Shown: in pieces, positions 1 through 64,000 of the stretch
Numbering within the stretch: position 1 is the stretch's first letter
Layout of the letters: each line of letters starts with the position of its first letter
Assembly: GCF_007994225.1 (NCBI RefSeq)
Contig: NZ_VLLL01000006.1
Coordinates: forward strand, 1-64,000
DNA from: Stackebrandtia albiflava
GTDB lineage: Bacteria > Actinomycetota > Actinomycetes > Mycobacteriales > Micromonosporaceae
Direction: 5' to 3'
DNA length: 64,000 nt
Notes under the pieces: model-generated
The model's input: only the letters and a program-made list of their open reading frames with translations
What the model was told of the DNA's origin: nothing
Database searches by the model: none
Translations under genes and position numbers: made by a program

Positions 1-90
1 GTCGGCCCACTCCCCGAAGACCAACTCGACGCCGCCACCGAAGGCTGGAACCACTTCTTCAACGAACTCGCCACACTCCTGGCGAAGTGA
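1..90 (+). CDS. C-terminal end of a truncated gene, possibly SRPBCC/AHSA1 family
   Basis: Only the last 29 codons and a TGA stop lie in the window. The tail contains the sequence GWNHFFNELATLL, which resembles the final amphipathic helix of SRPBCC/AHSA1-type START-fold proteins, where a GW followed by a hydrophobic helix is usual. The rest of the gene is outside the window, so the family call is an inference from a short tail and the function cannot be stated. Confidence 0.45.
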   Translation, partial: VGPLPEDQLDAATEGWNHFFNELATLLAK

Positions 91-143
91 ACACCCCAAC
101 ACCAGGCCGGCCGGGCGTGACGTCACGCCCGGCCGAAACGCGC

Positions 144-566
144 TCACAGCCGGCGCGGCCTACGGGCCAACCCGCCCTGGCACCATTCCTTGTAGTCGAA
201 CAGTTCCGGGTCCGAGATCAACGCCTTGGTGTTGTGGACCCACAACAGCACCCAGGCGTCCTGAGTGGCCGCCGCCTGCTCCAGCAACCGCCGGACCCTG
301 CGTCGCGGATGCGCCCGGAATCCGGTGCGCACCGCGTCGGCGGCGTAGAGGTACAGACAGTGCAGGGCGAAGGTCCGTTTGGGGCACATCGGATCCGCGG
401 CCAACTCCACGAGCGTCGGCATGAGCGGATCGTCCGCCAGCAGCAGGTCCCACTGCGCCGCGATCTGCGGCGGTCCCGCCGCCGGGTCGTTCGCCCAGGC
501 GCGCAGTTCCTCCGCGGTCGGGTTGACCGCGGAGGCGAAGCCGGCGAACACCGTTGACTCCTGCAT
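144..566 (-). CDS. Hypothetical protein, 140 aa
   Basis: A soluble, helix-rich protein with no signal peptide or membrane segment and no recognised domain. It is rich in Trp and Leu (LAADPMCPKRTFALHCLYLYAA region around residues 55-75) with two central cysteines. Coding is supported by the strong actinobacterial third-position GC bias and by the clean gap to the convergent end of the preceding gene. It lies downstream of purL on the same strand but 150 bp away, so it is probably not part of the purine operon. Function unknown. Confidence 0.6.
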   Translation of the reverse strand: MQESTVFAGFASAVNPTAEELRAWANDPAAGPPQIAAQWDLLLADDPLMPTLVELAADPMCPKRTFALHCLYLYAADAVRTGFRAHPRRRVRRLLEQAAATQDAWVLLWVHNTKALISDPELFDYKEWCQGGLARRPRRL

Positions 567-716
567 ACGTTCCCCCTGACCGTCGGCGCTGTAGCGTCAA
601 CCTAATCCGGCGACGAACCGGACGCCAGCGGATAGCCGGGAACGTCATGAAACCGATACGCGGGCCTGGACCGTTCGGCGGACCGGCCGACGTCACGGCC
701 AGGCCCGCCGAGCCGA

Positions 717-3025
<2,309 letters not shown>

Positions 3026-3029
<4 letters not shown>

Positions 3030-3709
3030 ACGGTGGTTGCTCCCAGATGGGCGAGAACGGACGTGAACACACCCAGCCCGTCCGTCGACGGACCGGTGAG
3101 CCGCTCGACGGCGTGCTCCGGGTGAGGCATCATGCCGACCACGTTGCCGGCCTCGTTGCAGATACCGGCGATGTCACGCTGCGACCCGTTCGGGTTGCCT
3201 TCGACGTACCGGGCCACCACCCGGTTCTCCGCCTCCAGCGCGTCGAGGGTCGCGGTGTCGGCGACGAAACAGCCCTCGCCGTTCTTCACCGGCACCACGA
3301 TCCGCTGCCCGGGCGTGAACGCGCCGGTCCAGGCGGTGCCGGTGTTGCCGATCTCCAACGCCTGGTCACGGTTACGGAAGTGCAGTTCCCGGTTGCGGGT
3401 GAGCGCCCCGGGAAGCAGGTGCGACTCGCACAGGATCTGGAAACCGTTGCAGATCCCCAAGACCGGCAGCCCACCCCGGGCGGCGTCCACGACGGTCTCC
3501 ATGACGGCGGAGAACCGGGCGATCGCCCCGCACCGCAGATAGTCGCCGTAGGAGAACCCGCCGGGGAGGATCACCGCGTTGACCCCGCGCAGCGCACTGT
3601 CGTCATGCCACAGCGACACCGGCGTCGCCCCGGCGAGCCGGACCGCACGGGCGGCGTCGACGTCGTCCAGGGAACCGGGGAAGGTCACGACCCCGATGCG
3701 CGGGCTCAT
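3026..3709 (-). CDS. purQ: Phosphoribosylformylglycinamidine synthase subunit PurQ (glutaminase)
   Basis: Class I glutamine amidotransferase subunit that supplies ammonia to PurL. The 227-residue length is normal. The nucleophile is Cys87 in [13 protein letters not shown], and the remaining triad residues are His196 and Glu198 in MPHPEH. The oxyanion-hole segment [13 protein letters not shown] is at about residues 47-59. The gene overlaps purS at its start (3706-3709) and purL at its end (3026-3029), each by 4 nt, so the three subunits are made as a coupled unit. Confidence 0.97.
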
Positions 3710-3978
3710 GCGGTGGGCTCCGCCTCGGACGCGTCCGGCAAGCGGACCGTGAAGTCCTCGATGACCGGATTCGCCAACAGCTTGTCCGCGATCTCGGTGG
3801 CCTGCTCCCGCATGACCTTCTCGTCAGTGCCCTCGGTGAATTCAAGCTCGATACGCTTCCCGATCCGCACCGAGGCGACCTGACCGGCTCCCAGACGTGG
3901 CAGCGCGTTCACCACCGCCTCGCCCTGCGGATCCAGAATTTCCGGCTTGAGCATGACGTCGACGACGACGCGCGTCAC
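3706..3978 (-). CDS. purS: Phosphoribosylformylglycinamidine synthase subunit PurS
   Basis: Small structural subunit (90 aa) that dimerises and bridges PurQ to PurL. It shows the family pattern of an N-terminal [17 protein letters not shown] strand-helix and a central [10 protein letters not shown] segment, and it ends in a short acidic tail. The start is GTG at 3978, chosen because an AGGAG ribosome-binding site lies about 7 nt upstream and no other start gives the conserved N-terminus. First gene of the purS-purQ-purL unit. Confidence 0.95.
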
Positions 3979-4189
3979 AGCCCCGCTCCTGTCGATAGAT
4001 GAAAAAACCCGTTCACAAGAATATGCGCAGCTTGGGAGGCCGCCAACCCGCCCCCGGGGACATGGCCCGCGTCTCAGCGCACCCGGTTACCCGCCGACGC
4101 CCTCGGATTCCCACGCCCGGAACGGATCCGGGGCGCATGCGGGTCCGGCCACGACCCGTTCCGGGTGGCCGACGCCACCACGGGAGGGA

Positions 4190-5608
4190 TCAGAGGATCG
4201 CCTCGGGCGTGTACCCGGCGGCGTCGGGGTGCGCCGCCACGATCTCGCCGACCCGCTCCACGACCGAGGCGACCTGAGCCGACGCGGCACCGGTGAAACG
4301 CAACGGTTCGTCGATGAGCGCGCCGAGCCGGGCCCGGTCCAGGCCGAGCCGCCCGTCTGCCGCCAGCCGGTCCAGCAGGTCGTTCCCGGTGGTGCCCTTC
4401 TCCCGCATCGCCAGCGCCACCGGCACGGCGTGCTGCTTGATGACCTCGTGCGCGGTCTCCCGCCCCACGCCGCCACGCACCGCCGCCAACAGGATCTTGG
4501 TGGTGGCCAGGAACGGCAGGTACCGGTCGAGTTCCCGGGAGATGACGGCCGGGTACGCCCCGAACTCGTCGAGGACGGTGAGGAACGTCATGAACAGGCC
4601 GTCCGCGGTGAAGAACGCGTCCGGCAACGCGACCCGCCGCACCACCGAGCACGACACGTCGCCCTCGTTCCACTGGCCGCCGGCCAGTTCCGCCACCATC
4701 GACGCGTACCCGCGCAACAGCACCATCATGCCGTTGACCCGCTCGGTGGAACGGGTGTTCATCTTGTGCGGCATCGCGGACGACCCGACCTGGCCCGCCT
4801 TGAAGCCCTCGGTCGCCAGTTCCGCGCCCGCCATGAGCCGGATCGTCACCGCCAGCGAGGACGGACCGGCGGCGGCATTCACGAGCGCCGACACCACGTC
4901 GTAGTCGAGCGAACGCGGATACACCTGCCCGACGCTGTCCAGCACGTTCGCGAACCCCAGGTGGGCCGCCACGCGCGACTCCAGTTCCGCCAGCTTCGCC
5001 AGGTCGCCGTCGAACAGGTCGAGCTGGTCGGCGGAGGTCCCGACCGGTCCCTTGATCCCCCGCAGCGGGTACGACCGCAGCAGGTCCTCGACCCGGCGGT
5101 AGGCGGCAAGCAGCTCCTCGGCGGCCGACGCGAACCGTTTGCCGAGGGTGGTCGCCTGAGCGGGCACGTTGTGGGAGCGGCCCGTCATGGCCAGTTCGGC
5201 GTGTTCGGTGGCCAGTCGCGCCAGCCGGGCCGCCGTGGCCACCATCCGGTCGCGGACGAGCCGCAGCGAGTCCCGGATCTGCAGCTGTTCGACGTTCTCG
5301 GTCAGGTCGCGGCTGGTCATGCCCTTGTGGATGTGCTCGTGCCCGGCGAGCGCGCCGAACTCCTCGATGCGGGCCTTCACGTCGTGCCGCGTCACCCGTT
5401 CCCTGGCGTCGATCGACGCCAGGTCCACCTGGTCGGCGACCCGTTCGTAGTCGGCGACGACACCGTCGGGAACCGGGACGCCCAGCTCCGCCTGCGCCTT
5501 CAACACCGCCAGCCACAGCCGACGTTCGGCGCGGATCTTCGCCGCCGGGTCCCACAGCGCGGTCATGTCGGCGGAGGCGTAACGGGCGGCCAGAACGTTG
5601 GGAATCAC
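4190..5608 (-). CDS. purB: Adenylosuccinate lyase
   Basis: Fumarase/aspartase-superfamily enzyme acting twice in purine synthesis: SAICAR to AICAR plus fumarate, and adenylosuccinate to AMP plus fumarate. The 472 residues include the superfamily signature loop GSSAMPHKMNT at about residues 268-278 and the conserved TSRDLTEN segment near 99-106. The GTG start gives MIPNVLAARYAS, matching actinobacterial PurB N-termini. It lies 211 bp upstream of purS on the same strand and may be cotranscribed, although the gap contains an A-rich patch. purA, for the preceding AMP-branch step, is at 22376 in this window. Confidence 0.96.
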   Translation of the reverse strand: MIPNVLAARYASADMTALWDPAAKIRAERRLWLAVLKAQAELGVPVPDGVVADYERVADQVDLASIDARERVTRHDVKARIEEFGALAGHEHIHKGMTSRDLTENVEQLQIRDSLRLVRDRMVATAARLARLATEHAELAMTGRSHNVPAQATTLGKRFASAAEELLAAYRRVEDLLRSYPLRGIKGPVGTSADQLDLFDGDLAKLAELESRVAAHLGFANVLDSVGQVYPRSLDYDVVSALVNAAAGPSSLAVTIRLMAGAELATEGFKAGQVGSSAMPHKMNTRSTERVNGMMVLLRGYASMVAELAGGQWNEGDVSCSVVRRVALPDAFFTADGLFMTFLTVLDEFGAYPAVISRELDRYLPFLATTKILLAAVRGGVGRETAHEVIKQHAVPVALAMREKGTTGNDLLDRLAADGRLGLDRARLGALIDEPLRFTGAASAQVASVVERVGEIVAAHPDAAGYTPEAIL

Positions 5609-5685
5609 CCCGCCATTGTGCGCCGTGCCCCCGGCCGGGACCGGGCAAGGGGCACCCGTGGCGAGGTGCCGGTCTCACCCGGCGC

Positions 5686-6099
5686 TCAGGTCCGGGTGCT
5701 CGCCACGTCACCGCCGTCGTCCGGTTCGGTGCGGTACACGGCCGCGAACCGCACCGCCGTCGCGACCGTGAGCAGTACCGCCAGCGCGCTCAACACCCAG
5801 GGGTCGGCCGGGTTGCCGCCCAGGTTCCGGTCGACGATGTGCGAGACGCCGTGCACGACCGCGCCCACGGCTCCACCGAACAACCCCACCAGCAGCGCGT
5901 CCCGCCACACGACCGCGGCCAGCAGTGCCGCGCCGATGCCGATCTGGAAGGCGCCGGCGTCGTGGAACAGGTGCAGGTTGAACGGCTCGAAACGTGCCAC
6001 GTACTCGTAGAACGACCGGGGCCAACCGAACGCCCACACGCCCGGAACCAGGAACACCAGCGCACTCAGCACCAGGATCAGTCGCCACCATCGGTTCAC
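5686..6099 (-). CDS. Four-helix integral membrane protein
   Basis: A 137-residue protein with about four hydrophobic segments and a short charged C-terminus. The conserved-looking core is YVARFEPFNLHLFHDAGAF (FxxxNxHxxxDxGAFQ), seen in uncharacterised actinobacterial membrane proteins. The GTG at 6099 is preferred over upstream ATGs because GAGGAAGGGG lies just upstream and the extra 35 residues of the longer reading are arginine-rich and unlike a real N-terminus. No function can be assigned. Confidence 0.7.
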   Translation of the reverse strand: MNRWWRLILVLSALVFLVPGVWAFGWPRSFYEYVARFEPFNLHLFHDAGAFQIGIGAALLAAVVWRDALLVGLFGGAVGAVVHGVSHIVDRNLGGNPADPWVLSALAVLLTVATAVRFAAVYRTEPDDGGDVASTRT

Positions 6100-6232
6100 G
6101 TCGGTCCCCTTCCTCTCGAACCCGACACCGATACGACCCGCCGGACCGCCCGGAACGTGACGTCCCCCCCGGTGGACCGCGTCACCTTTACCCGCTGGCA
6201 TCACGAACGAGCGATCGCGTATCCTCCCTCAC

Positions 6233-6320
6233 GGAGGATTCGCCTAGTGGCCTATGGCGCTCGCTTGGAAAGCGGGTTGGGTGCAAGCCCTCAGGGGTTC
6301 GAATCCCCTATCCTCCGCCA
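6233..6320 (+). tRNA. tRNA-Ser (anticodon GGA)
   Basis: An 88-nt class II tRNA with encoded CCA. The acceptor stem pairs GGAGGAT (6233-6239) with ATCCTCC (6310-6316), followed by discriminator G and CCA. The anticodon arm is CTCGC-TTGGAAA-GCGGG, so the anticodon is GGA, reading UCC and UCU. A long variable arm precedes the GGGGTTCGAATCCCC T-arm, as expected for serine. The serine synthetase gene serS is in the same window at 52592. The seven bases at 6221-6227 duplicate the 3' acceptor strand (see findings). Confidence 0.97.
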
Positions 6321-6534
6321 CTTCATAACTGCATTCACCAGCCATAACGCGACTGCGACCACCTTAGTGGAACGTCAGTCGCGTTTGGCGTATCGCACCC
6401 TTCCCGACCGGTGTTTACCGACACGTGTTGCACGTTTGATGCACGGCCGTGAGGGCGTGTCGGTTCCCACGTAGAGAGGTCCGGAGGCATCCCGGCGGCG
6501 GTTGGTTCAGTTCGGGCCGGTCGAACCGGCTTCC
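6321..6534. other. Intergenic segment between tRNA-Ser and the NTPase remnant
   Basis: Apart from the hairpin at 6341-6389 no gene is evident. The reading frames through here are non-conserved shadows. Composition is less GC-rich than the flanks around 6390-6470, which fits imported or decayed DNA next to a tRNA gene, but no integrase gene or direct copy of the tRNA 3' end is visible. Confidence 0.4.
6341..6389 (+). terminator. Strong hairpin downstream of tRNA-Ser
   Basis: A 14-bp stem with one bulged base pairs 6341-6355 (GCCATAACGCGACTG) with 6376-6389 (CAGTCGCGTTTGGC). It starts 21 nt after the tRNA and has only a weak T-run, typical of GC-rich actinobacterial terminators. It most likely ends the tRNA transcript. 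Confidence 0.6.
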
Positions 6535-6676
6535 GACGTTCGGTGAGGGTGCCGTCGGCGGGTCCGCACCACCCGTCGTAGTCGGTGTCGACCGTGTGAA
6601 GACCCCGCCCGGCGAGCTCGCGGAGCACCGTCGACTTCCCCACGCCCGACATCCCGGTGATCAGCACCCGCGTCAT
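6535..6676 (-). pseudogene. Truncated 5' copy of the P-loop NTPase gene at 7621-8139
   Basis: The first 47 codons encode MTRVLITGMSGVGKSTVLR, with a Walker A motif (GMSGVGKST), followed by an intact TDYDGWCGPADG segment. They are nearly identical to the start of the intact gene at 8139. Homology stops at about 6535 and the frame runs on into unrelated sequence, so the nucleotide-binding domain is incomplete and no functional product is expected. It is one arm of a 169-bp direct repeat that brackets the vapB/vapC remnant. Confidence 0.85.
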
Positions 6677-6703
6677 GCCGGCGGCGTAACGCGACGGCAC
6701 GCC
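6535..6703. repeat. Direct repeat, copy A (169 bp)
   Basis: Same orientation and about 94 percent identical (10 mismatches counted by eye, four of them in the first 12 bases) to 7998-8166. Both copies cover the first ~47 codons of the NTPase gene plus its immediate upstream sequence. The repeat brackets 1.3 kb containing vapB, the vapC remnant and the 3' part of the intact NTPase gene. Confidence 0.9.
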
Positions 6704-6794
6704 GCCACATCACGGCCTTCGCGACCCGGCGACGGCGTATATACGCTGTGAGATGTTTGATCGACACATCCGATATCACCACCGGGGGGTGACC

Positions 6795-7010
6795 ATGAGT
6801 CGGACCGTGATCGACTTGGACGACGGCCTGCTCTCCGAAGTGATGCAGGCACTCGGCACCACGACGAAGAAGGAGACGGTGAACTCCGCACTACGCGAGG
6901 TCTTGGAACATCGAAGAAGAGCACTCGCTTTGACGAGATTGCGCGAAGCCGCCCACAGCGGCGGATTCGACCTCGGCCTACTCGAATCGAAGACAGAGTA
7001 TCGCTGGTGA
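6795..7010 (+). CDS. vapB: VapB-type antitoxin
   Basis: A 71-residue protein starting MSRTVIDLDDGLLSEVMQ with the ribbon-helix-helix N-terminal strand and the TKKETVNSALREVLE helix typical of VapB antitoxins that partner PIN-domain VapC. The C-terminus (HSGGFDLGLL) would normally wrap the toxin. A GGGGGGTGACC ribosome-binding site precedes the ATG; the upstream in-frame ATG at 6753 has none. The stop overlaps the presumed vapC GTG start at 7007. The antitoxin looks intact although its toxin is not. Confidence 0.85.
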   Translation: MSRTVIDLDDGLLSEVMQALGTTTKKETVNSALREVLEHRRRALALTRLREAAHSGGFDLGLLESKTEYRW

Positions 7011-7421
7011 CCCTTGCCGGTATCTGATCGGCACCAGTGCACTGGCCGGTTCATGCGTCCTGACGCCGACCGGTTCGGCTGGGACCAGGCGGCGATCGCC
7101 GGGCTCATAGCGACATGTCCGATCACCGAGCTCGAATTCTTCTTCAGCGCCCGGTCCCTTGCCGACCGCACACGAGGCATCGAGGACCTTCGCTCCCTTT
7201 TCGGCTGGGTTCCCATCGACGACCGGGCTTACGACCGAGCCTGGCAGGTACAGCACACGCTCACCGAACACGGCGAACACCGCAGCGCCGGACCGGTGGA
7301 TCTGGTGGTCGCCGCGACCGCGGAGCTCCAGAACCTGACACTCCTTCACCGCGACCACGACTTCACGCGTATCGGCGCGGTCACAGGCCAACCACTGCAG
7401 TGGTACGGCCCCACCGGGTGA
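7007..7421 (+). pseudogene. vapC: Decayed VapC PIN-domain toxin
   Basis: The PIN domain is readable in three successive frames. GTG at 7007 opens a frame giving VTLA; a one-base loss near 7016-7020 shifts to YLIGTSALA (7021-7047), and a second loss near 7045-7049 shifts to RFMRPDADRFGWD and on to the stop at 7421. Each break is a GCCGG where GCCCGG would restore the typical VapC start (LARYLIDTSALARF). The residue that is the first catalytic Asp in VapC (LIDTSALAR) is Gly. Later acidic positions are kept: Glu in CPITELEF, Asp in GPVDLVVA and Asp in LHRDHDF. A 135-residue reading from TTG 7014 exists but its first 11 residues are out of frame with the fold. No active toxin is expected. Confidence 0.85.
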
Positions 7422-7620
7422 GGGCCTCCGACCGAAGCGGCCCCGTTGTCGTGTGATGACACGCGCACGTGCGTACGACAGATCCGATCCCTTGAAGTTG
7501 CCGTTGCCAGGAAGGGCAGTACCGAAGTCGCGCCGAACGACGCACCCCCGCTCGGCGTGGAGTCCTGCGATTTCAATGCTCGCCGAGCCGAGCACATGGC
7601 CCACGGTTCGGAAGGTGGAT
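7422..7620. other. Gap between vapC remnant and NTPase 3' end
   Basis: About 200 bp between two convergent reading frames. I see no gene, no clear terminator and no insertion-sequence ends here. Confidence 0.4.
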
Positions 7621-8139
7621 TCAAAGTGGCGGAACCGGGCGATCCCACGAGCCTCGACAGTCGATAAGGGCGGTGAGGCGGTCGACGACGTCGGCCAGCG
7701 GCGCGGTGGTGTCGATCTCCAGGGTGGCACCGGCCCGCAGCAACGGTTCGACGGTGCGGCGCTGCTCCAGTTCCCGGGCCAGTTCGTCAGGGTGCCTGCC
7801 GTAGTCGTTGGTGGCGCGGGTGGCCAACCGGTGGAGTACCACGTCCTCGGGCGCGCTCAACAGCACGACGTGGTCGAAGTGGCGGTAGAACACGGCCTGG
7901 TTCTCGACGCAGCCGCCGACGTACAGCGGACCGGTCGTCCCGGTCAGCAACCGCCGCATCCGGTCCTCCCGCCACACCCAGCCCGGCCGGGTCTCGGGAC
8001 GGTCGGGAGGGGTGCCGTCGGCGGGTCCGCACCATCCGTCGTAGTCGGTGTCGACGGTGTGAAGACCCCGCCCGGCGAGCACGCGGAGCACCGTCGACTT
8101 CCCCACGCCGGACATCCCGGTGATCAGCACCCGCGTCAT
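7621..8139 (-). CDS. P-loop NTPase (AAA/kinase-like), 172 aa
   Basis: A small soluble nucleotide-binding protein that starts MTRVLITGMSGVGKSTVLR, with Walker A GMSGVGKST at residues 8-16, then TDYDGWCGP, typical of small adenylate-kinase-like or chloramphenicol-phosphotransferase-like P-loop kinases. The LLSAPEDVVLHRLATRATNDYG segment resembles the LID/second-basic region of such kinases. The substrate is unknown. The ATG at 8139 is chosen over upstream starts because the truncated duplicate at 6676 begins at the same codon and the sequence upstream diverges in character. It shares its 5' end with the remnant at 6535-6676. Confidence 0.75.
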   Translation of the reverse strand: MTRVLITGMSGVGKSTVLRVLAGRGLHTVDTDYDGWCGPADGTPPDRPETRPGWVWREDRMRRLLTGTTGPLYVGGCVENQAVFYRHFDHVVLLSAPEDVVLHRLATRATNDYGRHPDELARELEQRRTVEPLLRAGATLEIDTTAPLADVVDRLTALIDCRGSWDRPVPPL

Positions 8140-8166
8140 GCCGGGAGCGTAACGCGACGGCACGCC
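7998..8166. repeat. Direct repeat, copy B (169 bp)
   Basis: Second arm of the direct repeat described at 6535-6703. Here the repeated sequence is the 5' end of the intact NTPase gene and 27 bp of its upstream region. Confidence 0.9.
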
Positions 8167-8326
8167 TGGGCACAGGATGCGAAGATCCCCGCCGTAAGAG
8201 GCCACCGCCGACGACATCGGAACCGATACGTCGCCCCTGCCAAGGCGTGGTACCCCGCCCCCGCCGGGCAGCGATTCCAGTTTTGCGGGAGAACTTGAAT
8301 GGCGTGGGTCGTGATTCAAGTATCTG

Positions 8327-8366
8327 GGCGGAACTTGAACGAGCACGCCGTCGTTCGAGTTCCGCC
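8327..8366 (-). terminator. 16-bp hairpin downstream of the VOC gene
   Basis: GGCGGAACTTGAACGA (8327-8342) pairs with TCGTTCGAGTTCCGCC (8351-8366) over an 8-nt loop; the single mismatch becomes a G-U pair in RNA. It begins 26 nt after the VOC stop. Next to it, ACTTGAAT (8293-8300) and ATTCAAGT (8314-8321) form a second, smaller inverted repeat, which could instead be an operator for the leftward NTPase gene. Confidence 0.6.
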
Positions 8367-8391
8367 GGTACCTTCACCGAGACCCGGCGGG

Positions 8392-8775
8392 TCACTCCGG
8401 CCAGGTGGCGAGGCAGAACGGCCGGCCCGCCGGGTCCAGCAGGACCCGCCACCGGTCGCCGCCGGGTTGGAAGTCGGGGACGGTGGCCCCCAGTTCCACG
8501 GCCCGGCGCTCCGCGGCGGGGATGTCCGCCACCGACAGGTCGAGGTGGAACGCCTTCGCGCCGTGCGGGTCCGGCCACGGCGGCGGCGTGTACTCGTCGA
8601 CCCTGCCGAAGCCGAGCGCGGGACCGTCGCCGCCGGAGAGCATCACCGCGTTGTCGTCCTGGTACGTGATCTCCCACCCCAGCAGCCGCGAGTAGAACTC
8701 GCCCAGAGGTTTCGGGTCCGCACAGTCGACGGTGGTCATCGCCAGCCGGACCGGGTTCGTGGTGTCCGTGTTCAT
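8392..8775 (-). CDS. VOC (glyoxalase/bleomycin-resistance fold) protein
   Basis: A 127-residue single-domain VOC protein. It opens with VRLAMTTVDCADPKPLGEFYSRLLGWE, the usual beta-strand and YxxLLG helix, and ends with the paired module GDRWRVLLDPAGRPFCL, where DPxGxPFCL is characteristic. The canonical metal ligand at the end (usually Glu in NxFEL-type ends) is replaced by FCLATW, so catalysis is uncertain; members of this subgroup are usually annotated only as VOC proteins. ATG at 8775 gives the standard N-terminus. Monocistronic, followed by a hairpin. Confidence 0.85.
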   Translation of the reverse strand: MNTDTTNPVRLAMTTVDCADPKPLGEFYSRLLGWEITYQDDNAVMLSGGDGPALGFGRVDEYTPPPWPDPHGAKAFHLDLSVADIPAAERRAVELGATVPDFQPGGDRWRVLLDPAGRPFCLATWPE

Positions 8776-8840
8776 GGCGCGATCGTATTCCCGGCTCCGA
8801 CCGGCGGCTTGAAGAAAACCGCCACCGGCCCGGGGGATTC

Positions 8841-9230
8841 TCAACCGTGCCGGGAATGCCCCGAACAGTACTTGCGGCCGACCGCGGCCGTGCGGTCGAC
8901 GAACCCGGCCCCGCAACCGTCCGCGGCGCAGCGTTTCAACCGGCGCCAGCCGTCGCGGGCGACCAGTCGCGCGAGCGCCGACGCCGCCGAGGCCGCCCGG
9001 TCCGGTCCGGTCTCGGTCACCATCACCACCTGCCAGTGCTCCCCCGTGCGGCGTAGCCGCAGCCCCGCGGTGGTCGCCGCCAGCAACCGGTTGAGCGCAC
9101 GCGCCGCCACCTCGGGATCGCCGGCGGCGACGACCGCCGCGAAACCGGGGTGCCGGGGGTCGCGCAACAGTTCCGCCGCCCAACCGATCCCCGGTTCCAG
9201 ATCCCGGAGACGGCCCGTCCGGTCAGGCAT
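8841..9230 (-). CDS. CGNR-type zinc-finger protein, short form
   Basis: A 129-residue protein whose C-terminus reads LKRCAADGCGAGFVDRT followed by GRKYCSGHSRHG. This is the CGNR zinc-finger pattern (CxxxxC ... FxDxT ... RRxCS ... C/H), although the terminal CGNR is degenerate (GHSRHG) and only three cysteines remain clearly placed. The family is usually 180-200 residues and thought to be DNA-binding stress regulators; this one lacks part of the N-terminal region. Its ATG lies 8 nt inside the end of the L11-like gene, so the two are translationally coupled. The functional link to ribosomal protein L11 is unknown. Confidence 0.75.
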   Translation of the reverse strand: MPDRTGRLRDLEPGIGWAAELLRDPRHPGFAAVVAAGDPEVAARALNRLLAATTAGLRLRRTGEHWQVVMVTETGPDRAASAASALARLVARDGWRRLKRCAADGCGAGFVDRTAAVGRKYCSGHSRHG

Positions 9231-9636
9231 CGGCGATACGCACCCCCATCGAACGCGCCGTCCCGGCGACGATCCGCATCGCGGCGGCCAGGTCGGTGGT
9301 GTTGAGGTCCGGGAGTTTGCGTTCGGCGACGGCACGGAGCTGCCGCTGCGACAGTTCACCGACGATGTCTGTCCCGGGCGTGGCGGAACCGCCGCGTCCG
9401 AGTTCCCGCTTGATGAGGAACGACGTCGGCGGTGTCTTGTACCGCAGGGTGAAACCGCGGTCCTCGGCGACGGTGACGACGACGGGGACGATCTCACCGC
9501 GCTGCCCGGCGGTGGCGGCGTCGTACTGGAGTTTGACGTCACGGATGTTGACACCCGTGACCGCCAACGCCTTGCCGAGTTCGGGAACGGCGGCGTTGCC
9601 GGCCTCGAGTGCGATGGTGACGGTGCGGGTGGGCAT
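9223..9636 (-). CDS. Ribosomal protein L11 paralogue
   Basis: The 137 residues align along the whole length with L11 (uL11): N-terminal domain with VPELGKALAVTGVNI, then the TVAEDRGFTLRYKTPPTSFLIK strand-linker (canonical TVYEDRSFTFxxKTPPA), and the rRNA-binding C-terminal domain ending KLPDLNTTDLAAAMRIVAG and TARSMGV. The proline cluster of canonical L11 (PAPPVGPALG), where thiostrepton-class peptides contact the protein, is replaced by AAVPELGKALA. An AGGAG site precedes the ATG at 9636. It is not in a rplK-rplA or nusG context; instead it is coupled to a CGNR zinc-finger gene. It is presumably an accessory L11 for specialised or stressed ribosomes, or a resistance variant. Confidence 0.9.
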   Translation of the reverse strand: MPTRTVTIALEAGNAAVPELGKALAVTGVNIRDVKLQYDAATAGQRGEIVPVVVTVAEDRGFTLRYKTPPTSFLIKRELGRGGSATPGTDIVGELSQRQLRAVAERKLPDLNTTDLAAAMRIVAGTARSMGVRIADA

Positions 9637-9752
9637 GACTTCTCCTCGTCCGGCGGAAAGCCGGTCGGCGACCGGCACCGGCCCAGCGTCCGGCCTCCAG
9701 TCGCGAGAGGGTCAAGCCCGTAACAAGTGACGTACGTCACCGTCCGGGACCG

Positions 9753-10079
9753 TCATTCGGTGATGCGCATCCGCGACACCCGGTCTCCGTCGAGCGTGAA
9801 CCGGAACGTAGACAGGCCGTTGTAGCCGTCGCCGCCCACGTCGATCACGGTCATGACGTCGTCGCCGTCCTCCTCGGCGGACCGCACGTCGAAGGTCTGC
9901 CGGACCCCGATGCTCTCCCGTTCGCTCCACTCCCGGATCTGCTCGTGACCGGTGAACTCCCGGCCCCAGTCCTCGACGACGCCGTCCTCGGTGAACGCCC
10001 CGACGAATCCGGCGAGGTCGCCGTCGTTGACCGCCGCGACGAGCAGCCTGACCGGTTCGGGCAGTGCGATGTCGGCCAT
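9753..10079 (-). CDS. NTF2-like (SnoaL-type) nuclear-transport-factor-2-fold protein
   Basis: A 108-residue single-domain protein with the fold's N-terminal helix (LLVAAVNDGDLAGFVGAFTEDGVVEDWGREFTG) and C-terminal sheet (DRVSRMRI). Such proteins are small cone-shaped binding or isomerase folds, with DWGREFTGHEQIREW matching the usual D-x-G-x-x-x-x-G-x-x-x-I motif of SnoaL-like ketosteroid-isomerase relatives. The substrate is unknown. ATG at 10079 follows GGGGGAC. Confidence 0.8.
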   Translation of the reverse strand: MADIALPEPVRLLVAAVNDGDLAGFVGAFTEDGVVEDWGREFTGHEQIREWSERESIGVRQTFDVRSAEEDGDDVMTVIDVGGDGYNGLSTFRFTLDGDRVSRMRITE

Positions 10080-10159
10080 GAGTGTCCCCCTTCCGTCTCG
10101 CGTCAGCCTAGATGTCGTGCCGTCTTCCGGGGCCGGGCGAGACGAATCCGGTGCCGCGA

Positions 10160-10193
10160 CTCCGGGGGCACCCGGAGCCGGGTGCCCCCGGAG
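10160..10193 (-). terminator. Terminator of the ABC exporter operon
   Basis: CTCCGGGGGCACCCGG (10160-10175) pairs with CCGGGTGCCCCCGGAG (10178-10193), a near-perfect 15-16 bp stem with a very short loop, six bases after the permease stop on the minus strand. Confidence 0.75.
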
Positions 10194-10198
10194 GGCGG

Positions 10199-10966
10199 TC
10201 ACGCGTCGCGGTACCGGAACGCGAGCCAGCCCCCGCCGACGACGAGCAGCAGCCAGGCCGCCATGACGGCCCCGGCCGCGACGGGCGAGTACACCGCCTG
10301 CGGGCCGGCGGCGCCCACCAACTGGCCCGCGAGGTTGGTGGGGAGGGTCGCCGAGACCGGGCGCGCCCAGTCCGCGGGCAGGAAGAACGCCAGCATGGGC
10401 GCCACGAACAGCAGTCCGGTCATGGTCACCAACGCCCCGGCGGTGGCGCGCAGCAACCAGCCCAGCCCGAAACCGACGAGCGCGATGAACGCGACCCCGA
10501 CGCCGCGGCCGACGGTGAGTGTCACGGCGTCCGCCACGGTCTCCCACGGCCGGATCGGGGCGGGCCGCCCGGCGGTGAGCACGTCGGTCGCCAACACGGT
10601 CAGCCACGCGACGGCCTGGCCGCCGACGACCGCGACACCCAGTACGACCACGAGCTTCGACGCGAGCAGCCGGCCCCGCCGGGGCACCGCGACCAGGGTC
10701 GTACGGATGGCGCCACTGGTGTACTCGGCCGTGACGACGAGGGCCGCCAGGACCCCGAACAGGAACTCCGCGAACGGCATCACGGGGATGCCGATGTCGG
10801 CGGCCTCGGTGTGGATCCGGTCGGCGGCGGACATGCCGTCCCAGGTCCGGACCATGAGGTGACCGATTCCGGTGCTGCCCACCAGCACCAGGAACATCGC
10901 CCCCAGCAGTGCCCGGCTGGACCGGACGCGGTGGAGCTTGTGCCATTCGGACGCGATGACGGACAT
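10199..10966 (-). CDS. ABC-2 type transporter permease
   Basis: A 255-residue membrane protein with about six transmembrane helices, starting MSVIASEWHKLHRVRSSRALL, the usual cytosolic amphipathic start of ABC-2 permeases, then a large extracytoplasmic loop (WDGMSAADRIHTEAADI) before helix two. The start is 2 nt after the ATPase stop, so it forms an exporter with the upstream gene. The exported substrate is unknown; daunorubicin/lantibiotic-type exporters controlled by NarL-family systems are the nearest architectural relatives. Confidence 0.9.
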   Translation of the reverse strand: MSVIASEWHKLHRVRSSRALLGAMFLVLVGSTGIGHLMVRTWDGMSAADRIHTEAADIGIPVMPFAEFLFGVLAALVVTAEYTSGAIRTTLVAVPRRGRLLASKLVVVLGVAVVGGQAVAWLTVLATDVLTAGRPAPIRPWETVADAVTLTVGRGVGVAFIALVGFGLGWLLRATAGALVTMTGLLFVAPMLAFFLPADWARPVSATLPTNLAGQLVGAAGPQAVYSPVAAGAVMAAWLLLVVGGGWLAFRYRDA

Positions 10967-10968
10967 CG

Positions 10969-11874
10969 TCAGGACTCCTCTCCGGTGCGGAACTCCACGG
11001 CGTCGGCCGTGAGTTGCAAGTAACTGTCCTCAAGGGACGCGGATCGGGGGGTGAGGCGGTGCAGCGTGATCCCGTGTCGCAACGCGATCTCACCGAGCCG
11101 TTCGGCGGTCAACCCGGTCACCGACATGCCCTCCGGGTCGGGGGCGACGACGCCTCCCGCCTCGGTGAAGGCGGACTCGGCGGCGACCGGGTCGGCGGCC
11201 GCGACCAGGACGTCCCGCCGGAACCGCTCCGCCAGGTCCGCCATCGACGATTCGAGGATCAACCGGCCCCGCCCGATCACCAGGACGTGATCGGCGGTCA
11301 ACTGCATCTCGCTCATCAGGTGACTCGACACCAGGACCGTCCGCCCGGTGGCGGCCTCGGCGCGCATGAGGTCGCGGATCCACCGGATCCCCTCCGGGTC
11401 GAGGCCGTTGACGGGTTCGTCGAACAGCAGCACCTCCGGTTCCCCCAGGAGGGCGGCCGCGATGCCGAGTCGCTGCCGCATTCCGAGTGAGAAGCCACCG
11501 ATCCGTCGGCGTCCCACGTCGGTCAACCCCACCCGCTCCAGGACGGTGTCCACCCTGGCGGCACCCAACCGGTTGGCGCGCGCCAACGCGATGAGGTGGT
11601 CCCGCGCGGCCAGACCCGGATGCATCGCCCCGGCGTCCAGGAGGGCGCCGACGTGCCGCAGCGGTTCGGCGATGCGGTCGTAGGGCCGCCCCAGCACCCG
11701 GGCACTCCCCCGGTCCGGCCGGTCGAGGCCGAGCACCATCCGCATCGTCGTGGACTTCCCCGCCCCGTTGGGGCCCAGGAACCCGGTGACCCGGCCCGGT
11801 TTCACCGTGAAGCTCAAGCGGTCGACCGCGGTGCGGCGACCGAAACGCTTGGTCAGTTCGGATACTTCGATCAT
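10969..11874 (-). CDS. ABC transporter ATP-binding protein
   Basis: A 301-residue ATPase of the DrrA/multidrug type. Walker A GPNGAGKST at about residues 34-42, ABC signature FSLGMRQRL near 135-143, Walker B EVLLFDEPVNGLDPEG at about 152-167 and the switch His in VSSHLMSEM near 190. A C-terminal extension of about 85 residues follows the nucleotide-binding domain, as in drug and bacitracin exporters. First gene of a two-gene operon; divergent from the sensor kinase at 12043 across a palindromic site. Confidence 0.93.
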   Translation of the reverse strand: MIEVSELTKRFGRRTAVDRLSFTVKPGRVTGFLGPNGAGKSTTMRMVLGLDRPDRGSARVLGRPYDRIAEPLRHVGALLDAGAMHPGLAARDHLIALARANRLGAARVDTVLERVGLTDVGRRRIGGFSLGMRQRLGIAAALLGEPEVLLFDEPVNGLDPEGIRWIRDLMRAEAATGRTVLVSSHLMSEMQLTADHVLVIGRGRLILESSMADLAERFRRDVLVAAADPVAAESAFTEAGGVVAPDPEGMSVTGLTAERLGEIALRHGITLHRLTPRSASLEDSYLQLTADAVEFRTGEES

Positions 11875-11975
11875 GGCGACACGATGCCCGCCGGAAGGGG
11901 TCCGGCGCGTCGCCGTGACGGTGTCATTCCCGGCTACGGCCGGGGTCGGGCGCCGGGTCGTCGTGACGCAGGGAC

Positions 11976-11993
11976 GTCATACCGGGGTATGAC
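11976..11993. promoter_or_regulatory. Palindromic operator between ABC exporter and two-component genes
   Basis: GTCATACC and GGTATGAC flank a two-base centre, making a perfect 8-bp dyad in the divergent gap between the exporter (minus) and the sensor kinase (plus). NarL/LuxR-type regulators bind such inverted repeats, so the adjacent response regulator is the obvious candidate. The position and perfection of the repeat are seen; the binding is inferred. Confidence 0.65.
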
Positions 11994-12042
11994 CCCGCGA
12001 GTCCGACGCGGGTCCGGTGGCGGCGCGTTAGGGTCGGCCGAC

Positions 12043-13212
12043 ATGACGTCTCCTCCGCGAACCGGTTGGCCGCGCCGCCTGCGCGGCATCGGCCGCGCCG
12101 TGCTGGACGTCGCGCTCGGAATCGGTGCCGGGGTCGTGCTGTGGGGCATCTCCAGTGTCGCGGGTGTCGAGGGCCGGCCGTTGCTGCCGGCGGGCCTCGC
12201 GTGGTTCGCGGTACTCGCCACTGCGGTGGGTGCCTCGGTGGCGGTGCGGCGCCGGTGGCCGCTGGCGGCGCTGGTGGTCACCACGGTCGCCATGCTGTTG
12301 TTCACGCTGTCGGGTGCCACCCGGGAGCCCTACACGTTCACCGCGCTGGTCATGTACGAGGTGGCGGCGCGACGGCCCCCGGCCCGCTCCGCCCTCGCGC
12401 TGACCGGCGTCGTCGCGGCCGCGGGTACCACCATCACCGTGGTGTACCTGCCCACCGACGGCTGGTACGGCACGGTCGGACTGCTGATCAGCATCGTCGT
12501 CCTGAACCTCGGTGGGTGGTTGCTGGGCCAGGTGAAACGGCTCCACGACGTCGCGGTGTCCCGGGACGAGGCCGAACGCCGCCGCCAGGCCGTCACGGTG
12601 GAGCGGCTGCGGATCGCCCGGGAACTCCACGACGTCGTCGCGCACAGCATGAGCGTGATCGCGGTGAAGGCGGGGGTGACCGCGCTGGTCGCCGAGTCCG
12701 ACCCACCGGAGGCGGCCAGGGCGCTGCGGGTCATCGAGGACACCAGCCGCAAGGCGCTCGTCGAGATGCGGCACATGCTCGGCGTGCTGCGGGACGGCTC
12801 CGACGACGCCACGGAGGGCGCGCTGCTGCCCGCGCCCCGGCTCACCGACCTGCGGGAACTGGTCGACCGGGCGGCCGTCGCGGGCGTCGCGGTGGACCTC
12901 TCGGCTACCGTGGCCGAACCGCTGCCCGAAGGGGTCGAACTGGCGGTGTACCGGATCGTGCAGGAGGCGGTGACGAACGTGATCAAGCACGCCGGGGTAC
13001 CGGAATGCCGGGTCGTGGTGGCGATGGACGGCGGCGAGGTCGTCGTGACCGTCTCCGACTCCGGGCGCGGCGGGGAACCGGGCGGACGTGGGCACGGCAT
13101 CACCGGGATGCGGGAACGCGTCGCCGTGTACGGCGGTGAGGTGTCGGCCGGGCCGGGTCCGTCCGGCGGGTTCACCGTCGCGGCGCGGATTCCGGCGGGG
13201 GAGGCGGAGTGA
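12043..13212 (+). CDS. Sensor histidine kinase, NarL-system (HisKA_3) type
   Basis: A 389-residue membrane kinase. Four to five hydrophobic segments (about 20-160) precede a HisKA_3 dimerisation helix with phospho-acceptor His196 in ERLRIARELHDVVAHSM, then a HATPase_c domain with VQEAVTNVIKHAG (N box) and SDSGRGGEPGGRGHGITGM (G boxes). The membrane sensor has little extracytoplasmic sequence, as in intramembrane-sensing kinases that respond to cell-envelope-active compounds. The ATG at 12043 is chosen because the longer frame runs through the divergent promoter region. Its stop overlaps the response regulator start by 4 nt. Confidence 0.92.
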   Translation: MTSPPRTGWPRRLRGIGRAVLDVALGIGAGVVLWGISSVAGVEGRPLLPAGLAWFAVLATAVGASVAVRRRWPLAALVVTTVAMLLFTLSGATREPYTFTALVMYEVAARRPPARSALALTGVVAAAGTTITVVYLPTDGWYGTVGLLISIVVLNLGGWLLGQVKRLHDVAVSRDEAERRRQAVTVERLRIARELHDVVAHSMSVIAVKAGVTALVAESDPPEAARALRVIEDTSRKALVEMRHMLGVLRDGSDDATEGALLPAPRLTDLRELVDRAAVAGVAVDLSATVAEPLPEGVELAVYRIVQEAVTNVIKHAGVPECRVVVAMDGGEVVVTVSDSGRGGEPGGRGHGITGMRERVAVYGGEVSAGPGPSGGFTVAARIPAGEAE

Positions 13213-13883
13213 CGGCACCGGTGCGGGTACTGATCGCCGACGATCAGGCGTTGGTGCGCGGCAGTTTCCGGCTGCTGGTGGACACCGCGCCCCGGCTGGT
13301 CGCGGTGGGGGAGGCCGAGAACGGGGTCGCGGCGGTGGAGGCGGCGCTGCGTGAGCTCCCCGACGTGGTGCTCATGGACATCCGCATGCCGGAGATGGAC
13401 GGGATCGAGGCGACCCGGCGGATCTGCGCGGAGACCGACGCCGTCAAGGTGCTGATCCTCACCACATTCGACCTCGACTCCTATGTGTACGAGGCGTTGC
13501 GCGCCGGGGCGAGCGGTTTCCTGCTGAAGGACACGCCGCCGCTGGAACTGTTGTCGGCGATCGACGTGATCGCCGCCGGTGACGGCCTGTTGGCGCCGTC
13601 GGTCACCCGGCGCCTGATCTCGGAGTTCGCCCGGCGCCCGGTCCCGGCGCGCGTCCCGTCGGTCGACCTGGCGCGGATCACCAACCGGGAGCGGGAGGTG
13701 TTGACGCTGGTGACGTCCGGTCTGTCCAACACCGAGATCGCAGAGGCCCTGCGGCTGAGCCCCGCGACGGTGAAGACCCACATAGGACGGCTGTTGTGGA
13801 AGCTGTCGGCCCGGGACCGGGCGCAACTGGTCATCGCCGGTTACGAGGCCGGGCTGGTGACCCCGCGCGGACGCCGGCCCTGA
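13209..13883 (+). CDS. Response regulator, NarL/LuxR family
   Basis: A 224-residue two-domain regulator. The receiver has acidic Asp11-Asp12, phospho-acceptor Asp57 in VVLMDIRMPEMDG, and Lys near residue 107 in FLLKDTPP. The LuxR-type HTH at about 155-215 contains LTNREREVLTLV-like sequence and SNTEIAEALRLSPATVKTHI. The GTG start overlaps the kinase stop (GTGA). It probably controls the divergent ABC exporter operon. Confidence 0.94.
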   Translation: MTAPVRVLIADDQALVRGSFRLLVDTAPRLVAVGEAENGVAAVEAALRELPDVVLMDIRMPEMDGIEATRRICAETDAVKVLILTTFDLDSYVYEALRAGASGFLLKDTPPLELLSAIDVIAAGDGLLAPSVTRRLISEFARRPVPARVPSVDLARITNREREVLTLVTSGLSNTEIAEALRLSPATVKTHIGRLLWKLSARDRAQLVIAGYEAGLVTPRGRRP

Positions 13884-13999
13884 CACCGTCGATCCATTGC
13901 GGAGTATGCGGCCGACTGTCGGCTGCCCGGCAGCGACACATGGACATCGACGCATAGGCTCATGGCCGTCCACCCACCCCTCACGTGACGGGAGCACCC

Positions 14000-14368
14000 A
14001 TGACCGATCCGGTATTCGACCGCAAGGACCAGCTCGCACAGATCCAGGCCGGACTGCTGGAAGGCGAGTCGATCATCGCCGTCTACGACGCCACCGGCGT
14101 CTCCACCGGCTTCATCGGCCTCACCGACCGGCGAGTGGTCATCATGGACAAGTCGTTCGTCGGTGAGAAGATCGCCCTCACGTCGATCCCGTACAGCCGC
14201 ATATCCAGCGTCAGCGTCGTCAGCAACCGGTCGTTCGCCGGACAGTTCTTCTCGTCGGGGACCATCGCGATCCACGTCGGCACCAGCGTCTACGAGTGCG
14301 TGTTCCGCGGCGACGAGAAGACCCACCACGTCCACCAGGTGATCATGCACCACATCACCACCTCGTGA
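14000..14368 (+). CDS. PH-domain (bacterial PH-like) protein
   Basis: A 122-residue soluble protein with a pattern typical of bacterial pleckstrin-homology (bPH) proteins: LLEGESIIAVYDATGVSTGFIGLTDRRVVIMD (GxIGLTDRRVV is the family's diagnostic strand-turn) followed by SIPYSRISSVSVVS and a C-terminal helix with several His. ATG at 14000 is preferred because GGGAG lies 6-7 nt upstream; a GTG at 13985 is an alternative. These proteins are poorly understood; a role in membrane or protein binding is inferred from the fold. Confidence 0.8.
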   Translation: MTDPVFDRKDQLAQIQAGLLEGESIIAVYDATGVSTGFIGLTDRRVVIMDKSFVGEKIALTSIPYSRISSVSVVSNRSFAGQFFSSGTIAIHVGTSVYECVFRGDEKTHHVHQVIMHHITTS

Positions 14369-14508
14369 CCCCCGGCCCGCCCCGCCGGAACCGACACGGC
14401 TGTGTCCGGTGTCTCCTTCCGGCGGGCGGGAACCCGGATCGCCCGCCACCGCCGTAACGTCTGCGTCCCGCCCCGCGGCCCACCGCCGCCAGCTCCACCG
14501 GAGCCGCC

Positions 14509-15774
14509 GTGACGTCGACGCGATCGCCACAGGACGTCTTCCGGCTGCCCGGGTTCGCGCTGTTCTGGACCGCCGAATCGGTGTCACTGTTCGGGGTCTA
14601 CGTCACCACCATCGCCCTGCAGGTGCTCGTCGTGCTCGAACTCGACGGCACCGCCGCCGACGTCGGACTCGTGAACGCCGCCCGGTGGCTCCCCTACCTG
14701 CTGCTGGGCCTCGTACTGGGCGCGATCGTCGAACGGTGGCGACGGAAACCCGTCATGGTCGTCACCGACCTGGGTAGGGCCGCGCTGCTCACCGCGATCC
14801 CGGTGCTCTGGTTCACCGGGCTGCTGAGCCTGCCCACCCTCATCGCCACCGTCGGCCTGCTCGGTGTCCTGTCGCTCCTGAACGACGCCGCCTCCCAGTC
14901 GTTCCTGCCCCGGCTCGTCGCCGCCGACCGGTTGCTCGCCGCCAACGCCAGGATCGACCAGAGCGAGGCCGTCGCGCAGACGTCCGGGCCGGTACTCGGC
15001 GGCGCCCTCGTCACCGTGTGGGGGGCACCGTTGGCCGTCCTCACCGACGCCGTCGGGCACCTGGTCTCGGCGGTCGCGGTGTGGCGGATCAAGATCACCG
15101 AACCGTTGCACCGGCGCGAACCCGGCGCCCGCCTGTGGCGGGACGTCAAGGCGGGGGTGCGGTGGGGATACCGCCACCGCACGCTCGCGCCCCTGGCGTT
15201 GTCCACACACATCTGGTTCCTGTTCAACAGCATGGCCACGACCGCGCTCGTGCCGTTCATCCTGTCCGGGCTGGGACTCAGTCCCGCCGCACTGGGCGTC
15301 GCGATGGCCGCCGCCGGCGTCGCCGGACTGGGCGGCAGCCTGCTCGCGGTACGGGTCGGCCTACGGTGGGGCGCGGGTCCCACCGTCATCGCGTGCCGGA
15401 TCCTGGCGGCGGTGGCGTGGGCGGCGATCGCACTCGTCCCCGACGATCCGCTCTTCGGTCAACAGTGGACGCTCACGGCGCTGCTCGCGGGCTGCCAGTT
15501 CCTGTACGGTACGGCGTTGGGCCTGGAGAACGCCAACGAGATGGGATACCGGCAGATCACCACCCCCGACCACATGCAGGCCCGGGTGAACACCACCATG
15601 CGGTCGGTGAACCGGGCGATGATCGTGGTCGGTGCGCCCGTCGGCGGCCTGCTCGCCGACTCGATCGGGCACCGCCCGGTGTTCCTGGTCGCCGCCGCCG
15701 GATTCGGCCTGGCCGTGCTGACGTTGCTGCTGTCACCGTTCCGCACCGCCCGGCACGACGACGCGGCGGCCTGA
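14509..15774 (+). CDS. MFS transporter, MFS_3/EntS-like
   Basis: A 421-residue, 12-helix major facilitator with N-terminal FRLPGFALFWTAESVSLFG typical of EntS-like and macrolide-type exporters in actinobacteria. The loop between helices 2 and 3 carries GAIVERWRRKPVMVVTDLGRAA (G-x-x-x-D-R-x-x-R-R-variant), the MFS motif A region. GTG start with CCGGAG upstream. No regulator is adjacent, so the substrate (siderophore or drug) is open. Confidence 0.9.
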   Translation: MTSTRSPQDVFRLPGFALFWTAESVSLFGVYVTTIALQVLVVLELDGTAADVGLVNAARWLPYLLLGLVLGAIVERWRRKPVMVVTDLGRAALLTAIPVLWFTGLLSLPTLIATVGLLGVLSLLNDAASQSFLPRLVAADRLLAANARIDQSEAVAQTSGPVLGGALVTVWGAPLAVLTDAVGHLVSAVAVWRIKITEPLHRREPGARLWRDVKAGVRWGYRHRTLAPLALSTHIWFLFNSMATTALVPFILSGLGLSPAALGVAMAAAGVAGLGGSLLAVRVGLRWGAGPTVIACRILAAVAWAAIALVPDDPLFGQQWTLTALLAGCQFLYGTALGLENANEMGYRQITTPDHMQARVNTTMRSVNRAMIVVGAPVGGLLADSIGHRPVFLVAAAGFGLAVLTLLLSPFRTARHDDAAA

Positions 15775-15868
15775 CGGGCGGAGGAACGGGTCGGCGCCCC
15801 GGGGCATCCCCGCCGGACGGTGTCGCGCGTCTTGCGAGCGGACAGCCGACATGAAGGAGGCCACCGCG

Positions 15869-16384
15869 ATGCGGCCCAGTCACGAGACCGAGTACTGCGA
15901 GTTCGTGGCGGCGAACCTCATCCCGTTGCGACGCTTCGCCTACCTCGTATGCGGGGACTGGCATCGCGCTGAGGACGCGGTACAGACGGTGCTCACGAAA
16001 CTCTACGTGGACTGGCACCGGACGGTTCGCCGTGATCCGCAGGCGTACGTCAGGCGCATGGTCGTCAACGCGCTGCACGACGTGCACCGGCGAAGCTGGT
16101 TCCGGCGGGAACGACCGGCGGAGACGCTACCCGACACGGCGTACGACCGCGCCGAGGCGACCGAGGACCGCCTGGTCCTGCTCGACGCCCTCGCCAAGCT
16201 CCCGGTCAGGCGCCGGGCGACCCTGGTGTTGCGGTTCTGGGAGGACCGGTCCATCGAGGACACGGCCAGGATCATGGGCTGTTCGGAGACGACAGTGAAG
16301 AGTCAGACCGCGCGGGGCTTGCACACGCTGCGCGATCTGCTCCCCAACTCCATGACAGAGCGGATCGAGGTTATACCGACATGA
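15869..16384 (+). CDS. ECF RNA polymerase sigma factor, SigE family
   Basis: A 171-residue group 4 sigma factor. Region 2 includes RRFAYLVCGDWHRAEDAVQTVLTKLY, region 4 includes LVLLDALAKLPVRRRATLVL and SIEDTARIMGCSETTVKSQTARGL. The ATG at 15869 is used because AAGGAGG sits 9 nt upstream; the longer frame from 15851 would place that site inside the coding sequence. It is followed with a 4-nt overlap by a membrane-anchored protein that probably acts with it. Autoregulation is common in this family but I see no matching promoter. Confidence 0.93.
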   Translation: MRPSHETEYCEFVAANLIPLRRFAYLVCGDWHRAEDAVQTVLTKLYVDWHRTVRRDPQAYVRRMVVNALHDVHRRSWFRRERPAETLPDTAYDRAEATEDRLVLLDALAKLPVRRRATLVLRFWEDRSIEDTARIMGCSETTVKSQTARGLHTLRDLLPNSMTERIEVIPT

Positions 16385-17292
16385 CAGACGACATCAAGGC
16401 CGTCTTCGAACAGACGTTGCCGGAGACGGAACCACCGCCCAGGTGGGACACCGGGCGTTACCTGGAGGCGGGCCGTACTCGGCGACGGCGACGCCACATC
16501 GCCGCCGCCGGTACCGGCACCTTCGCCGTGGTCGCCGCCGCCCTGGCGGTCGCGATCCCGCTGTCCGTACCGGGGGCCGACGTCGCGACACCCGGAGACG
16601 ACACACCGGAGCCCTCCGCGTCCACCACACTGCCGACGCAGTACCCGCCCGCACCCGCCGACTGGGACGAGTACACCGAGATCGTCTCCGGGCTCATCGC
16701 GGAACAGTTCCCCGAACTGTTGGTGCAGGACCTCAGCGAGGTGTTCGAGTTGGCGGAGACCGGTGAGGCGTGGACGGACGACCCCGACGCGGCGATGGAG
16801 ATACCGCACACGGCCGAGCTGTGGTTCGAGACCGCCGAGGGGGAGCCCGCGGGGTCGTTGAGCGTCCGGCTGTTCGAGCCCGGCCCCTGGACCGACGAGA
16901 TCTCCGAGGAGTGGCTCCACTACCCGGACCCGTTCGGCGGGCCGCTCGTCGGATGCTGGAGTGGCAGTTACGAGGTGCAGCAGGAGGACTCGGGCGTGGT
17001 GAAGACCATGCACACCGAGACCACGTGCGACGAGGCCACCACCTCCGACGGCGACCGGATGGTCACGGTGGAGAGCCGGCAGTTCTACGAGGGCGAACCC
17101 GTCCAGAGCATCAGGAAGACCGTCGTGGTGTACCGCGCCGACGACACCGCCGTCATGCTGGCGACGCACTGCGGCAACGACGACGAGGACGAGGAGTCCG
17201 GGCGCTGCTACGAGTCGCCCGTCGACGTCGCGGCGCTCGCCGCGATCGCGCAGGACCTACCGGCGATCATCGTGACCGACGACGGCCGGTGA
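16381..17292 (+). CDS. Membrane-anchored partner of the SigE-family sigma factor
   Basis: A 303-residue protein with a short cytosolic N-terminus (MTDDIKAVFEQTLPETEPPP, then an Arg-rich RTRRRRRHIAAA stretch), one transmembrane helix at about residues 43-63, and a 230-residue acidic extracytoplasmic domain with four cysteines (for example VGCWSGSYEV and RCYESP). The topology and the ATGA overlap with the sigma gene suggest an anti-sigma or sensor role, although the zinc-binding anti-sigma motif (HxxxCxxC) is absent. The cytosolic part is short for a classical anti-sigma factor, so a lipoprotein-like sensing role is possible. Confidence 0.7.
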   Translation: MTDDIKAVFEQTLPETEPPPRWDTGRYLEAGRTRRRRRHIAAAGTGTFAVVAAALAVAIPLSVPGADVATPGDDTPEPSASTTLPTQYPPAPADWDEYTEIVSGLIAEQFPELLVQDLSEVFELAETGEAWTDDPDAAMEIPHTAELWFETAEGEPAGSLSVRLFEPGPWTDEISEEWLHYPDPFGGPLVGCWSGSYEVQQEDSGVVKTMHTETTCDEATTSDGDRMVTVESRQFYEGEPVQSIRKTVVVYRADDTAVMLATHCGNDDEDEESGRCYESPVDVAALAAIAQDLPAIIVTDDGR

Positions 17293-17297
17293 CCCGT

Positions 17298-17330
17298 GGG
17301 TGTGGCCGCCGGGGCACGGCGGCCACACCC
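17298..17330 (+). terminator. Terminator after the sigma factor operon
   Basis: GGGTGTGGCCGCC (17298-17310) pairs with the complementary GGCGGCCACACCC (17318-17330) as a 13-14 bp stem with a short GGGGCAC loop, five bases after the stop. Typical GC-rich hairpin without a T-run. Confidence 0.75.
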
Positions 17331-17452
17331 GCGGCGACGGGTGTGGGTGGCGGGCCGTTCCCCCGCGAGAACCGGGGGCCGCCACTCCTCCTCCCCATGG
17401 CGTCGAGCCTATGCCCGAAGGTCGCGGGGTGTCGAGCCGCGCGACGGCGGGC

Positions 17453-17481
17453 TGTGGATAACCCCGCATTGTGGAAAACCG
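17453..17481 (+). repeat. Paired DnaA-box-like motifs, locus 1
   Basis: TGTGGATAA (17453-17461) is the exact complement of the DnaA box TTATCCACA. Eight bases later TGTGGAAAA (17470-17478) is a one-mismatch version, followed by CCG. The same two motifs, in the same order and with the same 8-nt spacing, occur inverted at 30591-30620. It lies in a 331-bp gene-free gap (17293-17623) in which I see no other feature besides the terminator. Confidence 0.6.
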
Positions 17482-17623
17482 GCCAAGCCGAACCTCGCCC
17501 GGCGGGCGGTGACGGGAATCGCGGAGGTCACCGGCACTCCGCGCCCCGGCGGGCCGGCACCGCGAAAGCCCCGGCGCACACGAAACGGCGGCCACCACCG
17601 GGTGACCGCCGTTTCGGCATGTA

Positions 17624-18073
17624 TCAGTGCTGGTGCGGGCGCCAGACCACCAGTGCCGTCTCCCGACTCACCTTCGTCCGGCGGGCCAGCCGGAACGGCC
17701 CGATCGCGGCCTCCAGTTCGGCGCGTTCGTCCTCCATCGACTCGACATGCGCCATGAGCTCGTTGACGTGTACCCGCAGCGCGGACACCTGGTGCTCCAA
17801 CTGCATGATCCGTTTGATGCCCGCCAGGTTGACGCCGTCCTCCTGGCTCAACCGCTGGATCTCCCGCAACTGCGCCACGTCGCGGACGCTGTAGCGGCGC
17901 CCGCCTCCGGTGGTCCGGGACGGCTGCACCAGACCGAGCCGGTCGTACTGACGCAACGTCTGCGGATGCATCCCCGCCATCTCGGCGGCCACCGAGATCA
18001 CCAGTACCTTGGCGTCCAGGGCCGCGTCACTCATGGGCGGCTGTTCCGCACTGCGTCTCGTCTGCTTCGCCAT
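17624..18073 (-). CDS. hspR: Heat-shock repressor HspR (MerR family)
   Basis: MerR-family autorepressor that binds HAIR sites together with DnaK. The MerR HTH is at about residues 30-60: LVISVAAEMAGMHPQTLRQYDRLGLVQPSRTTGGGRRYS, with the GGGRRYS wing loop. A C-terminal coiled coil (LEHQVSALRVHVNELMAHVESMEDERAELE) mediates dimerisation. It follows dnaJ on the same strand, the standard dnaK-grpE-dnaJ-hspR order of actinobacteria. Start ATG 18073 is preferred from the GGAAGG upstream; the longer frame to 18115 is possible. Two HAIR elements at 22091 and 22146 are its expected targets. Confidence 0.94.
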   Translation of the reverse strand: MAKQTRRSAEQPPMSDAALDAKVLVISVAAEMAGMHPQTLRQYDRLGLVQPSRTTGGGRRYSVRDVAQLREIQRLSQEDGVNLAGIKRIMQLEHQVSALRVHVNELMAHVESMEDERAELEAAIGPFRLARRTKVSRETALVVWRPHQH

Positions 18074-18174
18074 CACCGCACCACCTTCCGCACTCGCGAC
18101 GCGGTGTCGGGCCACCGCGTCTCTCCATGTTCCTCGTCTTCAAGCGTGGCCGACGTCGCCGCCGGCCGCAAGTG

Positions 18175-19341
18175 TCATCCCGTCGGTGCCGCCGCCGCCC
18201 GTTCGATCTCGTCGCGTGGCGCCGCCGGGGCCGCCTGCGCGTACTCCTCCAGGGCCTTGCGGGCCTCGGGGGTGAGGTCCTTGGGTACGTGCACCTCGAT
18301 GGTGACCAGCAGGTCGCCGCCCTTGCCGTTGTCGCGGTTCACGCCCCTGCCCCGTACCCGCAGCGTCCGCCCGGACGGGGTGCCCGGCGGGACGCGAAGC
18401 GTCACCGGGCCGTCGAGGGTCGGGATCCGCAGGTTCACACCCAGGGCGGCCTCGGTGAAACTGACCGGCACGGTCAGGGCGAGGTTGTCGCCGTCCCGGG
18501 CGAACAACGGGTGGGGCCGGACGGTGACCAGTACGTAGAGGTCACCCGCGGCACCGCCGCGGGTACCGGGCTCGCCGCGTCCCGCCAACCGGATGCGTTG
18601 ACCTGACTTGACTCCGGCCGGGATCCGGACCGTCATGGTGCGGGTCTTGGTGACACCGCCGGTGCCCTGGCACTCGGGGCACTTGTCGACGATGACCGTG
18701 CCGACCCCGTCGCACTCCCGGCAGGGCTCGGACAGGCTGAACGCGCCCTGGTTGACGGTGCGGACGCCCGCGCCCTGGCAGGTCGGGCAGGTCTTGGGAG
18801 ACGTGCCGGGTTTCGCGCCGGAGCCGTGGCAGAGGTCGCAGACGCCGGGTGACCGGAGTTTCAGCGGCAGCGCGACGCCCTTGACGGAGTCGTCGAATTC
18901 GAGGACGACGCCGGTCTCGACGTCGCGTCCCTTGGTGGGGCCGCGTCGCCGGCCGCCGCCGAAGAACGAACCGAACAGGTCGCCCAGTCCGCCGTTGTTG
19001 CCTCCGCCGCCGAATCCGCCGCCTCTGGCCTGGGCCATGAGGTCGTCGAAGTCGAACGGCATGCCGCCCTGGCCCATTCTGGCGCCCCGGCGGAACGCCC
19101 CCGCCCCCATGAGGGAGCGCATCTCGTCGTACTCGGCGCGTTGCCGGTCGTCGGAGAGCACGGCGTACGCCTCGGAGACCTCCTTGAAGCGTTCCTCGGC
19201 GTCGGCGTTGCCGGGGTTGTGGTCGGGATGCAGGTCCCGGGCCAGTTTCCGGTACGCCTTCTTGATGTCGGAGGAGGGGGCGTCCTTGGTCACGCCGAGG
19301 ACCTTGTAGAAGTCCTTCTCCAGCCAGTCACGCGAAACCAT
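18175..19341 (-). CDS. dnaJ: Chaperone DnaJ
   Basis: Hsp40 cochaperone of DnaK. The J domain at about residues 9-75 holds the HPD motif in [12 protein letters not shown]. After a G/F-rich linker ([16 protein letters not shown], with GGGGNN), the zinc-binding domain carries four CxxCxGxG repeats: [24 protein letters not shown] and CPECQGTG. The C-terminal substrate-binding region follows. Length 388 is normal for the actinobacterial operon-encoded DnaJ. It is 28 bp downstream of grpE. Confidence 0.97.
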
Positions 19342-19368
19342 TATGGACGCTCCCCCTTCCCTACTCTG

Positions 19369-20186
19369 TCACTTGTCCTTCGGTGCGGTCGACTCGTCCG
19401 TTCCATCGCCTCCAGTATCGGGCGATTCGGAGTCGTTGTCGTCGGCCGGACGGTCCGGGGTCTCGGCGGTGTCGGCCGGTTCGGTGTCCGCCGCCTCGGC
19501 GTCACCGGTGGCGGGCTCGTCACCGTCCACGGTGTCACCGGGCGCGTCGGTGCCGGTCTCGGTCGCGTCGCCCTCCGGCGTCGCCGGCGTGGTGTCCTCG
19601 GTGCCGGTCTCGTCGGAGACGGCCTCCTCGGTCACGGCCGGCGCCGGCTCGTCCGACGGTTCCGCCACCGCGACCATCGCGGCCCTCACCAGTCGCTCAC
19701 CCATCCGGTAGCCGCGTCGCATCACGTCGATGCAGGTCGGCTCGGTGACCTCCGCGGAGTGCATGTGCGCGACGGCCTCGTGCACCATCGGGTCGAACCG
19801 GTCGCCCTTGTCGCCGAAGCTCTCCAGTCCCAGCTTGGTGAGCGAGTTCTGGAGTTGTTCGGCGACGGAGGCGAACGGGCCGACCAGGTCGCCGTGGTCG
19901 CGTGCCCGGTCGATGTCGTCGAGCACCGGCAGCAGACCGCTCACGACGGCGACGGTGGCCTGTTCGGCCGTCGCCTGCCGGTCGCGTTCGACCCGCTTGC
20001 GGTAGTTGTGGTACTCGGCGGTGACACGCTGCAGGTCGCGGGTCCGCTCGTCGAGGGCCTCGGCGAGCTCACCGGCCGCCGCGGCGGCCACCGGGTCGAC
20101 GTCGCCGTCGCCCACGGTGGACTCTTCGGCCTTGGGATCCTCGGCGTCGCCGTCAGGGGAGACGTTGTCGGGAGTGTTCTCGTCGC

Positions 20187-20190
<4 letters not shown>
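19369..20190 (-). CDS. grpE: Nucleotide exchange factor GrpE
   Basis: Exchange factor that releases ADP from DnaK. The conserved core at about residues 33-160 includes [17 protein letters not shown] and the C-terminal [17 protein letters not shown], the GrpE signature. At 273 residues it is longer than usual (about 200): both ends are extended, with the C-terminal ~100 residues being a low-complexity Thr/Asp/Glu/Pro-rich acidic tail. GTG start overlaps the dnaK stop by 4 nt. Confidence 0.96.
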
Positions 20191-22040
<1,850 letters not shown>

Positions 22041-22090
22041 GTGTTGCTCCCCCAGACGAGTGGATGCCGTTTGACTTTCCGGTGCCTCTA

Positions 22091-22111
22091 GTTGAGCCAC
22101 CGAGACTCAAT
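22091..22111. promoter_or_regulatory. HAIR element 1 (HspR operator), overlapping the dnaK -10
   Basis: GTTGAGC-N7-ACTCAAT matches the HspR-associated inverted repeat CTTGAGT-N7-ACTCAAG at all but the outermost and one inner position. It overlaps the -10 hexamer of the putative dnaK promoter, so HspR binding here would block RNA polymerase. Confidence 0.88.
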
Positions 22112-22138
22112 GTTGCGTCGGGATGGCGGTATTGTCAA
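22109..22138 (-). promoter_or_regulatory. Putative dnaK operon promoter
   Basis: On the minus strand, TTGACA (22138-22133), an 18-nt spacer, then AACATT (22114-22109), close to the vegetative sigma consensus. It lies between the two HAIR sites, about 70 bp upstream of the dnaK start. Confidence 0.75.
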
Positions 22139-22145
22139 GTCCGCT

Positions 22146-22166
22146 GTTGAGCCGGGGGGACTCAAG
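22146..22166. promoter_or_regulatory. HAIR element 2 (HspR operator), upstream of the dnaK -35
   Basis: GTTGAGC-N7-ACTCAAG, with a spacer of CGGGGGG. With element 1 it flanks the promoter, the double-HAIR arrangement known from several actinomycetes. It also lies in the divergent gap with purA, about 210 bp from the purA start, so purA is unlikely to be affected. Confidence 0.85.
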
Positions 22167-22372
22167 GTGACGGATGCGGCGGGTGTGGCGGCCGCGAGAC
22201 ACACCGCCGACGCGCCGATGTACCACCGGGTTACCCGCCCGGCGGCGATGATGATCATGACCGGGCCGTACTCTGATTCGGTAATCGGGTCGTTCACCGC
22301 GCGGGTGTGCCGGATCCTCCGGGGCCGCCGCCGCGCCCGGGGCCGCCCGTGGACCGATAGTGGAAATGGTGA

Positions 22373-23662
<1,290 letters not shown>

Positions 23663-23798
23663 CGCGGTCCGCGGGGACCTTCCCTGGCGGATCCTGGCGG
23701 CATCGGGTCATACTGTCTGAGCGAGGCGAGGACACGATGCCGCCACCGGCTGGACACGCGTCGCGATCCGCAGCCGATACACAGCAGGAGACAAGTCG

Positions 23799-24968
23799 AT
23801 GGGGCGCACGCTCGGTCCGTTCACCGACGTCTCAACGGCACGCGTCGACGGCGCATACGAGATCTACGAGGGACTCGACGAAGAGGGCCGGGACATCGAG
23901 ATCCTGACCCTCGGGATCTCCTCGTCCAAGGATCCGTCCCGCCGGGCGTTGCTGTCCGACACGGTCGCGTGGGCGCACGCCACCCGCGGCCCGGCGGACG
24001 CGCCGATCCTCAAGGCCGATCTCAACAGCGAACAGCCGTACGTGGTCACGCTGCGGCAGACCGGGTACCGCGGTGTCGAGCGGATGCTGGAACGGATGCT
24101 CGCCATGGGCCCGGCGACCGGCCCGCTCGCGATCACGCCCGGCGCGCACACCGGTCAGATCCCCCGGGTCGGGCACCACACCAACCCGCATGGCATCCCC
24201 GCGGTGTCGTCACCGCCGGGTTCGCCGGCCGGATCCCCCGTGGCACCGGCCTCGCCCATGGCGCCCTACGTGACCACCAACCGCAGCTCCCGGCCGGCCT
24301 GGCTGATGCCGCTCATCATCGGGCTGGCGCTGCTGGTTCTGGGCGGCGGCGGCTTCGTCGTGGTGTGGGGCATGTCCGGTGACAGTCCCGTGGTCGCCGA
24401 CGAGGACGGCGGCGTGCCACCGGCGTCCGAGGAGACGCAGGCGCCCGGTGAGGCGCCCCTCCCGGAGTACCGCACCGACCTACCCCCGCAGCAGATGTTC
24501 GGGGACCAGGTGTTCGGCGACTCGGCGGCGGGCGTGGTGCAGCCGCCCGGCTGGCCGATCGCGTTCCGGGTGCCGGAGGGCTGGGAGTGCCAGACCGGTG
24601 ACGGCGACACCACCGTTCCGGTCGTGACGTGCCGGGGACCCAGCGACGACAACCCCGGATTCCCGCCCGCCATGCACCTCGAACTCGTCGAATGCCCCGA
24701 CGAGTGCGCGGAGAGCACCCGGCTCTCCGTCATCGAACGGTGGCAGATCCGCGCCTCCGAACTCGACCAGGACACGTACTTCTTCGAGGAGTCCACCGCC
24801 ACCGACTACACCCTCGCGGTCAGCCGGTTCTTCTCCCCCGTCCAGAACGTCGACCTCCACCCCGAGAACCTGCAGCTGGCGATCAGCGCGACCGGCATGA
24901 CCGAGGACGTCGAGGCGATCCAGCTCGTCGTCAACGACCTGCTCACGCAGTCGCAACGACCGAGCTGA
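23799..24968 (+). CDS. Membrane-anchored protein, 389 aa
   Basis: An N-terminal soluble domain of about 130 residues (MGRTLGPFTDVSTARVDGAYEIYEGLDEEGRDIEILT, somewhat like the start of actinobacterial stress-kinase substrates) is followed by a Pro/Ala/Ser linker, one transmembrane helix at about residues 165-190 and a ~200-residue extracytoplasmic domain with four cysteines in pairs (WECQTG ... VTCRGP, LVECPDECAE). The topology matches uncharacterised actinobacterial proteins. GTG/ATG: ATG at 23799 with GGAGAC upstream. Function unknown. Confidence 0.75.
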   Translation: MGRTLGPFTDVSTARVDGAYEIYEGLDEEGRDIEILTLGISSSKDPSRRALLSDTVAWAHATRGPADAPILKADLNSEQPYVVTLRQTGYRGVERMLERMLAMGPATGPLAITPGAHTGQIPRVGHHTNPHGIPAVSSPPGSPAGSPVAPASPMAPYVTTNRSSRPAWLMPLIIGLALLVLGGGGFVVVWGMSGDSPVVADEDGGVPPASEETQAPGEAPLPEYRTDLPPQQMFGDQVFGDSAAGVVQPPGWPIAFRVPEGWECQTGDGDTTVPVVTCRGPSDDNPGFPPAMHLELVECPDECAESTRLSVIERWQIRASELDQDTYFFEESTATDYTLAVSRFFSPVQNVDLHPENLQLAISATGMTEDVEAIQLVVNDLLTQSQRPS

Positions 24969-24973
24969 CCGGT

Positions 24974-25795
24974 TCAGAACTGGCAGAACGCCACCGTGGC
25001 GTCGTCGTGGACCTTGCCGCGCCGCCACTTGCTGGAGTCGGGATCGGACTCCTCCACCGACCGGGTGCGGGCGATGACCTCCTCCGGCCCCCGCGTCTCG
25101 GCGAGGTTCAACAGTCCCAGCCACGTCATCTTCCCGAACAACTCCACCAGCCGGGTCGCGCCGTCGGTGGCGAGCAGCGCCCGCCGCACGCGCCCCCGGC
25201 CCAGGTGCCCGGTCAACGCGCGGTAGGCGGCCTTCGGGTCGGCCGCCGCGATCGGGAAACCGTCCGGGCGGTTGCGCGCCCGGGCGAGTTCGTCGGCGCG
25301 GCGGCGGCTGATCTCGACGAACTCGGCGCTGCCGGGTGCCGCCTCCCCGTACGGGGTGAGGTTCAACCGGTTGAGCCGGTCGTCGGTCAACACCATCGGT
25401 TCCTCACCGCCGTCGTCGACGACCAGGACCGAGTCGGACAGGACCAGGTACTCGACGGCCTCCCGGTTCTGCCGCAGCACGACCACCGTCGATGCGGGCG
25501 TCGCGGGATGCCGCAGGTCGCACCGTCCCCTGTGGGCGGAGGCGGTGTCTGCTATCGCGGTCGCCAGGGCGTCGGGCAGCGGCGTGGCACGGTCGGCACC
25601 CGACCGCAACAGCGCGGTACCCAGTGTCTTCACGTACCACGGCAGTCCGTGCACACACCGGCGGTCGACGTCGGCGGCCAGCGCGTCGCCGACTCCGCAG
25701 CCGTCCAGGACGACCACCATGTCCGGGCCGCTGCCGAGCCAGTCCTCGTTCTCCTTGAAGGGCCGTGTCGGGGTGGAAACACCGGTCACTTTCAC
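24974..25795 (-). CDS. PP2C-like serine/threonine phosphatase
   Basis: A 273-residue protein with the PPM core: GPDMVVVLDGCGVGD (motif with metal-binding Asp-Gly), then a helical stretch, STVVVLRQNREAVEYLVLSDSVLVV, RALLATDGATRLVELF and a C-terminal HDDATVAFCQF strand with the closing Asp-Asp. N-terminal GVSTPTRPFKENEDWLG matches short cytosolic PP2C members of actinobacteria. The start is uncertain: GTG at 25795 is the first in-frame codon that leaves room for the divergent gene at 25860. Confidence 0.85.
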   Translation of the reverse strand: MKVTGVSTPTRPFKENEDWLGSGPDMVVVLDGCGVGDALAADVDRRCVHGLPWYVKTLGTALLRSGADRATPLPDALATAIADTASAHRGRCDLRHPATPASTVVVLRQNREAVEYLVLSDSVLVVDDGGEEPMVLTDDRLNRLNLTPYGEAAPGSAEFVEISRRRADELARARNRPDGFPIAAADPKAAYRALTGHLGRGRVRRALLATDGATRLVELFGKMTWLGLLNLAETRGPEEVIARTRSVEESDPDSSKWRRGKVHDDATVAFCQF

Positions 25796-25859
25796 GATGT
25801 TGAGTCTGACACGTGCCCGCCGGTGGACGAACCCCCGCCGCTGCACGACACTTGACCGT

Positions 25860-26537
25860 ATGTCACTACCCGCTCCGGTTCTGGATCTTGCCTCCGACGT
25901 GGTCCCCGACGCCGAGGACCACGGCAAACTCGCGTTCGCGTACGCGCACGGTCCGTTGCTGTCCGGCTTCGGCACCGACGACGAGATCGGCCTGGTGTGC
26001 GTGTGGGACCGCGACACCGTCCCCGAGGACGCCCCGCCGCGTGCCGAACACGTCACCCAACACGACTTCAACGCGGCACTGGCGGCCGTCGGCGAGGGCC
26101 GGGTGTGGCCGTTGACGCCCGCGAGCCCCCTCACCGGCATCGCCGGGTTCGCGTACGGCGTCCTGCTGTCCGACGAGGAGGGCGCGGGCACGGCCGCCCG
26201 TGGCGCCGTCAGCGAGTTCCCGCAGGCGTTGGCCGTGGCGACCGGCCAGCGGCTCGCGTTCGACGTCGGGACGGTGAGCGCGGCGTTGTCGGAGGAGTCG
26301 GACCGCTGGATCCGCGCGGAACTGCTGACCGAGGCGCTGCACCACGCCTACGTGGCGTGGTTCGCGGCCCACGAACGCTACTTCCCGGGAGTGCGGCGCC
26401 GCGGCGAGTACGCCCGGCACTTCGGGCTCGACCTGTCGGTGCTGGAACTGGAGGACGAGGTGTGGCGCGCCGACAGCGGCGCGCTCGCCGCCGACCGGTA
26501 CCGCGCGATGGCGGAACGGATCCTCAACGACCGTTGA
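25860..26537 (+). CDS. Nucleotidyltransferase-like protein (DUF4037-type)
   Basis: A 225-residue soluble protein. The segment GPLLSGFGTDDEIGLVCVWD resembles the G-[GS]-x-x(4,6)-[DE]-h-[DE]-h signature of minimal nucleotidyltransferases, with the Asp-Asp-Glu cluster in place. The helical C-terminal half (WIRAELLTEALHHAYVAWFAAHERYFPG) resembles the HEPN/NTase-partner helices of DUF4037-like proteins. Its end overlaps the convergent membrane gene by 14 nt. Substrate unknown. Confidence 0.65.
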   Translation: MSLPAPVLDLASDVVPDAEDHGKLAFAYAHGPLLSGFGTDDEIGLVCVWDRDTVPEDAPPRAEHVTQHDFNAALAAVGEGRVWPLTPASPLTGIAGFAYGVLLSDEEGAGTAARGAVSEFPQALAVATGQRLAFDVGTVSAALSEESDRWIRAELLTEALHHAYVAWFAAHERYFPGVRRRGEYARHFGLDLSVLELEDEVWRADSGALAADRYRAMAERILNDR

Positions 26538-26988
26538 CGGCCCGGATGTACCGGGAGGTCACCGGCGCTGTCAACAGGCCGATCGCGACGGCGGCGCCCG
26601 CGGTCCCCGCGAGGGTGAAACCGATCTTCATCCAGTCGATGTACAGCGGGTCGCCGAGCGCCCGCACCGTGAGGAACAGCGGGTACACGACGAGGCCCGC
26701 CGCGACCGCGACCAGGCCGGTGCGCGCCCACGGTTCACCGCGCATCAGCGGCGGCGCCATGCCCACGAGGAGGATGACCGCGATCACCAGGAGGCCGCCG
26801 ATCACGACGGCCTCGGTGAGGGCCGCGCCGCGCTCCGCCTCGGTGTCGCCGAAGTAGACGGCGTAACCGTCGACCTCGTTGAGGGTGCGGTACACGAACA
26901 CCGCGATCAGCACCGCGAAGACGAAGCACTCCAGGGCCAGCAGATAGACGGCGGCGGTGAGGGTGGCCGGCCGGCGAGGCGCGGTCAT
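26524..26988 (-). CDS. Four-helix integral membrane protein
   Basis: A 154-residue protein with four transmembrane helices and a periplasmic loop YFGDTEAERGAALTE between helices one and two. Similar small membrane proteins are widespread and unassigned in actinobacteria. It is convergent with the preceding gene. ATG at 26988 with AAGGAGT upstream. Confidence 0.75.
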   Translation of the reverse strand: MTAPRRPATLTAAVYLLALECFVFAVLIAVFVYRTLNEVDGYAVYFGDTEAERGAALTEAVVIGGLLVIAVILLVGMAPPLMRGEPWARTGLVAVAAGLVVYPLFLTVRALGDPLYIDWMKIGFTLAGTAGAAVAIGLLTAPVTSRYIRAVNGR

Positions 26989-27197
26989 GCGACTCCTTCA
27001 GCGGAATCCCGTGGGGCGGGGATCGGGCGTTGTCGATGTGAGCTTACGGTCGCGGCGTGACGCGCGCCTCCACCGGAAAGCCGGTGTGGACGGGCACGAA
27101 CGAAGGGCGGCGGGCGGTCACGGTCGTCGCGGGGACCGGATCGGCGGTGGTGGAACCGCCGGGTCGAGGGGCGGTCCGACCCCGAACCGATACCCGG

Positions 27198-27227
27198 TTG
27201 CAGCATCCGATTCGCACCCGATAACAT
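27198..27227 (+). promoter_or_regulatory. Putative tRNA-Arg promoter
   Basis: TTGCAG (27198-27203), 18-nt spacer, TAACAT (27222-27227). The implied start near 27234 lies 24 nt before the tRNA. Confidence 0.6.
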
Positions 27228-27257
27228 TGCCCGGTCGGTGCGAACCGGCGGTCGACT

Positions 27258-27333
27258 GCGCTCGTAGCTCAACGGATAGAGCATCTGACTACGGATCAGA
27301 AGGTTGGGGGTTCGAATCCCTCCGAGCGCGCCA
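27258..27333 (+). tRNA. tRNA-Arg (anticodon ACG)
   Basis: A 76-nt tRNA with encoded CCA. The acceptor stem pairs GCGCTCG with CGAGCGC, the D arm is AGCTCAACGGATAGAGC, the anticodon arm TCTGA-CTACGGA-TCAGA gives ACG (read as ICG after editing), and the T arm is GGGGGTTCGAATCCCTC. No tRNA-derived repeat or integrase is nearby. Confidence 0.97.
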
Positions 27334-27455
27334 CACCTCTTTCGCAACGATTGCAGCCCGAAACCGCGATGACATCAAGGTCTCGGGCTGTTTTCACGCC
27401 CGGCGGTTCCTTGGGCCGGGCTCCGTGTCGGTGCCGCGCCCTACACTTCGCGGCG

Positions 27456-28040
27456 ATGACCGACGCCACCCCCGACGACCCGGTGACGCCCACGCAAGGC
27501 CCCCGCCAGGGCCGGGCGGCCGACGACGCCCTCACGGGATCCCACCGCGACCGGTTCGCGTCCCACCCCGACCGGGACTCCTACGACACGCTCGCGGCAC
27601 TCGGCGACCCCGAGCTACTCGCCTGGGCGGTCGACCACCTACGTACCGCCCTCGACACCGGCACACCCGATCCCGAGGCCGCCGACCTCCTGACCGTCAT
27701 ACTGCTCGCACAGGACCGGGCCGCCGAGGCGTGGGAGGCCGCCGAACGATACGACGCGTCCCCGCAGGCGCGGGTCGAGGTGGCCAGACGACACCGCCAC
27801 ACCGATCCGGAGGCGTGCGGCGGCTTCTTCATGACCCGAGCGGAAACCCTCATCGGGCAACGGGACCGGGACTCCTACACGGCGGCAGCCGAACTGGTCG
27901 CCCTGGCCGCCGAGTGCCTGGACCTGTACGTCGCCCCCGGGACCGGCGAGACCTATGTGGCCGAGCTGCGGTACACGTACTGTCGCAGACGCCACCTGAT
28001 GGCCGCCTTCGACGCCCGAGGACTTCCCGACGACCTGTGA
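27456..28040 (+). CDS. Hypothetical soluble protein, 194 aa
   Basis: A Tyr/Arg-rich, helical, probably repeat-like (TPR-like) protein: PEAADLLTVILLAQDRAAEAWEAAERY around residues 70-95 and YVAELRYTYCRRRHLMAAFDARGL at the C-terminus. The C-terminal pattern (LR-x-Y-x-R-R-x-x-L-x-x-x-L-D-x-x-G-L) is like the end of SWIM-finger and DUF6880-type helical-repeat proteins, but no zinc finger is present. ATG at 27456 is used because upstream frames are Arg/Pro shadows. Function unknown. Confidence 0.55.
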   Translation: MTDATPDDPVTPTQGPRQGRAADDALTGSHRDRFASHPDRDSYDTLAALGDPELLAWAVDHLRTALDTGTPDPEAADLLTVILLAQDRAAEAWEAAERYDASPQARVEVARRHRHTDPEACGGFFMTRAETLIGQRDRDSYTAAAELVALAAECLDLYVAPGTGETYVAELRYTYCRRRHLMAAFDARGLPDDL

Positions 28041-28145
28041 AGGTCCCGCGGGCACGTCGGGTGTCGCGGTGGCCTCGTCCGCACTCGATTCGACGTGCCG
28101 GTGCGGTTTCGCCACGATTGAGGCATCCCGACGGATGAGGTGGAT

Positions 28146-28646
28146 ATGGAACCGCGAGACGTCAGCACGCCGGTCGAGTACTCCCGTCAGTACCGGCTGG
28201 AGGGTGCGGCCGAAGGGCTCGCGGCGCTCCATGAGCTGATAAGCGACTTCTACGCGGAACTGAATCGGCGGGTTCGTAACCGCGAGGACGACATCTCACC
28301 TCGGGACCGCGATTACGACCTGCGGGGACTGGCCGAACGGCTCGGATTCCACCCACCCGATCGCGTGCGGCCGTGGGATATCGCCGTCGGCCACGAAGCC
28401 GGACAAACGGTTCTGGTCTGGCACGACTGGACGCAGGAGTGGCCGGTCACCGCCTCACGGAAGGCCCTGGCCGACCTCGCCGAGGCCGCGTCGGAGCTGG
28501 ACTCGGTCGGCCTGGCGTTCCACGCGCGCACAGCGGGTCTCACACCGCCGTTCCGCCCCGATCTGGACTGGTCGATCGGATACGGAGAACGGCCCACCGA
28601 GTTCGGTTGGATCCCGCCCTACGACCACGCCCTTCGGATCGGTTAG
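28146..28646 (+). CDS. Hypothetical protein, 166 aa
   Basis: A soluble protein with an N-terminal coiled segment (LHELISDFYAELNRRVRNREDD), a Trp-rich middle (VLVWHDWTQEWPVTASRKALADLAEA), and a Pro-rich end. No family is recognised. ATG at 28146 is used because GATGAGG precedes it by 5 nt. Function unknown. Confidence 0.55.
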   Translation: MEPRDVSTPVEYSRQYRLEGAAEGLAALHELISDFYAELNRRVRNREDDISPRDRDYDLRGLAERLGFHPPDRVRPWDIAVGHEAGQTVLVWHDWTQEWPVTASRKALADLAEAASELDSVGLAFHARTAGLTPPFRPDLDWSIGYGERPTEFGWIPPYDHALRIG

Positions 28647-28902
28647 CCACCGGAAGTCGGCTCGGCGCGGCGGTGGCGGCTCCCGGCCCGTTCGAGACGA
28701 CGGCCCCGACTCCCCCATGAGAACACTGTGGAGCTATCCTATTCCGGCCCTTCCGCGCCCAAGGCTTCCGCTGCATTGCCGGGGATCCGGCGGGGCCGGT
28801 CGCATGATGTCGCTTATTCATCCTTTATGGATTTACTGCTCTTGCACAGCCCCATATCATCGATGGTGCTACGTACATCGCGACCTTCGGAGGCGACCGC
28901 CG

Positions 28903-29613
28903 ATGCGTTTCATCCCGTCTCTCGTCGGGGCGGCCGCCGCGATCGTGACGCTCACCGGATGCACCGGCGACGGACCCGACACGACCACGACCGACGCGAC
29001 CGGTTCCCCGGCGCAGCAGCCGACCACCGAACCGGAACCGGAGGTCTTCCGGGAGTCCATAGGTCTGTTCCGGACGACCGACCCCGCCACCGCGGACCTC
29101 GTCGCGGTGCTGGACACCGGTGACGTCGCCCTCGACCTCACCCTTCACGTCACAGACGAGGTGGTCGAAACCACCGAGCCGGTCAACGGCCCGGCCGGGA
29201 GCGTCAACCTCTGGTTCTTCTTCGACGAGGGCGAAGACAACTTCCTGACTCTCAACATCCCCGAAGCGGCCCTGACGATCGGCGACATCGAGAAGCAGGA
29301 CGGCCTCTCGACACTGCGGGGGACGTTCAGTGTCGAGCCGTCGAGTGGATCCGATGTCGACTACGTACTCACCCAGACCGGAGACGTCCCTGAGGCCACG
29401 ACCACGGACGAGGTGAAGTGCGGCGAAGAGGAGGCGTTCATCGCGGATGCGGAGACCCTCGCCGGCGACCCCGCGGCCTATGCGACGATCCGCGAGCACT
29501 GGGTCGACAGCCCCCGCATGTGGTGGGCCGTCAAGGCCACCGCCCACTCGATCGCGGAATACGGCGATTTCAGCGACTCCATGGCCGTGGCCTGCGCGAT
29601 CTACGTGCCCTGA
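28903..29613 (+). CDS. Secreted lipoprotein, 236 aa
   Basis: A 19-residue signal peptide ends in the lipobox LTGC (Cys20), followed by a Thr/Pro-rich linker and a ~180-residue extracytoplasmic domain that contains two Cys, several Trp (SVNLWFFFDEGEDNFLTL) and a final AVACAIYVP. The GGAGG-like site is 8 nt before the ATG. Upstream 256 bp (28647-28902) are AT-richer than the average here and could hold its promoter. Function unknown. Confidence 0.8.
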   Translation: MRFIPSLVGAAAAIVTLTGCTGDGPDTTTTDATGSPAQQPTTEPEPEVFRESIGLFRTTDPATADLVAVLDTGDVALDLTLHVTDEVVETTEPVNGPAGSVNLWFFFDEGEDNFLTLNIPEAALTIGDIEKQDGLSTLRGTFSVEPSSGSDVDYVLTQTGDVPEATTTDEVKCGEEEAFIADAETLAGDPAAYATIREHWVDSPRMWWAVKATAHSIAEYGDFSDSMAVACAIYVP

Positions 29614-29642
29614 CAGCCGCCTCGGCTCGCGGTACCGGGCTG

Positions 29643-29763
29643 GACGCGATGACTCCCGTGGGCGGCGACGACGGAGATGTCAGTCGCGGCCGGGCTACGT
29701 GCGCCGAAATCACCGCGCCGACGCGATGATTCCCGTGGTCGGCGGAGGTGTCAGTCGCGGCCG
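29643..29763. repeat. Imperfect direct repeat around the 3' end of the pterin-dehydratase/VOC gene
   Basis: The segments 29643-29692 and 29720-29763 share GACGCGATGA(C/T)TCCCGTGG and TGTCAGTCGCGGCCG with internal indels. The second copy contains the stop and last codons of the leftward gene; the first is a duplicated copy downstream of it. It looks like a local tandem duplication. Confidence 0.7.
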
Positions 29764-30410
29764 ACCCAGGTCGCGAGGTCGACCTCGTTGCCCTCCGGGT
29801 CCGCGAGCGTCCAGTGCATGGGGGCGAACCGGTCGGTGACGATCCTGCCGCCGGCGGCCACTGCGGCGGCGACGCGCGCCTCCGCCTGCTCGTGCGGGAC
29901 ACCGACATCGATGTGGATCCGGTTGCGGCCCTCCCGCATGACGTCCATCTGCTGCACGAACACCGGCGGATACAGGCCGTCCGGGTCGGCGATGTCGGAA
30001 TCGCCGACCATCTCGTAACCGAGCACCGCGCACCAGAACGCCCGGACCCGGTCGACGTCGTAGGCGTCTATCGCGAACTCCCAGGTGCGGGTGGCGCTCG
30101 GATCGGCCGGGACCCCGAGCGCGGCGGCCGCGTCGGAGATCTGCCGGGCCAATGCCAGGTCGGCGTCGGTCAACGACCAGTGCTCCTTCGTCACCAACCG
30201 CACCTCCAGCACCGTGGCGCGGAGGTTCACATCCGGATGATGCCCGGCCGCTTCCGCGAGCCGGCCGATCTCCGCGACCAGCTTCACGCCGGTGGCGAAG
30301 TCGCCGGTGCGGTACAGCGCAAACGCCACCGACCACAGCACCCGCCAGTCGGCTACGCCCTCGGAATCGTGGAACTGCTCAGGAGTGATCTGCACCACCA
30401 TGCCCGACAT
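29751..30410 (-). CDS. Pterin-4a-carbinolamine dehydratase fused to a VOC domain
   Basis: A 219-residue two-domain protein. The first ~105 residues match 4a-hydroxytetrahydrobiopterin dehydratase (PCD/DCoH): QITPEQFHD, WRVLWSVAFALYRTGDFATGVKLVAEIGRLAEAAGHHPDV (the HHP active-site motif with preceding Glu-rich helix) and VRLVTKEHWSLTDADLALARQIS. The second half is a VOC domain, IDAYDVDRVRAFWCAVLGYE to HWTLADPEGNEVDLATWVG, with a typical DPEGNE-x-x end. The fusion is known in actinobacteria but its substrate is not clear. ATG at 30410 with a GGTGGGG upstream; 30401 is an alternative. Confidence 0.82.
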   Translation of the reverse strand: MSGMVVQITPEQFHDSEGVADWRVLWSVAFALYRTGDFATGVKLVAEIGRLAEAAGHHPDVNLRATVLEVRLVTKEHWSLTDADLALARQISDAAAALGVPADPSATRTWEFAIDAYDVDRVRAFWCAVLGYEMVGDSDIADPDGLYPPVFVQQMDVMREGRNRIHIDVGVPHEQAEARVAAAVAAGGRIVTDRFAPMHWTLADPEGNEVDLATWVGRD

Positions 30411-30726
30411 GCTAAGCGGCCCCACCGACATCGGACCAAAACGTGCGCCGTGCGTGTGGGATTCGCGCGGCGGCCTCAGTGGACGTCATTCGGGCTGCCG
30501 GTCCCGCGAGAGCCGTTCCGTTCACCTGGAGCCTGCTCGGCGCACAGCGGCTCGGATCCGAGTGGAACGAGGAAGACTGATCGATCCCTGCGGTTTTCCA
30601 CAATCGCGAGTTATCCACAAGCGGTGGCGGGCACGCTGGACGACCTGCGCAAATCCGTTCTACGCTCAAAGTATGGGGCGGAGGTTGGAGGCCCCCGGTA
30701 CTTCTGTGGTCTCGGTCTGAGCCGGT
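30411..30726. other. Intergenic gap (316 bp)
   Basis: Contains the paired DnaA-box-like motifs at 30591-30620 and no supportable gene. The remaining reading frames are shadows. Confidence 0.5.
30591..30620 (-). repeat. Paired DnaA-box-like motifs, locus 2
   Basis: TTTTCCACA (30594-30602) and the perfect DnaA box TTATCCACA (30611-30619), separated by 8 nt. On the minus strand this reads TGTGGATAA-N8-TGTGGAAAACCG, the same arrangement as locus 1 at 17453. It lies in a gene-free gap. Confidence 0.6.
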
Positions 30727-30927
30727 TCAGATATCGAACGCGCCGGACTTGATGGCGCTGAGCATGGCTCGCCAGTCTTCGGCCGGGGTGGTGAGGATCG
30801 GACCGGTGGGGACTTTGGAGTCACGGACGGCCACGGCCTGACCGATCGCACCGACCTCGACGCAGTTGGCACCGCTGGCGTTGGTCCTGGTCGCTTTACG
30901 CCATGCCTTTGGTTGTGGGGTGTGCAT
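30727..30927 (-). CDS. DUF397 protein
   Basis: A 66-residue protein of the actinobacterial DUF397 family: WRKATRTNASGANCVEVGAIGQAVAVRDSKVPTGPILTTPAEDWRAML, with the diagnostic A(N)CVEVA-like strand, VAVRDSK and the final W-x-x-F/L helix. It is 16 nt downstream of the XRE/DUF5753 gene, the usual pair in this phylum. DUF397 proteins act as small partners of WhiJ-type regulators; details for this pair are unknown. Confidence 0.9.
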   Translation of the reverse strand: MHTPQPKAWRKATRTNASGANCVEVGAIGQAVAVRDSKVPTGPILTTPAEDWRAMLSAIKSGAFDI

Positions 30928-30943
30928 TGATTTTGCGCTCCTT

Positions 30944-31807
30944 TCACGCTCGTCGGAAATTGTCTCGCGCCCGTGCGATCAGCGCGGCTGACCGGGCCGG
31001 TGGTTCGGCAGCGGCCCGAACATGGTCGAACGCGTCGATGAATCGTTTCACCTCGTGCGGTTCTTCGACGAAGTCGTCACGCCAATGCAGTTGCTCCAGG
31101 AATACGGTCCCAGGGTCCATCAAGTCGGCGAAGTGCAGGACAGTGAATCTGGTACTGAGAGACGCGTGTGCTCCAGCTGAGTACGGCATGATCTGGATGG
31201 TCACGTTCCGAAGCGTGGACATCTCCAAGAGGTGATCGAACTGCTTAGCCATTGTCTCCCGCGAGCCGATCGGACGATGCAGTACTGATTCATCGAGCAC
31301 CGCCCAAAGCTCGCACGGAGCTTCCCTTCGCATGAGAATCTTCTGCCGTTCACTCCTCACCAATGCTCGGCGCTCGATCTGCTCCTCGTTGACCTGGCCC
31401 AACTCGGCGATCAACACCGCTCGGAAGTATTCCGGTACCTGCAACAGTCCGGGGACGAGGTGGTTCTCGAGGGAGTAGATGGAAGTCGCGGCGCTTTCCA
31501 ACCCGATGTATGCGACGGTCATGAGATCTCGGTACTTGTGCCACCATCCTCTTCTCCGACCTTGCCGCGCGAGCTCGATGAGGTCGTCACGAACGGCCGT
31601 ATCCGTGACGCCGTAGAAGTCCAGAAGGGACTCCACGATCGACGGATGGATGGCGAGCTTCCCGGATTCGGCTTTGCTCAGGGAGCCTGGATGGTAAGAC
31701 ACGGTTCTCGCGGCGACTTCGAGCGTGTAGCCGTGCTGGTTGCGGTATGCCCGAAGCTTCGCGCCCAGCACGCGCAAGCTCACCGTTGGACTGATTTCGC
31801 GCGACAT
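30944..31807 (-). CDS. WhiJ-type XRE-family regulator (HTH plus DUF5753)
   Basis: A 287-residue DNA-binding regulator. XRE helix-turn-helix at residues 10-65 (SLRVLGAKLRAYRNQHGYTLEVAARTVSYHPGSLSKAESGK), followed by the DUF5753 domain with LESAATSIYSLENHLVPGLLQVPEY and the ATLRNVTIQIMPYSAGAH-like segment. Such proteins with DUF397 partners are linked to morphological development and antibiotic output in Streptomyces. It is divergent from a promoter-like sequence at 31851 that would drive the operon at 32317. Confidence 0.92.
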   Translation of the reverse strand: MSREISPTVSLRVLGAKLRAYRNQHGYTLEVAARTVSYHPGSLSKAESGKLAIHPSIVESLLDFYGVTDTAVRDDLIELARQGRRRGWWHKYRDLMTVAYIGLESAATSIYSLENHLVPGLLQVPEYFRAVLIAELGQVNEEQIERRALVRSERQKILMRREAPCELWAVLDESVLHRPIGSRETMAKQFDHLLEMSTLRNVTIQIMPYSAGAHASLSTRFTVLHFADLMDPGTVFLEQLHWRDDFVEEPHEVKRFIDAFDHVRAAAEPPARSAALIARARDNFRRA

Positions 31808-31850
31808 TTCGGCCCCACAGCTTCTGGATTGCGATTCCTAACGACGCAAC

Positions 31851-31880
31851 TTGCGTATCACAGAGGACACATGCTAGCGT
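31851..31880 (+). promoter_or_regulatory. Putative promoter, plus strand
   Basis: TTGCGT (31851-31856), 18-nt spacer, TAGCGT (31875-31880), 44 bp upstream of the XRE gene's start codon on the opposite strand. It would give a ~430-nt leader before the gene at 32317. Confidence 0.4.
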
Positions 31881-32316
31881 AATCGTGTTGCTACATCAAC
31901 TTGGAGTGATCTGGGTGGTTGTGGAGGCTTCCCGGTTGCCGTCTTCGGCGGTGGCGGGAGGGAGAAGACCGGGGCGGGTCTCAGTTTGGCGACTTGCCCG
32001 CCCCGGTCCTGTAATACCCGAACTCGCGAAAGGAGCTCGCGCGGTCAACAGTCTGTCACACCCGGTGGTGGTGCGCCACTCACGATTGGCCGCCCGCTTC
32101 TGAACCGGGTTCGTTACCTCTTCTTACGGCTTTCCCTTTGCGTGTGGTTGGTCTTGCGCCGACATCACCACCCACGCCGGGCGGGTGCCCGCGACTTTTC
32201 CGCATACCCGGTGTCGTCTGTCGTGCCCTCCCGCGCGACCGGAGCCGGCGCGGGTGCCCGCCCGTTCTGCTTCGTCTGTCCACTGTTCACTCGTTCTCGC
32301 CCTTGGGGGGCCTGTC
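31881..32316. other. Long leader or gap (436 bp)
   Basis: No convincing gene. The reading frames through it end in short Arg/Pro/Ser-rich shadows. The base composition is less GC-rich than the window average in parts (for example around 32100-32160), and a GAAAGGAG sequence near 32028 lacks a following start codon. Confidence 0.4.
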
Positions 32317-33057
32317 ATGGCGATACGTTCGTGTAGCTACGAGATCCTGATACCCGGTGCCGATCCAGCACCGCCGGCACCCGTTCACCCGGACCCGCAC
32401 GTCAACGTGGTACTCACGGCGGTGGCACGTGCCGCCCGGACCCGCCGGTTCGCGTTCGTGCAGACCCGCGTCACCGAAGACCGCGTCGACACGGGCCTGA
32501 TCATCCACGGGGTGGAGAACCCCGACGGCACCGCCGTGGTCCTGGCCAAGGACGGCCACCCGTTCGGGTGGTTCACCACCGTGGACTCCGCGCACGCCCG
32601 GATGCCGCTACCGGACATGTACCTGGTCTGGCTCGACCCCGAACGCGACCCCGACCTGTTGAAAGCCGCCGACGCCGAAACCACAGAGCAGAACGTGGAC
32701 GTGTGGCTCATGGCTCTACCGTTCGCCGCACTCGGACTGGCCGACGCCCGCGCAAGAGCACTCGACATCCTGGCCTGTCTGGAAGACACCGTCCCGGGCA
32801 TGCTCGCCGAATCGGCCGGGATCTTCGAAGCGACCCGCTCCACCAGCTTCCTGACCCTGTACTGCCCCGAACCCGGCTGCACCCTGTCGCCCTACCACTC
32901 CGGCGACCACCACATACCCACCACACCAACCGATGGCGCCGACCTGGCGCCCACGGCCGAACCCGTCTACACATGCGGGCCAGTCGAGACGGAAGCCGAA
33001 TGCCGCACCGCACCGCAGGACGGGGCCGGCGGTTCGACATCGGAGGCGGAGCGATGA
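32317..33057 (+). CDS. Hypothetical protein, 246 aa
   Basis: A soluble protein with an N-terminal strand-rich region (YEILIPGADPAPPAPVHPD, then VLTAVARAARTRRFAFVQTRVTEDRVDTGLIIHG), a helical middle (LMALPFAALGLADARARALDILACLED) and a Cys/His cluster YCPEPGCTLSPYHSGDHH around residues 195-212, a possible zinc-binding knuckle. The GGGGGGCCTGTC before the ATG is a weak ribosome-binding site. The stop overlaps the next gene's start by 4 nt (ATGA). Family not recognised; looks like accessory, possibly mobile-element-associated, gene content. Confidence 0.65.
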   Translation: MAIRSCSYEILIPGADPAPPAPVHPDPHVNVVLTAVARAARTRRFAFVQTRVTEDRVDTGLIIHGVENPDGTAVVLAKDGHPFGWFTTVDSAHARMPLPDMYLVWLDPERDPDLLKAADAETTEQNVDVWLMALPFAALGLADARARALDILACLEDTVPGMLAESAGIFEATRSTSFLTLYCPEPGCTLSPYHSGDHHIPTTPTDGADLAPTAEPVYTCGPVETEAECRTAPQDGAGGSTSEAER

Positions 33058-33410
33058 ACGCCAGACCGCCCGTCGTGACACCCGCCGACGTCGACTGGAT
33101 CGACTCCTACGGCGAGGCGCGCGTCTGCGGGCACCGGTTCACCCGCGACGACATCCTCTGCCACGAAGACATCTGGGACCGCCGCACCCACGACAACGCC
33201 CTCACGAGCGCCGCACGCCAACGCATCGCCGCCGCACTCACCGAAGAACTACACCAACGCGCCGCCGACGCGCTCGCTGCACACATGCGGCAACACCAGC
33301 CGCCGCCCGGAACCGCCGCACTCGAACGGCTGCGCACCGCCGACGCACTCACCACCTGGCAGCACGACCACCCCGCCACCACCTTCACCTGGCGCGCCTG
33401 CGACGGCTGA
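33054..33410 (+). CDS. Hypothetical protein, 118 aa
   Basis: Translationally coupled to the preceding gene by an ATGA overlap. The N-terminus VDWIDSYGEARVCGHRFTRDDILCHEDIWDR has two Cys and two His in a C-x(11)-C arrangement; the C-terminal half is a helix-rich, Ala/Arg-rich segment ending TTWQHDHPATTF. No family is recognised. With the upstream gene it forms a two-gene accessory operon. Confidence 0.6.
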   Translation: MNARPPVVTPADVDWIDSYGEARVCGHRFTRDDILCHEDIWDRRTHDNALTSAARQRIAAALTEELHQRAADALAAHMRQHQPPPGTAALERLRTADALTTWQHDHPATTFTWRACDG

Positions 33411-33417
33411 ACCACAC

Positions 33418-33522
33418 CGCCTTGGGTGGTCTGAGGCCCACCTTGGGTGGCCACAGGCCCGTTGAAACCGGACATCAAGGCTTATTTGAGGCACATCGAT
33501 CGGCCCCAGACCACCCAAGGCG
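33418..33522. repeat. Long-range inverted repeat, 16-bp arms, 73-nt spacer
   Basis: CGCCTTGGGTGGTCTG (33418-33433) is perfectly complementary to 33507-33522. The CCTTGGGTGG decamer also occurs once more inside, at 33441-33450, with a similar 3' neighbour (GGCCACAGGCCC versus GGTCTGAGGCCC). It begins eight bases after the 118-aa gene's stop and may serve as its terminator, but the loop is long. A second element of the same architecture (17-bp arms, 73-nt spacer) lies at 40425-40531. Confidence 0.7.
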
Positions 33523-33591
33523 ACACCACCACCCAGAACACGAAAACGGCGACCAGGCTGTCCTACCAGCCGGGCCGCCACACAACGAGAA

Positions 33592-33984
33592 ATGCGAGTT
33601 CTCGCCATGTCATGGTGCAGCATATCCAGTAACCAACAGACCACGCAGATCGCCCGCGCCGAACGCATCCGCGCACTACACGGACCAGGTAAACGAACAG
33701 CCCGACACGGCTTCCGCCGCCACTGCACCGAATGCCGCCAACACTGGCACCGCACAAGAGGCTGCGCCCCCTACCTCTGGGCCACCGACCTGTTGTCCAG
33801 CCTGTCCAAAGTCGTCTACCCGAGAGCACCACACCGACCCAAAGGCAGACACCGACCCGCATACACCCACGCCCTACACCTGGCCACCCGCAACATGCGG
33901 CGACTCAGCCGACCGGTCACCAGGCCGTACCGGCACACCACTCGGCCATACCCCGCACCGATCGGCCACCAACCCGCCTGGTGA
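33592..33984 (+). CDS. Possible small protein, weakly supported
   Basis: A 130-residue frame whose first 70 residues (IARAERIRALHGPGKR, then a GFRRHCTECRQHW ... GCAPYLWATDLL segment with three Cys and several His) look like a zinc-binding accessory protein of actinomycetes, but the second half is His/Pro/Arg-rich and unlike protein. No clear ribosome-binding site precedes the ATG. It may be a decayed gene or a chance frame. The rest of 33523-34031 holds no other feature. Confidence 0.3.
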   Translation: MRVLAMSWCSISSNQQTTQIARAERIRALHGPGKRTARHGFRRHCTECRQHWHRTRGCAPYLWATDLLSSLSKVVYPRAPHRPKGRHRPAYTHALHLATRNMRRLSRPVTRPYRHTTRPYPAPIGHQPAW

Positions 33985-34031
33985 CACCTCGTGGCCGGGC
34001 CGCAGCGTTACCGCCGGCCCGGCCGTGCGGT

Positions 34032-34622
34032 CTACAGGTACGCGAGGTAGCGGCCGGGCTTGCCGGATTCCTCGATCGTGAAGCGACGCCGCAGGCCGCC
34101 GCTCTCCCACGCCTCGACCTGCTGGGTGAACAGTTCACTGGTCACGAACAGGTGGCCTCGGAGGTTCCAGTCCTTCGCCAGCCAGGACCGCAGTGTGTCG
34201 CGCAGGGCGTGGTCGGTGGCGGTGCCGAGCCGCGACTTGCGGACCCAGAAGTAGACGGCCGCTTCGTAGTCTTCCCAACGTTCCTCACCGACCGGGGTGA
34301 TGCGGGCCGTGGTGAAGGAGCGCACGTCGGTGGGCATGAAGTAGACGCAGCCGAGACATTCGGTCTCGGCCGGGTCCATCACCGTGTAGGTGAACGCGCG
34401 GCCTTCGGCGTGCCGCCGTTCGAGCCCGTCCAGGTCCTCCCGGTTGGCGTCGACGGTGAAGTCGTCGGTGGGCCACCCGCCGTCCTGTTCCCACCCCCGC
34501 AGGTACTCCCGGCTCTCCATGACGGCCGCGTGGTCGAGTTCGGCGTCGGCCGCGGTGATCGGCCGGAGGATGAAGTCGCCGGTCCTCACGCCCTCGGGGA
34601 CGGTGTCCAATGTGAAAGGCAT
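34032..34622 (-). CDS. GNAT-family N-acetyltransferase
   Basis: A 196-residue GNAT-fold protein: FILRPITAADAELDHAAVMESREYLRGW at the N-terminus, AFTYTVMDPAETECLGCVYFMPTD (strand 4, where the second substrate sits), then VYFWVRKSRLGTATDHALRDTLRSWLAKDW. The acetyl-CoA loop (Q/RxxGxG/A) is altered to RKSRLGTATDHA, so activity is less certain. It is not near any obvious substrate gene. Confidence 0.75.
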   Translation of the reverse strand: MPFTLDTVPEGVRTGDFILRPITAADAELDHAAVMESREYLRGWEQDGGWPTDDFTVDANREDLDGLERRHAEGRAFTYTVMDPAETECLGCVYFMPTDVRSFTTARITPVGEERWEDYEAAVYFWVRKSRLGTATDHALRDTLRSWLAKDWNLRGHLFVTSELFTQQVEAWESGGLRRRFTIEESGKPGRYLAYL

Positions 34623-34708
34623 GCTTCCCTCTCGGTCGGCGGTCGGGGGCTCAGGATAGGAGCCGGCTCCGGTCGTGTCACCCGGTTTTCACGCGGGCGG
34701 GCGGCCGT

Positions 34709-36301
34709 TCAGTTCGTCGACTTGTTGGGAATCAGATGATGTGGCCCGATGAATCCTATATGTACTTTGCGGGTGGTGCCGCCGGTATCGTCGTGGAAGT
34801 AGATGCGGGGCGCGAGACGACCACCGCCCTCAGCGATCTTCAGGTGGGCGAACATCGCAATCTCCCCGGAGGGGTCCACAGCGCTGTCTACTTTGAATAC
34901 CCGTTTCCTGCGCAGCTTCTCGTTCTTGTGAACCGTCTCGCTCTCCTTCATCGAGAGCTTCTTCGGTGTAGCCGGCCAGCCCAGTACCGGCCCCGTGACG
35001 CACCATTCCCAGAATCCGCCGTTACTCCAACCGTTGGCGCGATCCTCGGCGTAGGCCGCCAACGCTCGGAGACCACGCCATGCGCTCTTCGCCCAGGGGT
35101 GGGACTCGTTGCCGGTATCGATGTGGCCGAGTTCCCGCTCAGCCGAGTCCGGGATGGCGAGCCATTCCGAAAGGTGGCGTCGCGCCTCGCTCACGGCACT
35201 GGAGGTGTCCTGAACCTGATCGGGAATCGCGGAGTCCTCGTCCACCACGAATTCGGTGCCCCACAGCAGCCCCCCGAGCCCTCGGGAGAGCAACTCCTTC
35301 TTGAGCCGGGACAGGTGTCCGTTGGCGCGGCTGAGCTCCTCCTCCAGGATGCTGAGCTCATCCCTATCGAGTTCGTGCTGGAACTCCCACTCCTCCCGCT
35401 CTCGCTGTAGGTCAGCGATCGGGACCATGCCGTCCGGTATGCCGGTGGGCCGTTCATTCCGCTCGGCGAACACGCCGAACACCTTGGGGATCCGACGTGT
35501 GACCGACAGTTGGGCGACGGAGTACACGATGCGGTCGATGGTCAGCTGATTCACCGTTTCCAGCCGCGACCTCGGGTAGTACCTGTGCCGCCAACCGTCC
35601 GTGTCCGGCATGACGGGGACGGGGGCGTAGACGCGGATGCCGCCGCCCCAGGTCGCGAGGGTACCGAGTTCTCGTTTGAATACCTCGACGGCGTTCGTAT
35701 CGAGAGTCAGGACGACGGCCACCCCTTGGACACGTGACGCGATGTCCCTGGCCCACTTCAACCAACTGCCGTCGTGAACACCCCACGGTTCCGAACCGAC
35801 TATCACGGGAAGGGTCCGGTCGGGGTCCGCCAACAGGTCGATGACGATGTCGATGCCCTCGGCGGGAACCGGCTCAGGCGCGGTCAGTAGCCGTCCCCGG
35901 CCGGGTGTGGGTTTGGCGGCCGCTACCAGCAGATCGTGAACCACCCGTGGTCTTCCCACCGAAGCGCGCTGCGTGAAGTCGTCGGATTCCATCCCGGTCT
36001 CCACGAGGGTGTGCAGTCTATCCTCATCGGCCACGACACGGATCACGGTCGTCCACTCCGTGGTGTCGGCGGGAGTGTCATCGCTGACGGTGACCTCGAA
36101 TGCCTCGGAACCGACGGCGCGGTAGTTGACGAACCTCCGACGTCCCTGCGACAGGGCGAACTCGCTTCTCCCCACGGTCAGCGAAACGGGTTCCCGCGTG
36201 GCCTGCGCCCACGCGGCCACACAGTCACGGTAATGATTCAACAGCTCCGCGGTTCCCGAGGTCGGTGTGTCCGACCAGACCGCCCGATACAACACGCTCA
36301 T
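34709..36301 (-). CDS. Unassigned 530-aa protein with coiled coil, possible defence gene
   Basis: Three parts can be seen. Residues 1-145 form a strand-rich N-terminal domain. Residues 150-260 form an alpha/beta region with DLLADPDRTLPVIVGSEPW, WARDIASRVQGVAVVLTLDT and WGGGIRVYAPVPVMPDTDGWRHRYY, a pattern seen in large actinobacterial proteins of unknown role. Residues 300-345 are a coiled coil (LQREREEWEFQHELDRDELSILEEELSRANGHLSRLKKEL). The C-terminal 130 residues end with APRIYFHDDTGGTTRKVHIGFIGPHHL, a compact conserved-looking domain. It is divergent from the macro-domain gene at 36509. No function or motif known to me settles what it does; context and architecture suggest an accessory or defence gene. 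Confidence 0.7.
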   Translation of the reverse strand: MSVLYRAVWSDTPTSGTAELLNHYRDCVAAWAQATREPVSLTVGRSEFALSQGRRRFVNYRAVGSEAFEVTVSDDTPADTTEWTTVIRVVADEDRLHTLVETGMESDDFTQRASVGRPRVVHDLLVAAAKPTPGRGRLLTAPEPVPAEGIDIVIDLLADPDRTLPVIVGSEPWGVHDGSWLKWARDIASRVQGVAVVLTLDTNAVEVFKRELGTLATWGGGIRVYAPVPVMPDTDGWRHRYYPRSRLETVNQLTIDRIVYSVAQLSVTRRIPKVFGVFAERNERPTGIPDGMVPIADLQREREEWEFQHELDRDELSILEEELSRANGHLSRLKKELLSRGLGGLLWGTEFVVDEDSAIPDQVQDTSSAVSEARRHLSEWLAIPDSAERELGHIDTGNESHPWAKSAWRGLRALAAYAEDRANGWSNGGFWEWCVTGPVLGWPATPKKLSMKESETVHKNEKLRRKRVFKVDSAVDPSGEIAMFAHLKIAEGGGRLAPRIYFHDDTGGTTRKVHIGFIGPHHLIPNKSTN

Positions 36302-36508
36302 CTCGACTCCTCAGGGTCGCGTCGTGTGCGGTGGCACATACATGGACGACCGCCCCAGGCGAGTCGCGACGGCTCCGGGTGCGCGTCCCGTTCGCGTTCT
36401 ATCAGGGTTCATGCGTCCCCGCAGTCATGAAGGCGACTCTGTTCCGGTTCGCGGTGTCGCACGGGGTTGGTATTCCTGTGTATGTCGGGTACGAGGGGAT
36501 GTGGTGGT

Positions 36509-36955
36509 GTGATCGCACTGGTCGGTGGGGACCTGTTGAAAGACGACGCGGACGTGCTGGTGAATCCGGTCAACGTCGTGGGTGTGATGGGCCGGGGGTT
36601 GGCCGCCCAGTTCAAGCGCGCCTACCCGGAGAACTTCGCCGCGTACCGGCGGGCCTGCGAACGGGGCGAGCTGCGGGTCGGCACCGTCCTGGCGGTTCCC
36701 ATCCCGCACGCGCGGTGGGTCGTGAACCTCCCCACGAAACGGCACTGGCGGGCGGCCTCCCGGTTGGAGGACGTCGCGGCGGGCCTGGACGGTCTCGTCG
36801 ACTTCCTCGAACGCACGCCGGTGGACAGCGTCGCGGTGCCCGCCCTGGGCGCCGGGCTGGGCGGTCTGCCCTGGCCGGAGGTGGAGGCCCTGACCCGGGA
36901 GAAGCTGGGCACGCTGGAGGTCACGGTGCGGTTGTACGCGCCGGCCGGGACGTGA
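36509..36955 (+). CDS. DarG-like macro domain (orphan)
   Basis: A 148-residue single macro domain of the DarG/TARG1 subgroup: IALVGGDLLKDDADVLVNPVN with the ribose-contacting Asn19 and Asn22, the GVMGRGLAAQFK phosphate loop (residues 25-36), VVNLPTKRHWR with Lys77, the position of the catalytic Lys in DarG/TARG1, and ALGAGLGGLPW. DarG reverses thymidine ADP-ribosylation by DarT, but no DarT and no DarG C-terminal domain are present here. GTG at 36509 is used because GAGGGG lies 10 nt upstream and it starts exactly at the domain; ATG 36482 is an alternative. It may act as stand-alone ADP-ribose hydrolase or immunity protein. Confidence 0.85.
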   Translation: MIALVGGDLLKDDADVLVNPVNVVGVMGRGLAAQFKRAYPENFAAYRRACERGELRVGTVLAVPIPHARWVVNLPTKRHWRAASRLEDVAAGLDGLVDFLERTPVDSVAVPALGAGLGGLPWPEVEALTREKLGTLEVTVRLYAPAGT

Positions 36956-37260
36956 CACCGCCTCCGGTGACCGGTTCACGGTCGGCGGGCACCGTGCCCG
37001 TTCGTCTGCCCGGACTGTCCCCTCTGGCTTGGCCCCCGCCGGGCCGTTCTCGGTCCCGGGCGGATGAGGCGACCCGCCCGGGATCACACCGTTTCACGCT
37101 CGGACCGGCCGCCACGGCGAGGACCAAGCGGGACCGGCCGACGGTCGCGACCGGCGGATTCGACCCGGGCACCAGCTTCGTCCTCATGAGACACCAGAAC
37201 TTCATGCCCGATATCCCTTGGGGCACAACATAATTCGCCCATACGAATGCGTTCGGTGAC
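36956..37260. other. Gene-free gap (305 bp)
   Basis: No gene, hairpin or repeat that I can support. Frames are short and Arg/Gly/Pro-rich shadows. Confidence 0.4.
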
Positions 37261-37290
37261 TTGACAGGTACTCTCGCGGCCACATAGGGT
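37261..37290 (+). promoter_or_regulatory. Putative promoter of the secreted Cys-rich protein
   Basis: TTGACA (37261-37266), 18-nt spacer, TAGGGT (37285-37290), giving a ~145-nt 5' leader before the GTG at 37443. Confidence 0.6.
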
Positions 37291-37442
37291 CTGAAATGTT
37301 CTGGATCTAGCCGCCCGACAGCCGCCTGTCACCTGCCACAAATCAGTAGACCTCCCACGGACGACCCGATTCACTCGGAACCTCCGTTGATGAACGCTGC
37401 CCCGGGATCGGTGAATCCACACCCGTTTCAAAGGAGAGAACC

Positions 37443-37853
37443 GTGTTCAGGAGAACGTTCTCACGCGCCGCGTTGGTGGCCGCCATGTGTTTCGCGATGA
37501 TCTTCGGTGCATCGAGCACCGCGCTCGCCGACTTCACCGTCCAGGGCGACACCGTCGAGTGCGTGTCGATCTCGGGAGCCGAGCGAGGCTGCATCACGCA
37601 CGTCGACAACGGTGATGACTTCAGGGTCTGCGACACCAATGTCGACGGCCACGGCGTGTACGGCGCCCTGCAGGAATACATCAGCGGCAGCTGGATAACC
37701 CGAAAGTCTCAAGAGGACGGCGGCGACCCCGGCTGCGACACGTTCCACTTCGACGTCACGATCGAGGACAGGGACGCCTATCGCCTGAAGATCTGCTGGA
37801 ACGGGGTGCCCCGCAACTACACCAACTGTGACTACGACCCCTTCCGCGAATAA
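37443..37853 (+). CDS. Small secreted Cys-rich protein, 136 aa
   Basis: A Sec signal peptide (RRTFSRAALVAAMCFAMIFG to STALA) followed by a mature ~106-residue domain with six cysteines (VECVSISG, RGCITH, RVCDTN, PGCDTF, KICWNG, TNCDY) that could form three disulfides. GTG start, with AAAGGAGAG seven bases upstream. The YGALQEYISGSW ... KICWNG pattern is seen in small secreted actinobacterial proteins of unknown role. A strong terminator follows at 37870. Confidence 0.8.
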   Translation: MFRRTFSRAALVAAMCFAMIFGASSTALADFTVQGDTVECVSISGAERGCITHVDNGDDFRVCDTNVDGHGVYGALQEYISGSWITRKSQEDGGDPGCDTFHFDVTIEDRDAYRLKICWNGVPRNYTNCDYDPFRE

Positions 37854-37869
37854 GGGAACATCGCATTAT

Positions 37870-37913
37870 GCACCCGTACATCGCCCGGGTCGGCCCGGGT
37901 GATGTACGGGTGC
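37870..37913 (+). terminator. 20-bp terminator hairpin with TCGG loop
   Basis: GCACCCGTACATCGCCCGGG (37870-37889) pairs with CCCGGGTGATGTACGGGTGC (37894-37913); the one mismatch is a G-U in RNA and the four-base loop is TCGG. It is 16 nt past the stop of the secreted protein. No T-run follows. Confidence 0.85.
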
Positions 37914-38124
37914 GCCTCGATAATCCCCAGACGATACTCGAACGCCCATTCATCCGGATTCCGGGAATCGTTTATCTATTCACGGTGATCGATTGAGAAA
38001 ATGGCACGTCCAATCATTCATTGTGGACTGAAAATACGGATCGGTCATACGGCCGCGCGGCCTCCGGTACGACGGCCCGGACCACCTCCGGACGAGACGA
38101 TTCACCGATTCACCGATTCACCGG

Positions 38125-38778
38125 TCACGGTGCGACCCGCTCGCCGCCGCCCGGGTCGCGGGCGTCGATCACGGGCACGGACGGCGCATACCGTGCCACC
38201 GCCGCGGCCAGGTCCTTCGCGCGGGCCGGCGACAACCGGACGCTGTGCTTCTGGATCCCTCCCGGCAACCACTCGGGAACCCCGTTCGGCCGCAGGTCCG
38301 CCGCCGACCAGGTGCGGCCGGCGGCCTCCCGCTGGAAGTTCCGGGCGCGGTCACCGGCGAGCACCACACCCACCTGCGGCGCCCATCCGGGAACACCGAG
38401 ACGTCTGGTCCTGCGCCGCCACACCACGAGTCGATCGATCTCGGTCCAACGGACGCGCCTCCGGGAACGGTCCCGCAACACGATCCCGTCCCGGTCGCAC
38501 ACCAACGCGATCAGGCGCCGGAACCTGAAGATCACGAACACCAGCGGGTAACCGACGGCCGCCACTCCGGCGTACAACGGCACCGTCCACGCCCAGGTCT
38601 CCCTCTCCCAGACGGCGTACCGGTCTCGCACCATGACGTCGTCGCCACCGGCCGCGATCATCGCCAGCACCGTGACGCCCACGATCACGATCCCGGCGGC
38701 CGCCCACAGCCACGCCGACAGCGGGATGCGGTCTCTGATCACCACCCGGTCCGGCGTCCGGTTCACGGTTCGTTCCAT
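38125..38778 (-). CDS. Membrane protein with two helices, PH-like cytosolic domain
   Basis: A 217-residue protein. Two transmembrane helices (about residues 20-45 and 60-85) are followed by a cytosolic domain starting RFRRLIALVCDRDGIVLRDRSRRRVRWTEIDRLVVWRRR, which has the strand order of bacterial PH domains in membrane proteins (DUF2244/bPH2-like). ATG at 38778 is a better start than 38826 because the longer N-terminus is gene-unlike, but the ribosome-binding site is weak. Function unknown. Confidence 0.65.
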   Translation of the reverse strand: MERTVNRTPDRVVIRDRIPLSAWLWAAAGIVIVGVTVLAMIAAGGDDVMVRDRYAVWERETWAWTVPLYAGVAAVGYPLVFVIFRFRRLIALVCDRDGIVLRDRSRRRVRWTEIDRLVVWRRRTRRLGVPGWAPQVGVVLAGDRARNFQREAAGRTWSAADLRPNGVPEWLPGGIQKHSVRLSPARAKDLAAAVARYAPSVPVIDARDPGGGERVAP

Positions 38779-38900
38779 CCGGCCAGTGTCGCCCCTTCCC
38801 GCGTCCGCCGCGATGACCCCGGTCACGCCGCACCTGGCTCGGGGAGGTCACCGTCACCGGCGGCGGGACACCCCGTCGGGTGCCCCGCCGCCGCGGGCGT

Positions 38901-39815
38901 TCACGGACGCAGAACGTAGCGGCCGCGTACGCCGCCCTTGGCGACCGCCCGGTGGGCGTCGGCGACCTGATCCAACGGCACGGCCGTGTGCACGCGTGCC
39001 GCGAGTTCGCCGGACGCGGTGCGGGCGAGGAGGTCGCTCAACCGGGCGGCGTCGGCGTGGACGTTGACGACGTGCACGGTGATGCCGCGTTCGGCCTCCG
39101 GTGCGGCGCCCGGCCGTACTCCCACGAGGGTGCCGCCGTCGCGCACCAGGTCCAACGCCTGCGGTAGTACGGCGGTGTCGGCCACGGCGTCCCAACCCGG
39201 TGCGGTGTCGGTGGTGAAGTCGGCTCCGGTACTTCGGACGAACTCCTCGTCGGTCGCCCGGGCCAGGCCGGTCACCCGCCAACCGCGGTCTGGCGCGAGC
39301 GCGGCCACGTACCCGCCGACGGCACCGGCCGCGCCGGTCACCAGCAGGCGGGCGCCGGTGGCGGGGGCGTCACCGAGCAGGTCGAGGATCTGCGCCGCGG
39401 TCAATCCGTTGGCGGGCACGGTGGACGCCTCGACCAGGTCGAGCCCGTCGGGGACGACGGCGAGGTCGGTGGCGGGTACGACGAGTTGTTCGGCGTAGGT
39501 GCCGAAGTCCCGGTCGAAGCCGCCGACCATTCCGGCGACACGGGTGCCCACCGCCAGGTCCACGCCGTCACCGACGGCGATGACGGTTCCGGCGAAGTCC
39601 CAGCCCAGACCGGTGTGGTGCGGTTGGTCGATCAGGCCCATCTGGTGGAAGAAGCCGCCGGCGACTCCCAGATCGACCGGGTTGACCGCCGCCGCGGCGA
39701 CCCGGACGCGCACCTCGCCGGGTCCGGGCTCGGTCACCGGTACGTCGATGATCTCGATCGAATCGGGTCCGTTCGGGTTGCGAACGACGGCGGTGCGGAA
39801 TGTGGACGTGCTCAA
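38901..39815 (-). CDS. NADP-dependent MDR oxidoreductase (quinone-oxidoreductase type)
   Basis: A 304-residue medium-chain dehydrogenase/reductase without zinc ligands. The GroES-like N-terminal domain has VRNPNGPDSIEIIDVPVTEPGPGEV; the Rossmann motif is VTGAAGAVGGYVAALA at about 159-174. Substrate unknown. It is divergent from the HxlR regulator at 39934 across a dyad at 39870, and HxlR-type regulators commonly control such redox genes, so reactive-aldehyde or quinone stress is a reasonable signal. Confidence 0.85.
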   Translation of the reverse strand: MSTSTFRTAVVRNPNGPDSIEIIDVPVTEPGPGEVRVRVAAAAVNPVDLGVAGGFFHQMGLIDQPHHTGLGWDFAGTVIAVGDGVDLAVGTRVAGMVGGFDRDFGTYAEQLVVPATDLAVVPDGLDLVEASTVPANGLTAAQILDLLGDAPATGARLLVTGAAGAVGGYVAALAPDRGWRVTGLARATDEEFVRSTGADFTTDTAPGWDAVADTAVLPQALDLVRDGGTLVGVRPGAAPEAERGITVHVVNVHADAARLSDLLARTASGELAARVHTAVPLDQVADAHRAVAKGGVRGRYVLRP

Positions 39816-39869
39816 GGTTCGACTCCTGTCGGGGGTGTAATAGGTCGTCTCGCTCCACTATGCTGGCGG

Positions 39870-39888
39870 TACTTCCGATTGGGAAGTA
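39870..39888. promoter_or_regulatory. Putative HxlR operator
   Basis: TACTTCC-N5-GGAAGTA, a perfect dyad in the gap between the oxidoreductase and hxlR-like genes. HxlR-family regulators bind GTACTT-type dyads next to their own genes. Confidence 0.65.
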
Positions 39889-39933
39889 GGCACCTGAAAG
39901 TGCGTAACCCATCCGGCGGTAGGAGGACCGGTC

Positions 39934-40371
39934 ATGCCGACGACGACGGCGGCCCAGAAGCGGGCACAGGCGAAGGCGGAGTACGACGCGTTTCTGGCGG
40001 GTTGTCCCAGTCGCCAACTGCTCGACCGGATCTCCGACAAATGGGTCGCGTTGGTCCTGGCGGCGCTCGGCGGCAGCTGCCCGCACGGTCGGCAGCGGCC
40101 CGGTGACGGCCCGCAGGCGATGCGGTACTCCGAGCTGGCCCGGCAGCTGGCCGGGGTGAGCCAGAAGATGCTCACCCAGACGCTGCGGTCCCTTGAACGG
40201 GACGGGCTGGTGACGCGCACCGTCACCCCGACCGTCCCCGTCACGGTCAGCTATGAACTGACCGGACTCGGTCTGTCGCTGCAGCGCGTGATCGGCGGCG
40301 TCAAGAGTTGGGCCGAAGAGCACATGGGTGAGGTGCTGGCCAACCGCGAGGACTACGACACCCGGGGTTGA
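39934..40371 (+). CDS. HxlR-family transcriptional regulator
   Basis: A 145-residue winged-helix regulator. The family start is present: CPSRQLLDRISDKWVALVLAALG with Cys24 at the redox-sensing position of HypR/QorR-type members, then MRYSELARQLAGVSQKMLTQTLRSLERDGLVTR. Divergent from the oxidoreductase it most probably regulates. ATG at 39934 with GGAGG upstream (TAGGAGG, 39919-39925). Confidence 0.9.
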   Translation: MPTTTAAQKRAQAKAEYDAFLAGCPSRQLLDRISDKWVALVLAALGGSCPHGRQRPGDGPQAMRYSELARQLAGVSQKMLTQTLRSLERDGLVTRTVTPTVPVTVSYELTGLGLSLQRVIGGVKSWAEEHMGEVLANREDYDTRG

Positions 40372-40424
40372 CCGGGCCGGCGACCGTTCCCGCGCCGGTC
40401 GGTGGTTGCGGCGGTACCCACATT

Positions 40425-40531
40425 CCGCTTGGTCCCCGCCGCGTTGTGGGACCCGCCCGGGAACGGGTCGCCACAGGCGTGCACCGACCCCGTCGGCGCG
40501 GACCAGGCGCGACCCGGCGGGGACCAAGCGG
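40425..40531. repeat. Long-range inverted repeat, 17-bp arms, 73-nt spacer
   Basis: CCGCTTGGTCCCCGCCG (40425-40441) is perfectly complementary to 40515-40531. It lies between the convergent hxlR-like and SMI1 genes. Its architecture matches the repeat at 33418-33522 (73-nt spacer) although the sequences differ. Confidence 0.75.
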
Positions 40532-40570
40532 ACCGAGGTGGCGAGGCCGTGCGGGCCGGGCCGATCGGAA

Positions 40571-41200
40571 TCAGGTCGCGGGGCCGGTCGGGGCGGGCCG
40601 GAGGGGTTGCCCGTTGAGTTCCACCGCCCGGTCGCCGTACGACCACCACAACCGGTCGTCGACCGTGAGGTACGCCCGGTGTCCGGCCACGTCGCCGCCC
40701 TCCCACAGCACCCGCGCCACGGCGCCGAGGTAGGTCGCCAGGTCCGGCCAGCCCCCGGTGAAGTCACCGCAGTCGTCGTGGACCGCCGTGCCCAGCCGGC
40801 CCTGACCGGCACCGGGGCGCATGTCGACGACTCCCAGGTCACCACCGGCGGACTCGGCCCACGGGATCCACAGTGAGTGCCACCAGGGTTCACGGCCGGC
40901 CTCCGGCGGTACGTCCTCGGCGAAGTCCGTCCATCGCCGCCACAGTCGGGCGATGTGAGCGGTCGGCACCGGGTCGGCCTCCGGCAACAGGTTCGCCCAG
41001 CCGGATATGCCGTCGTGGACGGCCAGGGACTCCCTGAGCTGTGCCGGGAAGGCGATGCCGACGGCCTCCTCGGCTGCTGCCACGTCCTCCGGTGACGCGG
41101 GAGGGTTGAGCATCGCGAGGCTTTCGGGCGCGTGGGTCGCGAGCCAGGTGTCGATGCGACGCCAGGAGTCGGCCACCGGGGACGGAAAACCGGGGTTCAT
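40571..41200 (-). CDS. SMI1/KNR4-family protein
   Basis: A 209-residue protein with the SMI1/KNR4 core: NPPASPEDVAAAEEAVGIAFPAQLRESLAVHDGISGW at about residues 31-68, then WHSLWIPWAESAGGDLGVVDM and LATYL(G)A. SMI1 proteins in bacteria are often immunity or stress proteins next to polymorphic toxins; here the nearest secreted toxin-like gene is at 46765, too far for a clear link. ATG at 41200. Confidence 0.85.
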   Translation of the reverse strand: MNPGFPSPVADSWRRIDTWLATHAPESLAMLNPPASPEDVAAAEEAVGIAFPAQLRESLAVHDGISGWANLLPEADPVPTAHIARLWRRWTDFAEDVPPEAGREPWWHSLWIPWAESAGGDLGVVDMRPGAGQGRLGTAVHDDCGDFTGGWPDLATYLGAVARVLWEGGDVAGHRAYLTVDDRLWWSYGDRAVELNGQPLRPAPTGPAT

Positions 41201-41361
41201 GTGGACATCATGCGGCCACCGGTCCAGTCGCGGCGCCCACGGTGACGGTTTCCGAGGAGACGGGCGCCGCGCGGGCGACGGCGACGCGGTACCGGTCCCG
41301 GCTCCTCCGGCATATCAACGGAATCGGAAACCGTCGCGCGCGAGAAGGAGGAGCCGACACG

Positions 41362-41559
41362 ATGACGGTGGCGGCGTACGGTGCCCCGCCGTTCTCGTGC
41401 CGGCCCGACGATCTGCCCGCCGAGATCGGTGAACCGTACGTCTTCCCTCATCTCGAACCGCAGCACCGGCAGTGGGAGACCCTGGAGTCGGCCTTGGACT
41501 GGTGTCGGGGCCTGTTCGCGGAGTTGGGCCTGATTCAGCCGCCGGTGGAGACGACCTGA
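41362..41559 (+). CDS. Small hypothetical protein, 65 aa
   Basis: A compact ORF with an excellent ribosome-binding site (AAGGAGGAG about 10 nt before the ATG). The sequence MTVAAYGAPPFSCRPDDLP and the final LDWCRGLFAELGLIQPP contain one Trp and two Cys. It is 63 bp upstream of the FHA gene in the same direction, so it is likely cotranscribed. No family is recognised. Confidence 0.6.
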   Translation: MTVAAYGAPPFSCRPDDLPAEIGEPYVFPHLEPQHRQWETLESALDWCRGLFAELGLIQPPVETT

Positions 41560-41622
41560 TCGGGAGGGGTCCCGGGGTTCCCGGAGCACAATTGAATCGT
41601 TCGGCGTAGGAGAGGAAACACC

Positions 41623-42450
41623 ATGGCAGCCACCGACTTCGCACCGCAGATCCTCCCCGGTTGGGTACGCAGCCTGGCCGCGGGCGTGCCCCGGGCGCCG
41701 GAGGGCGCGAAGGATCTGCCGACCGCCCCCAGGGGCACGCTGTTCGCCCTCGGTGCCGGTGGTGGGTGGGCAGTCCCGCCGCGCCGCTTCGAACTGCTCT
41801 TCGGGCGCAAGGAGGACGACGTCCACATCCCGCTCGGGGTGGACGACCGGCAGATCAGCCGCCGCCAGGGCCGCCTCACCTGTCACGGTGAAGAGTGGAC
41901 GGTCCGTAACGACGGCCGGTTGCCGATGGTGTTCCCGGGGAACTCGCTGCTGCTGAGCGGTCAGGAACGCGTGATCAGCGCGAGTTACACGCCGGTGTTC
42001 GTCGGGGATCCGGAGGACCGTGTCCACTCGCTGGAGATCCGGTTGATCGGTGGGAAACGGACCGGCCCCGACTGCGACACCGACGACGAGACCTCGGTGT
42101 CGACGGTCCACCGGTTGAGTGGTGTCGAACGGCTGGTGTTGACGTCCATGGCTCGCCGGTACCTGCTGGACCTGCCACGGCCACGGCCGCAGACCTGGCA
42201 GGACATCGCGAACGACCTGAACCGGTCGTCAGCGACCGATCGGGAATGGAACGACAGGTCGGTCGCCCGGGTGGTGGCGAAGGTCAGGGAGCGGCTCTCC
42301 ACTCCGGGCTATCCCCGGCCGGTGGCGGGGCTGCTGCGGGACGATTCGATCGGTGAGCCGCTGGGCAACGCGCTCAACGACAATCTGGTGCGGGAGATGC
42401 TGCAGAGCGCCACGTTGACGCCGAACGACCTGCGGCTGCTCGAGGACTGA
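41623..42450 (+). CDS. FHA-domain protein with C-terminal winged-helix-like domain
   Basis: A 275-residue protein. An FHA fold can be recognised at about residues 50-135: FELLFGRKEDDVHIPLGVDDRQISRRQGRLTCHGEEWTVRNDGR, where GR, S-R-x-Q and the NDG turn match the phosphothreonine-binding loops. The C-terminal ~120 residues (SGVERLVLTSMARRYLLDLPRPRPQTWQDIANDLNRSS and RSVARVVAKVRERL) look like a winged-helix or sigma-region-4-like DNA-binding domain. It probably reads phosphorylation by the Ser/Thr kinase at 43003. GGAGAGG precedes the ATG. Confidence 0.75.
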   Translation: MAATDFAPQILPGWVRSLAAGVPRAPEGAKDLPTAPRGTLFALGAGGGWAVPPRRFELLFGRKEDDVHIPLGVDDRQISRRQGRLTCHGEEWTVRNDGRLPMVFPGNSLLLSGQERVISASYTPVFVGDPEDRVHSLEIRLIGGKRTGPDCDTDDETSVSTVHRLSGVERLVLTSMARRYLLDLPRPRPQTWQDIANDLNRSSATDREWNDRSVARVVAKVRERLSTPGYPRPVAGLLRDDSIGEPLGNALNDNLVREMLQSATLTPNDLRLLED

Positions 42451-42464
42451 GCACGGGCCCGGCG

Positions 42465-42491
42465 ACGGCCGCCCGGAAGCCGGGCGGCCGT
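42465..42491. terminator. Bidirectional terminator between FHA and YCII genes
   Basis: ACGGCCGCCCGG (42465-42476) pairs with CCGGGCGGCCGT (42480-42491) over an AAG loop, between two convergent genes. Confidence 0.8.
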
Positions 42492-42508
42492 ACGCGGAGG
42501 TTCGCGGT

Positions 42509-42850
42509 TCAGCCGAACATTGGGGCGATGTAGCCGGTGCCGTCGCCGGCGACCTTCCAGAACTTACGCGCCCACTCCACCGCCTCCTCCTTCGTCTCCA
42601 CGTCGATGATCCCGAAACCACCGATCAACTCCTTCGTCTCGGCGAACGGACCGTCCACGGTGGTGATATCGCCGCCCTCGGAGGTGATCCGGACCGCGTG
42701 CGAGCTGGGTAGACAACCACCGGCCGACACCAGGACACCGGCGGCGGCGACCTCGGCCATGTACCGGCCCATCTCCTCCATCAGTTCGGGGGTGGGGGGC
42801 GTGCCGGCCTCGGACTCCGCGCTGGCCTGGTGCCACATGATGTACTGCAT
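42509..42850 (-). CDS. YCII-related (DGPF) protein
   Basis: A 113-residue ferredoxin-like protein. It carries the DGPFAETKELIGGF motif of the DGPF/YCII subfamily and starts MQYIMWHQASAESEAGTPPT, a standard PhnB-like start (here Trp replaces the usual Tyr/Leu). Members are often encoded beside ECF sigma factors; the one in this window is far away (15869), so no link is evident. Function unknown. Confidence 0.85.
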   Translation of the reverse strand: MQYIMWHQASAESEAGTPPTPELMEEMGRYMAEVAAAGVLVSAGGCLPSSHAVRITSEGGDITTVDGPFAETKELIGGFGIIDVETKEEAVEWARKFWKVAGDGTGYIAPMFG

Positions 42851-43002
42851 CCGACTTCTCCTTCGAGTGTGTCCCGGTGTCTCTCACCGGACACCCACAC
42901 GACGAACACCCGGCATCGGATTCGACACTCCGGCAGAAGAATCTTCGAAGTTTTTTCCGGTGGGGTGTTCGCGCGGTTCGGGCCGGTGTCACGCGGTTCG
43001 GC

Positions 43003-44490
43003 TCAGAGGTTTCGGTAGCAGATGAAGTAGTAGATCCGGTCGGTCTCCGGGTCCCACTCGCGGCCGACGGCGATGGCCGAGTCACGCCAGTAGTAGTGGT
43101 AGTCGAATCCCTCACCGCCGCACGCGAGCCACGCGGCGTCGTCGTGGTCGGGTTGGCTCGGGTTGGGATCCTCGGGATCGGTCACGATCTTGAACACGTA
43201 CTCGTCGGCTTCGGGGGAGTCACAGGCGACGACGGTGTAGTCCTCGGCCTCCATGAGGCATTCGCCCTCCATCGGGTACCGCTCGACCTGTTCGTCACCG
43301 GTGACCGGCGGCGGTGCCGACTCATCCGGGGCCGCGGGGCTTTCGGAGGAGGCGGGATCGGTGGGGGTCTCCGCACCGGAGGCTCCGTCGGCGTCGCGGT
43401 CGGGCACGAAGAGGCCGGCCGTGAAGGCCACCACCACCGCGGCGACCATCGTCGCGATCATCCCGATCCGTCGCGGCGCCGAGACCGCCGTACGGCCACT
43501 CGACGCGACGGTGGGGGGAGTGTCGTCCGAGGCACCGAGCGCCGTGACGGTGGTGCCACGCGATGCCGGTACCGGCCCCACCCCGGACCGGCCGATCGCA
43601 CGGTTCAGGTCTGAGGCGAGTGCTTCGCAGGTGTGGTAACGCGCGGCGGGGTCGAGGTGCATGGCCTTCGCCACCACCGTGTCCAGCGTCTCCGGCAGGT
43701 CGGGCCGGGACTCCGTGACACGGGGAGCCCCGCCGTCCCGTTGGGCCGCCTCGGCGGCGATGTCGTCCAGTTCGTCGAAGGGACGCCGTCCGGTCAGGCA
43801 GTGGTAGAGCACCGCGCCCAGCGAATAGACGTCGCCGGCCCGTTCGACGGCGGTGGCGGGGGTGAGCAGTCCGGCCGTCCGGGGCTCCGGTGCGGTCGTC
43901 TCACCGTTGAAGACCTCCATCGCGGTGTAGCGGCGGGTGCCGATGGTCTCGCCCACGGCGGTGAGGTCCTCGCCGGACCTGGTCTTGGCGACGCCGAAGT
44001 CACTCAGGTAGACGTGGCCGCCGGCCCCGAACAGGATGTTGCCGGGCTTGACGTCGCGGTGGAGGACGCCGTGATCGTGCGCGTGGTCGAGGGCCGCCGC
44101 GATCTGCCCGACGGTGTGAGCCGTCTCGGACAGGTCGAGCGGCCCGGCCTTCAACCGGGTGCGCAGGTCCGCCTCCGCCCTCGGCATGACGAAGTACAGT
44201 AGACGATCCTCTTCGGATGCGGCGGTGATGATGTACGCGATGTTGGGGTGTTCGAGGCCCGCCATCAACTGGATCTCACGCAGGAACCGTTTGCGGTATC
44301 CGGCGTGGGAGGCCAGGTAGTCGGCCATGATCTTGATCGCCACCTTGCGGTGGTGAAGCCTGGTGTCGACGGCCAGGTACACCCGGCTCATGTTGGTGGT
44401 GCTCACCGGTTCCTGATCCAACCGGTATCCCGGAAGCAGTCCGGTGAGTTCCGACCAGGGCAGGAAGGTCGACGACGTCGTGTCATCCAT
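43003..44490 (-). CDS. Membrane Ser/Thr protein kinase with atypical glycine loop
   Basis: A 495-residue Hanks-type kinase. The kinase domain at about residues 20-300 has Lys53 (VAIKIM), catalytic HRDVKPGN (Asp146, Lys148, Asn151), DFG at Asp164 and an activation loop ending GTRRYTAMEV. The usual glycine-rich loop (GxGxxG) is replaced by EPVSTTNMSRVYLA, which has no glycine, and the APE motif reads AME, so activity may be altered. One transmembrane helix (residues ~342-362) leads to an extracytoplasmic domain with four Cys (EGECLME, VVACDSP, WLACGG, FICYRN) like that of LppU-type proteins. ATG at 44490 is preceded by a good context; upstream codons are shadow. Next to a TPR-like membrane protein and an FHA gene. 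Confidence 0.85.
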   Translation of the reverse strand: MDDTTSSTFLPWSELTGLLPGYRLDQEPVSTTNMSRVYLAVDTRLHHRKVAIKIMADYLASHAGYRKRFLREIQLMAGLEHPNIAYIITAASEEDRLLYFVMPRAEADLRTRLKAGPLDLSETAHTVGQIAAALDHAHDHGVLHRDVKPGNILFGAGGHVYLSDFGVAKTRSGEDLTAVGETIGTRRYTAMEVFNGETTAPEPRTAGLLTPATAVERAGDVYSLGAVLYHCLTGRRPFDELDDIAAEAAQRDGGAPRVTESRPDLPETLDTVVAKAMHLDPAARYHTCEALASDLNRAIGRSGVGPVPASRGTTVTALGASDDTPPTVASSGRTAVSAPRRIGMIATMVAAVVVAFTAGLFVPDRDADGASGAETPTDPASSESPAAPDESAPPPVTGDEQVERYPMEGECLMEAEDYTVVACDSPEADEYVFKIVTDPEDPNPSQPDHDDAAWLACGGEGFDYHYYWRDSAIAVGREWDPETDRIYYFICYRNL

Positions 44491-44585
44491 GGGCGTTCCC
44501 TTGAGGCTGAACCGGGCGAGCGTTCTACTCCTCAAGGCTGCCATACGAAGCACCCAGCGTGACGTCACGGTCGCCGCCGAGACAC

Positions 44586-46097
44586 TCAGTCCATCAACCG
44601 GTCGAAGACACCCCGGACGTCGGCGTCGGAGTAGTCGGAGTCCACTTCGCTCGGCGGGTGGCCGATCCCGGTGAACGACTCGTAGTACAGGATCATGGGA
44701 CACGGGTCGCCGATGTGCGCGGTGTACCGCGCGACCCGTTCGCCGGTCTTGAGTTCATAGGCCGTGACGGTGAACTTCGTGGCGTAGAACTTCACCGAGG
44801 TGACACCTACCGGGGACAGTTCCGCCTCGTAGAAGCACGTGTCCTGGTAGCGGCCGCGTTCCGGTCCGTCGACACACACGACCAGCTCGGTGTCGTCGAC
44901 GTCGTCGGCGATCCAGGAGCCCGGGAAGTCGTACCCGCGCGGGTTGATGCCGAACCACTCCGCCGGGTGGGGGCCGTCGCCCCGGTAGGCGGGGGCGCCC
45001 CGGTACGCCGCCGGGGAGTCGCAGTAGTCGCCGGTGGTGAACAGGTCCTGCACCTCCTCACGCTGGATCGCGGTCTCCACGTCGTACAGCTCGTCTTCGG
45101 CGGCGCCGGCGCCCGAATGGTCGGGGAACTCCGTGAGCAACTGCGTGTAGGCGGCCTGTGCCGCGTCGAGGTCCTCGGCATCGGTGAGGTCGCGGGCGCA
45201 CTCCAGCAGCGGCCCGGGAACGTCGTCGGCGGCTGCGGCGATCGGGCGGGCCAGTTCCGGTGCCGGCCAGTCCCGTTCGCGGATCCAGTCGTTGATGGTC
45301 CTCACGCGGCAACTCGCGTCCGACGTGGTGAGGTCGGCGAGGAACGTGGTCACGACCTCCTCGACCCGGTCGGACTCCCCGGGGGCGTCGTGAAGCGTCT
45401 CCCGCAACTGGTCGAACGCGACCTGGAGGTGCGGCGTCGGTGTCCGGGACCGCAGGGCGTGCCCGAGCAGGATCTCGGCGCGCCACGGGCCGGCGCCCGT
45501 CCATCGCGCGCCCGGATCGTCGAGGTAGTCCCGCAGCGTCGCCGCGGCGGCGAGCGGGTTCTGGCCGTCGGCGGACGACAGCAGCAGGCACGCCGCCAGG
45601 TCCCGGTCCGCGACGGCGGCGGCCTCGCCGGAACTGATGCGGTGCAGCGCGGTAAGTCCGTCCAATGCGGACGTCACGCTTTCGCAGTCGCCGTCGGTGT
45701 GAGCGCGTGCGGCGGCGTCCACAGTGGATCGGGTTTCGGCCTGGAGGCCGAGGACCATGGCCGACAGCAGGCACGCGACACCGGCGGTGAAGGCGCGGAG
45801 TCGCCGGGTCCGGTCCGGGTCGGTCAGGTCGGCCGTGCCGTGGACGGGCGTGTTCCTGGTGAGCCACCAGGCGTGCAGGACGTTGCCGATCCACCACGCG
45901 GCCAGGACGAACCGCCAGGCCGGTGTCGCCGGTTCGGCGTACATGAACGCCAGCACCCACAGCGTGACCGCGACCGACACCCCGGCCGACCGGAACCGTC
46001 TCAGGAGCAGGTACCCGATGCCGAGGAGGGTCGCGTTGCCGAGGACGACGGCCGTGGGGTCGGGCGGTGGTGGCGTGATGCGGATGGCCGGGTACAC
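44586..46097 (-). CDS. Membrane protein with TPR-like extracytoplasmic region
   Basis: A 503-residue protein. Two to three hydrophobic helices at about residues 15-75, a short loop, and a further helix at ~105-125 precede a ~380-residue solenoid-like region with repeated LxxxxxxxxDxxxALAAxxxxL patterns (for example LTDAEDLDAAQAAYTQLLTEFPDHSGA), then a C-terminal domain with GSWIADDVDDTELVVCVDGPERG. Start GTG 46097 is chosen because AAGGAG lies 6 nt upstream; a longer ATG/GTG start at 46154 is possible. It is 95 bp upstream of the kinase on the same strand and probably cotranscribed, so a signalling partnership is inferred. Confidence 0.75.
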   Translation of the reverse strand: MYPAIRITPPPPDPTAVVLGNATLLGIGYLLLRRFRSAGVSVAVTLWVLAFMYAEPATPAWRFVLAAWWIGNVLHAWWLTRNTPVHGTADLTDPDRTRRLRAFTAGVACLLSAMVLGLQAETRSTVDAAARAHTDGDCESVTSALDGLTALHRISSGEAAAVADRDLAACLLLSSADGQNPLAAAATLRDYLDDPGARWTGAGPWRAEILLGHALRSRTPTPHLQVAFDQLRETLHDAPGESDRVEEVVTTFLADLTTSDASCRVRTINDWIRERDWPAPELARPIAAAADDVPGPLLECARDLTDAEDLDAAQAAYTQLLTEFPDHSGAGAAEDELYDVETAIQREEVQDLFTTGDYCDSPAAYRGAPAYRGDGPHPAEWFGINPRGYDFPGSWIADDVDDTELVVCVDGPERGRYQDTCFYEAELSPVGVTSVKFYATKFTVTAYELKTGERVARYTAHIGDPCPMILYYESFTGIGHPPSEVDSDYSDADVRGVFDRLMD

Positions 46098-46444
46098 CTG
46101 GTGCTCCTTGACCGATGCGGGGCGTGGGCGGGTCGGGCCGGTCGTTCCGGGCACGTGACCGGTCGTCGGTTGCGGTTTCCGTCAGCACACCACGACGCTC
46201 GCGGGACCGGTCCCGCGAGCGAATCCACGTCCTGAGAGGACGGAGGATTTCCGGGAAAATTCTCACCGGGACGCCAAACGTTTTGCCTGCTACGTGACCT
46301 GCTGGAATCCCATGCCCCGACATCGACGGAAATCATTGCCTTGAGTACCTTTTCCAAACCCTCACACCGCTCTATCGTGAGTGCATGTGGCAGTGCCGGC
46401 AACCGGCGCGACCGTCACTCTCGGTTCGGTGGAAAGGAACTCAC
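46098..46444. other. Divergent intergenic region (347 bp)
   Basis: Between the kinase/TPR operon and the WXG100-like pair. I see no gene; the sequence around 46320-46390 is less GC-rich and may hold promoters for both directions, but no box is convincing. Confidence 0.4.
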
Positions 46445-46768
46445 GTGCAGATCGACGAAGAACGCGTACACGGCACCGGCACCCGGATCCGTCGCGTCGG
46501 TGAGGACGCCCGGTCGTACCTCACCCGGATGGCGGGGCCGATGCGCGCGGCGACCCAGGGAAACGACGGCCTGTCGGCCGTCCACACCCTGCGACAGGTG
46601 CTGGAACGCCTGTACACCAACACCGAGGCCACCGCGGCGGCCTCGGTCACCAACGGCGACAACGTCATGACCGCCGCGTACAGCCACCGGGTCACCGACA
46701 TCGCGCAGGCGCGGGCGTTCGCCGCCTTCGATCCCGCCGGTGTCGGTTGTGACGACGGGAGTCGATGA
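46445..46768 (+). CDS. Small helical ESX-like protein, 107 aa
   Basis: A 107-residue helical protein (IRRVGEDARSYLTRMAGPMRAATQGNDGLSAVHTLRQVLERLYTNTEATAAAS) of the size and helical-hairpin pattern of ESX/WXG100-type secreted partners, although it lacks a clear W-x-G; a QGNDG turn sits where the W-x-G loop would be. GTG at 46445, with GGAAAGGAACTCAC upstream. It is followed with a 4-nt overlap by the large secreted protein, the standard arrangement of such pairs. The type VII secretion machinery is not in this window. Confidence 0.65.
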   Translation: MQIDEERVHGTGTRIRRVGEDARSYLTRMAGPMRAATQGNDGLSAVHTLRQVLERLYTNTEATAAASVTNGDNVMTAAYSHRVTDIAQARAFAAFDPAGVGCDDGSR

Positions 46769-47922
46769 CGATGGTCGACTTCGCGGGACTCCGCCAGGTG
46801 GTGGTGGATCCGCTGCTCGGATTCGCCGACAACGCGAGGAAACTCGCCACCGAGCTCGAACAGTTCGGCAGCGAGACGGACGGCCTCAAGCGGGCACTGT
46901 CCGGGATGTGGTCCGGCACGGACGCGGTCGCGGCGACGAACTCGCTGGCCCGCGACGCCGCCGAGTACCGGAAGAGCTCCGGCCAGTATGGACGCCTCGA
47001 CGAGATCGTCTCGCAGCTCGCCCAGGCGCTCAAGGCGGCCAAGCAACTCCTGGAATCGGCGATCGGCATGGTGCCGTCGATACCCGGCATGATCGACGGC
47101 GGCGGGACCATCACCATCGACTACGGAAGGCTGGGGCCGAATCCGTCGCAGGCCGCGGTGGACGCCGCGGTCTCCCGGGCGCATCAGGTCCACGACCAGA
47201 TCCGGCAGGCGCTGCAACAGGCGACCGACGCCGACCGGCGGGCGCAGTCGGCACTCGCCGGGCTCGTCGAGGCCGACGTGCCGATACCGCAGCCCCGGCC
47301 CGACACACTGCCCACCGGCGAGGACGCCCCGGTGCCGCAACCCCGGCCGGACACGCTCCCCACCGGTGAGGACGCCCCCGTGCCGCAGCCCCGGCCCGAC
47401 GACCTCGGCGGTCAGACCGGTCAGGACGGCCAGGGCGACCAGGGCGACCAGGCCGCCGGCGGTGACGCGGGCGGCGGCGACGCCCCGCTCCAGCCGGTCG
47501 GCGGGCTCAACCAGGCGCAGATGAACAACGCCGCGACCATCATCGCGGTCGGCGAACGCCTGGGCATCAGCGAACGCGGCCAGGCCATCGCGCTCGCGAC
47601 GGCGATGCAGGAGAGCAACTTCCGCAACCTCGCCAACACGAGACTGCCCGACTCCCTGAACGTGCCCAACGAAGGCACCGGCCGGGACCACGACTCGGTC
47701 GGTGTGTTCCAGCAACGGCCGAGCCAGGGCTGGGGAAGCATCGAGGAGTGCATGAACGTCGAGTACGCGGCGGAGGCGTTCTACACCGAGTTGCAGCGGG
47801 TGCGCGGCTGGGAGGACATGGAGCTCACCGAGGCGGCCCAGGCGGTCCAGCGTTCCGCGTACCCCGACGCCTACGCGCAGTGGGAGAACCTGGCGTACGA
47901 CATCCTGGAGGCCGACGACTGA
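46765..47922 (+). CDS. Large WXG100-like secreted protein with lysozyme-like C-terminal domain
   Basis: A 385-residue protein in three parts. The first ~100 residues are a helical WXG-like module with a W-S-G at 49-51 (LSGMWSGTDA). Residues 173-245 are a Pro/Gly-rich linker with two 16-residue repeats (PxPQPRPDTLPTGEDA), encoded by 48-bp units from 47281. The C-terminal ~140 residues are a lysozyme-like/transglycosylase-type domain: RLGISERGQAIALATAMQESNF (catalytic-type Glu in QES), then VGVFQQRPSQGWG and final YAAEAFYTELQRVRGWEDM. It probably cleaves peptidoglycan outside the cell. The start overlaps the partner's stop (ATGA). No separate immunity gene is evident. Confidence 0.8.
   Translation: MTMVDFAGLRQVVVDPLLGFADNARKLATELEQFGSETDGLKRALSGMWSGTDAVAATNSLARDAAEYRKSSGQYGRLDEIVSQLAQALKAAKQLLESAIGMVPSIPGMIDGGGTITIDYGRLGPNPSQAAVDAAVSRAHQVHDQIRQALQQATDADRRAQSALAGLVEADVPIPQPRPDTLPTGEDAPVPQPRPDTLPTGEDAPVPQPRPDDLGGQTGQDGQGDQGDQAAGGDAGGGDAPLQPVGGLNQAQMNNAATIIAVGERLGISERGQAIALATAMQESNFRNLANTRLPDSLNVPNEGTGRDHDSVGVFQQRPSQGWGSIEECMNVEYAAEAFYTELQRVRGWEDMELTEAAQAVQRSAYPDAYAQWENLAYDILEADD
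47281..47403 (+). repeat. 48-bp tandem repeat within the secreted protein gene
   Basis: Two full units (47281-47328, 47329-47376) and a partial third (to ~47403) encode PxPQPRPDTLPTGEDA. Nucleotide identity between units is high but not perfect, indicating repeat expansion some time ago. Confidence 0.85.
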
Positions 47923-47955
47923 CCCCGGTCGGCGACGGCCACCGCGGTCCCGACT

Positions 47956-47999
47956 CCGCCGGACGACGCCCGAGGGGGCATCCGGGCGTCGTCCGGCGG
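47956..47999 (+). terminator. 17-bp terminator hairpin
   Basis: CCGCCGGACGACGCCCG (47956-47972) and CGGGCGTCGTCCGGCGG (47983-47999) are perfectly complementary, loop of 10 nt, 33 nt after the stop of the secreted protein. Confidence 0.85.
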
Positions 48000-48109
48000 T
48001 CCACTGTGCTCTCTGCCCGTAGAGAATCTACGAGCTGATTGACGAATGTGAATTTATTCGCCATCATGTGCTCAGCATGAAACACCCACCCCACGAGAAA
48101 GAGGTTTTC

Positions 48110-48763
48110 ATGTCCGGCAACCCCATCTCCCGGCGCCGCGCCCTGATGTTCGGCGCAGCGGGTCTGCTGGCCGCGCCGCTGGCCGCCGGTACCGCCCTCG
48201 CCGACCCGATCGGCACCAACGCGGTCAAGGTCTACCTCGACCCGGGCCACGGCGGCTCCGACCCCGGCGCCGTCGGAAACGGCCTGCAGGAGAAGAACCT
48301 GACGCTCGACATCGCGCTGCGGACCAGGACCCTCCTGGTCAACAACTGGGGTGTCACCGTGCGGATGTCCCGCACGAGCGACATCTACCGCAGCCTCAGC
48401 TACCGCAGCTCCGACGCCAACTCCTGGGGCGCCAGCCTGTTCGTCAGCATCCACATCAACGCCGGCGGCGGCACCGGCTTCGAGAGCTTCCGGTACACCT
48501 CCACCAGCTCCCGGACCGTCAACATCCACCGCGCCCTCCACCCCGCCGTCCTGTCCGGAATGCGTTCGGTCGCCTCGGTCACCGACCGCGGCCTCAAGAC
48601 CGCCAACTTCCACGTCCTCCGCGAGACGAGCATGTCGGCGATCCTCACCGAGAACCTGTTCATCGACCGCGCCTCCGACGCGGCACTGCTCGCCCGCGCC
48701 GACTTCCGCGCCGCCATCGCCCGCGGCCACGCCCAGGGCATCGCCAACGCCCTCGGCCTGTGA
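48110..48763 (+). CDS. Tat-exported N-acetylmuramoyl-L-alanine amidase
   Basis: A 217-residue amidase. The N-terminus SRRRALMFGAAG is a Tat twin-arginine signal ending near Ala31. The Amidase_3 zinc sites are His47 in VYLDPGHGGSDPG, a Glu in GLQEKNLTL, and the His in LFVSIHINAGGG, with the catalytic Glu in SAILTENLFI. It hydrolyses the amide bond of the peptidoglycan stem. ATG at 48110 with AGAAAGAGG upstream. It is downstream of the lysozyme-like secreted gene but separated by a terminator. Confidence 0.93.
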   Translation: MSGNPISRRRALMFGAAGLLAAPLAAGTALADPIGTNAVKVYLDPGHGGSDPGAVGNGLQEKNLTLDIALRTRTLLVNNWGVTVRMSRTSDIYRSLSYRSSDANSWGASLFVSIHINAGGGTGFESFRYTSTSSRTVNIHRALHPAVLSGMRSVASVTDRGLKTANFHVLRETSMSAILTENLFIDRASDAALLARADFRAAIARGHAQGIANALGL

Positions 48764-48769
48764 GACCAC

Positions 48770-48803
48770 GCCGGCGGCCACCGGCCAGGAGGTGGCCGCC
48801 GGC
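48770..48803 (+). terminator. Terminator of the amidase gene
   Basis: GCCGGCGGCCACC (48770-48782) pairs with GGTGGCCGCCGGC (48791-48803) in a 13-bp stem, seven bases after the stop. Confidence 0.8.
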
Positions 48804-48997
48804 AACGGTCCGTGCAGCCGGTGCGTCGCATCGCCCGGCGACGGGCTCCGGCAGCGGACTCCCCGCCTGGCCGGTGATCGCGCGGTGCGGTGACACGGCC
48901 GCGGTACGGTGACACGGGGCCGACGTCCCCGGTTCCCTTCCCGCGCGACGCGAACCGCCCGGAGGCACGAACGGGCGGAATCGCGGGCACCTTCACA
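48804..48997. other. Gene-free stretch upstream of dispersed element copy 1
   Basis: Together with the terminator and the element it makes up a 474-bp gene-free region (48764-49237). No other feature is visible. Confidence 0.4.
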
Positions 48998-49091
48998 CCC
49001 CACCCCTATCCGGGGGCAGGCCACCCACATCGCAAAGCATGACCGGGCGCACCGAGCGTCGTCAACCGGTTATTCAGCGTGGCTTCAGGTT
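48998..49091 (-). repeat. Dispersed intergenic element, copy 1
   Basis: On the plus strand the conserved blocks are CCCCACCCC, CCGGGGGC, CCACCC, AAGCATGAC, GTCAACCGGTTATTCAGCG and CTTCAGG. The distance from the first C-block to GTCAAC is 63 nt, against 64 and 63 in copies 2 and 3. Strand is given as minus because there the core reads TTGACG-N18-CATGCT, promoter-like. It lies 147 bp upstream of the GNAT gene at 49238. Confidence 0.85.
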
Positions 49092-49237
49092 CGGCGGGGG
49101 CCGGTGCGTCGCCGTGATTATTCGCGATGGCGAACGACCGGCGTCCGATCCGCCACGGGCCAGCCGGTCTCGCGGGTCACGGTGTCCCTCCTCGACCACG
49201 GCGCCCGGAGCAGTCCGCCGGGCGGCAGGATGCCCCG

Positions 49238-49636
49238 ATGGACATCGCGTACCGGTGGCGGGCACCGCTCACCGACATTCAGGTCAACACGCTCCACGCC
49301 GCCGCCTTCGGCCACCGGGTGCTTCCGGCGCCGACCATGGCACGGCTGCACCGGCACAGTCTCGGCTGGGTCAGCGCCCACGACGGCGACAGCCTCGTCG
49401 GGTTCGTCAACGTCGCCTGGGACGGCCGCCGGCACGCTTTCCTGCTCGACACCTGCACCGCACCGGACAGACAGGGCGGCGGTATCGGGACCGCCCTGGT
49501 CGCGCATGCCGTGGACCGGTCGCGCGACGCCGGTTGCGAATGGCTGCACGTCGACTACGAGGAACACCTCACCGGGTTCTACCTCGGCGCGTGCGGGTTC
49601 CGTCCCACGGCCGCGGGGTTGATCAGGTTGACGTGA
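49238..49636 (+). CDS. GNAT-family N-acetyltransferase, 132 aa
   Basis: A compact single-domain GNAT: LVGFVNVAWDGRRHAFLLDTCTAPDRQGGGIGTALVAHAVDRSRDAGCEWLHVD contains the V-x-x-x-x-R-x-x-G-x-G/A acetyl-CoA loop (RQGGGIGTA), and FYLGACGFRPT ends the fold. ATG at 49238. The final 14 nt overlap the end of a small convergent gene. Substrate unknown. Confidence 0.88.
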   Translation: MDIAYRWRAPLTDIQVNTLHAAAFGHRVLPAPTMARLHRHSLGWVSAHDGDSLVGFVNVAWDGRRHAFLLDTCTAPDRQGGGIGTALVAHAVDRSRDAGCEWLHVDYEEHLTGFYLGACGFRPTAAGLIRLT

Positions 49637-49775
49637 CCGGTTCCCCCGTCTCGTCGCCGGGCGCCCGGACGGTGGCGGCCGGGATCTCACATGAGTCGCC
49701 GTCGCACGCCACGGCGTCCGGATCACCCAGCAGCGTGAACGGCGACGGCGCCGTCTCGTCCCGTTCGGCGGTCAT
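49623..49775 (-). CDS. Small protein (50 aa) coupled to the DsbA/FrnE gene
   Basis: MTAERDETAPSPFTLLGDPD begins a 50-residue ORF whose core VACDGDSCEIP holds a C-x4-C pair. The ATG overlaps the DsbA stop (ATGA), so translation is coupled. I recall similar small C-x4-C proteins with an LLGDP motif downstream of FrnE-like genes in streptomycetes, but that is from memory and unverified. A redox or metal-binding role beside the thiol oxidoreductase is plausible; function unknown. Confidence 0.75.
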   Translation of the reverse strand: MTAERDETAPSPFTLLGDPDAVACDGDSCEIPAATVRAPGDETGEPVTST

Positions 49776-50440
49776 GACGCGTCGCCCCGGGCCGCCGCCG
49801 CCTGCTCCAACGCCGCCGCGAACACCTGGGGTTCCTGTGCGCCGGACACACCGAACTTCTCGTCGATGACGAAGAACGGCACCCCGGAGATGCCGTAGGC
49901 GCGGGCCTGCGCGATGTCGGCGGCCACGTCGTCGCGGTGGGCGTCCTCGGCGAGGGCCGCGCGCACCAGTTCCGGATCCAGACCCACCTCGGCGGCCAGT
50001 GCGATCAGTTCGGAGTCGCGGCCGAGATGACGGCCCTCCTCGAAGTACGCCTTGAGGAACCGCTCCTTGAGTTCCGCCTGCCTGCCGTGCGCCTTGGCCA
50101 GGTGCAGCACCTGGTGCGCCCGGTACGTCTTGGTGTGGCGGAGCGCGTCGAAGTCGTAGTGCAGCCCGACGGAGGCCGCGATGTCGGTGACCTGCTGAAG
50201 CATGCCCTTCACCGCCGCCGCGGGCATGCCCTTGTGCTCGGCGAGGAAATCGACCTCGCTGCCGTCGAAGTCCACCGGGGTGTCGGGGGCCAGCTCGAAC
50301 GAGTGGTACTCGACCTCGACGGCGGCGTCACCGCCGTTCGCCCGGTACCGTTCCACGCCGTCCTCGAAGCGTCGTTTGCCGATGTAACACCACGGGCAGG
50401 CGATGTCGGACCAGATGTCGACCTTCAACGGTGCGGTCAT
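49772..50440 (-). CDS. DsbA-family oxidoreductase (FrnE-like)
   Basis: A 222-residue thioredoxin-fold protein with CPWCYIG (Cys15, Cys18) at the start and the long helical insertion of the FrnE/2-hydroxychromene-isomerase subgroup. The cis-Pro loop ISGVPFFVIDEKFGVSGAQ is conserved. No signal peptide, so it is cytosolic; FrnE of Streptomyces and Deinococcus has disulfide isomerase activity. ATG at 50440 with GAGGAG upstream. Followed by the coupled 50-aa gene. Confidence 0.93.
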   Translation of the reverse strand: MTAPLKVDIWSDIACPWCYIGKRRFEDGVERYRANGGDAAVEVEYHSFELAPDTPVDFDGSEVDFLAEHKGMPAAAVKGMLQQVTDIAASVGLHYDFDALRHTKTYRAHQVLHLAKAHGRQAELKERFLKAYFEEGRHLGRDSELIALAAEVGLDPELVRAALAEDAHRDDVAADIAQARAYGISGVPFFVIDEKFGVSGAQEPQVFAAALEQAAAARGDAS

Positions 50441-50590
50441 TGCGTCTCCTCGTTGTTCGCGGTTCGCGGCGAGCGGGGTGGCCGTCTCGGGACGTACGAC
50501 GAGGCCGCCGTCACGCCGTCGCACGGCGGAGTCGCAGGATGCAACGGCCCGGGCAGGCGATCGATTCCCGGACGTGACCGGTTCCGCCGC

Positions 50591-52066
50591 TCACCGGGAG
50601 TCGGCATGCCAACCCGCGACCGCCGCGCGGGGTGTGGGCGCGGCGAACCACCACACGACGACGAAACCGACGACCAGGACGGTGGCGGGAAGCAGCAGCG
50701 ACTCCCCCATCGCCAGCGAGAACGCGTCACGGACCGGCCCGGGCATGTCCGTCTCACCGCCGCCGGCGTCGGCGGTGTCCATCCCGGGAACGTGCACGGC
50801 GAGCCGGGCGTTCATCATCGCGGCGATGCCCGCACTACCCAGGACCGCGCCGAACTGCCGGGTGGTGTTGTAGACGCCGGAGCCGGCTCCCGCCAACGCC
50901 GGAGGCAGATTCCGGGTGGCCGACGTGGACAGCGGAGCCCACACTCCCGCGTTGCCGAATCCCAGCAGCGCCACCGGCAACAGCAGCGACCACACCGGGA
51001 CGTCGGGGGACAGGATCGCGCCCAGCCAGACCAGTCCCGCGATCATGCAGGCGAAGCCGCCGGCGGCGAGGTACTTGGGGTTCATCCGGTCGACGAGCCT
51101 GCCGACCACCGGCGCGAGCACCCCGGAGATCACCGCCATCGGCGCCATCAGCAACGCCGCCTGGGTGGGACTGAAACCCCGCGCGAGTTGGGCGTAGAGC
51201 ATCAACGGCAGCGCCATACCCGTCACCGCGAACCCCATGCCGTTGATGGCGACGTTGGCGAGGCTGAAGTTCCGGTCCGCGAACAGGCGCAGCGGGACCA
51301 GCGGCTCGCGGCGGTTCCAGCGCTGCCAGGCGACGAACACCGCCAGCACGACCAGGCCGGTGGCCACCAGACTCCACACCGAGACCGGGCCGACGATCGT
51401 CCCCCAGTCGAAGGTCTCACCCTCCTGGATACCGAACACCAGGCAGAACAGGCCGACGGCCGAGAGGATCACGCCCGGGACGTCGAAGCTGTGGACGTGG
51501 GTGGGCAGGACCGGGACGAGCCGGAACGCCAGCACCCAGCCCACGACGCCGACCGGGACGTTGATGAAGAAGATCCACTCCCACCCGAGGCCGTCGACGA
51601 GCAACCCGCCCACCACCGGCCCCACGAGGGTGGCGACACCGGCAACCGACCCCCACAGTCCCATCGCGGTACCGCGCCGGTCGGGTGGGAACGTCCGGGT
51701 GATCACGGCCATCGTCTGCGGCGTCATCATCGCCGCGCCCAGGCCCTGCACCACGCGGGCGACGATGAGGCTCTCCACGGTCCCCGCGAAGCCGCACCAC
51801 GCCGAGGAGGCGGTGAACACCGCGAGGCCCGCGAGGTAGACGTTCTTGGGCCCGTACCGGTCGCCGAGGCGGCCGGTGATGAGCAACGGCACCGCGTAGG
51901 CGAGCAGGTAGGCGCTGGTGACCCAGACCGCCTCGGTGATGTCGGCTCCCAGGCCGGACATGATGGCGGGCATCGCGACCGACACGATCGTGGAGTCGAC
52001 CAGGAGCATGAAGAACCCGATGACCAGTGACCACAACGCCGGCCATGGTCCGGTCCGCTCCGGCAT
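50591..52066 (-). CDS. DHA2-family (EmrB/QacA) MFS exporter
   Basis: A 491-residue, 14-helix drug exporter. N-terminal SLVIGFFMLLVDSTIVSVAMPAI contains the DHA2 motif LDxTIVNVALP-like signature (here LVDSTIVSVAMP), and motif A (GRLGDRYGPKNVYLAGL) follows in the loop 2-3. It is followed by the DsbA gene, in the same direction but 150 bp away. No regulator is adjacent. Confidence 0.93.
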   Translation of the reverse strand: MPERTGPWPALWSLVIGFFMLLVDSTIVSVAMPAIMSGLGADITEAVWVTSAYLLAYAVPLLITGRLGDRYGPKNVYLAGLAVFTASSAWCGFAGTVESLIVARVVQGLGAAMMTPQTMAVITRTFPPDRRGTAMGLWGSVAGVATLVGPVVGGLLVDGLGWEWIFFINVPVGVVGWVLAFRLVPVLPTHVHSFDVPGVILSAVGLFCLVFGIQEGETFDWGTIVGPVSVWSLVATGLVVLAVFVAWQRWNRREPLVPLRLFADRNFSLANVAINGMGFAVTGMALPLMLYAQLARGFSPTQAALLMAPMAVISGVLAPVVGRLVDRMNPKYLAAGGFACMIAGLVWLGAILSPDVPVWSLLLPVALLGFGNAGVWAPLSTSATRNLPPALAGAGSGVYNTTRQFGAVLGSAGIAAMMNARLAVHVPGMDTADAGGGETDMPGPVRDAFSLAMGESLLLPATVLVVGFVVVWWFAAPTPRAAVAGWHADSR

Positions 52067-52182
52067 CCGTGAAGCCTCCCGCCCCGCGACTCCGCCCGCC
52101 CGGCGTGAGGGCGGCCGGGCGCCCACCGAGGCTATCGGACCGGGGGGCCGCCGCCGGGCGGGTCGCCGATTCCGGGTGCCGG

Positions 52183-52524
52183 TCAGCCCCAGCCCAGCGC
52201 GTGCAGTCTCTCGTCGTCGATGCCGAAGTGGTGGGCGATCTCGTGTACGACGGTCACCGCGACCTCCTCGACCACCTGCTCCTCGGTGTCGCAGACGCGC
52301 AGGGTGGGCAGCCGGTAGACGGTGATCTTGTCGGGCAGCACGGCCCCGTAGTCCCAGCCCCGTTCGGTCAGGGCGTAGCCCTCGTAGAGTCCGAGGAGGT
52401 TCTGGTCGGGTCCCTCGGGCGCGTCCTCGACCACTATCACCACGTTGTCCATCATGGACAAGAGTGCTGCGGGCACCTCGTCCAGCGCCTCCGAGACCAG
52501 TTCCTCGAATCGCTCCGCCGACAT
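52183..52524 (-). CDS. Zincin-like metallopeptidase (DUF1025-type)
   Basis: A 113-residue protein with zinc site VVHEIAHHFGIDDERL (HExxHxxGxxD) near the C-terminus and the family start SAERFEELVSEALDEVPAALLSMMDNVVIVVED. The gene is divergent from serS, the usual neighbourhood in actinobacteria. It is a putative protease of unknown substrate. ATG at 52524 is used; GTG codons just upstream are alternatives. Confidence 0.88.
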   Translation of the reverse strand: MSAERFEELVSEALDEVPAALLSMMDNVVIVVEDAPEGPDQNLLGLYEGYALTERGWDYGAVLPDKITVYRLPTLRVCDTEEQVVEEVAVTVVHEIAHHFGIDDERLHALGWG

Positions 52525-52591
52525 CTCCACAGCCACGACCCGAAGGATATGACGTCGCCCTCCTCCACCGCTACGAGTAACCTTTCTCTTC

Positions 52592-53848
52592 GTGATCGAC
52601 CTGCGAGTACTGCGAGAGAATCCCGACCTGATCCGGCGCAGCCAAGAACTGCGCGGCGAATCCACCCGGCTGGTTGACGATCTCGCCTCCGCCGACACCG
52701 CCCACCGCAACGCCCTGCAGCGCTACGAGTCGCTGCGCGCCGAACAGAAACAGTTCGGCAAGAAGGTGTCGGCGGCCTCCGGTGACGAGAAACAGCAGCT
52801 GCTCGCCCGCACCCGGGAACTCTCCGGAGCGGTCAAGGCCGCCGAGAACGCCGTCACCACCGCCGCCGAGGCGCTCCGCAACGCACAGTTCGCCATCCCC
52901 AACCTCGTCGAGGAAGGCGTCCGGCCCGGCGGCGAGGACGACTACACCGTCCTGCGCGAGGTCGGCGAGATCCGCACACCCGACCCGTGCCGCGACCACC
53001 TGGAACTCGGCGAACTACTCGGCGCCATCGACATGGAACGCGGCGCCAGGACCTCGGGAGCCCGGTTCGGCTACCTGACCGGCGTCGGCGCCCAGCTCCA
53101 ACTCGGAATGCTGCAACTGGCCGTCCAGTACGCGCTGGAACACCGGTTCACCCCGATGATCCCGCCCGTCCTGGTACGGCCCGACGCCATGGCCGGCACC
53201 GGCTTCCTCGGCGCGCACGCCGAAGAGGTCTACTACATCGAACGCGACGACCTCTACCTCGTCGGCACCTCCGAGGTGCCGTTGGCGTCCTACCACTCCG
53301 GAGAGATCCTCGACCTGACCGAGCCGCGCCGCTACGCCGCCTGGTCCACCTGCTTCCGCCGCGAGGCGGGCAGCTACGGCAAGGACACCCGGGGCATCAT
53401 CCGGGTCCACCAGTTCGACAAGGTGGAGATGTTCTCGTACTGCCGGCCCGAGGACGCCGCCGCCGAACACGAACGCCTCCTCGCCTTCGAGGAGGACATG
53501 CTCGGCAAGATGGAACTGCCGTACCGGGTCATCGACACCGCCGCCGGCGACCTGGGCTCCTCGGCCGCCCGCAAGTACGACTGCGAGGCGTGGCTGCCCA
53601 GCCAACAGCGGTACCTGGAGCTCACCTCCACGTCGAACTGCACCACCTTCCAAGCACGGCGGCTCGGCGTGCGGTACCGCGACGAGGACGGGAAACCCCG
53701 CACCGCCGCGACGCTGAACGGCACCCTGGCGACCACCCGGTGGCTCGTGGCGCTGCTGGAGAACCACCAGCGGCCCGACGGTTCGGTGTACGTGCCGAAG
53801 GCGTTGCAGCCGTTCGTCGGCCGTGAGGTCCTCGAACCGGTCGGCTGA
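52592..53848 (+). CDS. serS: Seryl-tRNA synthetase
   Basis: A 418-residue class II synthetase. The N-terminal coiled-coil arm (residues ~27-100) reads the tRNA variable arm: [31 protein letters not shown]. Motif 2 is in [27 protein letters not shown] and motif 3 in [23 protein letters not shown] start gives [18 protein letters not shown]. tRNA-Ser(GGA) is at 6233. Confidence 0.98.
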
Positions 53849-53861
53849 CCGGCCACACGCT

Positions 53862-54359
53862 TCAGGACCCGGCGGGTGTGAACAACTCGATCGCCCGCCG
53901 GGTCGAGGCGACCAGTTCCGGGTCGCCCTTCACCAACCGCAGCGCCAACGCCTCGTGCAGCACCGTGCCGGCCTCGCCGGTCTCGCCCGACTCCGCCAGG
54001 CACTTCCCGAGATGCTGCAGCGCGAAGTCCAGCAGCTCGGGGACCGAGGCACGCGCCAGTTCCACGGCACGCCGGTACTGCGGCAGTGCCGCCGCCGGGT
54101 CGCCGGCGTACCTCGTCACGTCCGCCCGGTTCACCATCACCGCGAGACGGCGGCGATCGGTGTCGGCCGCCTCGTAGGCGGCGTCCAGCAGCCCGGCCGC
54201 CGCCTCGTACTCGCCGGTCAGCAACCTGCCGAGACCGGCGGCGCGCAACTCCGCGAAGCCCTCCGGTTCACCGATCCGGGCCAGTTCGGCGTCGAGCGCC
54301 GCCCGGTCGGTGGGCACCATCCGCAACCGTTCGTCGTAGCCGATCAGGTGATACACCAC
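53862..54359 (-). CDS. TPR-repeat protein, 165 aa
   Basis: A helical-repeat protein with tetratricopeptide-like pairs: GLGRLLTGEYEAAAGLLDAAYEAA, NRADVTRYAGDPAAALPQYRRAVELARA and LGKCLAESGETGEAGTVLHEAL. It is convergent with serS and probably a scaffold of unknown partner. GTG start. The dispersed element copy 2 (54421-54516), read on the minus strand, lies directly upstream. Confidence 0.8.
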   Translation of the reverse strand: MVYHLIGYDERLRMVPTDRAALDAELARIGEPEGFAELRAAGLGRLLTGEYEAAAGLLDAAYEAADTDRRRLAVMVNRADVTRYAGDPAAALPQYRRAVELARASVPELLDFALQHLGKCLAESGETGEAGTVLHEALALRLVKGDPELVASTRRAIELFTPAGS

Positions 54360-54420
54360 GGCGTGAGCCTATGGGCCGCCCGGACACCGGGGACGGCGGG
54401 ACCGCCGGGCGCCCTGAACG

Positions 54421-54516
54421 CCCCACCCCGACCGGGGGCAGACCACCCGGTCGGCTCGAAGCATGACAAACCGGCCGAAACCACGTCAACCGGTTATTCA
54501 GCGCGCCTTCAGGTTC
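54421..54516 (-). repeat. Dispersed intergenic element, copy 2
   Basis: Blocks CCCCACCCC, CCGGGGGC, GACCACCC, GAAGCATGAC, GTCAACCGGTTATTCAGCG and CTTCAGG in the same order as copy 1. On the minus strand the core reads TTGACG-N18-CATGCT and points at the TPR gene starting 60 bp further on. The full gap (54360-54614) holds no other feature. Confidence 0.85.
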
Positions 54517-54614
54517 ACCGCGGGAGACGGCGCCCCGAGTCTTCAACCCTCGGCAACCATGAGTTGGCGCACACGCGGCGATCCCCGTCATCTCCACGCC
54601 GGTAATGTCGGAAC

Positions 54615-55451
54615 ATGAAGAAGCCCGGACTCGTCATCGTCGACCTCGACGGCACGGTGGTGGCACACGGCGCCGGAGACACCTCCCTCACCGCCGCGGC
54701 CGAGCCCAGCCCCGCCGTCATCGAAGCCCTCGCCGCCGTACAGGCCGCCGGCGTCCCCGTCGCCATCGCCACCGGCCGCGCCATCTGGGGCGCCCTCCGC
54801 ACCGCCCGGTCACTGGGCCTGACCCGCGGCCTGATCTCCGCCGCGCACGGTGCCGTCACCTACGACCTCGCCGCCGGCGCCGTCGTCGACTCCCACATGA
54901 TCGACCCCTCGCTGGCCGTGAAGAGCCTCGCCGCCGCCGACGTCCGCACCGCGTTCGCCGTGGAACTGGGCACGGTCGGTTGGCGGCACACCGCCGACTT
55001 CGCCCGCGACTTCCACAGTGACTGGGCCGACGTCGTCGACGTCGCGACACTGGCCGCCACCAGCACCCCGCGCCTCGCCGCCCGCCTCCCCGGCGGAAGC
55101 CGGTACGGCGCGGGCCTACGGTGCCCACTGGCCGGCAAACTCGCAAACGACGCCGCACTCGATCCCGGAATGTACTGTGTGGAGGTGGGCTTCAACGGCT
55201 GGATCGACATCGGACCGGCCGGAGTCACCAAGGCGACCGGCGCCGAGGCCATCGCCCGGCACCACGGGGTCTCGGCCGCCGACACCGTCGTCTTCGGCGA
55301 CGCCGCCAACGACCTGCCGATGTTCGGCTGGGCCGGGCACGCCGTCGCGATGGGACAGGCGGTGGACGAGGTCAAGGCCGCCGCCCACGAGGTCGCACCC
55401 GCCGTCGGCGACGACGGCGTCGCCACGGTACTGCGGAGGTGGTTTCGATGA
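54615..55451 (+). CDS. HAD-superfamily hydrolase, Cof/IIB type (first of a tandem pair)
   Basis: A 278-residue Cof-like phosphatase. Motif I LVIVDLDGTVV has the catalytic Asp; the cap is type C2; motif IV reads VVFGDAANDLPMFGWAGHAVAMG. Substrates of this group are sugar phosphates or related small molecules; the specific one is not known. It overlaps the next HAD gene by 4 nt. Confidence 0.92.
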   Translation: MKKPGLVIVDLDGTVVAHGAGDTSLTAAAEPSPAVIEALAAVQAAGVPVAIATGRAIWGALRTARSLGLTRGLISAAHGAVTYDLAAGAVVDSHMIDPSLAVKSLAAADVRTAFAVELGTVGWRHTADFARDFHSDWADVVDVATLAATSTPRLAARLPGGSRYGAGLRCPLAGKLANDAALDPGMYCVEVGFNGWIDIGPAGVTKATGAEAIARHHGVSAADTVVFGDAANDLPMFGWAGHAVAMGQAVDEVKAAAHEVAPAVGDDGVATVLRRWFR

Positions 55452-56263
55452 GTCCACTGCCCCGACTGGTCGCCACGGACCTGGACGGAACCCTGGTCCG
55501 CACCGACAACACGGTCTCGGAACGTTCACACCGGACACTCGCCCGGCTCGTGGAGCGCGGCGTCCACGTCGTGGGCATCACCGGTCGCGGCCCGCGACTG
55601 CTCCGCCTCTGCCGCGACGACATCCCCAGTGCCGGGCACCTCGTTCTGGCGCAGGGCGGCTACGTGTACCACTGCGACGGTCCCGACTCGGCGGTGCCGT
55701 TGCGAGAGACCGTCATGCCGGGCGACCGGGCCGCCGCGGTCGTGGAACTGCTGGAACGGCACGGCGGTGACCTGACCGTCATCGCCGAGTGCGACCCCGG
55801 GCACGAGGCGCCGCTCATCGGCGCGGTGATCCCGGACTGGCCGTGGCCGGTGCCGATCCTCGGCTGTGAACGGGAGGACATCTTCCGGGGCCCGGTCATC
55901 AAGACCTTCGTGCGCAGCATGACCGTGCCGGCCCTGGAGCTGTTGGAGATCGCGCGCTCGGTGGTGCCGGCCGATCTGGCGTCGGTCACCGAGGCCGGCA
56001 TCGGTTTCGTCGAGATCTGTCCACCCGGGACCACCAAGGCCACCGGACTGGCCTACGTCGCCGACCGGCTCGGCGTCGACAGCCGCGACGTCATGGTCTT
56101 CGGCGACGCACTCAACGACCTGCCCATGTTCGAGTGGGCCGGGCGCGCCGTGGCGATGACCGGCGCGCACCCCGACGTCAAGGCCGCCGCGGACGAGGTC
56201 ACCGGCTCCAACGACGAGGACGGCGTCGCCACCTACCTGGAACGGCTGCTCGCGACCGCGTGA
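55448..56263 (+). CDS. HAD-superfamily hydrolase, Cof/IIB type (second of a tandem pair)
   Basis: A 271-residue paralogue of the preceding gene: motif I LVATDLDGTLVRTD, motif IV VMVFGDALNDLPMFEWAGRAVAMT. The two differ mainly in the C2 cap, so they likely act on different phosphates. ATGA overlap with the first gene. The tandem pair downstream of serS recalls the HAD gene near serS in mycobacteria. Confidence 0.92.
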   Translation: MSPLPRLVATDLDGTLVRTDNTVSERSHRTLARLVERGVHVVGITGRGPRLLRLCRDDIPSAGHLVLAQGGYVYHCDGPDSAVPLRETVMPGDRAAAVVELLERHGGDLTVIAECDPGHEAPLIGAVIPDWPWPVPILGCEREDIFRGPVIKTFVRSMTVPALELLEIARSVVPADLASVTEAGIGFVEICPPGTTKATGLAYVADRLGVDSRDVMVFGDALNDLPMFEWAGRAVAMTGAHPDVKAAADEVTGSNDEDGVATYLERLLATA

Positions 56264-56321
56264 CCCGCTCGGTATGGCGTCGTCTTGACGGACGTCAGCC
56301 GGGCGTGACAGTCTGTGTGCC

Positions 56322-57710
56322 ATGCCGGGCCGTCACGATCGACCACAGGGGATCACCGCACTGTGGGACGCCACGGCCGTCGCGGTCGTCGGCGCCTCCG
56401 ACCGGCCGGGATCCATCGGGGGAACGGTCCTCGACCACCTCGCGCGCGCCGGGTACCGGGGGAACGTCTACCCCGTGCACCCCTCGGCGGCGACCGTGCG
56501 CGGCATACCGGCGCACCGCAAGGTCACCGACCTGCCGGAGACCGTGGACGTCGCGGTCCTCGTCATCCCCGCCGACGCGGTCGCCGACAGTCTCCTCGAC
56601 TGCGCCGCCGCCGGGGTGTCCACCGTCGTGGTCACCTCCTCCGGCTTCGCCGACGCCGGACCGGCCGGTGCCCGCGCCGAGGCCGCGCTCGCCCGGACGG
56701 CCGCAGAACACGGCATGCGGATCCTCGGCCCCAACTGCATCGGCGCCGCCGACATCCACACCGGCCTGATCACCGGTTTCTCCCCCATGTTCCACGGATA
56801 CGACCATTCGCGGCCCGGCGGCCTGGCGGTCGTCAGCCACTCCGGCGGCATCGGTTTCGGCATCGCCAGTCTCGCCGCCGAACGCGGCCTGCGGCCCGGC
56901 TGGATCGTCACCACCGGCAACGAGTGCGACATCACCGCCGGAGAGGTCATGGCGGCCCTCGCGGAACGACCCGACTGCACCGGCGTGGTCGCGTACCTGG
57001 AGTCGGTGCCCGACGAGGACCGGTTGGCAGCGCTCGCCGCGACCGGAGTGCCCGCCGCCGTGCTGCTCACCGGTCACTCCCGGGCAGGGGCCGCCGCGGC
57101 CGTCACCCGGCGGGGCCGCACCGGCGACGAGGACCCGGCCGTGTTCCACCGTCACGGCGTCACCGTCGCCGCCGACGTCCCCGCCCTGCTGGACCACGCC
57201 GCCGGATTCGCGATGCCCCCGATGACCGGGAACCGGGTCGCGGTCGTCACCACCTCGGGCGGGGCGGGCATCCTCGCCGCCGACGCGATCCACCGGTCCC
57301 GGTTGCGGCTGGCGGAACTGTCGGACACGACACGGGACCGGCTCCGCCGGACACTCCCGGGATTCGCGTCGGTGGACAACCCGCTGGACGTCACCGCGAG
57401 CGTCATCGGCCGGCCGGAACTGCTGGTGGAGAGCCTTCGCGCCCTCGTCGACGACGACGGCTGCGACGCGGTACTGGTGTCGCTGTGCGTCCTGGCGGCC
57501 GGGCAGGCCGACGCCGCGGCGGACGTCATCATCGCCGTCGCCGGGTCCGGTAAACCGGTCGCGGTGTCCCGCACCGGTGCCGATTCGTTGTCGCCGCGGC
57601 TGCGTCCCCGGCTGGCCGACGCGGGCATCGGCGTGTACGCCACACCGGACGCGGCGGTGGCCGTGCTGGACGCCGCCCGCACCGACCGTTGGGGGACGAC
57701 ATGGACGTGA
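56322..57710 (+). CDS. NDP-forming acyl-CoA synthetase, alpha-type subunit
   Basis: A 462-residue protein: CoA-binding Rossmann domain at about residues 15-115 (VAVVGASDRPGSIGGTVLDHL), then two succinyl-CoA-ligase-like flavodoxin domains (VVSHSGGIGFGIASLAAERGL; GGAGILAADAIHRSRLRLAEL) without the ATP-grasp beta domain. This is the ADP-forming acetyl/acyl-CoA synthetase alpha architecture; the phosphohistidine site is not obvious. It overlaps the next CoA ligase by 10 nt, so it belongs to the same pathway. Confidence 0.85.
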   Translation: MPGRHDRPQGITALWDATAVAVVGASDRPGSIGGTVLDHLARAGYRGNVYPVHPSAATVRGIPAHRKVTDLPETVDVAVLVIPADAVADSLLDCAAAGVSTVVVTSSGFADAGPAGARAEAALARTAAEHGMRILGPNCIGAADIHTGLITGFSPMFHGYDHSRPGGLAVVSHSGGIGFGIASLAAERGLRPGWIVTTGNECDITAGEVMAALAERPDCTGVVAYLESVPDEDRLAALAATGVPAAVLLTGHSRAGAAAAVTRRGRTGDEDPAVFHRHGVTVAADVPALLDHAAGFAMPPMTGNRVAVVTTSGGAGILAADAIHRSRLRLAELSDTTRDRLRRTLPGFASVDNPLDVTASVIGRPELLVESLRALVDDDGCDAVLVSLCVLAAGQADAAADVIIAVAGSGKPVAVSRTGADSLSPRLRPRLADAGIGVYATPDAAVAVLDAARTDRWGTTWT

Positions 57711-59179
57711 CGACCCTGTTCGACCGCGCCGCCGTCCGGTTCCGCGACCGTGTCGCCCTGGAGGGGCCGCAGGGCACCCAGACGTTCGCCGAGCTGGCGT
57801 CGCGGGTGGCGCGGCTGGCCGGGGTGTTGCGGGACATGGGCCTGCGTCCGGGTGACCGGGTGCTGGACCTGCAACCCAACCAGAACAGCGTCGTCGAGGC
57901 CGACCTGGCGTGCATGCGCGCCGGGCTGGTCCGGGTCGCGTTGAACTACCGGCTGCACACCGACGACTGGGACCGGATCGCCGCCGACTGCGAACCCGCA
58001 GGGCTGCTGTGCGACGCCTCGCTGGCCACCCGGGCGGCGGGCCTGTACGACCGGCTGCCCGCCAACCTCACGATCGGCGGCGACCACCTGGAACGGCTCG
58101 AACGCGCCGACCCGTTGACCCTCCCGGTGTACTCCGACCTGGTGTCACTGAACTACACGTCCGGAACGACGGGGACCCCCAAGGGGGTGCGCCGCCACCA
58201 CCGGCACCGGCTCACCTCGATGACGAACATGACGCTCGACGTGTTGGGAGGACTGCCCGGCCCCGGCGACACGTACCTGCACGCCGGGCCGATCAGTCAC
58301 ACGTCCGGCCTGTTCGTGCTGCCGTTCCTGACGGCGGGCGCCCGGCAGATCATCCACACCGGCTTCGACACCGACGCGGTACTCGACGCCTTCACGCACC
58401 GGGGTGTCACCCACACCGCGCTGGTGCCGACGATGATCGCGCGACTGCTCGGCTCCCCCGACCTGGAGTTCCAGCCGGGACTGAAGATGTTGGCGTACGC
58501 GGGCGCCCCGATGTCGGCCGCGCACATCCGGGGCGCCCGCGAACGGATCACCGGGGCGCTGGTGCAGTACTACGGGCTGGTGGAGGCGATCCCGCCCGTC
58601 ACGGTGCTGACCCCCGAGGACCACGCCGACGCCGTCGACGGCCGCCCCGAACTGCTGGCCTCGGCGGGCCGGGCGGCCCGGCTCGTGGACCTCGCCGTCG
58701 TCGACGAACACGGCGTGCCGGTCCCCGCGGGCGAGACCGGTGAGGTCGTCACGTGGGGACCGCACGTCATGCCCGGTTACTGGCGCGGCGAGTCCGACGC
58801 CAAGGCGTTGCGGGACGGACGGCTGGCGACCGGTGACCTCGGCAGGATCGGCCCCGACGGGCACCTGTGGCTCGTCGACCGGAAGGCCGACATGATCCTC
58901 ACCGGCGGATACAACGTGTACCCGCGGGAGGTCGAGACACTGCTCGCGGGAGTACCCGGCGTCGACCAGGTCGCGGTGTACGGCGCCGAAGACCCCGAAT
59001 GGGGGCAGCGGGTGACCGCCGCCTACACCGGGTCGGCGACGGAGGCCGAACTGCGGGCGCGTTGCGAGGCCGCCCTGGCCGGTTTCAAACGACCGAAGTC
59101 GTATCGCCGGCTCACCCGGTTCCCGCTCAACGCCACCGGCAAGATCGACAAGAAGGCGCTGGCCCGCGATGACCACTGA
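57701..59179 (+). CDS. AMP-forming acyl-CoA synthetase
   Basis: A 492-residue ANL-family ligase. The ATP-binding P-loop is SLNYTSGTTGTPKGVRRHH at about residues 146-164, with YYGLVEAIPPVTV (adenine), GRLATGDLGRIGPDGHLWLVDRKADMILTGGYNVYP (hinge, Asp and gate) and the catalytic Lys in LNATGKIDKKAL. It activates a short or branched carboxylic acid to its CoA thioester. The stop overlaps the mutase start by 11 nt. Confidence 0.92.
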   Translation: MDVTTLFDRAAVRFRDRVALEGPQGTQTFAELASRVARLAGVLRDMGLRPGDRVLDLQPNQNSVVEADLACMRAGLVRVALNYRLHTDDWDRIAADCEPAGLLCDASLATRAAGLYDRLPANLTIGGDHLERLERADPLTLPVYSDLVSLNYTSGTTGTPKGVRRHHRHRLTSMTNMTLDVLGGLPGPGDTYLHAGPISHTSGLFVLPFLTAGARQIIHTGFDTDAVLDAFTHRGVTHTALVPTMIARLLGSPDLEFQPGLKMLAYAGAPMSAAHIRGARERITGALVQYYGLVEAIPPVTVLTPEDHADAVDGRPELLASAGRAARLVDLAVVDEHGVPVPAGETGEVVTWGPHVMPGYWRGESDAKALRDGRLATGDLGRIGPDGHLWLVDRKADMILTGGYNVYPREVETLLAGVPGVDQVAVYGAEDPEWGQRVTAAYTGSATEAELRARCEAALAGFKRPKSYRRLTRFPLNATGKIDKKALARDDH

Positions 59180-60653
59180 AGAACCCGGAAGGTTCCCGTA
59201 CACGCGCGGCATCACCGCCGAGCCGCAGCCGTGGATCATGGGCCAGTACGCCGGGTTCGGGACCGCCGCCGACACCGGGGCCAGGTTCCGGGAACTCCTC
59301 GACGCCGGGCAGACCGGCTTCTCCGTGGCGCTCGACCTGCCCACCCAACTCGGCCTCGACTCCGACGACCCCCGCGCCGCCGGGGAGGTCGGGCGGGTCG
59401 GCGTCGCCGTCGACTCCCTCGCCGACTTCGAGACCCTGTTCGACGGGATCGACCTGTCCCGGGTCAGTCAGATCCGCACGACCGCGAACTCGATCGGTTT
59501 CGTGTGGGCGGCGATGTGCCTGGCGTTGGCGGAGGAACGCGGCATCGACCCGGGGGCGTTCGGCGTGTTCATCCAGAACGACGTCCTCAAGGAGTACTTC
59601 GCGCGCGGCACCCAGATCCTGCCCGTCCGGGCGGGTCTGCGCCTGGCGGTGGACACCATGGAGTACCTGTCCACGCACGCGCCCGGCTGGGTGCCGTTGG
59701 CGATGTCGGGCTACCACATCGCCGAAGCCGGCGGCGACGCCGCGACCGAGGTCGGCTACACCTTCGCCAACGCGATCGCGTACCTGGACGAACTCACCGG
59801 GCGTGGCATCCCGGTCGACCGGGTGGCCCCGTCGCTGTACACGTTCCTGTCCGTCGGCATGGACGTGCTCGGGGAGGTCGCGAAACTGCGGGCCGCCCGC
59901 CGCGTCTGGGCGGAGCTGGTGACCGAACGGTACGGCGCGACCGATCCCGCCAGTGCCCGGTTGCGCATCTTCGCGTTCACGGCCGGGTCGTCGCTCACCG
60001 CGCAACAGCCGCTGAACAACCTGGCCCGCACCGCGTTGGAGGCGTTCGCGGCGGCCTGCGGCGGCGTCCAGACCCTCCACGTGTGCGCCTACGACGAGGC
60101 GCTGGGCGTGCCGACGGCGGAGGCGGCGACACTCGCGTTGCGCACCCAGCAGATCGTCGCGCACGAGACCGGGGTCGCCGGGGTCGCCGACCCGCTCGGC
60201 GGGTCGTACGAGGTCGAGACGCGCACCGACCGGTGCGCCGAGGCCGTCCGCGCCGTCATGGCCGACATCGAGGACCGGGGCGGCGCGGTCGCCGCCATCG
60301 AGGCCGGGTACCAGCAGGAGCGACTCGCCGAAGCCGCCTACCGGCAGGCCCGGGCGGTCGAGACCGGGGACCGGGTCGTCGTCGGGGTGAACCGTTGGCA
60401 GACCCCGCCCGAGGAGTTGTCGGTGTTCCGGGTCGACCCGGCGGTCGAGTCGGCGCAGTGCGCGTCGCTGCGGCGGTTGCGCGACGAACGCGACGACACC
60501 GCCGTGGCGGCGGCGCTCAACGCCCTCACCGAGGCTGCGGAGAAGGGCGACAACATCGTCCCGGCGTGTCGGCGCGCCGTGCGGTGCCACGCCACGGTCG
60601 GGGAGATCATGTCCCGGCTCACCTCGGTGTTCGGGGCGTGGCGGCCGGGGTGA
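59169..60653 (+). CDS. Methylmalonyl-CoA mutase-type large subunit
   Basis: A 494-residue TIM-barrel substrate-binding subunit of the B12-dependent acyl-CoA mutase family. It has the IMGQYAGFGTAADTGARF segment, in which the Tyr of QYAGF is the MCM-type residue (Phe in isobutyryl-CoA and Ile in hydroxyisobutyryl-CoA mutases); the EYFARGTQILP Arg aligns with the carboxylate-binding Arg of MCM, and SGYHIAEAG holds the active-site His. It lacks the B12-binding domain, which must come from another subunit outside the window. The QIRTTANSIGFVWAAM segment departs from the usual SMTIN motif. With two CoA ligases upstream it probably rearranges a dicarboxylic or branched acyl-CoA. Confidence 0.85.
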   Translation: MTTEEPGRFPYTRGITAEPQPWIMGQYAGFGTAADTGARFRELLDAGQTGFSVALDLPTQLGLDSDDPRAAGEVGRVGVAVDSLADFETLFDGIDLSRVSQIRTTANSIGFVWAAMCLALAEERGIDPGAFGVFIQNDVLKEYFARGTQILPVRAGLRLAVDTMEYLSTHAPGWVPLAMSGYHIAEAGGDAATEVGYTFANAIAYLDELTGRGIPVDRVAPSLYTFLSVGMDVLGEVAKLRAARRVWAELVTERYGATDPASARLRIFAFTAGSSLTAQQPLNNLARTALEAFAAACGGVQTLHVCAYDEALGVPTAEAATLALRTQQIVAHETGVAGVADPLGGSYEVETRTDRCAEAVRAVMADIEDRGGAVAAIEAGYQQERLAEAAYRQARAVETGDRVVVGVNRWQTPPEELSVFRVDPAVESAQCASLRRLRDERDDTAVAAALNALTEAAEKGDNIVPACRRAVRCHATVGEIMSRLTSVFGAWRPG

Positions 60654-60669
60654 CGTTCCACGTGGAACA

Positions 60670-61059
60670 TCACCGCGGCGGCTCCGGCGGGTAGCCGCCC
60701 CCACCGTCCGACGCGTCCTCCGCGGCGCGTTCGTACCGGTTGCAGGGCCGCCGGCGGAGCCACACGTCCCAGCACTCCGCCGCCACGTACATGAGACCGA
60801 AGGCCCAGCCGTGGCGTCGCCACTGGGCGTCGCGATGATGCCGTTCGTGCGCCAGCAACGCGCGTCCCGGGGCCGCCGCGTCCCCGGCGGTCACGAAGCA
60901 GTCGCCCCACTGGGTGCCGCCCCGGCCGTACCAGCGGATCCGTCCGCAGCGACACACCCGCATGTCGGTGACGTCCTCGCATCGTCCACCGGTCGCCACG
61001 ACCAGCCTCTCGGCCAGCGCGCCCAACGTCCGGGACTGCCATTCGGCGAATCGCGACAT
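60670..61059 (-). CDS. Hypothetical protein, 129 aa
   Basis: A soluble protein with a central RALLAHERHHRDAQWRRHGWAFGLMYVAAE helix (HERHH, not a standard HExxH zincin) and two CxC (VCRCGRIRW). Convergent with the mutase operon by a 16-bp gap. ATG 61059 is chosen since the longer frame is divergent-promoter sequence. Function unknown. Confidence 0.6.
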   Translation of the reverse strand: MSRFAEWQSRTLGALAERLVVATGGRCEDVTDMRVCRCGRIRWYGRGGTQWGDCFVTAGDAAAPGRALLAHERHHRDAQWRRHGWAFGLMYVAAECWDVWLRRRPCNRYERAAEDASDGGGGYPPEPPR

Positions 61060-61125
61060 GCCGTACTCCGATCTCGGCGGGCCGCCGCGATCCGGAACCG
61101 GGGAGGCGCGGGCCCATAATGAGGT

Positions 61126-61800
61126 ATGCCCGAGCCGGTCGCCAAGTTCGCCGTCACCGTCGACCTGGTCATCCTGACGGTACAGCGGGACGTCCTGCAC
61201 GTGCTCACCGTGACCCGGGCCGTACCACCGTTCGAGGGGCGGGCGGCGCTCCCGGGCGGGTTCGTCCACCCGGACGAACCGCTTCCGGCGGCGGCGACCC
61301 GTGAACTGTCCGACGAGACCGGCCTACCCCACGACGCGGGGCACCTGGAACAGCTCGCCACATACGGCGAGCCCGGCCGCGACCCGCGCGGCAGGGTCAT
61401 CACCGTCGCCTACCTCGCGCTGCTCGCCGACCCGCCGCAACCGGCGGGCTCCGCCGACTGGACCGCGACCGGGCCGCTGCTCGCCGACCCGGCGGCGTTG
61501 GCGTTCGACCACCACCGGATCCTCTCCGACGGGGTGGAGCGTGCCCGCGCGAAACTGGAGTACTCGTCGCTCGCGGCGCAGTTCTGCCCGCCGGAGTTCA
61601 CCATCGCCCAGTTGCGGCGGATATACGAGACCGTGTGGGGGACCCGGTTGGACCCGAGGAACTTCCACCGGAAGGTGACCGGCACGCCCGGGTTCGTGGT
61701 CGCGACCGACCATCACACCAGCAGCGACCGGGGGCGACCCGCCCGGCTGTACCGGCGTGGCCCGGCCACCAGCCTGCACCCGCCGCTGCTGCGGCGCTGA
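61126..61800 (+). CDS. NrtR-like regulator (Nudix domain plus winged helix)
   Basis: A 224-residue protein. The Nudix fold at residues 8-135 has GGFVHPDEPLPAAATRELSDETGL, a nearly standard Nudix box. The C-terminal ~75 residues (FTIAQLRRIYETVWGTRLDPRNFHRKVTGTPGFV) match the winged-helix domain of NrtR and related ADP-ribose-sensing regulators. No NAD-synthesis gene is adjacent, so the target is unknown. ATG at 61126. Confidence 0.9.
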   Translation: MPEPVAKFAVTVDLVILTVQRDVLHVLTVTRAVPPFEGRAALPGGFVHPDEPLPAAATRELSDETGLPHDAGHLEQLATYGEPGRDPRGRVITVAYLALLADPPQPAGSADWTATGPLLADPAALAFDHHRILSDGVERARAKLEYSSLAAQFCPPEFTIAQLRRIYETVWGTRLDPRNFHRKVTGTPGFVVATDHHTSSDRGRPARLYRRGPATSLHPPLLRR

Positions 61801-61896
61801 CGGCGTGTCGCATCCGTGCGGTTCTCGTGGCGGCGGCGGCTAACGTCACGGAACCGCGGTCCGTGACACCGGACCGCATCGACTCAGGAAGTTGCC

Positions 61897-62700
61897 GTGA
61901 ACCAGCCGTATCCGTACCAGTCACCTCCGCCGGGTGGCGCGCCGTACCCGCCCGGGCCACCTCCCCCGCCGCCATCCGGCCAGGTACCCGGCGGCCCGCC
62001 GCCGATCACGCCACCGGGGGCTCCCGCCGCGAAACCGCCGCGAAACCACACCGGGATCATCATCGCGGTGATCGTCGTCGTCCTGCTCGGGGTGGCGGTG
62101 TGCGGCGGAGGTGCCTGGTACCTGTTCGGTGGCGGCGCCGAGACCATCGAGGACGCCACGACGCCGCAGCCGGAGTATCCGCAGGCGTACCAGGTCACGG
62201 CCCCGCCGTACGACGGCGCCGCCCTGACCGGCGAGGACCCCTCGGACGTGTGCGACCTCGTCGACACGGACCGGTTGGGGACGGTGATGCCGGTCGTGTC
62301 GGCCGCCCCGGACGGCTACTACGACTGCGCGGTCACGTTGAACCACGAGGCGACGTTCCCGGAGTCGGGGCATCAGGGGCAGTTCGGTGTGACCGTGGAC
62401 GTCCACCCGGACGTCGCCACCGCCGACGCGGCGTTCTCGGCCGACCTCGACTACTGGGACGGCGAGGACCTGGGCACCGGTGAGTTCCAGACCGAGGCGG
62501 CGTTGCTGGTCGGCACGGAGACGGACTCCTCCCGTTGGGTGCACCTGGTCGTGCGGCAGGGGGCGCTGACGCTCTCGGTGCACTTCGAGGTCGAGGACAG
62601 GATCGACGGCGACACGCCGCCGGGCGTGCCATTGGACGTGTTGCGGAACATGGCGGTCGACACGGCCAACGAGGTGCTGAACGGCTTGAGGACGGGTTGA
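61897..62700 (+). CDS. Pro-rich membrane-anchored protein, 267 aa
   Basis: A Pro/Gly-rich N-terminus (residues 1-50), one transmembrane helix at about 52-78, and a ~185-residue extracytoplasmic domain with two Cys (DVCDLVD, YYDCAVT) starting after a GGGAETIEDATTP linker. This DUF3558-like secreted-domain architecture is common in actinobacteria. GTG start preceded by GGAAG. Function unknown. Confidence 0.8.
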   Translation: MNQPYPYQSPPPGGAPYPPGPPPPPPSGQVPGGPPPITPPGAPAAKPPRNHTGIIIAVIVVVLLGVAVCGGGAWYLFGGGAETIEDATTPQPEYPQAYQVTAPPYDGAALTGEDPSDVCDLVDTDRLGTVMPVVSAAPDGYYDCAVTLNHEATFPESGHQGQFGVTVDVHPDVATADAAFSADLDYWDGEDLGTGEFQTEAALLVGTETDSSRWVHLVVRQGALTLSVHFEVEDRIDGDTPPGVPLDVLRNMAVDTANEVLNGLRTG

Positions 62701-63326
62701 CCCGCCGTCTCCCGTGGCCCCGGCTCCGGGGGCGCGGGAGACGGGCCGGTCGGTGCGCATCAAGGCCGGGTTCGCGGTGTGGGTCGGTGGGGTTCGGGTT
62801 CGCCGGTCGGCCGGGCGTGGCGTTCACGACGTGCGCGGTCCGTCCGCGTGACGAGCCCGGGCCGGCTGAGCCGTGCGTCGTCGGCGCCGACGGCCCGGGT
62901 TGCCCGACGCAGAGCACGGTGGAACGGGGGGCGCCGGGCACCGTGGGGCGACACTCGGCCGGGCGGGACGGGGCTCGGCAAGCACGGTGCGGTCCGTAAT
63001 CCGGCGGGGCGGCGGGTGTGCCACGCGTGGGCAGCGATAGCCGGCGGGCTCGCCTGAAGCCCCGCTGAATAACCCGTTGACAGTCTCGTGACCTGACAGT
63101 CACACTTCGTCGTGAGGGTGGTCAGCCCCCGGTAAGGGGTGGGGCGTGGCCGGGCACGGAATCACCGGCCCTGGGCGTCGGCGCGGATCGGTTCCGTCGA
63201 CGGCACGCCGATCGCGCGGGCACCGCCGCTGAACACCCCCGGCGGCCGGCACCTCGGCTCCCACATCCGGCGTGTCGTCCGATCGCACCGACCGGGCCCT
63301 TCACCTCTGACCCACGGCGTCGGGGG
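62701..63326. other. Convergent intergenic region with dispersed element copy 3
   Basis: A 626-bp region between the convergent Pro-rich membrane gene and MerR gene. The only structured feature I can support is the dispersed element at 63052-63143. The frames through it are Arg-rich shadows; no terminator-quality hairpin stood out. Confidence 0.5.
63052..63143 (+). repeat. Dispersed intergenic element, copy 3
   Basis: Inverted relative to copies 1 and 2. Read on the minus strand it has CCCCACCCC, CCGGGGGC, GACCACCC, GAAGTGTGAC, GTCAACGGGTTATTCAGCG and CTTCAGG with the same spacing. On the plus strand its core reads TTGACA-N18-CACACT, the best -35 of the three. It faces the 3' end of the MerR gene. 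Confidence 0.85.
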
Positions 63327-63713
63327 TCACGCCGCGGAGTCCACCGGACCGTTCCGGCTTCCGGCGGCCACCGAGATCACGTCGTCCAGGACGCCGCGCG
63401 CCCGTTCGAGTTCACCGATCATCCGGTCGATGCGTTCCCGCTCCGACGACAGTTCCTCCACCAGCCAGGGCGTCGCCGAGGCCGCCGGTCCGCCGTCGGC
63501 GTCCCGCATGCACGGTAGGATCTGCGCGATCTTGGCGCTGTTGAGTCCGGCGGCGTACAACTCCTGGATCCGGATGACCCGGTCGACGGCCGCCTCACGG
63601 TAGACGCGTTGCCCCCGGGGCGTCCGGTCCGAGACCAGGAGCCCCTGCTGTTCGTAGTACCGCAGCGACCGTTCACTCACTCCGGTCCGGCGGGCGAGTT
63701 CCCCGATGCGCAT
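63327..63713 (-). CDS. MerR-family transcriptional regulator
   Basis: A 128-residue MerR protein: HTH at residues 1-30 MRIGELARRTGVSERSLRYYEQQGLL, wing SDRTPRGQRVY, then a coiled coil with LVEELSSERERIDRMIGELERARG and no obvious metal-binding Cys pattern. Divergent from the OYE gene across a perfect dyad at 63738; control of it is inferred. The ATG at 63713 is the standard MerR start; 63725 would add four residues. Confidence 0.9.
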   Translation of the reverse strand: MRIGELARRTGVSERSLRYYEQQGLLVSDRTPRGQRVYREAAVDRVIRIQELYAAGLNSAKIAQILPCMRDADGGPAASATPWLVEELSSERERIDRMIGELERARGVLDDVISVAAGSRNGPVDSAA

Positions 63714-63737
63714 GGTCCGTCCCACTCCGACTTGCCT

Positions 63738-63753
63738 CTGACATTGGTGTCAG
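63738..63753. promoter_or_regulatory. MerR-type operator between MerR and OYE genes
   Basis: CTGACA-TTGG-TGTCAG is a perfect dyad lying between a TTGCCT -35-like and a downstream TACCGT or CTACCG -10-like sequence, the long-spacer layout that MerR proteins act on. The dyad is centred 25 bp upstream of the ATG of the OYE gene. Confidence 0.75.
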
Positions 63754-63769
63754 GTTCTACCGTACCGGC

Positions 63770-64000
63770 ATGACGCATTCACCGTTGTCGACGCCTTACC
63801 GTCTCGGAGACCTCGTACTGCCGAACCGCGTCGTCATGGCCCCGATGACCCGCTACCGCGCCACCGAGGACGGTACGCCGCTGCCGATCGTCGCCGACTA
63901 CTACGCGCAACGGGCGACCGCCGCGTTGATCGTCTCGGAGGGCATCTCCCCCAGCGCACGCGGCCAGTCCGACTGGCGGATCCCCGCGCTGGAGACCGAC
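63770..64000 (+). CDS. Old Yellow Enzyme-family ene reductase (5' part)
   Basis: The first 77 codons of an NADH:flavin oxidoreductase/alkene reductase: STPYRLGDLVLPNRVVMAPMTRYRA has the family's FMN-binding MAPMTR motif, and YYAQRATAALIVSEG is the following helix-strand. The 3' end is outside the window. Likely induced through the divergent MerR regulator, perhaps in response to reactive electrophiles. Confidence 0.93.
   Translation, partial: MTHSPLSTPYRLGDLVLPNRVVMAPMTRYRATEDGTPLPIVADYYAQRATAALIVSEGISPSARGQSDWRIPALETD

Follow-up and report, generated by a model that had tools for sequence, protein, structure and literature searches.

The window analyzed here is a 64,000-nucleotide stretch of Stackebrandtia albiflava contig NZ_VLLL01000006.1, from a genome of 5.55 Mb in 13 contigs. 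Three of its intergenic gaps each hold a copy of an element of about 95 bases. Copy 1 spans 48994..49089 on the minus strand, read in the direction of its predicted promoter and delimited by matches to models R1 and R2 (see below), and lies between an amidase-like and a GNAT-like gene. Copy 2 (54418..54513, minus strand, model matches) lies between divergent TPR-like and HAD-like genes, and copy 3 (63053..63148, plus strand, model match and alignment) between convergent membrane-protein-like and MerR-like genes. No gene was called in any of the three gaps, in agreement with the original prediction; the calls come from an uncurated GC3-based script, and the neighboring genes were named by eye. 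Every block that had been named was found in the predicted order in all three copies, with the same distances of 63, 64, and 63 nt from the first block to GTCAAC, and the limit of copy 3 is corrected slightly, as its first block begins at 63144 and not at 63143. With up to three mismatches, the 19-nt block occurs three times in the window against 0.01 expected, a count reached by none of 100 shuffles. The window also carries genes for tRNA-Ser(GGA) at 6233-6320 and tRNA-Arg(ACG) at 27258-27333, and two tRNAs were the only Rfam matches over its whole length at gathering score.

In promoter direction, the element consists of CCTGAAG-N5-CTGAA, 6 to 7 nt, TTGAC, 17 to 19 nt, NANNNT, about 7 to 15 nt, and a GC-rich motif of the form GGGTGG-NNNG-CCCCC-short loop-GGGGTGGGG, a scheme from which single copies deviate. 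In copy 1, the sequence has the direct repeats CCTGAAG and CTGAA, 11 nt apart, at 49073..49089, a -35-like TTGACG at 49060..49065, a -10-like CATGCT at 49036..49041 with 18-nt spacing, and the conserved motif GGGTGG..CCCCC..GGGGTGGGG, as delimited in alignments, at 48998..49026, all on the minus strand. The same features of copy 2, also on the minus strand, are found at 54497..54513 (repeats), 54484..54489 (TTGACG), 54460..54465 (CATGCT), and 54421..54448 (motif, from alignments), and those of copy 3, on the plus strand, at 63053..63069 (repeats), 63077..63082 (TTGACA), 63101..63106 (CACACT), and 63116..63144 (motif, from alignments). A direct repeat of 11-nt period beside a predicted sigma-70-type promoter is thus present, in the Stackebrandtia copies only.

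The profile search of the genome and its relatives that had been proposed along with the prediction found further copies. The 19-nt block (three mismatches or fewer) occurs at 21 places in the S. albiflava genome, two of which (L019 and L020) were discarded because they do not have the other blocks. A second block, CCCCACCCC..CCGGGGG, occurs at 20 places, 17 of them inside elements already found and three (L040, L045, and L047) in extra copies that were later confirmed by a model. R1, a model of sequence alone whose 19 source copies match it by construction, gave 22 matches in S. albiflava, 18 in the complete genome of its congener G003, 5 in the congener G002, one partial match in G004 (same genus; 6,841,557 bp), and none in G001. 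Over 150 genomes of the family, with stricter filters, R1 added a single genome with a short and weak match. R2, built from 44 copies and scanned with stricter filters over 300 family genomes, matched 13, namely, the three known genomes, G045, seven Actinoplanes genomes, G013, and G295. Weak matches in one of the Actinoplanes (G161), in G013, and in G295 were not counted, and the match in the six remaining Actinoplanes and G045 is limited to the GC-rich half. Among 396 genomes of the phylum, again under stricter filters, the motif model R3 detected only S. albiflava and one partial 22-nt match. A blastn search with copy 1 for phage or plasmid carriage gave no match. Two viral contigs fitting the motif pattern were rejected, one without the box and promoter module and the other matching in a low-complexity stretch.

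The promoter-like region has a fixed geometry. The string CTGAA-N6-CTGAA-N7-TTGAC is exact in 19 of 22 S. albiflava copies and present with one mismatch in one more, and all 20 of its matches in that genome are elements; the N7 spacing is that of S. albiflava, and the gap of 6 nt between CTGAA and TTGAC in G003 and G002 does not fit the pattern. The search for a -10 element relied on the two letters that vary least in bacterial -10 elements, A in position 2 and T in position 6. In the three genomes together, 44 of 45 copies have NANNNT at 17 to 19 nt from TTGACN (22/22, 17/17, and 5/5 aligned copies from S. albiflava, G003, and G002, respectively); given common descent, these are not 44 independent events, though subfamilies carry unrelated spacers. 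The 45th copy, L086 (3347759), has a shortened region without NANNNT. At other spacings (8 to 16 and 20 to 29 nt), NANNNT is found in at most 1/22, 5/17, and 1/5 aligned copies, and the hexamers themselves vary (CATGCT, GACACT, TATGGT, AATCGT, and AAAAGT). This constancy strongly supports the predicted promoter, TTGAC-N18-NANNNT on the other strand. The accompanying claim that the sequences between the blocks are not conserved was correct in part. Mean pairwise identity among the S. albiflava copies is 0.84 to 1.00 in the blocks and 0.30 to 0.79 in the spacers, so that the spacers diverge more but are partly shared, and because of this sharing we take the copies to descend from one unit. Five G003 copies (L090, L091, L094, L095, and L096) are 0.90 to 0.98 identical pairwise outside the 15 nt right after TTGAC; those 15 nt are only 0.27 to 0.73 identical and of fixed length. 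Two of the five, L091 and L094, have four CCTGAA-like tandem repeats upstream of the promoter and not two.

That the GC-rich part could fold was also predicted, but the data do not demonstrate it. Of the cells of the proposed stem, 93.6% are paired, against 39 to 63% for slid controls; in a wider set the figures are 97.5% and 40 to 74%. However, 3' letters dealt at random pair slightly better than the real partners (94.3% and 97.9%), no base pair shows two-sided compensatory changes in either alignment set, and the window copies have no stability in excess of shuffles (z of -0.26, -0.82, and +0.80). Because compensatory pairs and extra stability are both absent, it may be the sequence of the motif, and not a fold, that is conserved; the length of the loop inside the motif varies between copies. 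A G-quadruplex was discarded, because none of the 45 copies has one in its minimum-energy form. The 45 nt after the element gave no convincing hairpin or terminator (mean z of -0.27, standard error of 0.12, over 45 copies), and the RNA sequence past the motif is not conserved, which counts against a small-RNA reading. An encoded peptide was likewise rejected: RTG stands at the end of the element in 32 of 45 copies, yet no reading frame is conserved from it, frames 0, 1, and 2 having medians of 61, 19, and 64.5 codons and peptides that look unrelated.

The element disperses as a unit, and similarity between copies mostly stops at its edges. Pairwise blastn between copies gave 197 pieces that overlap the element, of which 156 are confined to the interval from -6 to +106 relative to its start and 40 reach up to about 47 bases past that interval; full-length pieces are 71 to 94% identical. 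One pair of S. albiflava loci, L107 (C1:53910-54640) and L115 (C4:227190-227900), is the only one to share far more than the element, with a 738-bp segment at 90% identity and blocks of 300 and 275 bp. By eye, the end CCTGAAG bears no relation to the reverse complement of the other end, GGGGTGGGGCRTG, which gives no terminal inverted repeats, and the best flank match over the target-site duplication offsets tried was 0.35, near the expectation for GC-rich DNA. The window from 46 to 62 kb is syntenic with G003, where the gap of copy 1 carries an inverted copy, copy 2 is not seen in the corresponding gap, and neither the element nor the membrane-protein-like gene is present at the place of copy 3. 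S. albiflava L118 and G003 L097 share the same gap and orientation, the G003 gap being much longer. With L118/L097 kept and copies 1 to 3 changed in G003, some positions are therefore old and others have turned over. The original prediction preferred selection or function over recent duplication; the blocks are indeed constrained, but the unit also disperses, since most copy pairs share the element and not the flanks and its presence differs between species. No autonomous partner was seen in the 13-contig assembly, where 19/21, 20/20, and 20/20 matches of three partial patterns were whole elements. The Y1 transposase domain of RAYT type (PF01797), the only transposase family searched, is absent from G003, G002, and G004, gave a partial match in S. 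albiflava, and occurs once in G001, a genome without the element.

Outside Stackebrandtia, some Actinoplanes and a small number of further actinobacteria have the GC-rich motif without the upstream module of that genus. When 84,980 species were scanned with a pattern, 11 stretches were found, four in Actinoplanes liguriensis, two in A. cyaneus, two in a Pseudonocardiaceae bacterium, and one each in Allonocardiopsis, Murinocardiopsis, and Marinactinospora. In each of the 11, the 130 nt upstream contain one or more TTNTCCACA boxes, which for L200 holds only on the other strand. R3 found copies in 4 of 39 Actinoplanes genomes (11, 5, 2, and 2 copies). In all 23 distinct Actinoplanes copies examined, a count restricted to fetched loci and leaving out two G247 copies (one with boxes on the other strand), two 9-mers stand exactly 17 nt apart from start to start. 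The pairs fit TTGTCCACA at 15 to 18 of 18 positions, the best of 2,000 random sequences of 70% GC reaching 13, and in 20 of the 23 the distance from the end of the second box to GGGYGG is exactly 43 nt (42, 42, and 54 nt in the others). In the part of PMC4285127 consulted, TTGTCCACA is the high-affinity DnaA box of Streptomyces coelicolor and Mycobacterium tuberculosis. The Actinoplanes upstream module is, by its sequence, DnaA-box-like, and no such pair was seen in the aligned Stackebrandtia copies. An identical 28-nt variant of the motif occurs in both Actinoplanes L228 and G002 L099, behind different upstream modules.

Within Actinoplanes, G219 (L203) and G269 (L215 and L248) have a copy in the gap between a NUDIX-like and a pstB-like gene, both named by eye. 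In G233, where the NUDIX protein is 94% identical, the element is missing as one 107-bp alignment gap, TAGA|AAAGAC, with smaller gaps further downstream and with edges less clean against a second empty site, L250; no target-site duplication is obvious at the 107-bp site. A script assigned 30 Actinoplanes loci to one with the element (L248), four with an inverted distant cousin, and 25 with neither, one of the 25 being broken off by a contig end. The cousin, TGTGGATAA..TANNNT-like..GGCCAGCCCCCTGGG with a single TGTGGATAA box, lies inverted in the same NUDIX/pstB gap of four Actinoplanes species (L258, L262, L263, and L272), and the script found no more copies of it in 400 kb of one 10.7-Mb Actinoplanes genome.

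Several known systems resemble the element in part. The copies had no Rfam match at an E value of 1 or below (positions 48000-64000), nor did the elements at eight loci of relatives at 2 or below, so a riboswitch or known RNA, including 6C, was dismissed, and a narrow search of the open-licence literature did not find the element described. MIRU, Correia, BOX, and REP/REPIN elements are dispersed intergenic units of about 100 bp, some with promoters. The element shares their size, intergenic dispersal, and promoter and differs in that neither terminal inverted repeats nor target duplication was seen, the promoter spacing is constant, and the complete G003 genome with its 18 copies has no Y1 transposase domain, on which ground REP/RAYT elements were rejected. 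In the portions of PMC8186281 consulted, the streptococcal CiaR csRNAs are preceded by the response-regulator direct repeat TTTAAG-N5-TTTAAG. As here, several intergenic sibling units per genome stand behind a repeat of 11-nt period; up to 22 copies are present here against five in Streptococcus pneumoniae (PMC8186281), and judged from the same portions the element also differs in its other sequence, in the lack of a detected terminator, in the DnaA-like boxes of Actinoplanes, and in its unit-wise dispersal. LhrC of Listeria, as given in excerpts of PMC4132741, is a five-copy small RNA under one two-component system and is comparable as a multicopy family, differing in its CU-rich target sites from the GC-rich motif found here. 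CutR was excluded as the regulator, its motif TAWATAAA, as given in part of PMC12802291, being unlike CTGAA, and sequence matches in the consulted parts of PMC3498368 and PMC10433416 were primers.

Three other explanations of these data were weighed. A purely selfish MITE-like element, with a promoter and boxes that function solely in its own mobility, is fairly unlikely in our judgment. It would account for similarity that stops at the element edge in 156 of 197 blastn pieces between otherwise unrelated flanks, for the 107-bp presence or absence in Actinoplanes, for the two window copies missing in G003 and the inverted copy in the third gap, and for the patchy distribution (S. albiflava and one partial match among 396 phylum genomes; 4 of 39 Actinoplanes), which suits a selfish element equally well. 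It fits less well with the lack of inverted repeats, target-site duplication, and a visible autonomous partner, with the Y1-free G003, with the block-wise constraint on the promoter, and with positions common to several Actinoplanes species. A cis-acting DNA site that binds or titrates a regulator or DnaA, its GC-rich part bound as DNA and any transcription incidental, is unlikely: the rigid 17-nt spacing of paired DnaA-box-like 9-mers and a motif strictly kept in sequence without compensatory change argue for it, but the Stackebrandtia copies have a promoter at a fixed place and no such boxes, and the variable loop is less suited to a rigid protein site.

The third alternative, that the element supplies the downstream gene with a portable promoter and leader, as in a regulon, we consider very unlikely. 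The flanking genes are convergent at 9 S. albiflava copies, both against the promoter at 7, along it at 2, divergent at 1, and unclear at 3; the counts in the same order are 3, 2, 9, 2, and 2 in G003 and 9, 3, 4, 0, and 7 (unclear or at an edge) in Actinoplanes. The promoter geometry and a co-directional downstream gene in 11 of 16 classed G003 copies fit such a role, but this gene is co-directional in just 3 of 19 classed copies in S. albiflava and 4 of 16 in Actinoplanes, no frame is conserved from the terminal RTG, and distances to neighboring genes vary widely. Because the orientation of the downstream gene is inconsistent, the element is not simply the promoter of the next gene.

The explanation that we favor, at about an even chance, is a set of dispersing, independently transcribed sibling small-RNA genes with a lineage-specific control module. 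Each copy would be a self-contained transcription unit, in which tandem boxes for a regulator precede a housekeeping-type promoter, and transcription would start a few bases ahead of the GC-rich motif and yield a short RNA with this motif in its 5' part. The 22, 18, and 5 copies per genome would yield sibling small RNAs with a common 5' motif, presumably acting in trans. Timing of expression would be set by the upstream boxes, putative response regulator sites in Stackebrandtia, where the 11-nt direct repeat has OmpR/PhoB-type geometry, and putative DnaA sites in Actinoplanes, where they are paired. The unit would spread from one gene gap to another as a single piece of about 95 to 107 bp, with selection keeping intact promoters. 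Since it recurs in distant relatives with another type of box, it is probably an RNA-producing family able to spread, and two of the original suggestions, a small-RNA gene family and a miniature mobile element, may both be true.

More tentatively, and with considerable doubt, the copies may be dispersing small-RNA genes of a new class, up to about 20 per genome, in which the GC-rich 5' motif is constant and the control module can be exchanged. This module would be connected to DnaA, and through it to replication, in Actinoplanes and other actinobacteria, and rewired to a direct-repeat-binding regulator in Stackebrandtia. To our knowledge, few small RNAs are known to couple with replication initiation. 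If this reading is true, an RNA gene family would spread in the manner of a mobile element and swap its regulator wholesale while the motif of its product stays fixed, and the version with DnaA boxes would be a direct handle on a possible coupling between replication initiation and small RNAs in actinobacteria.
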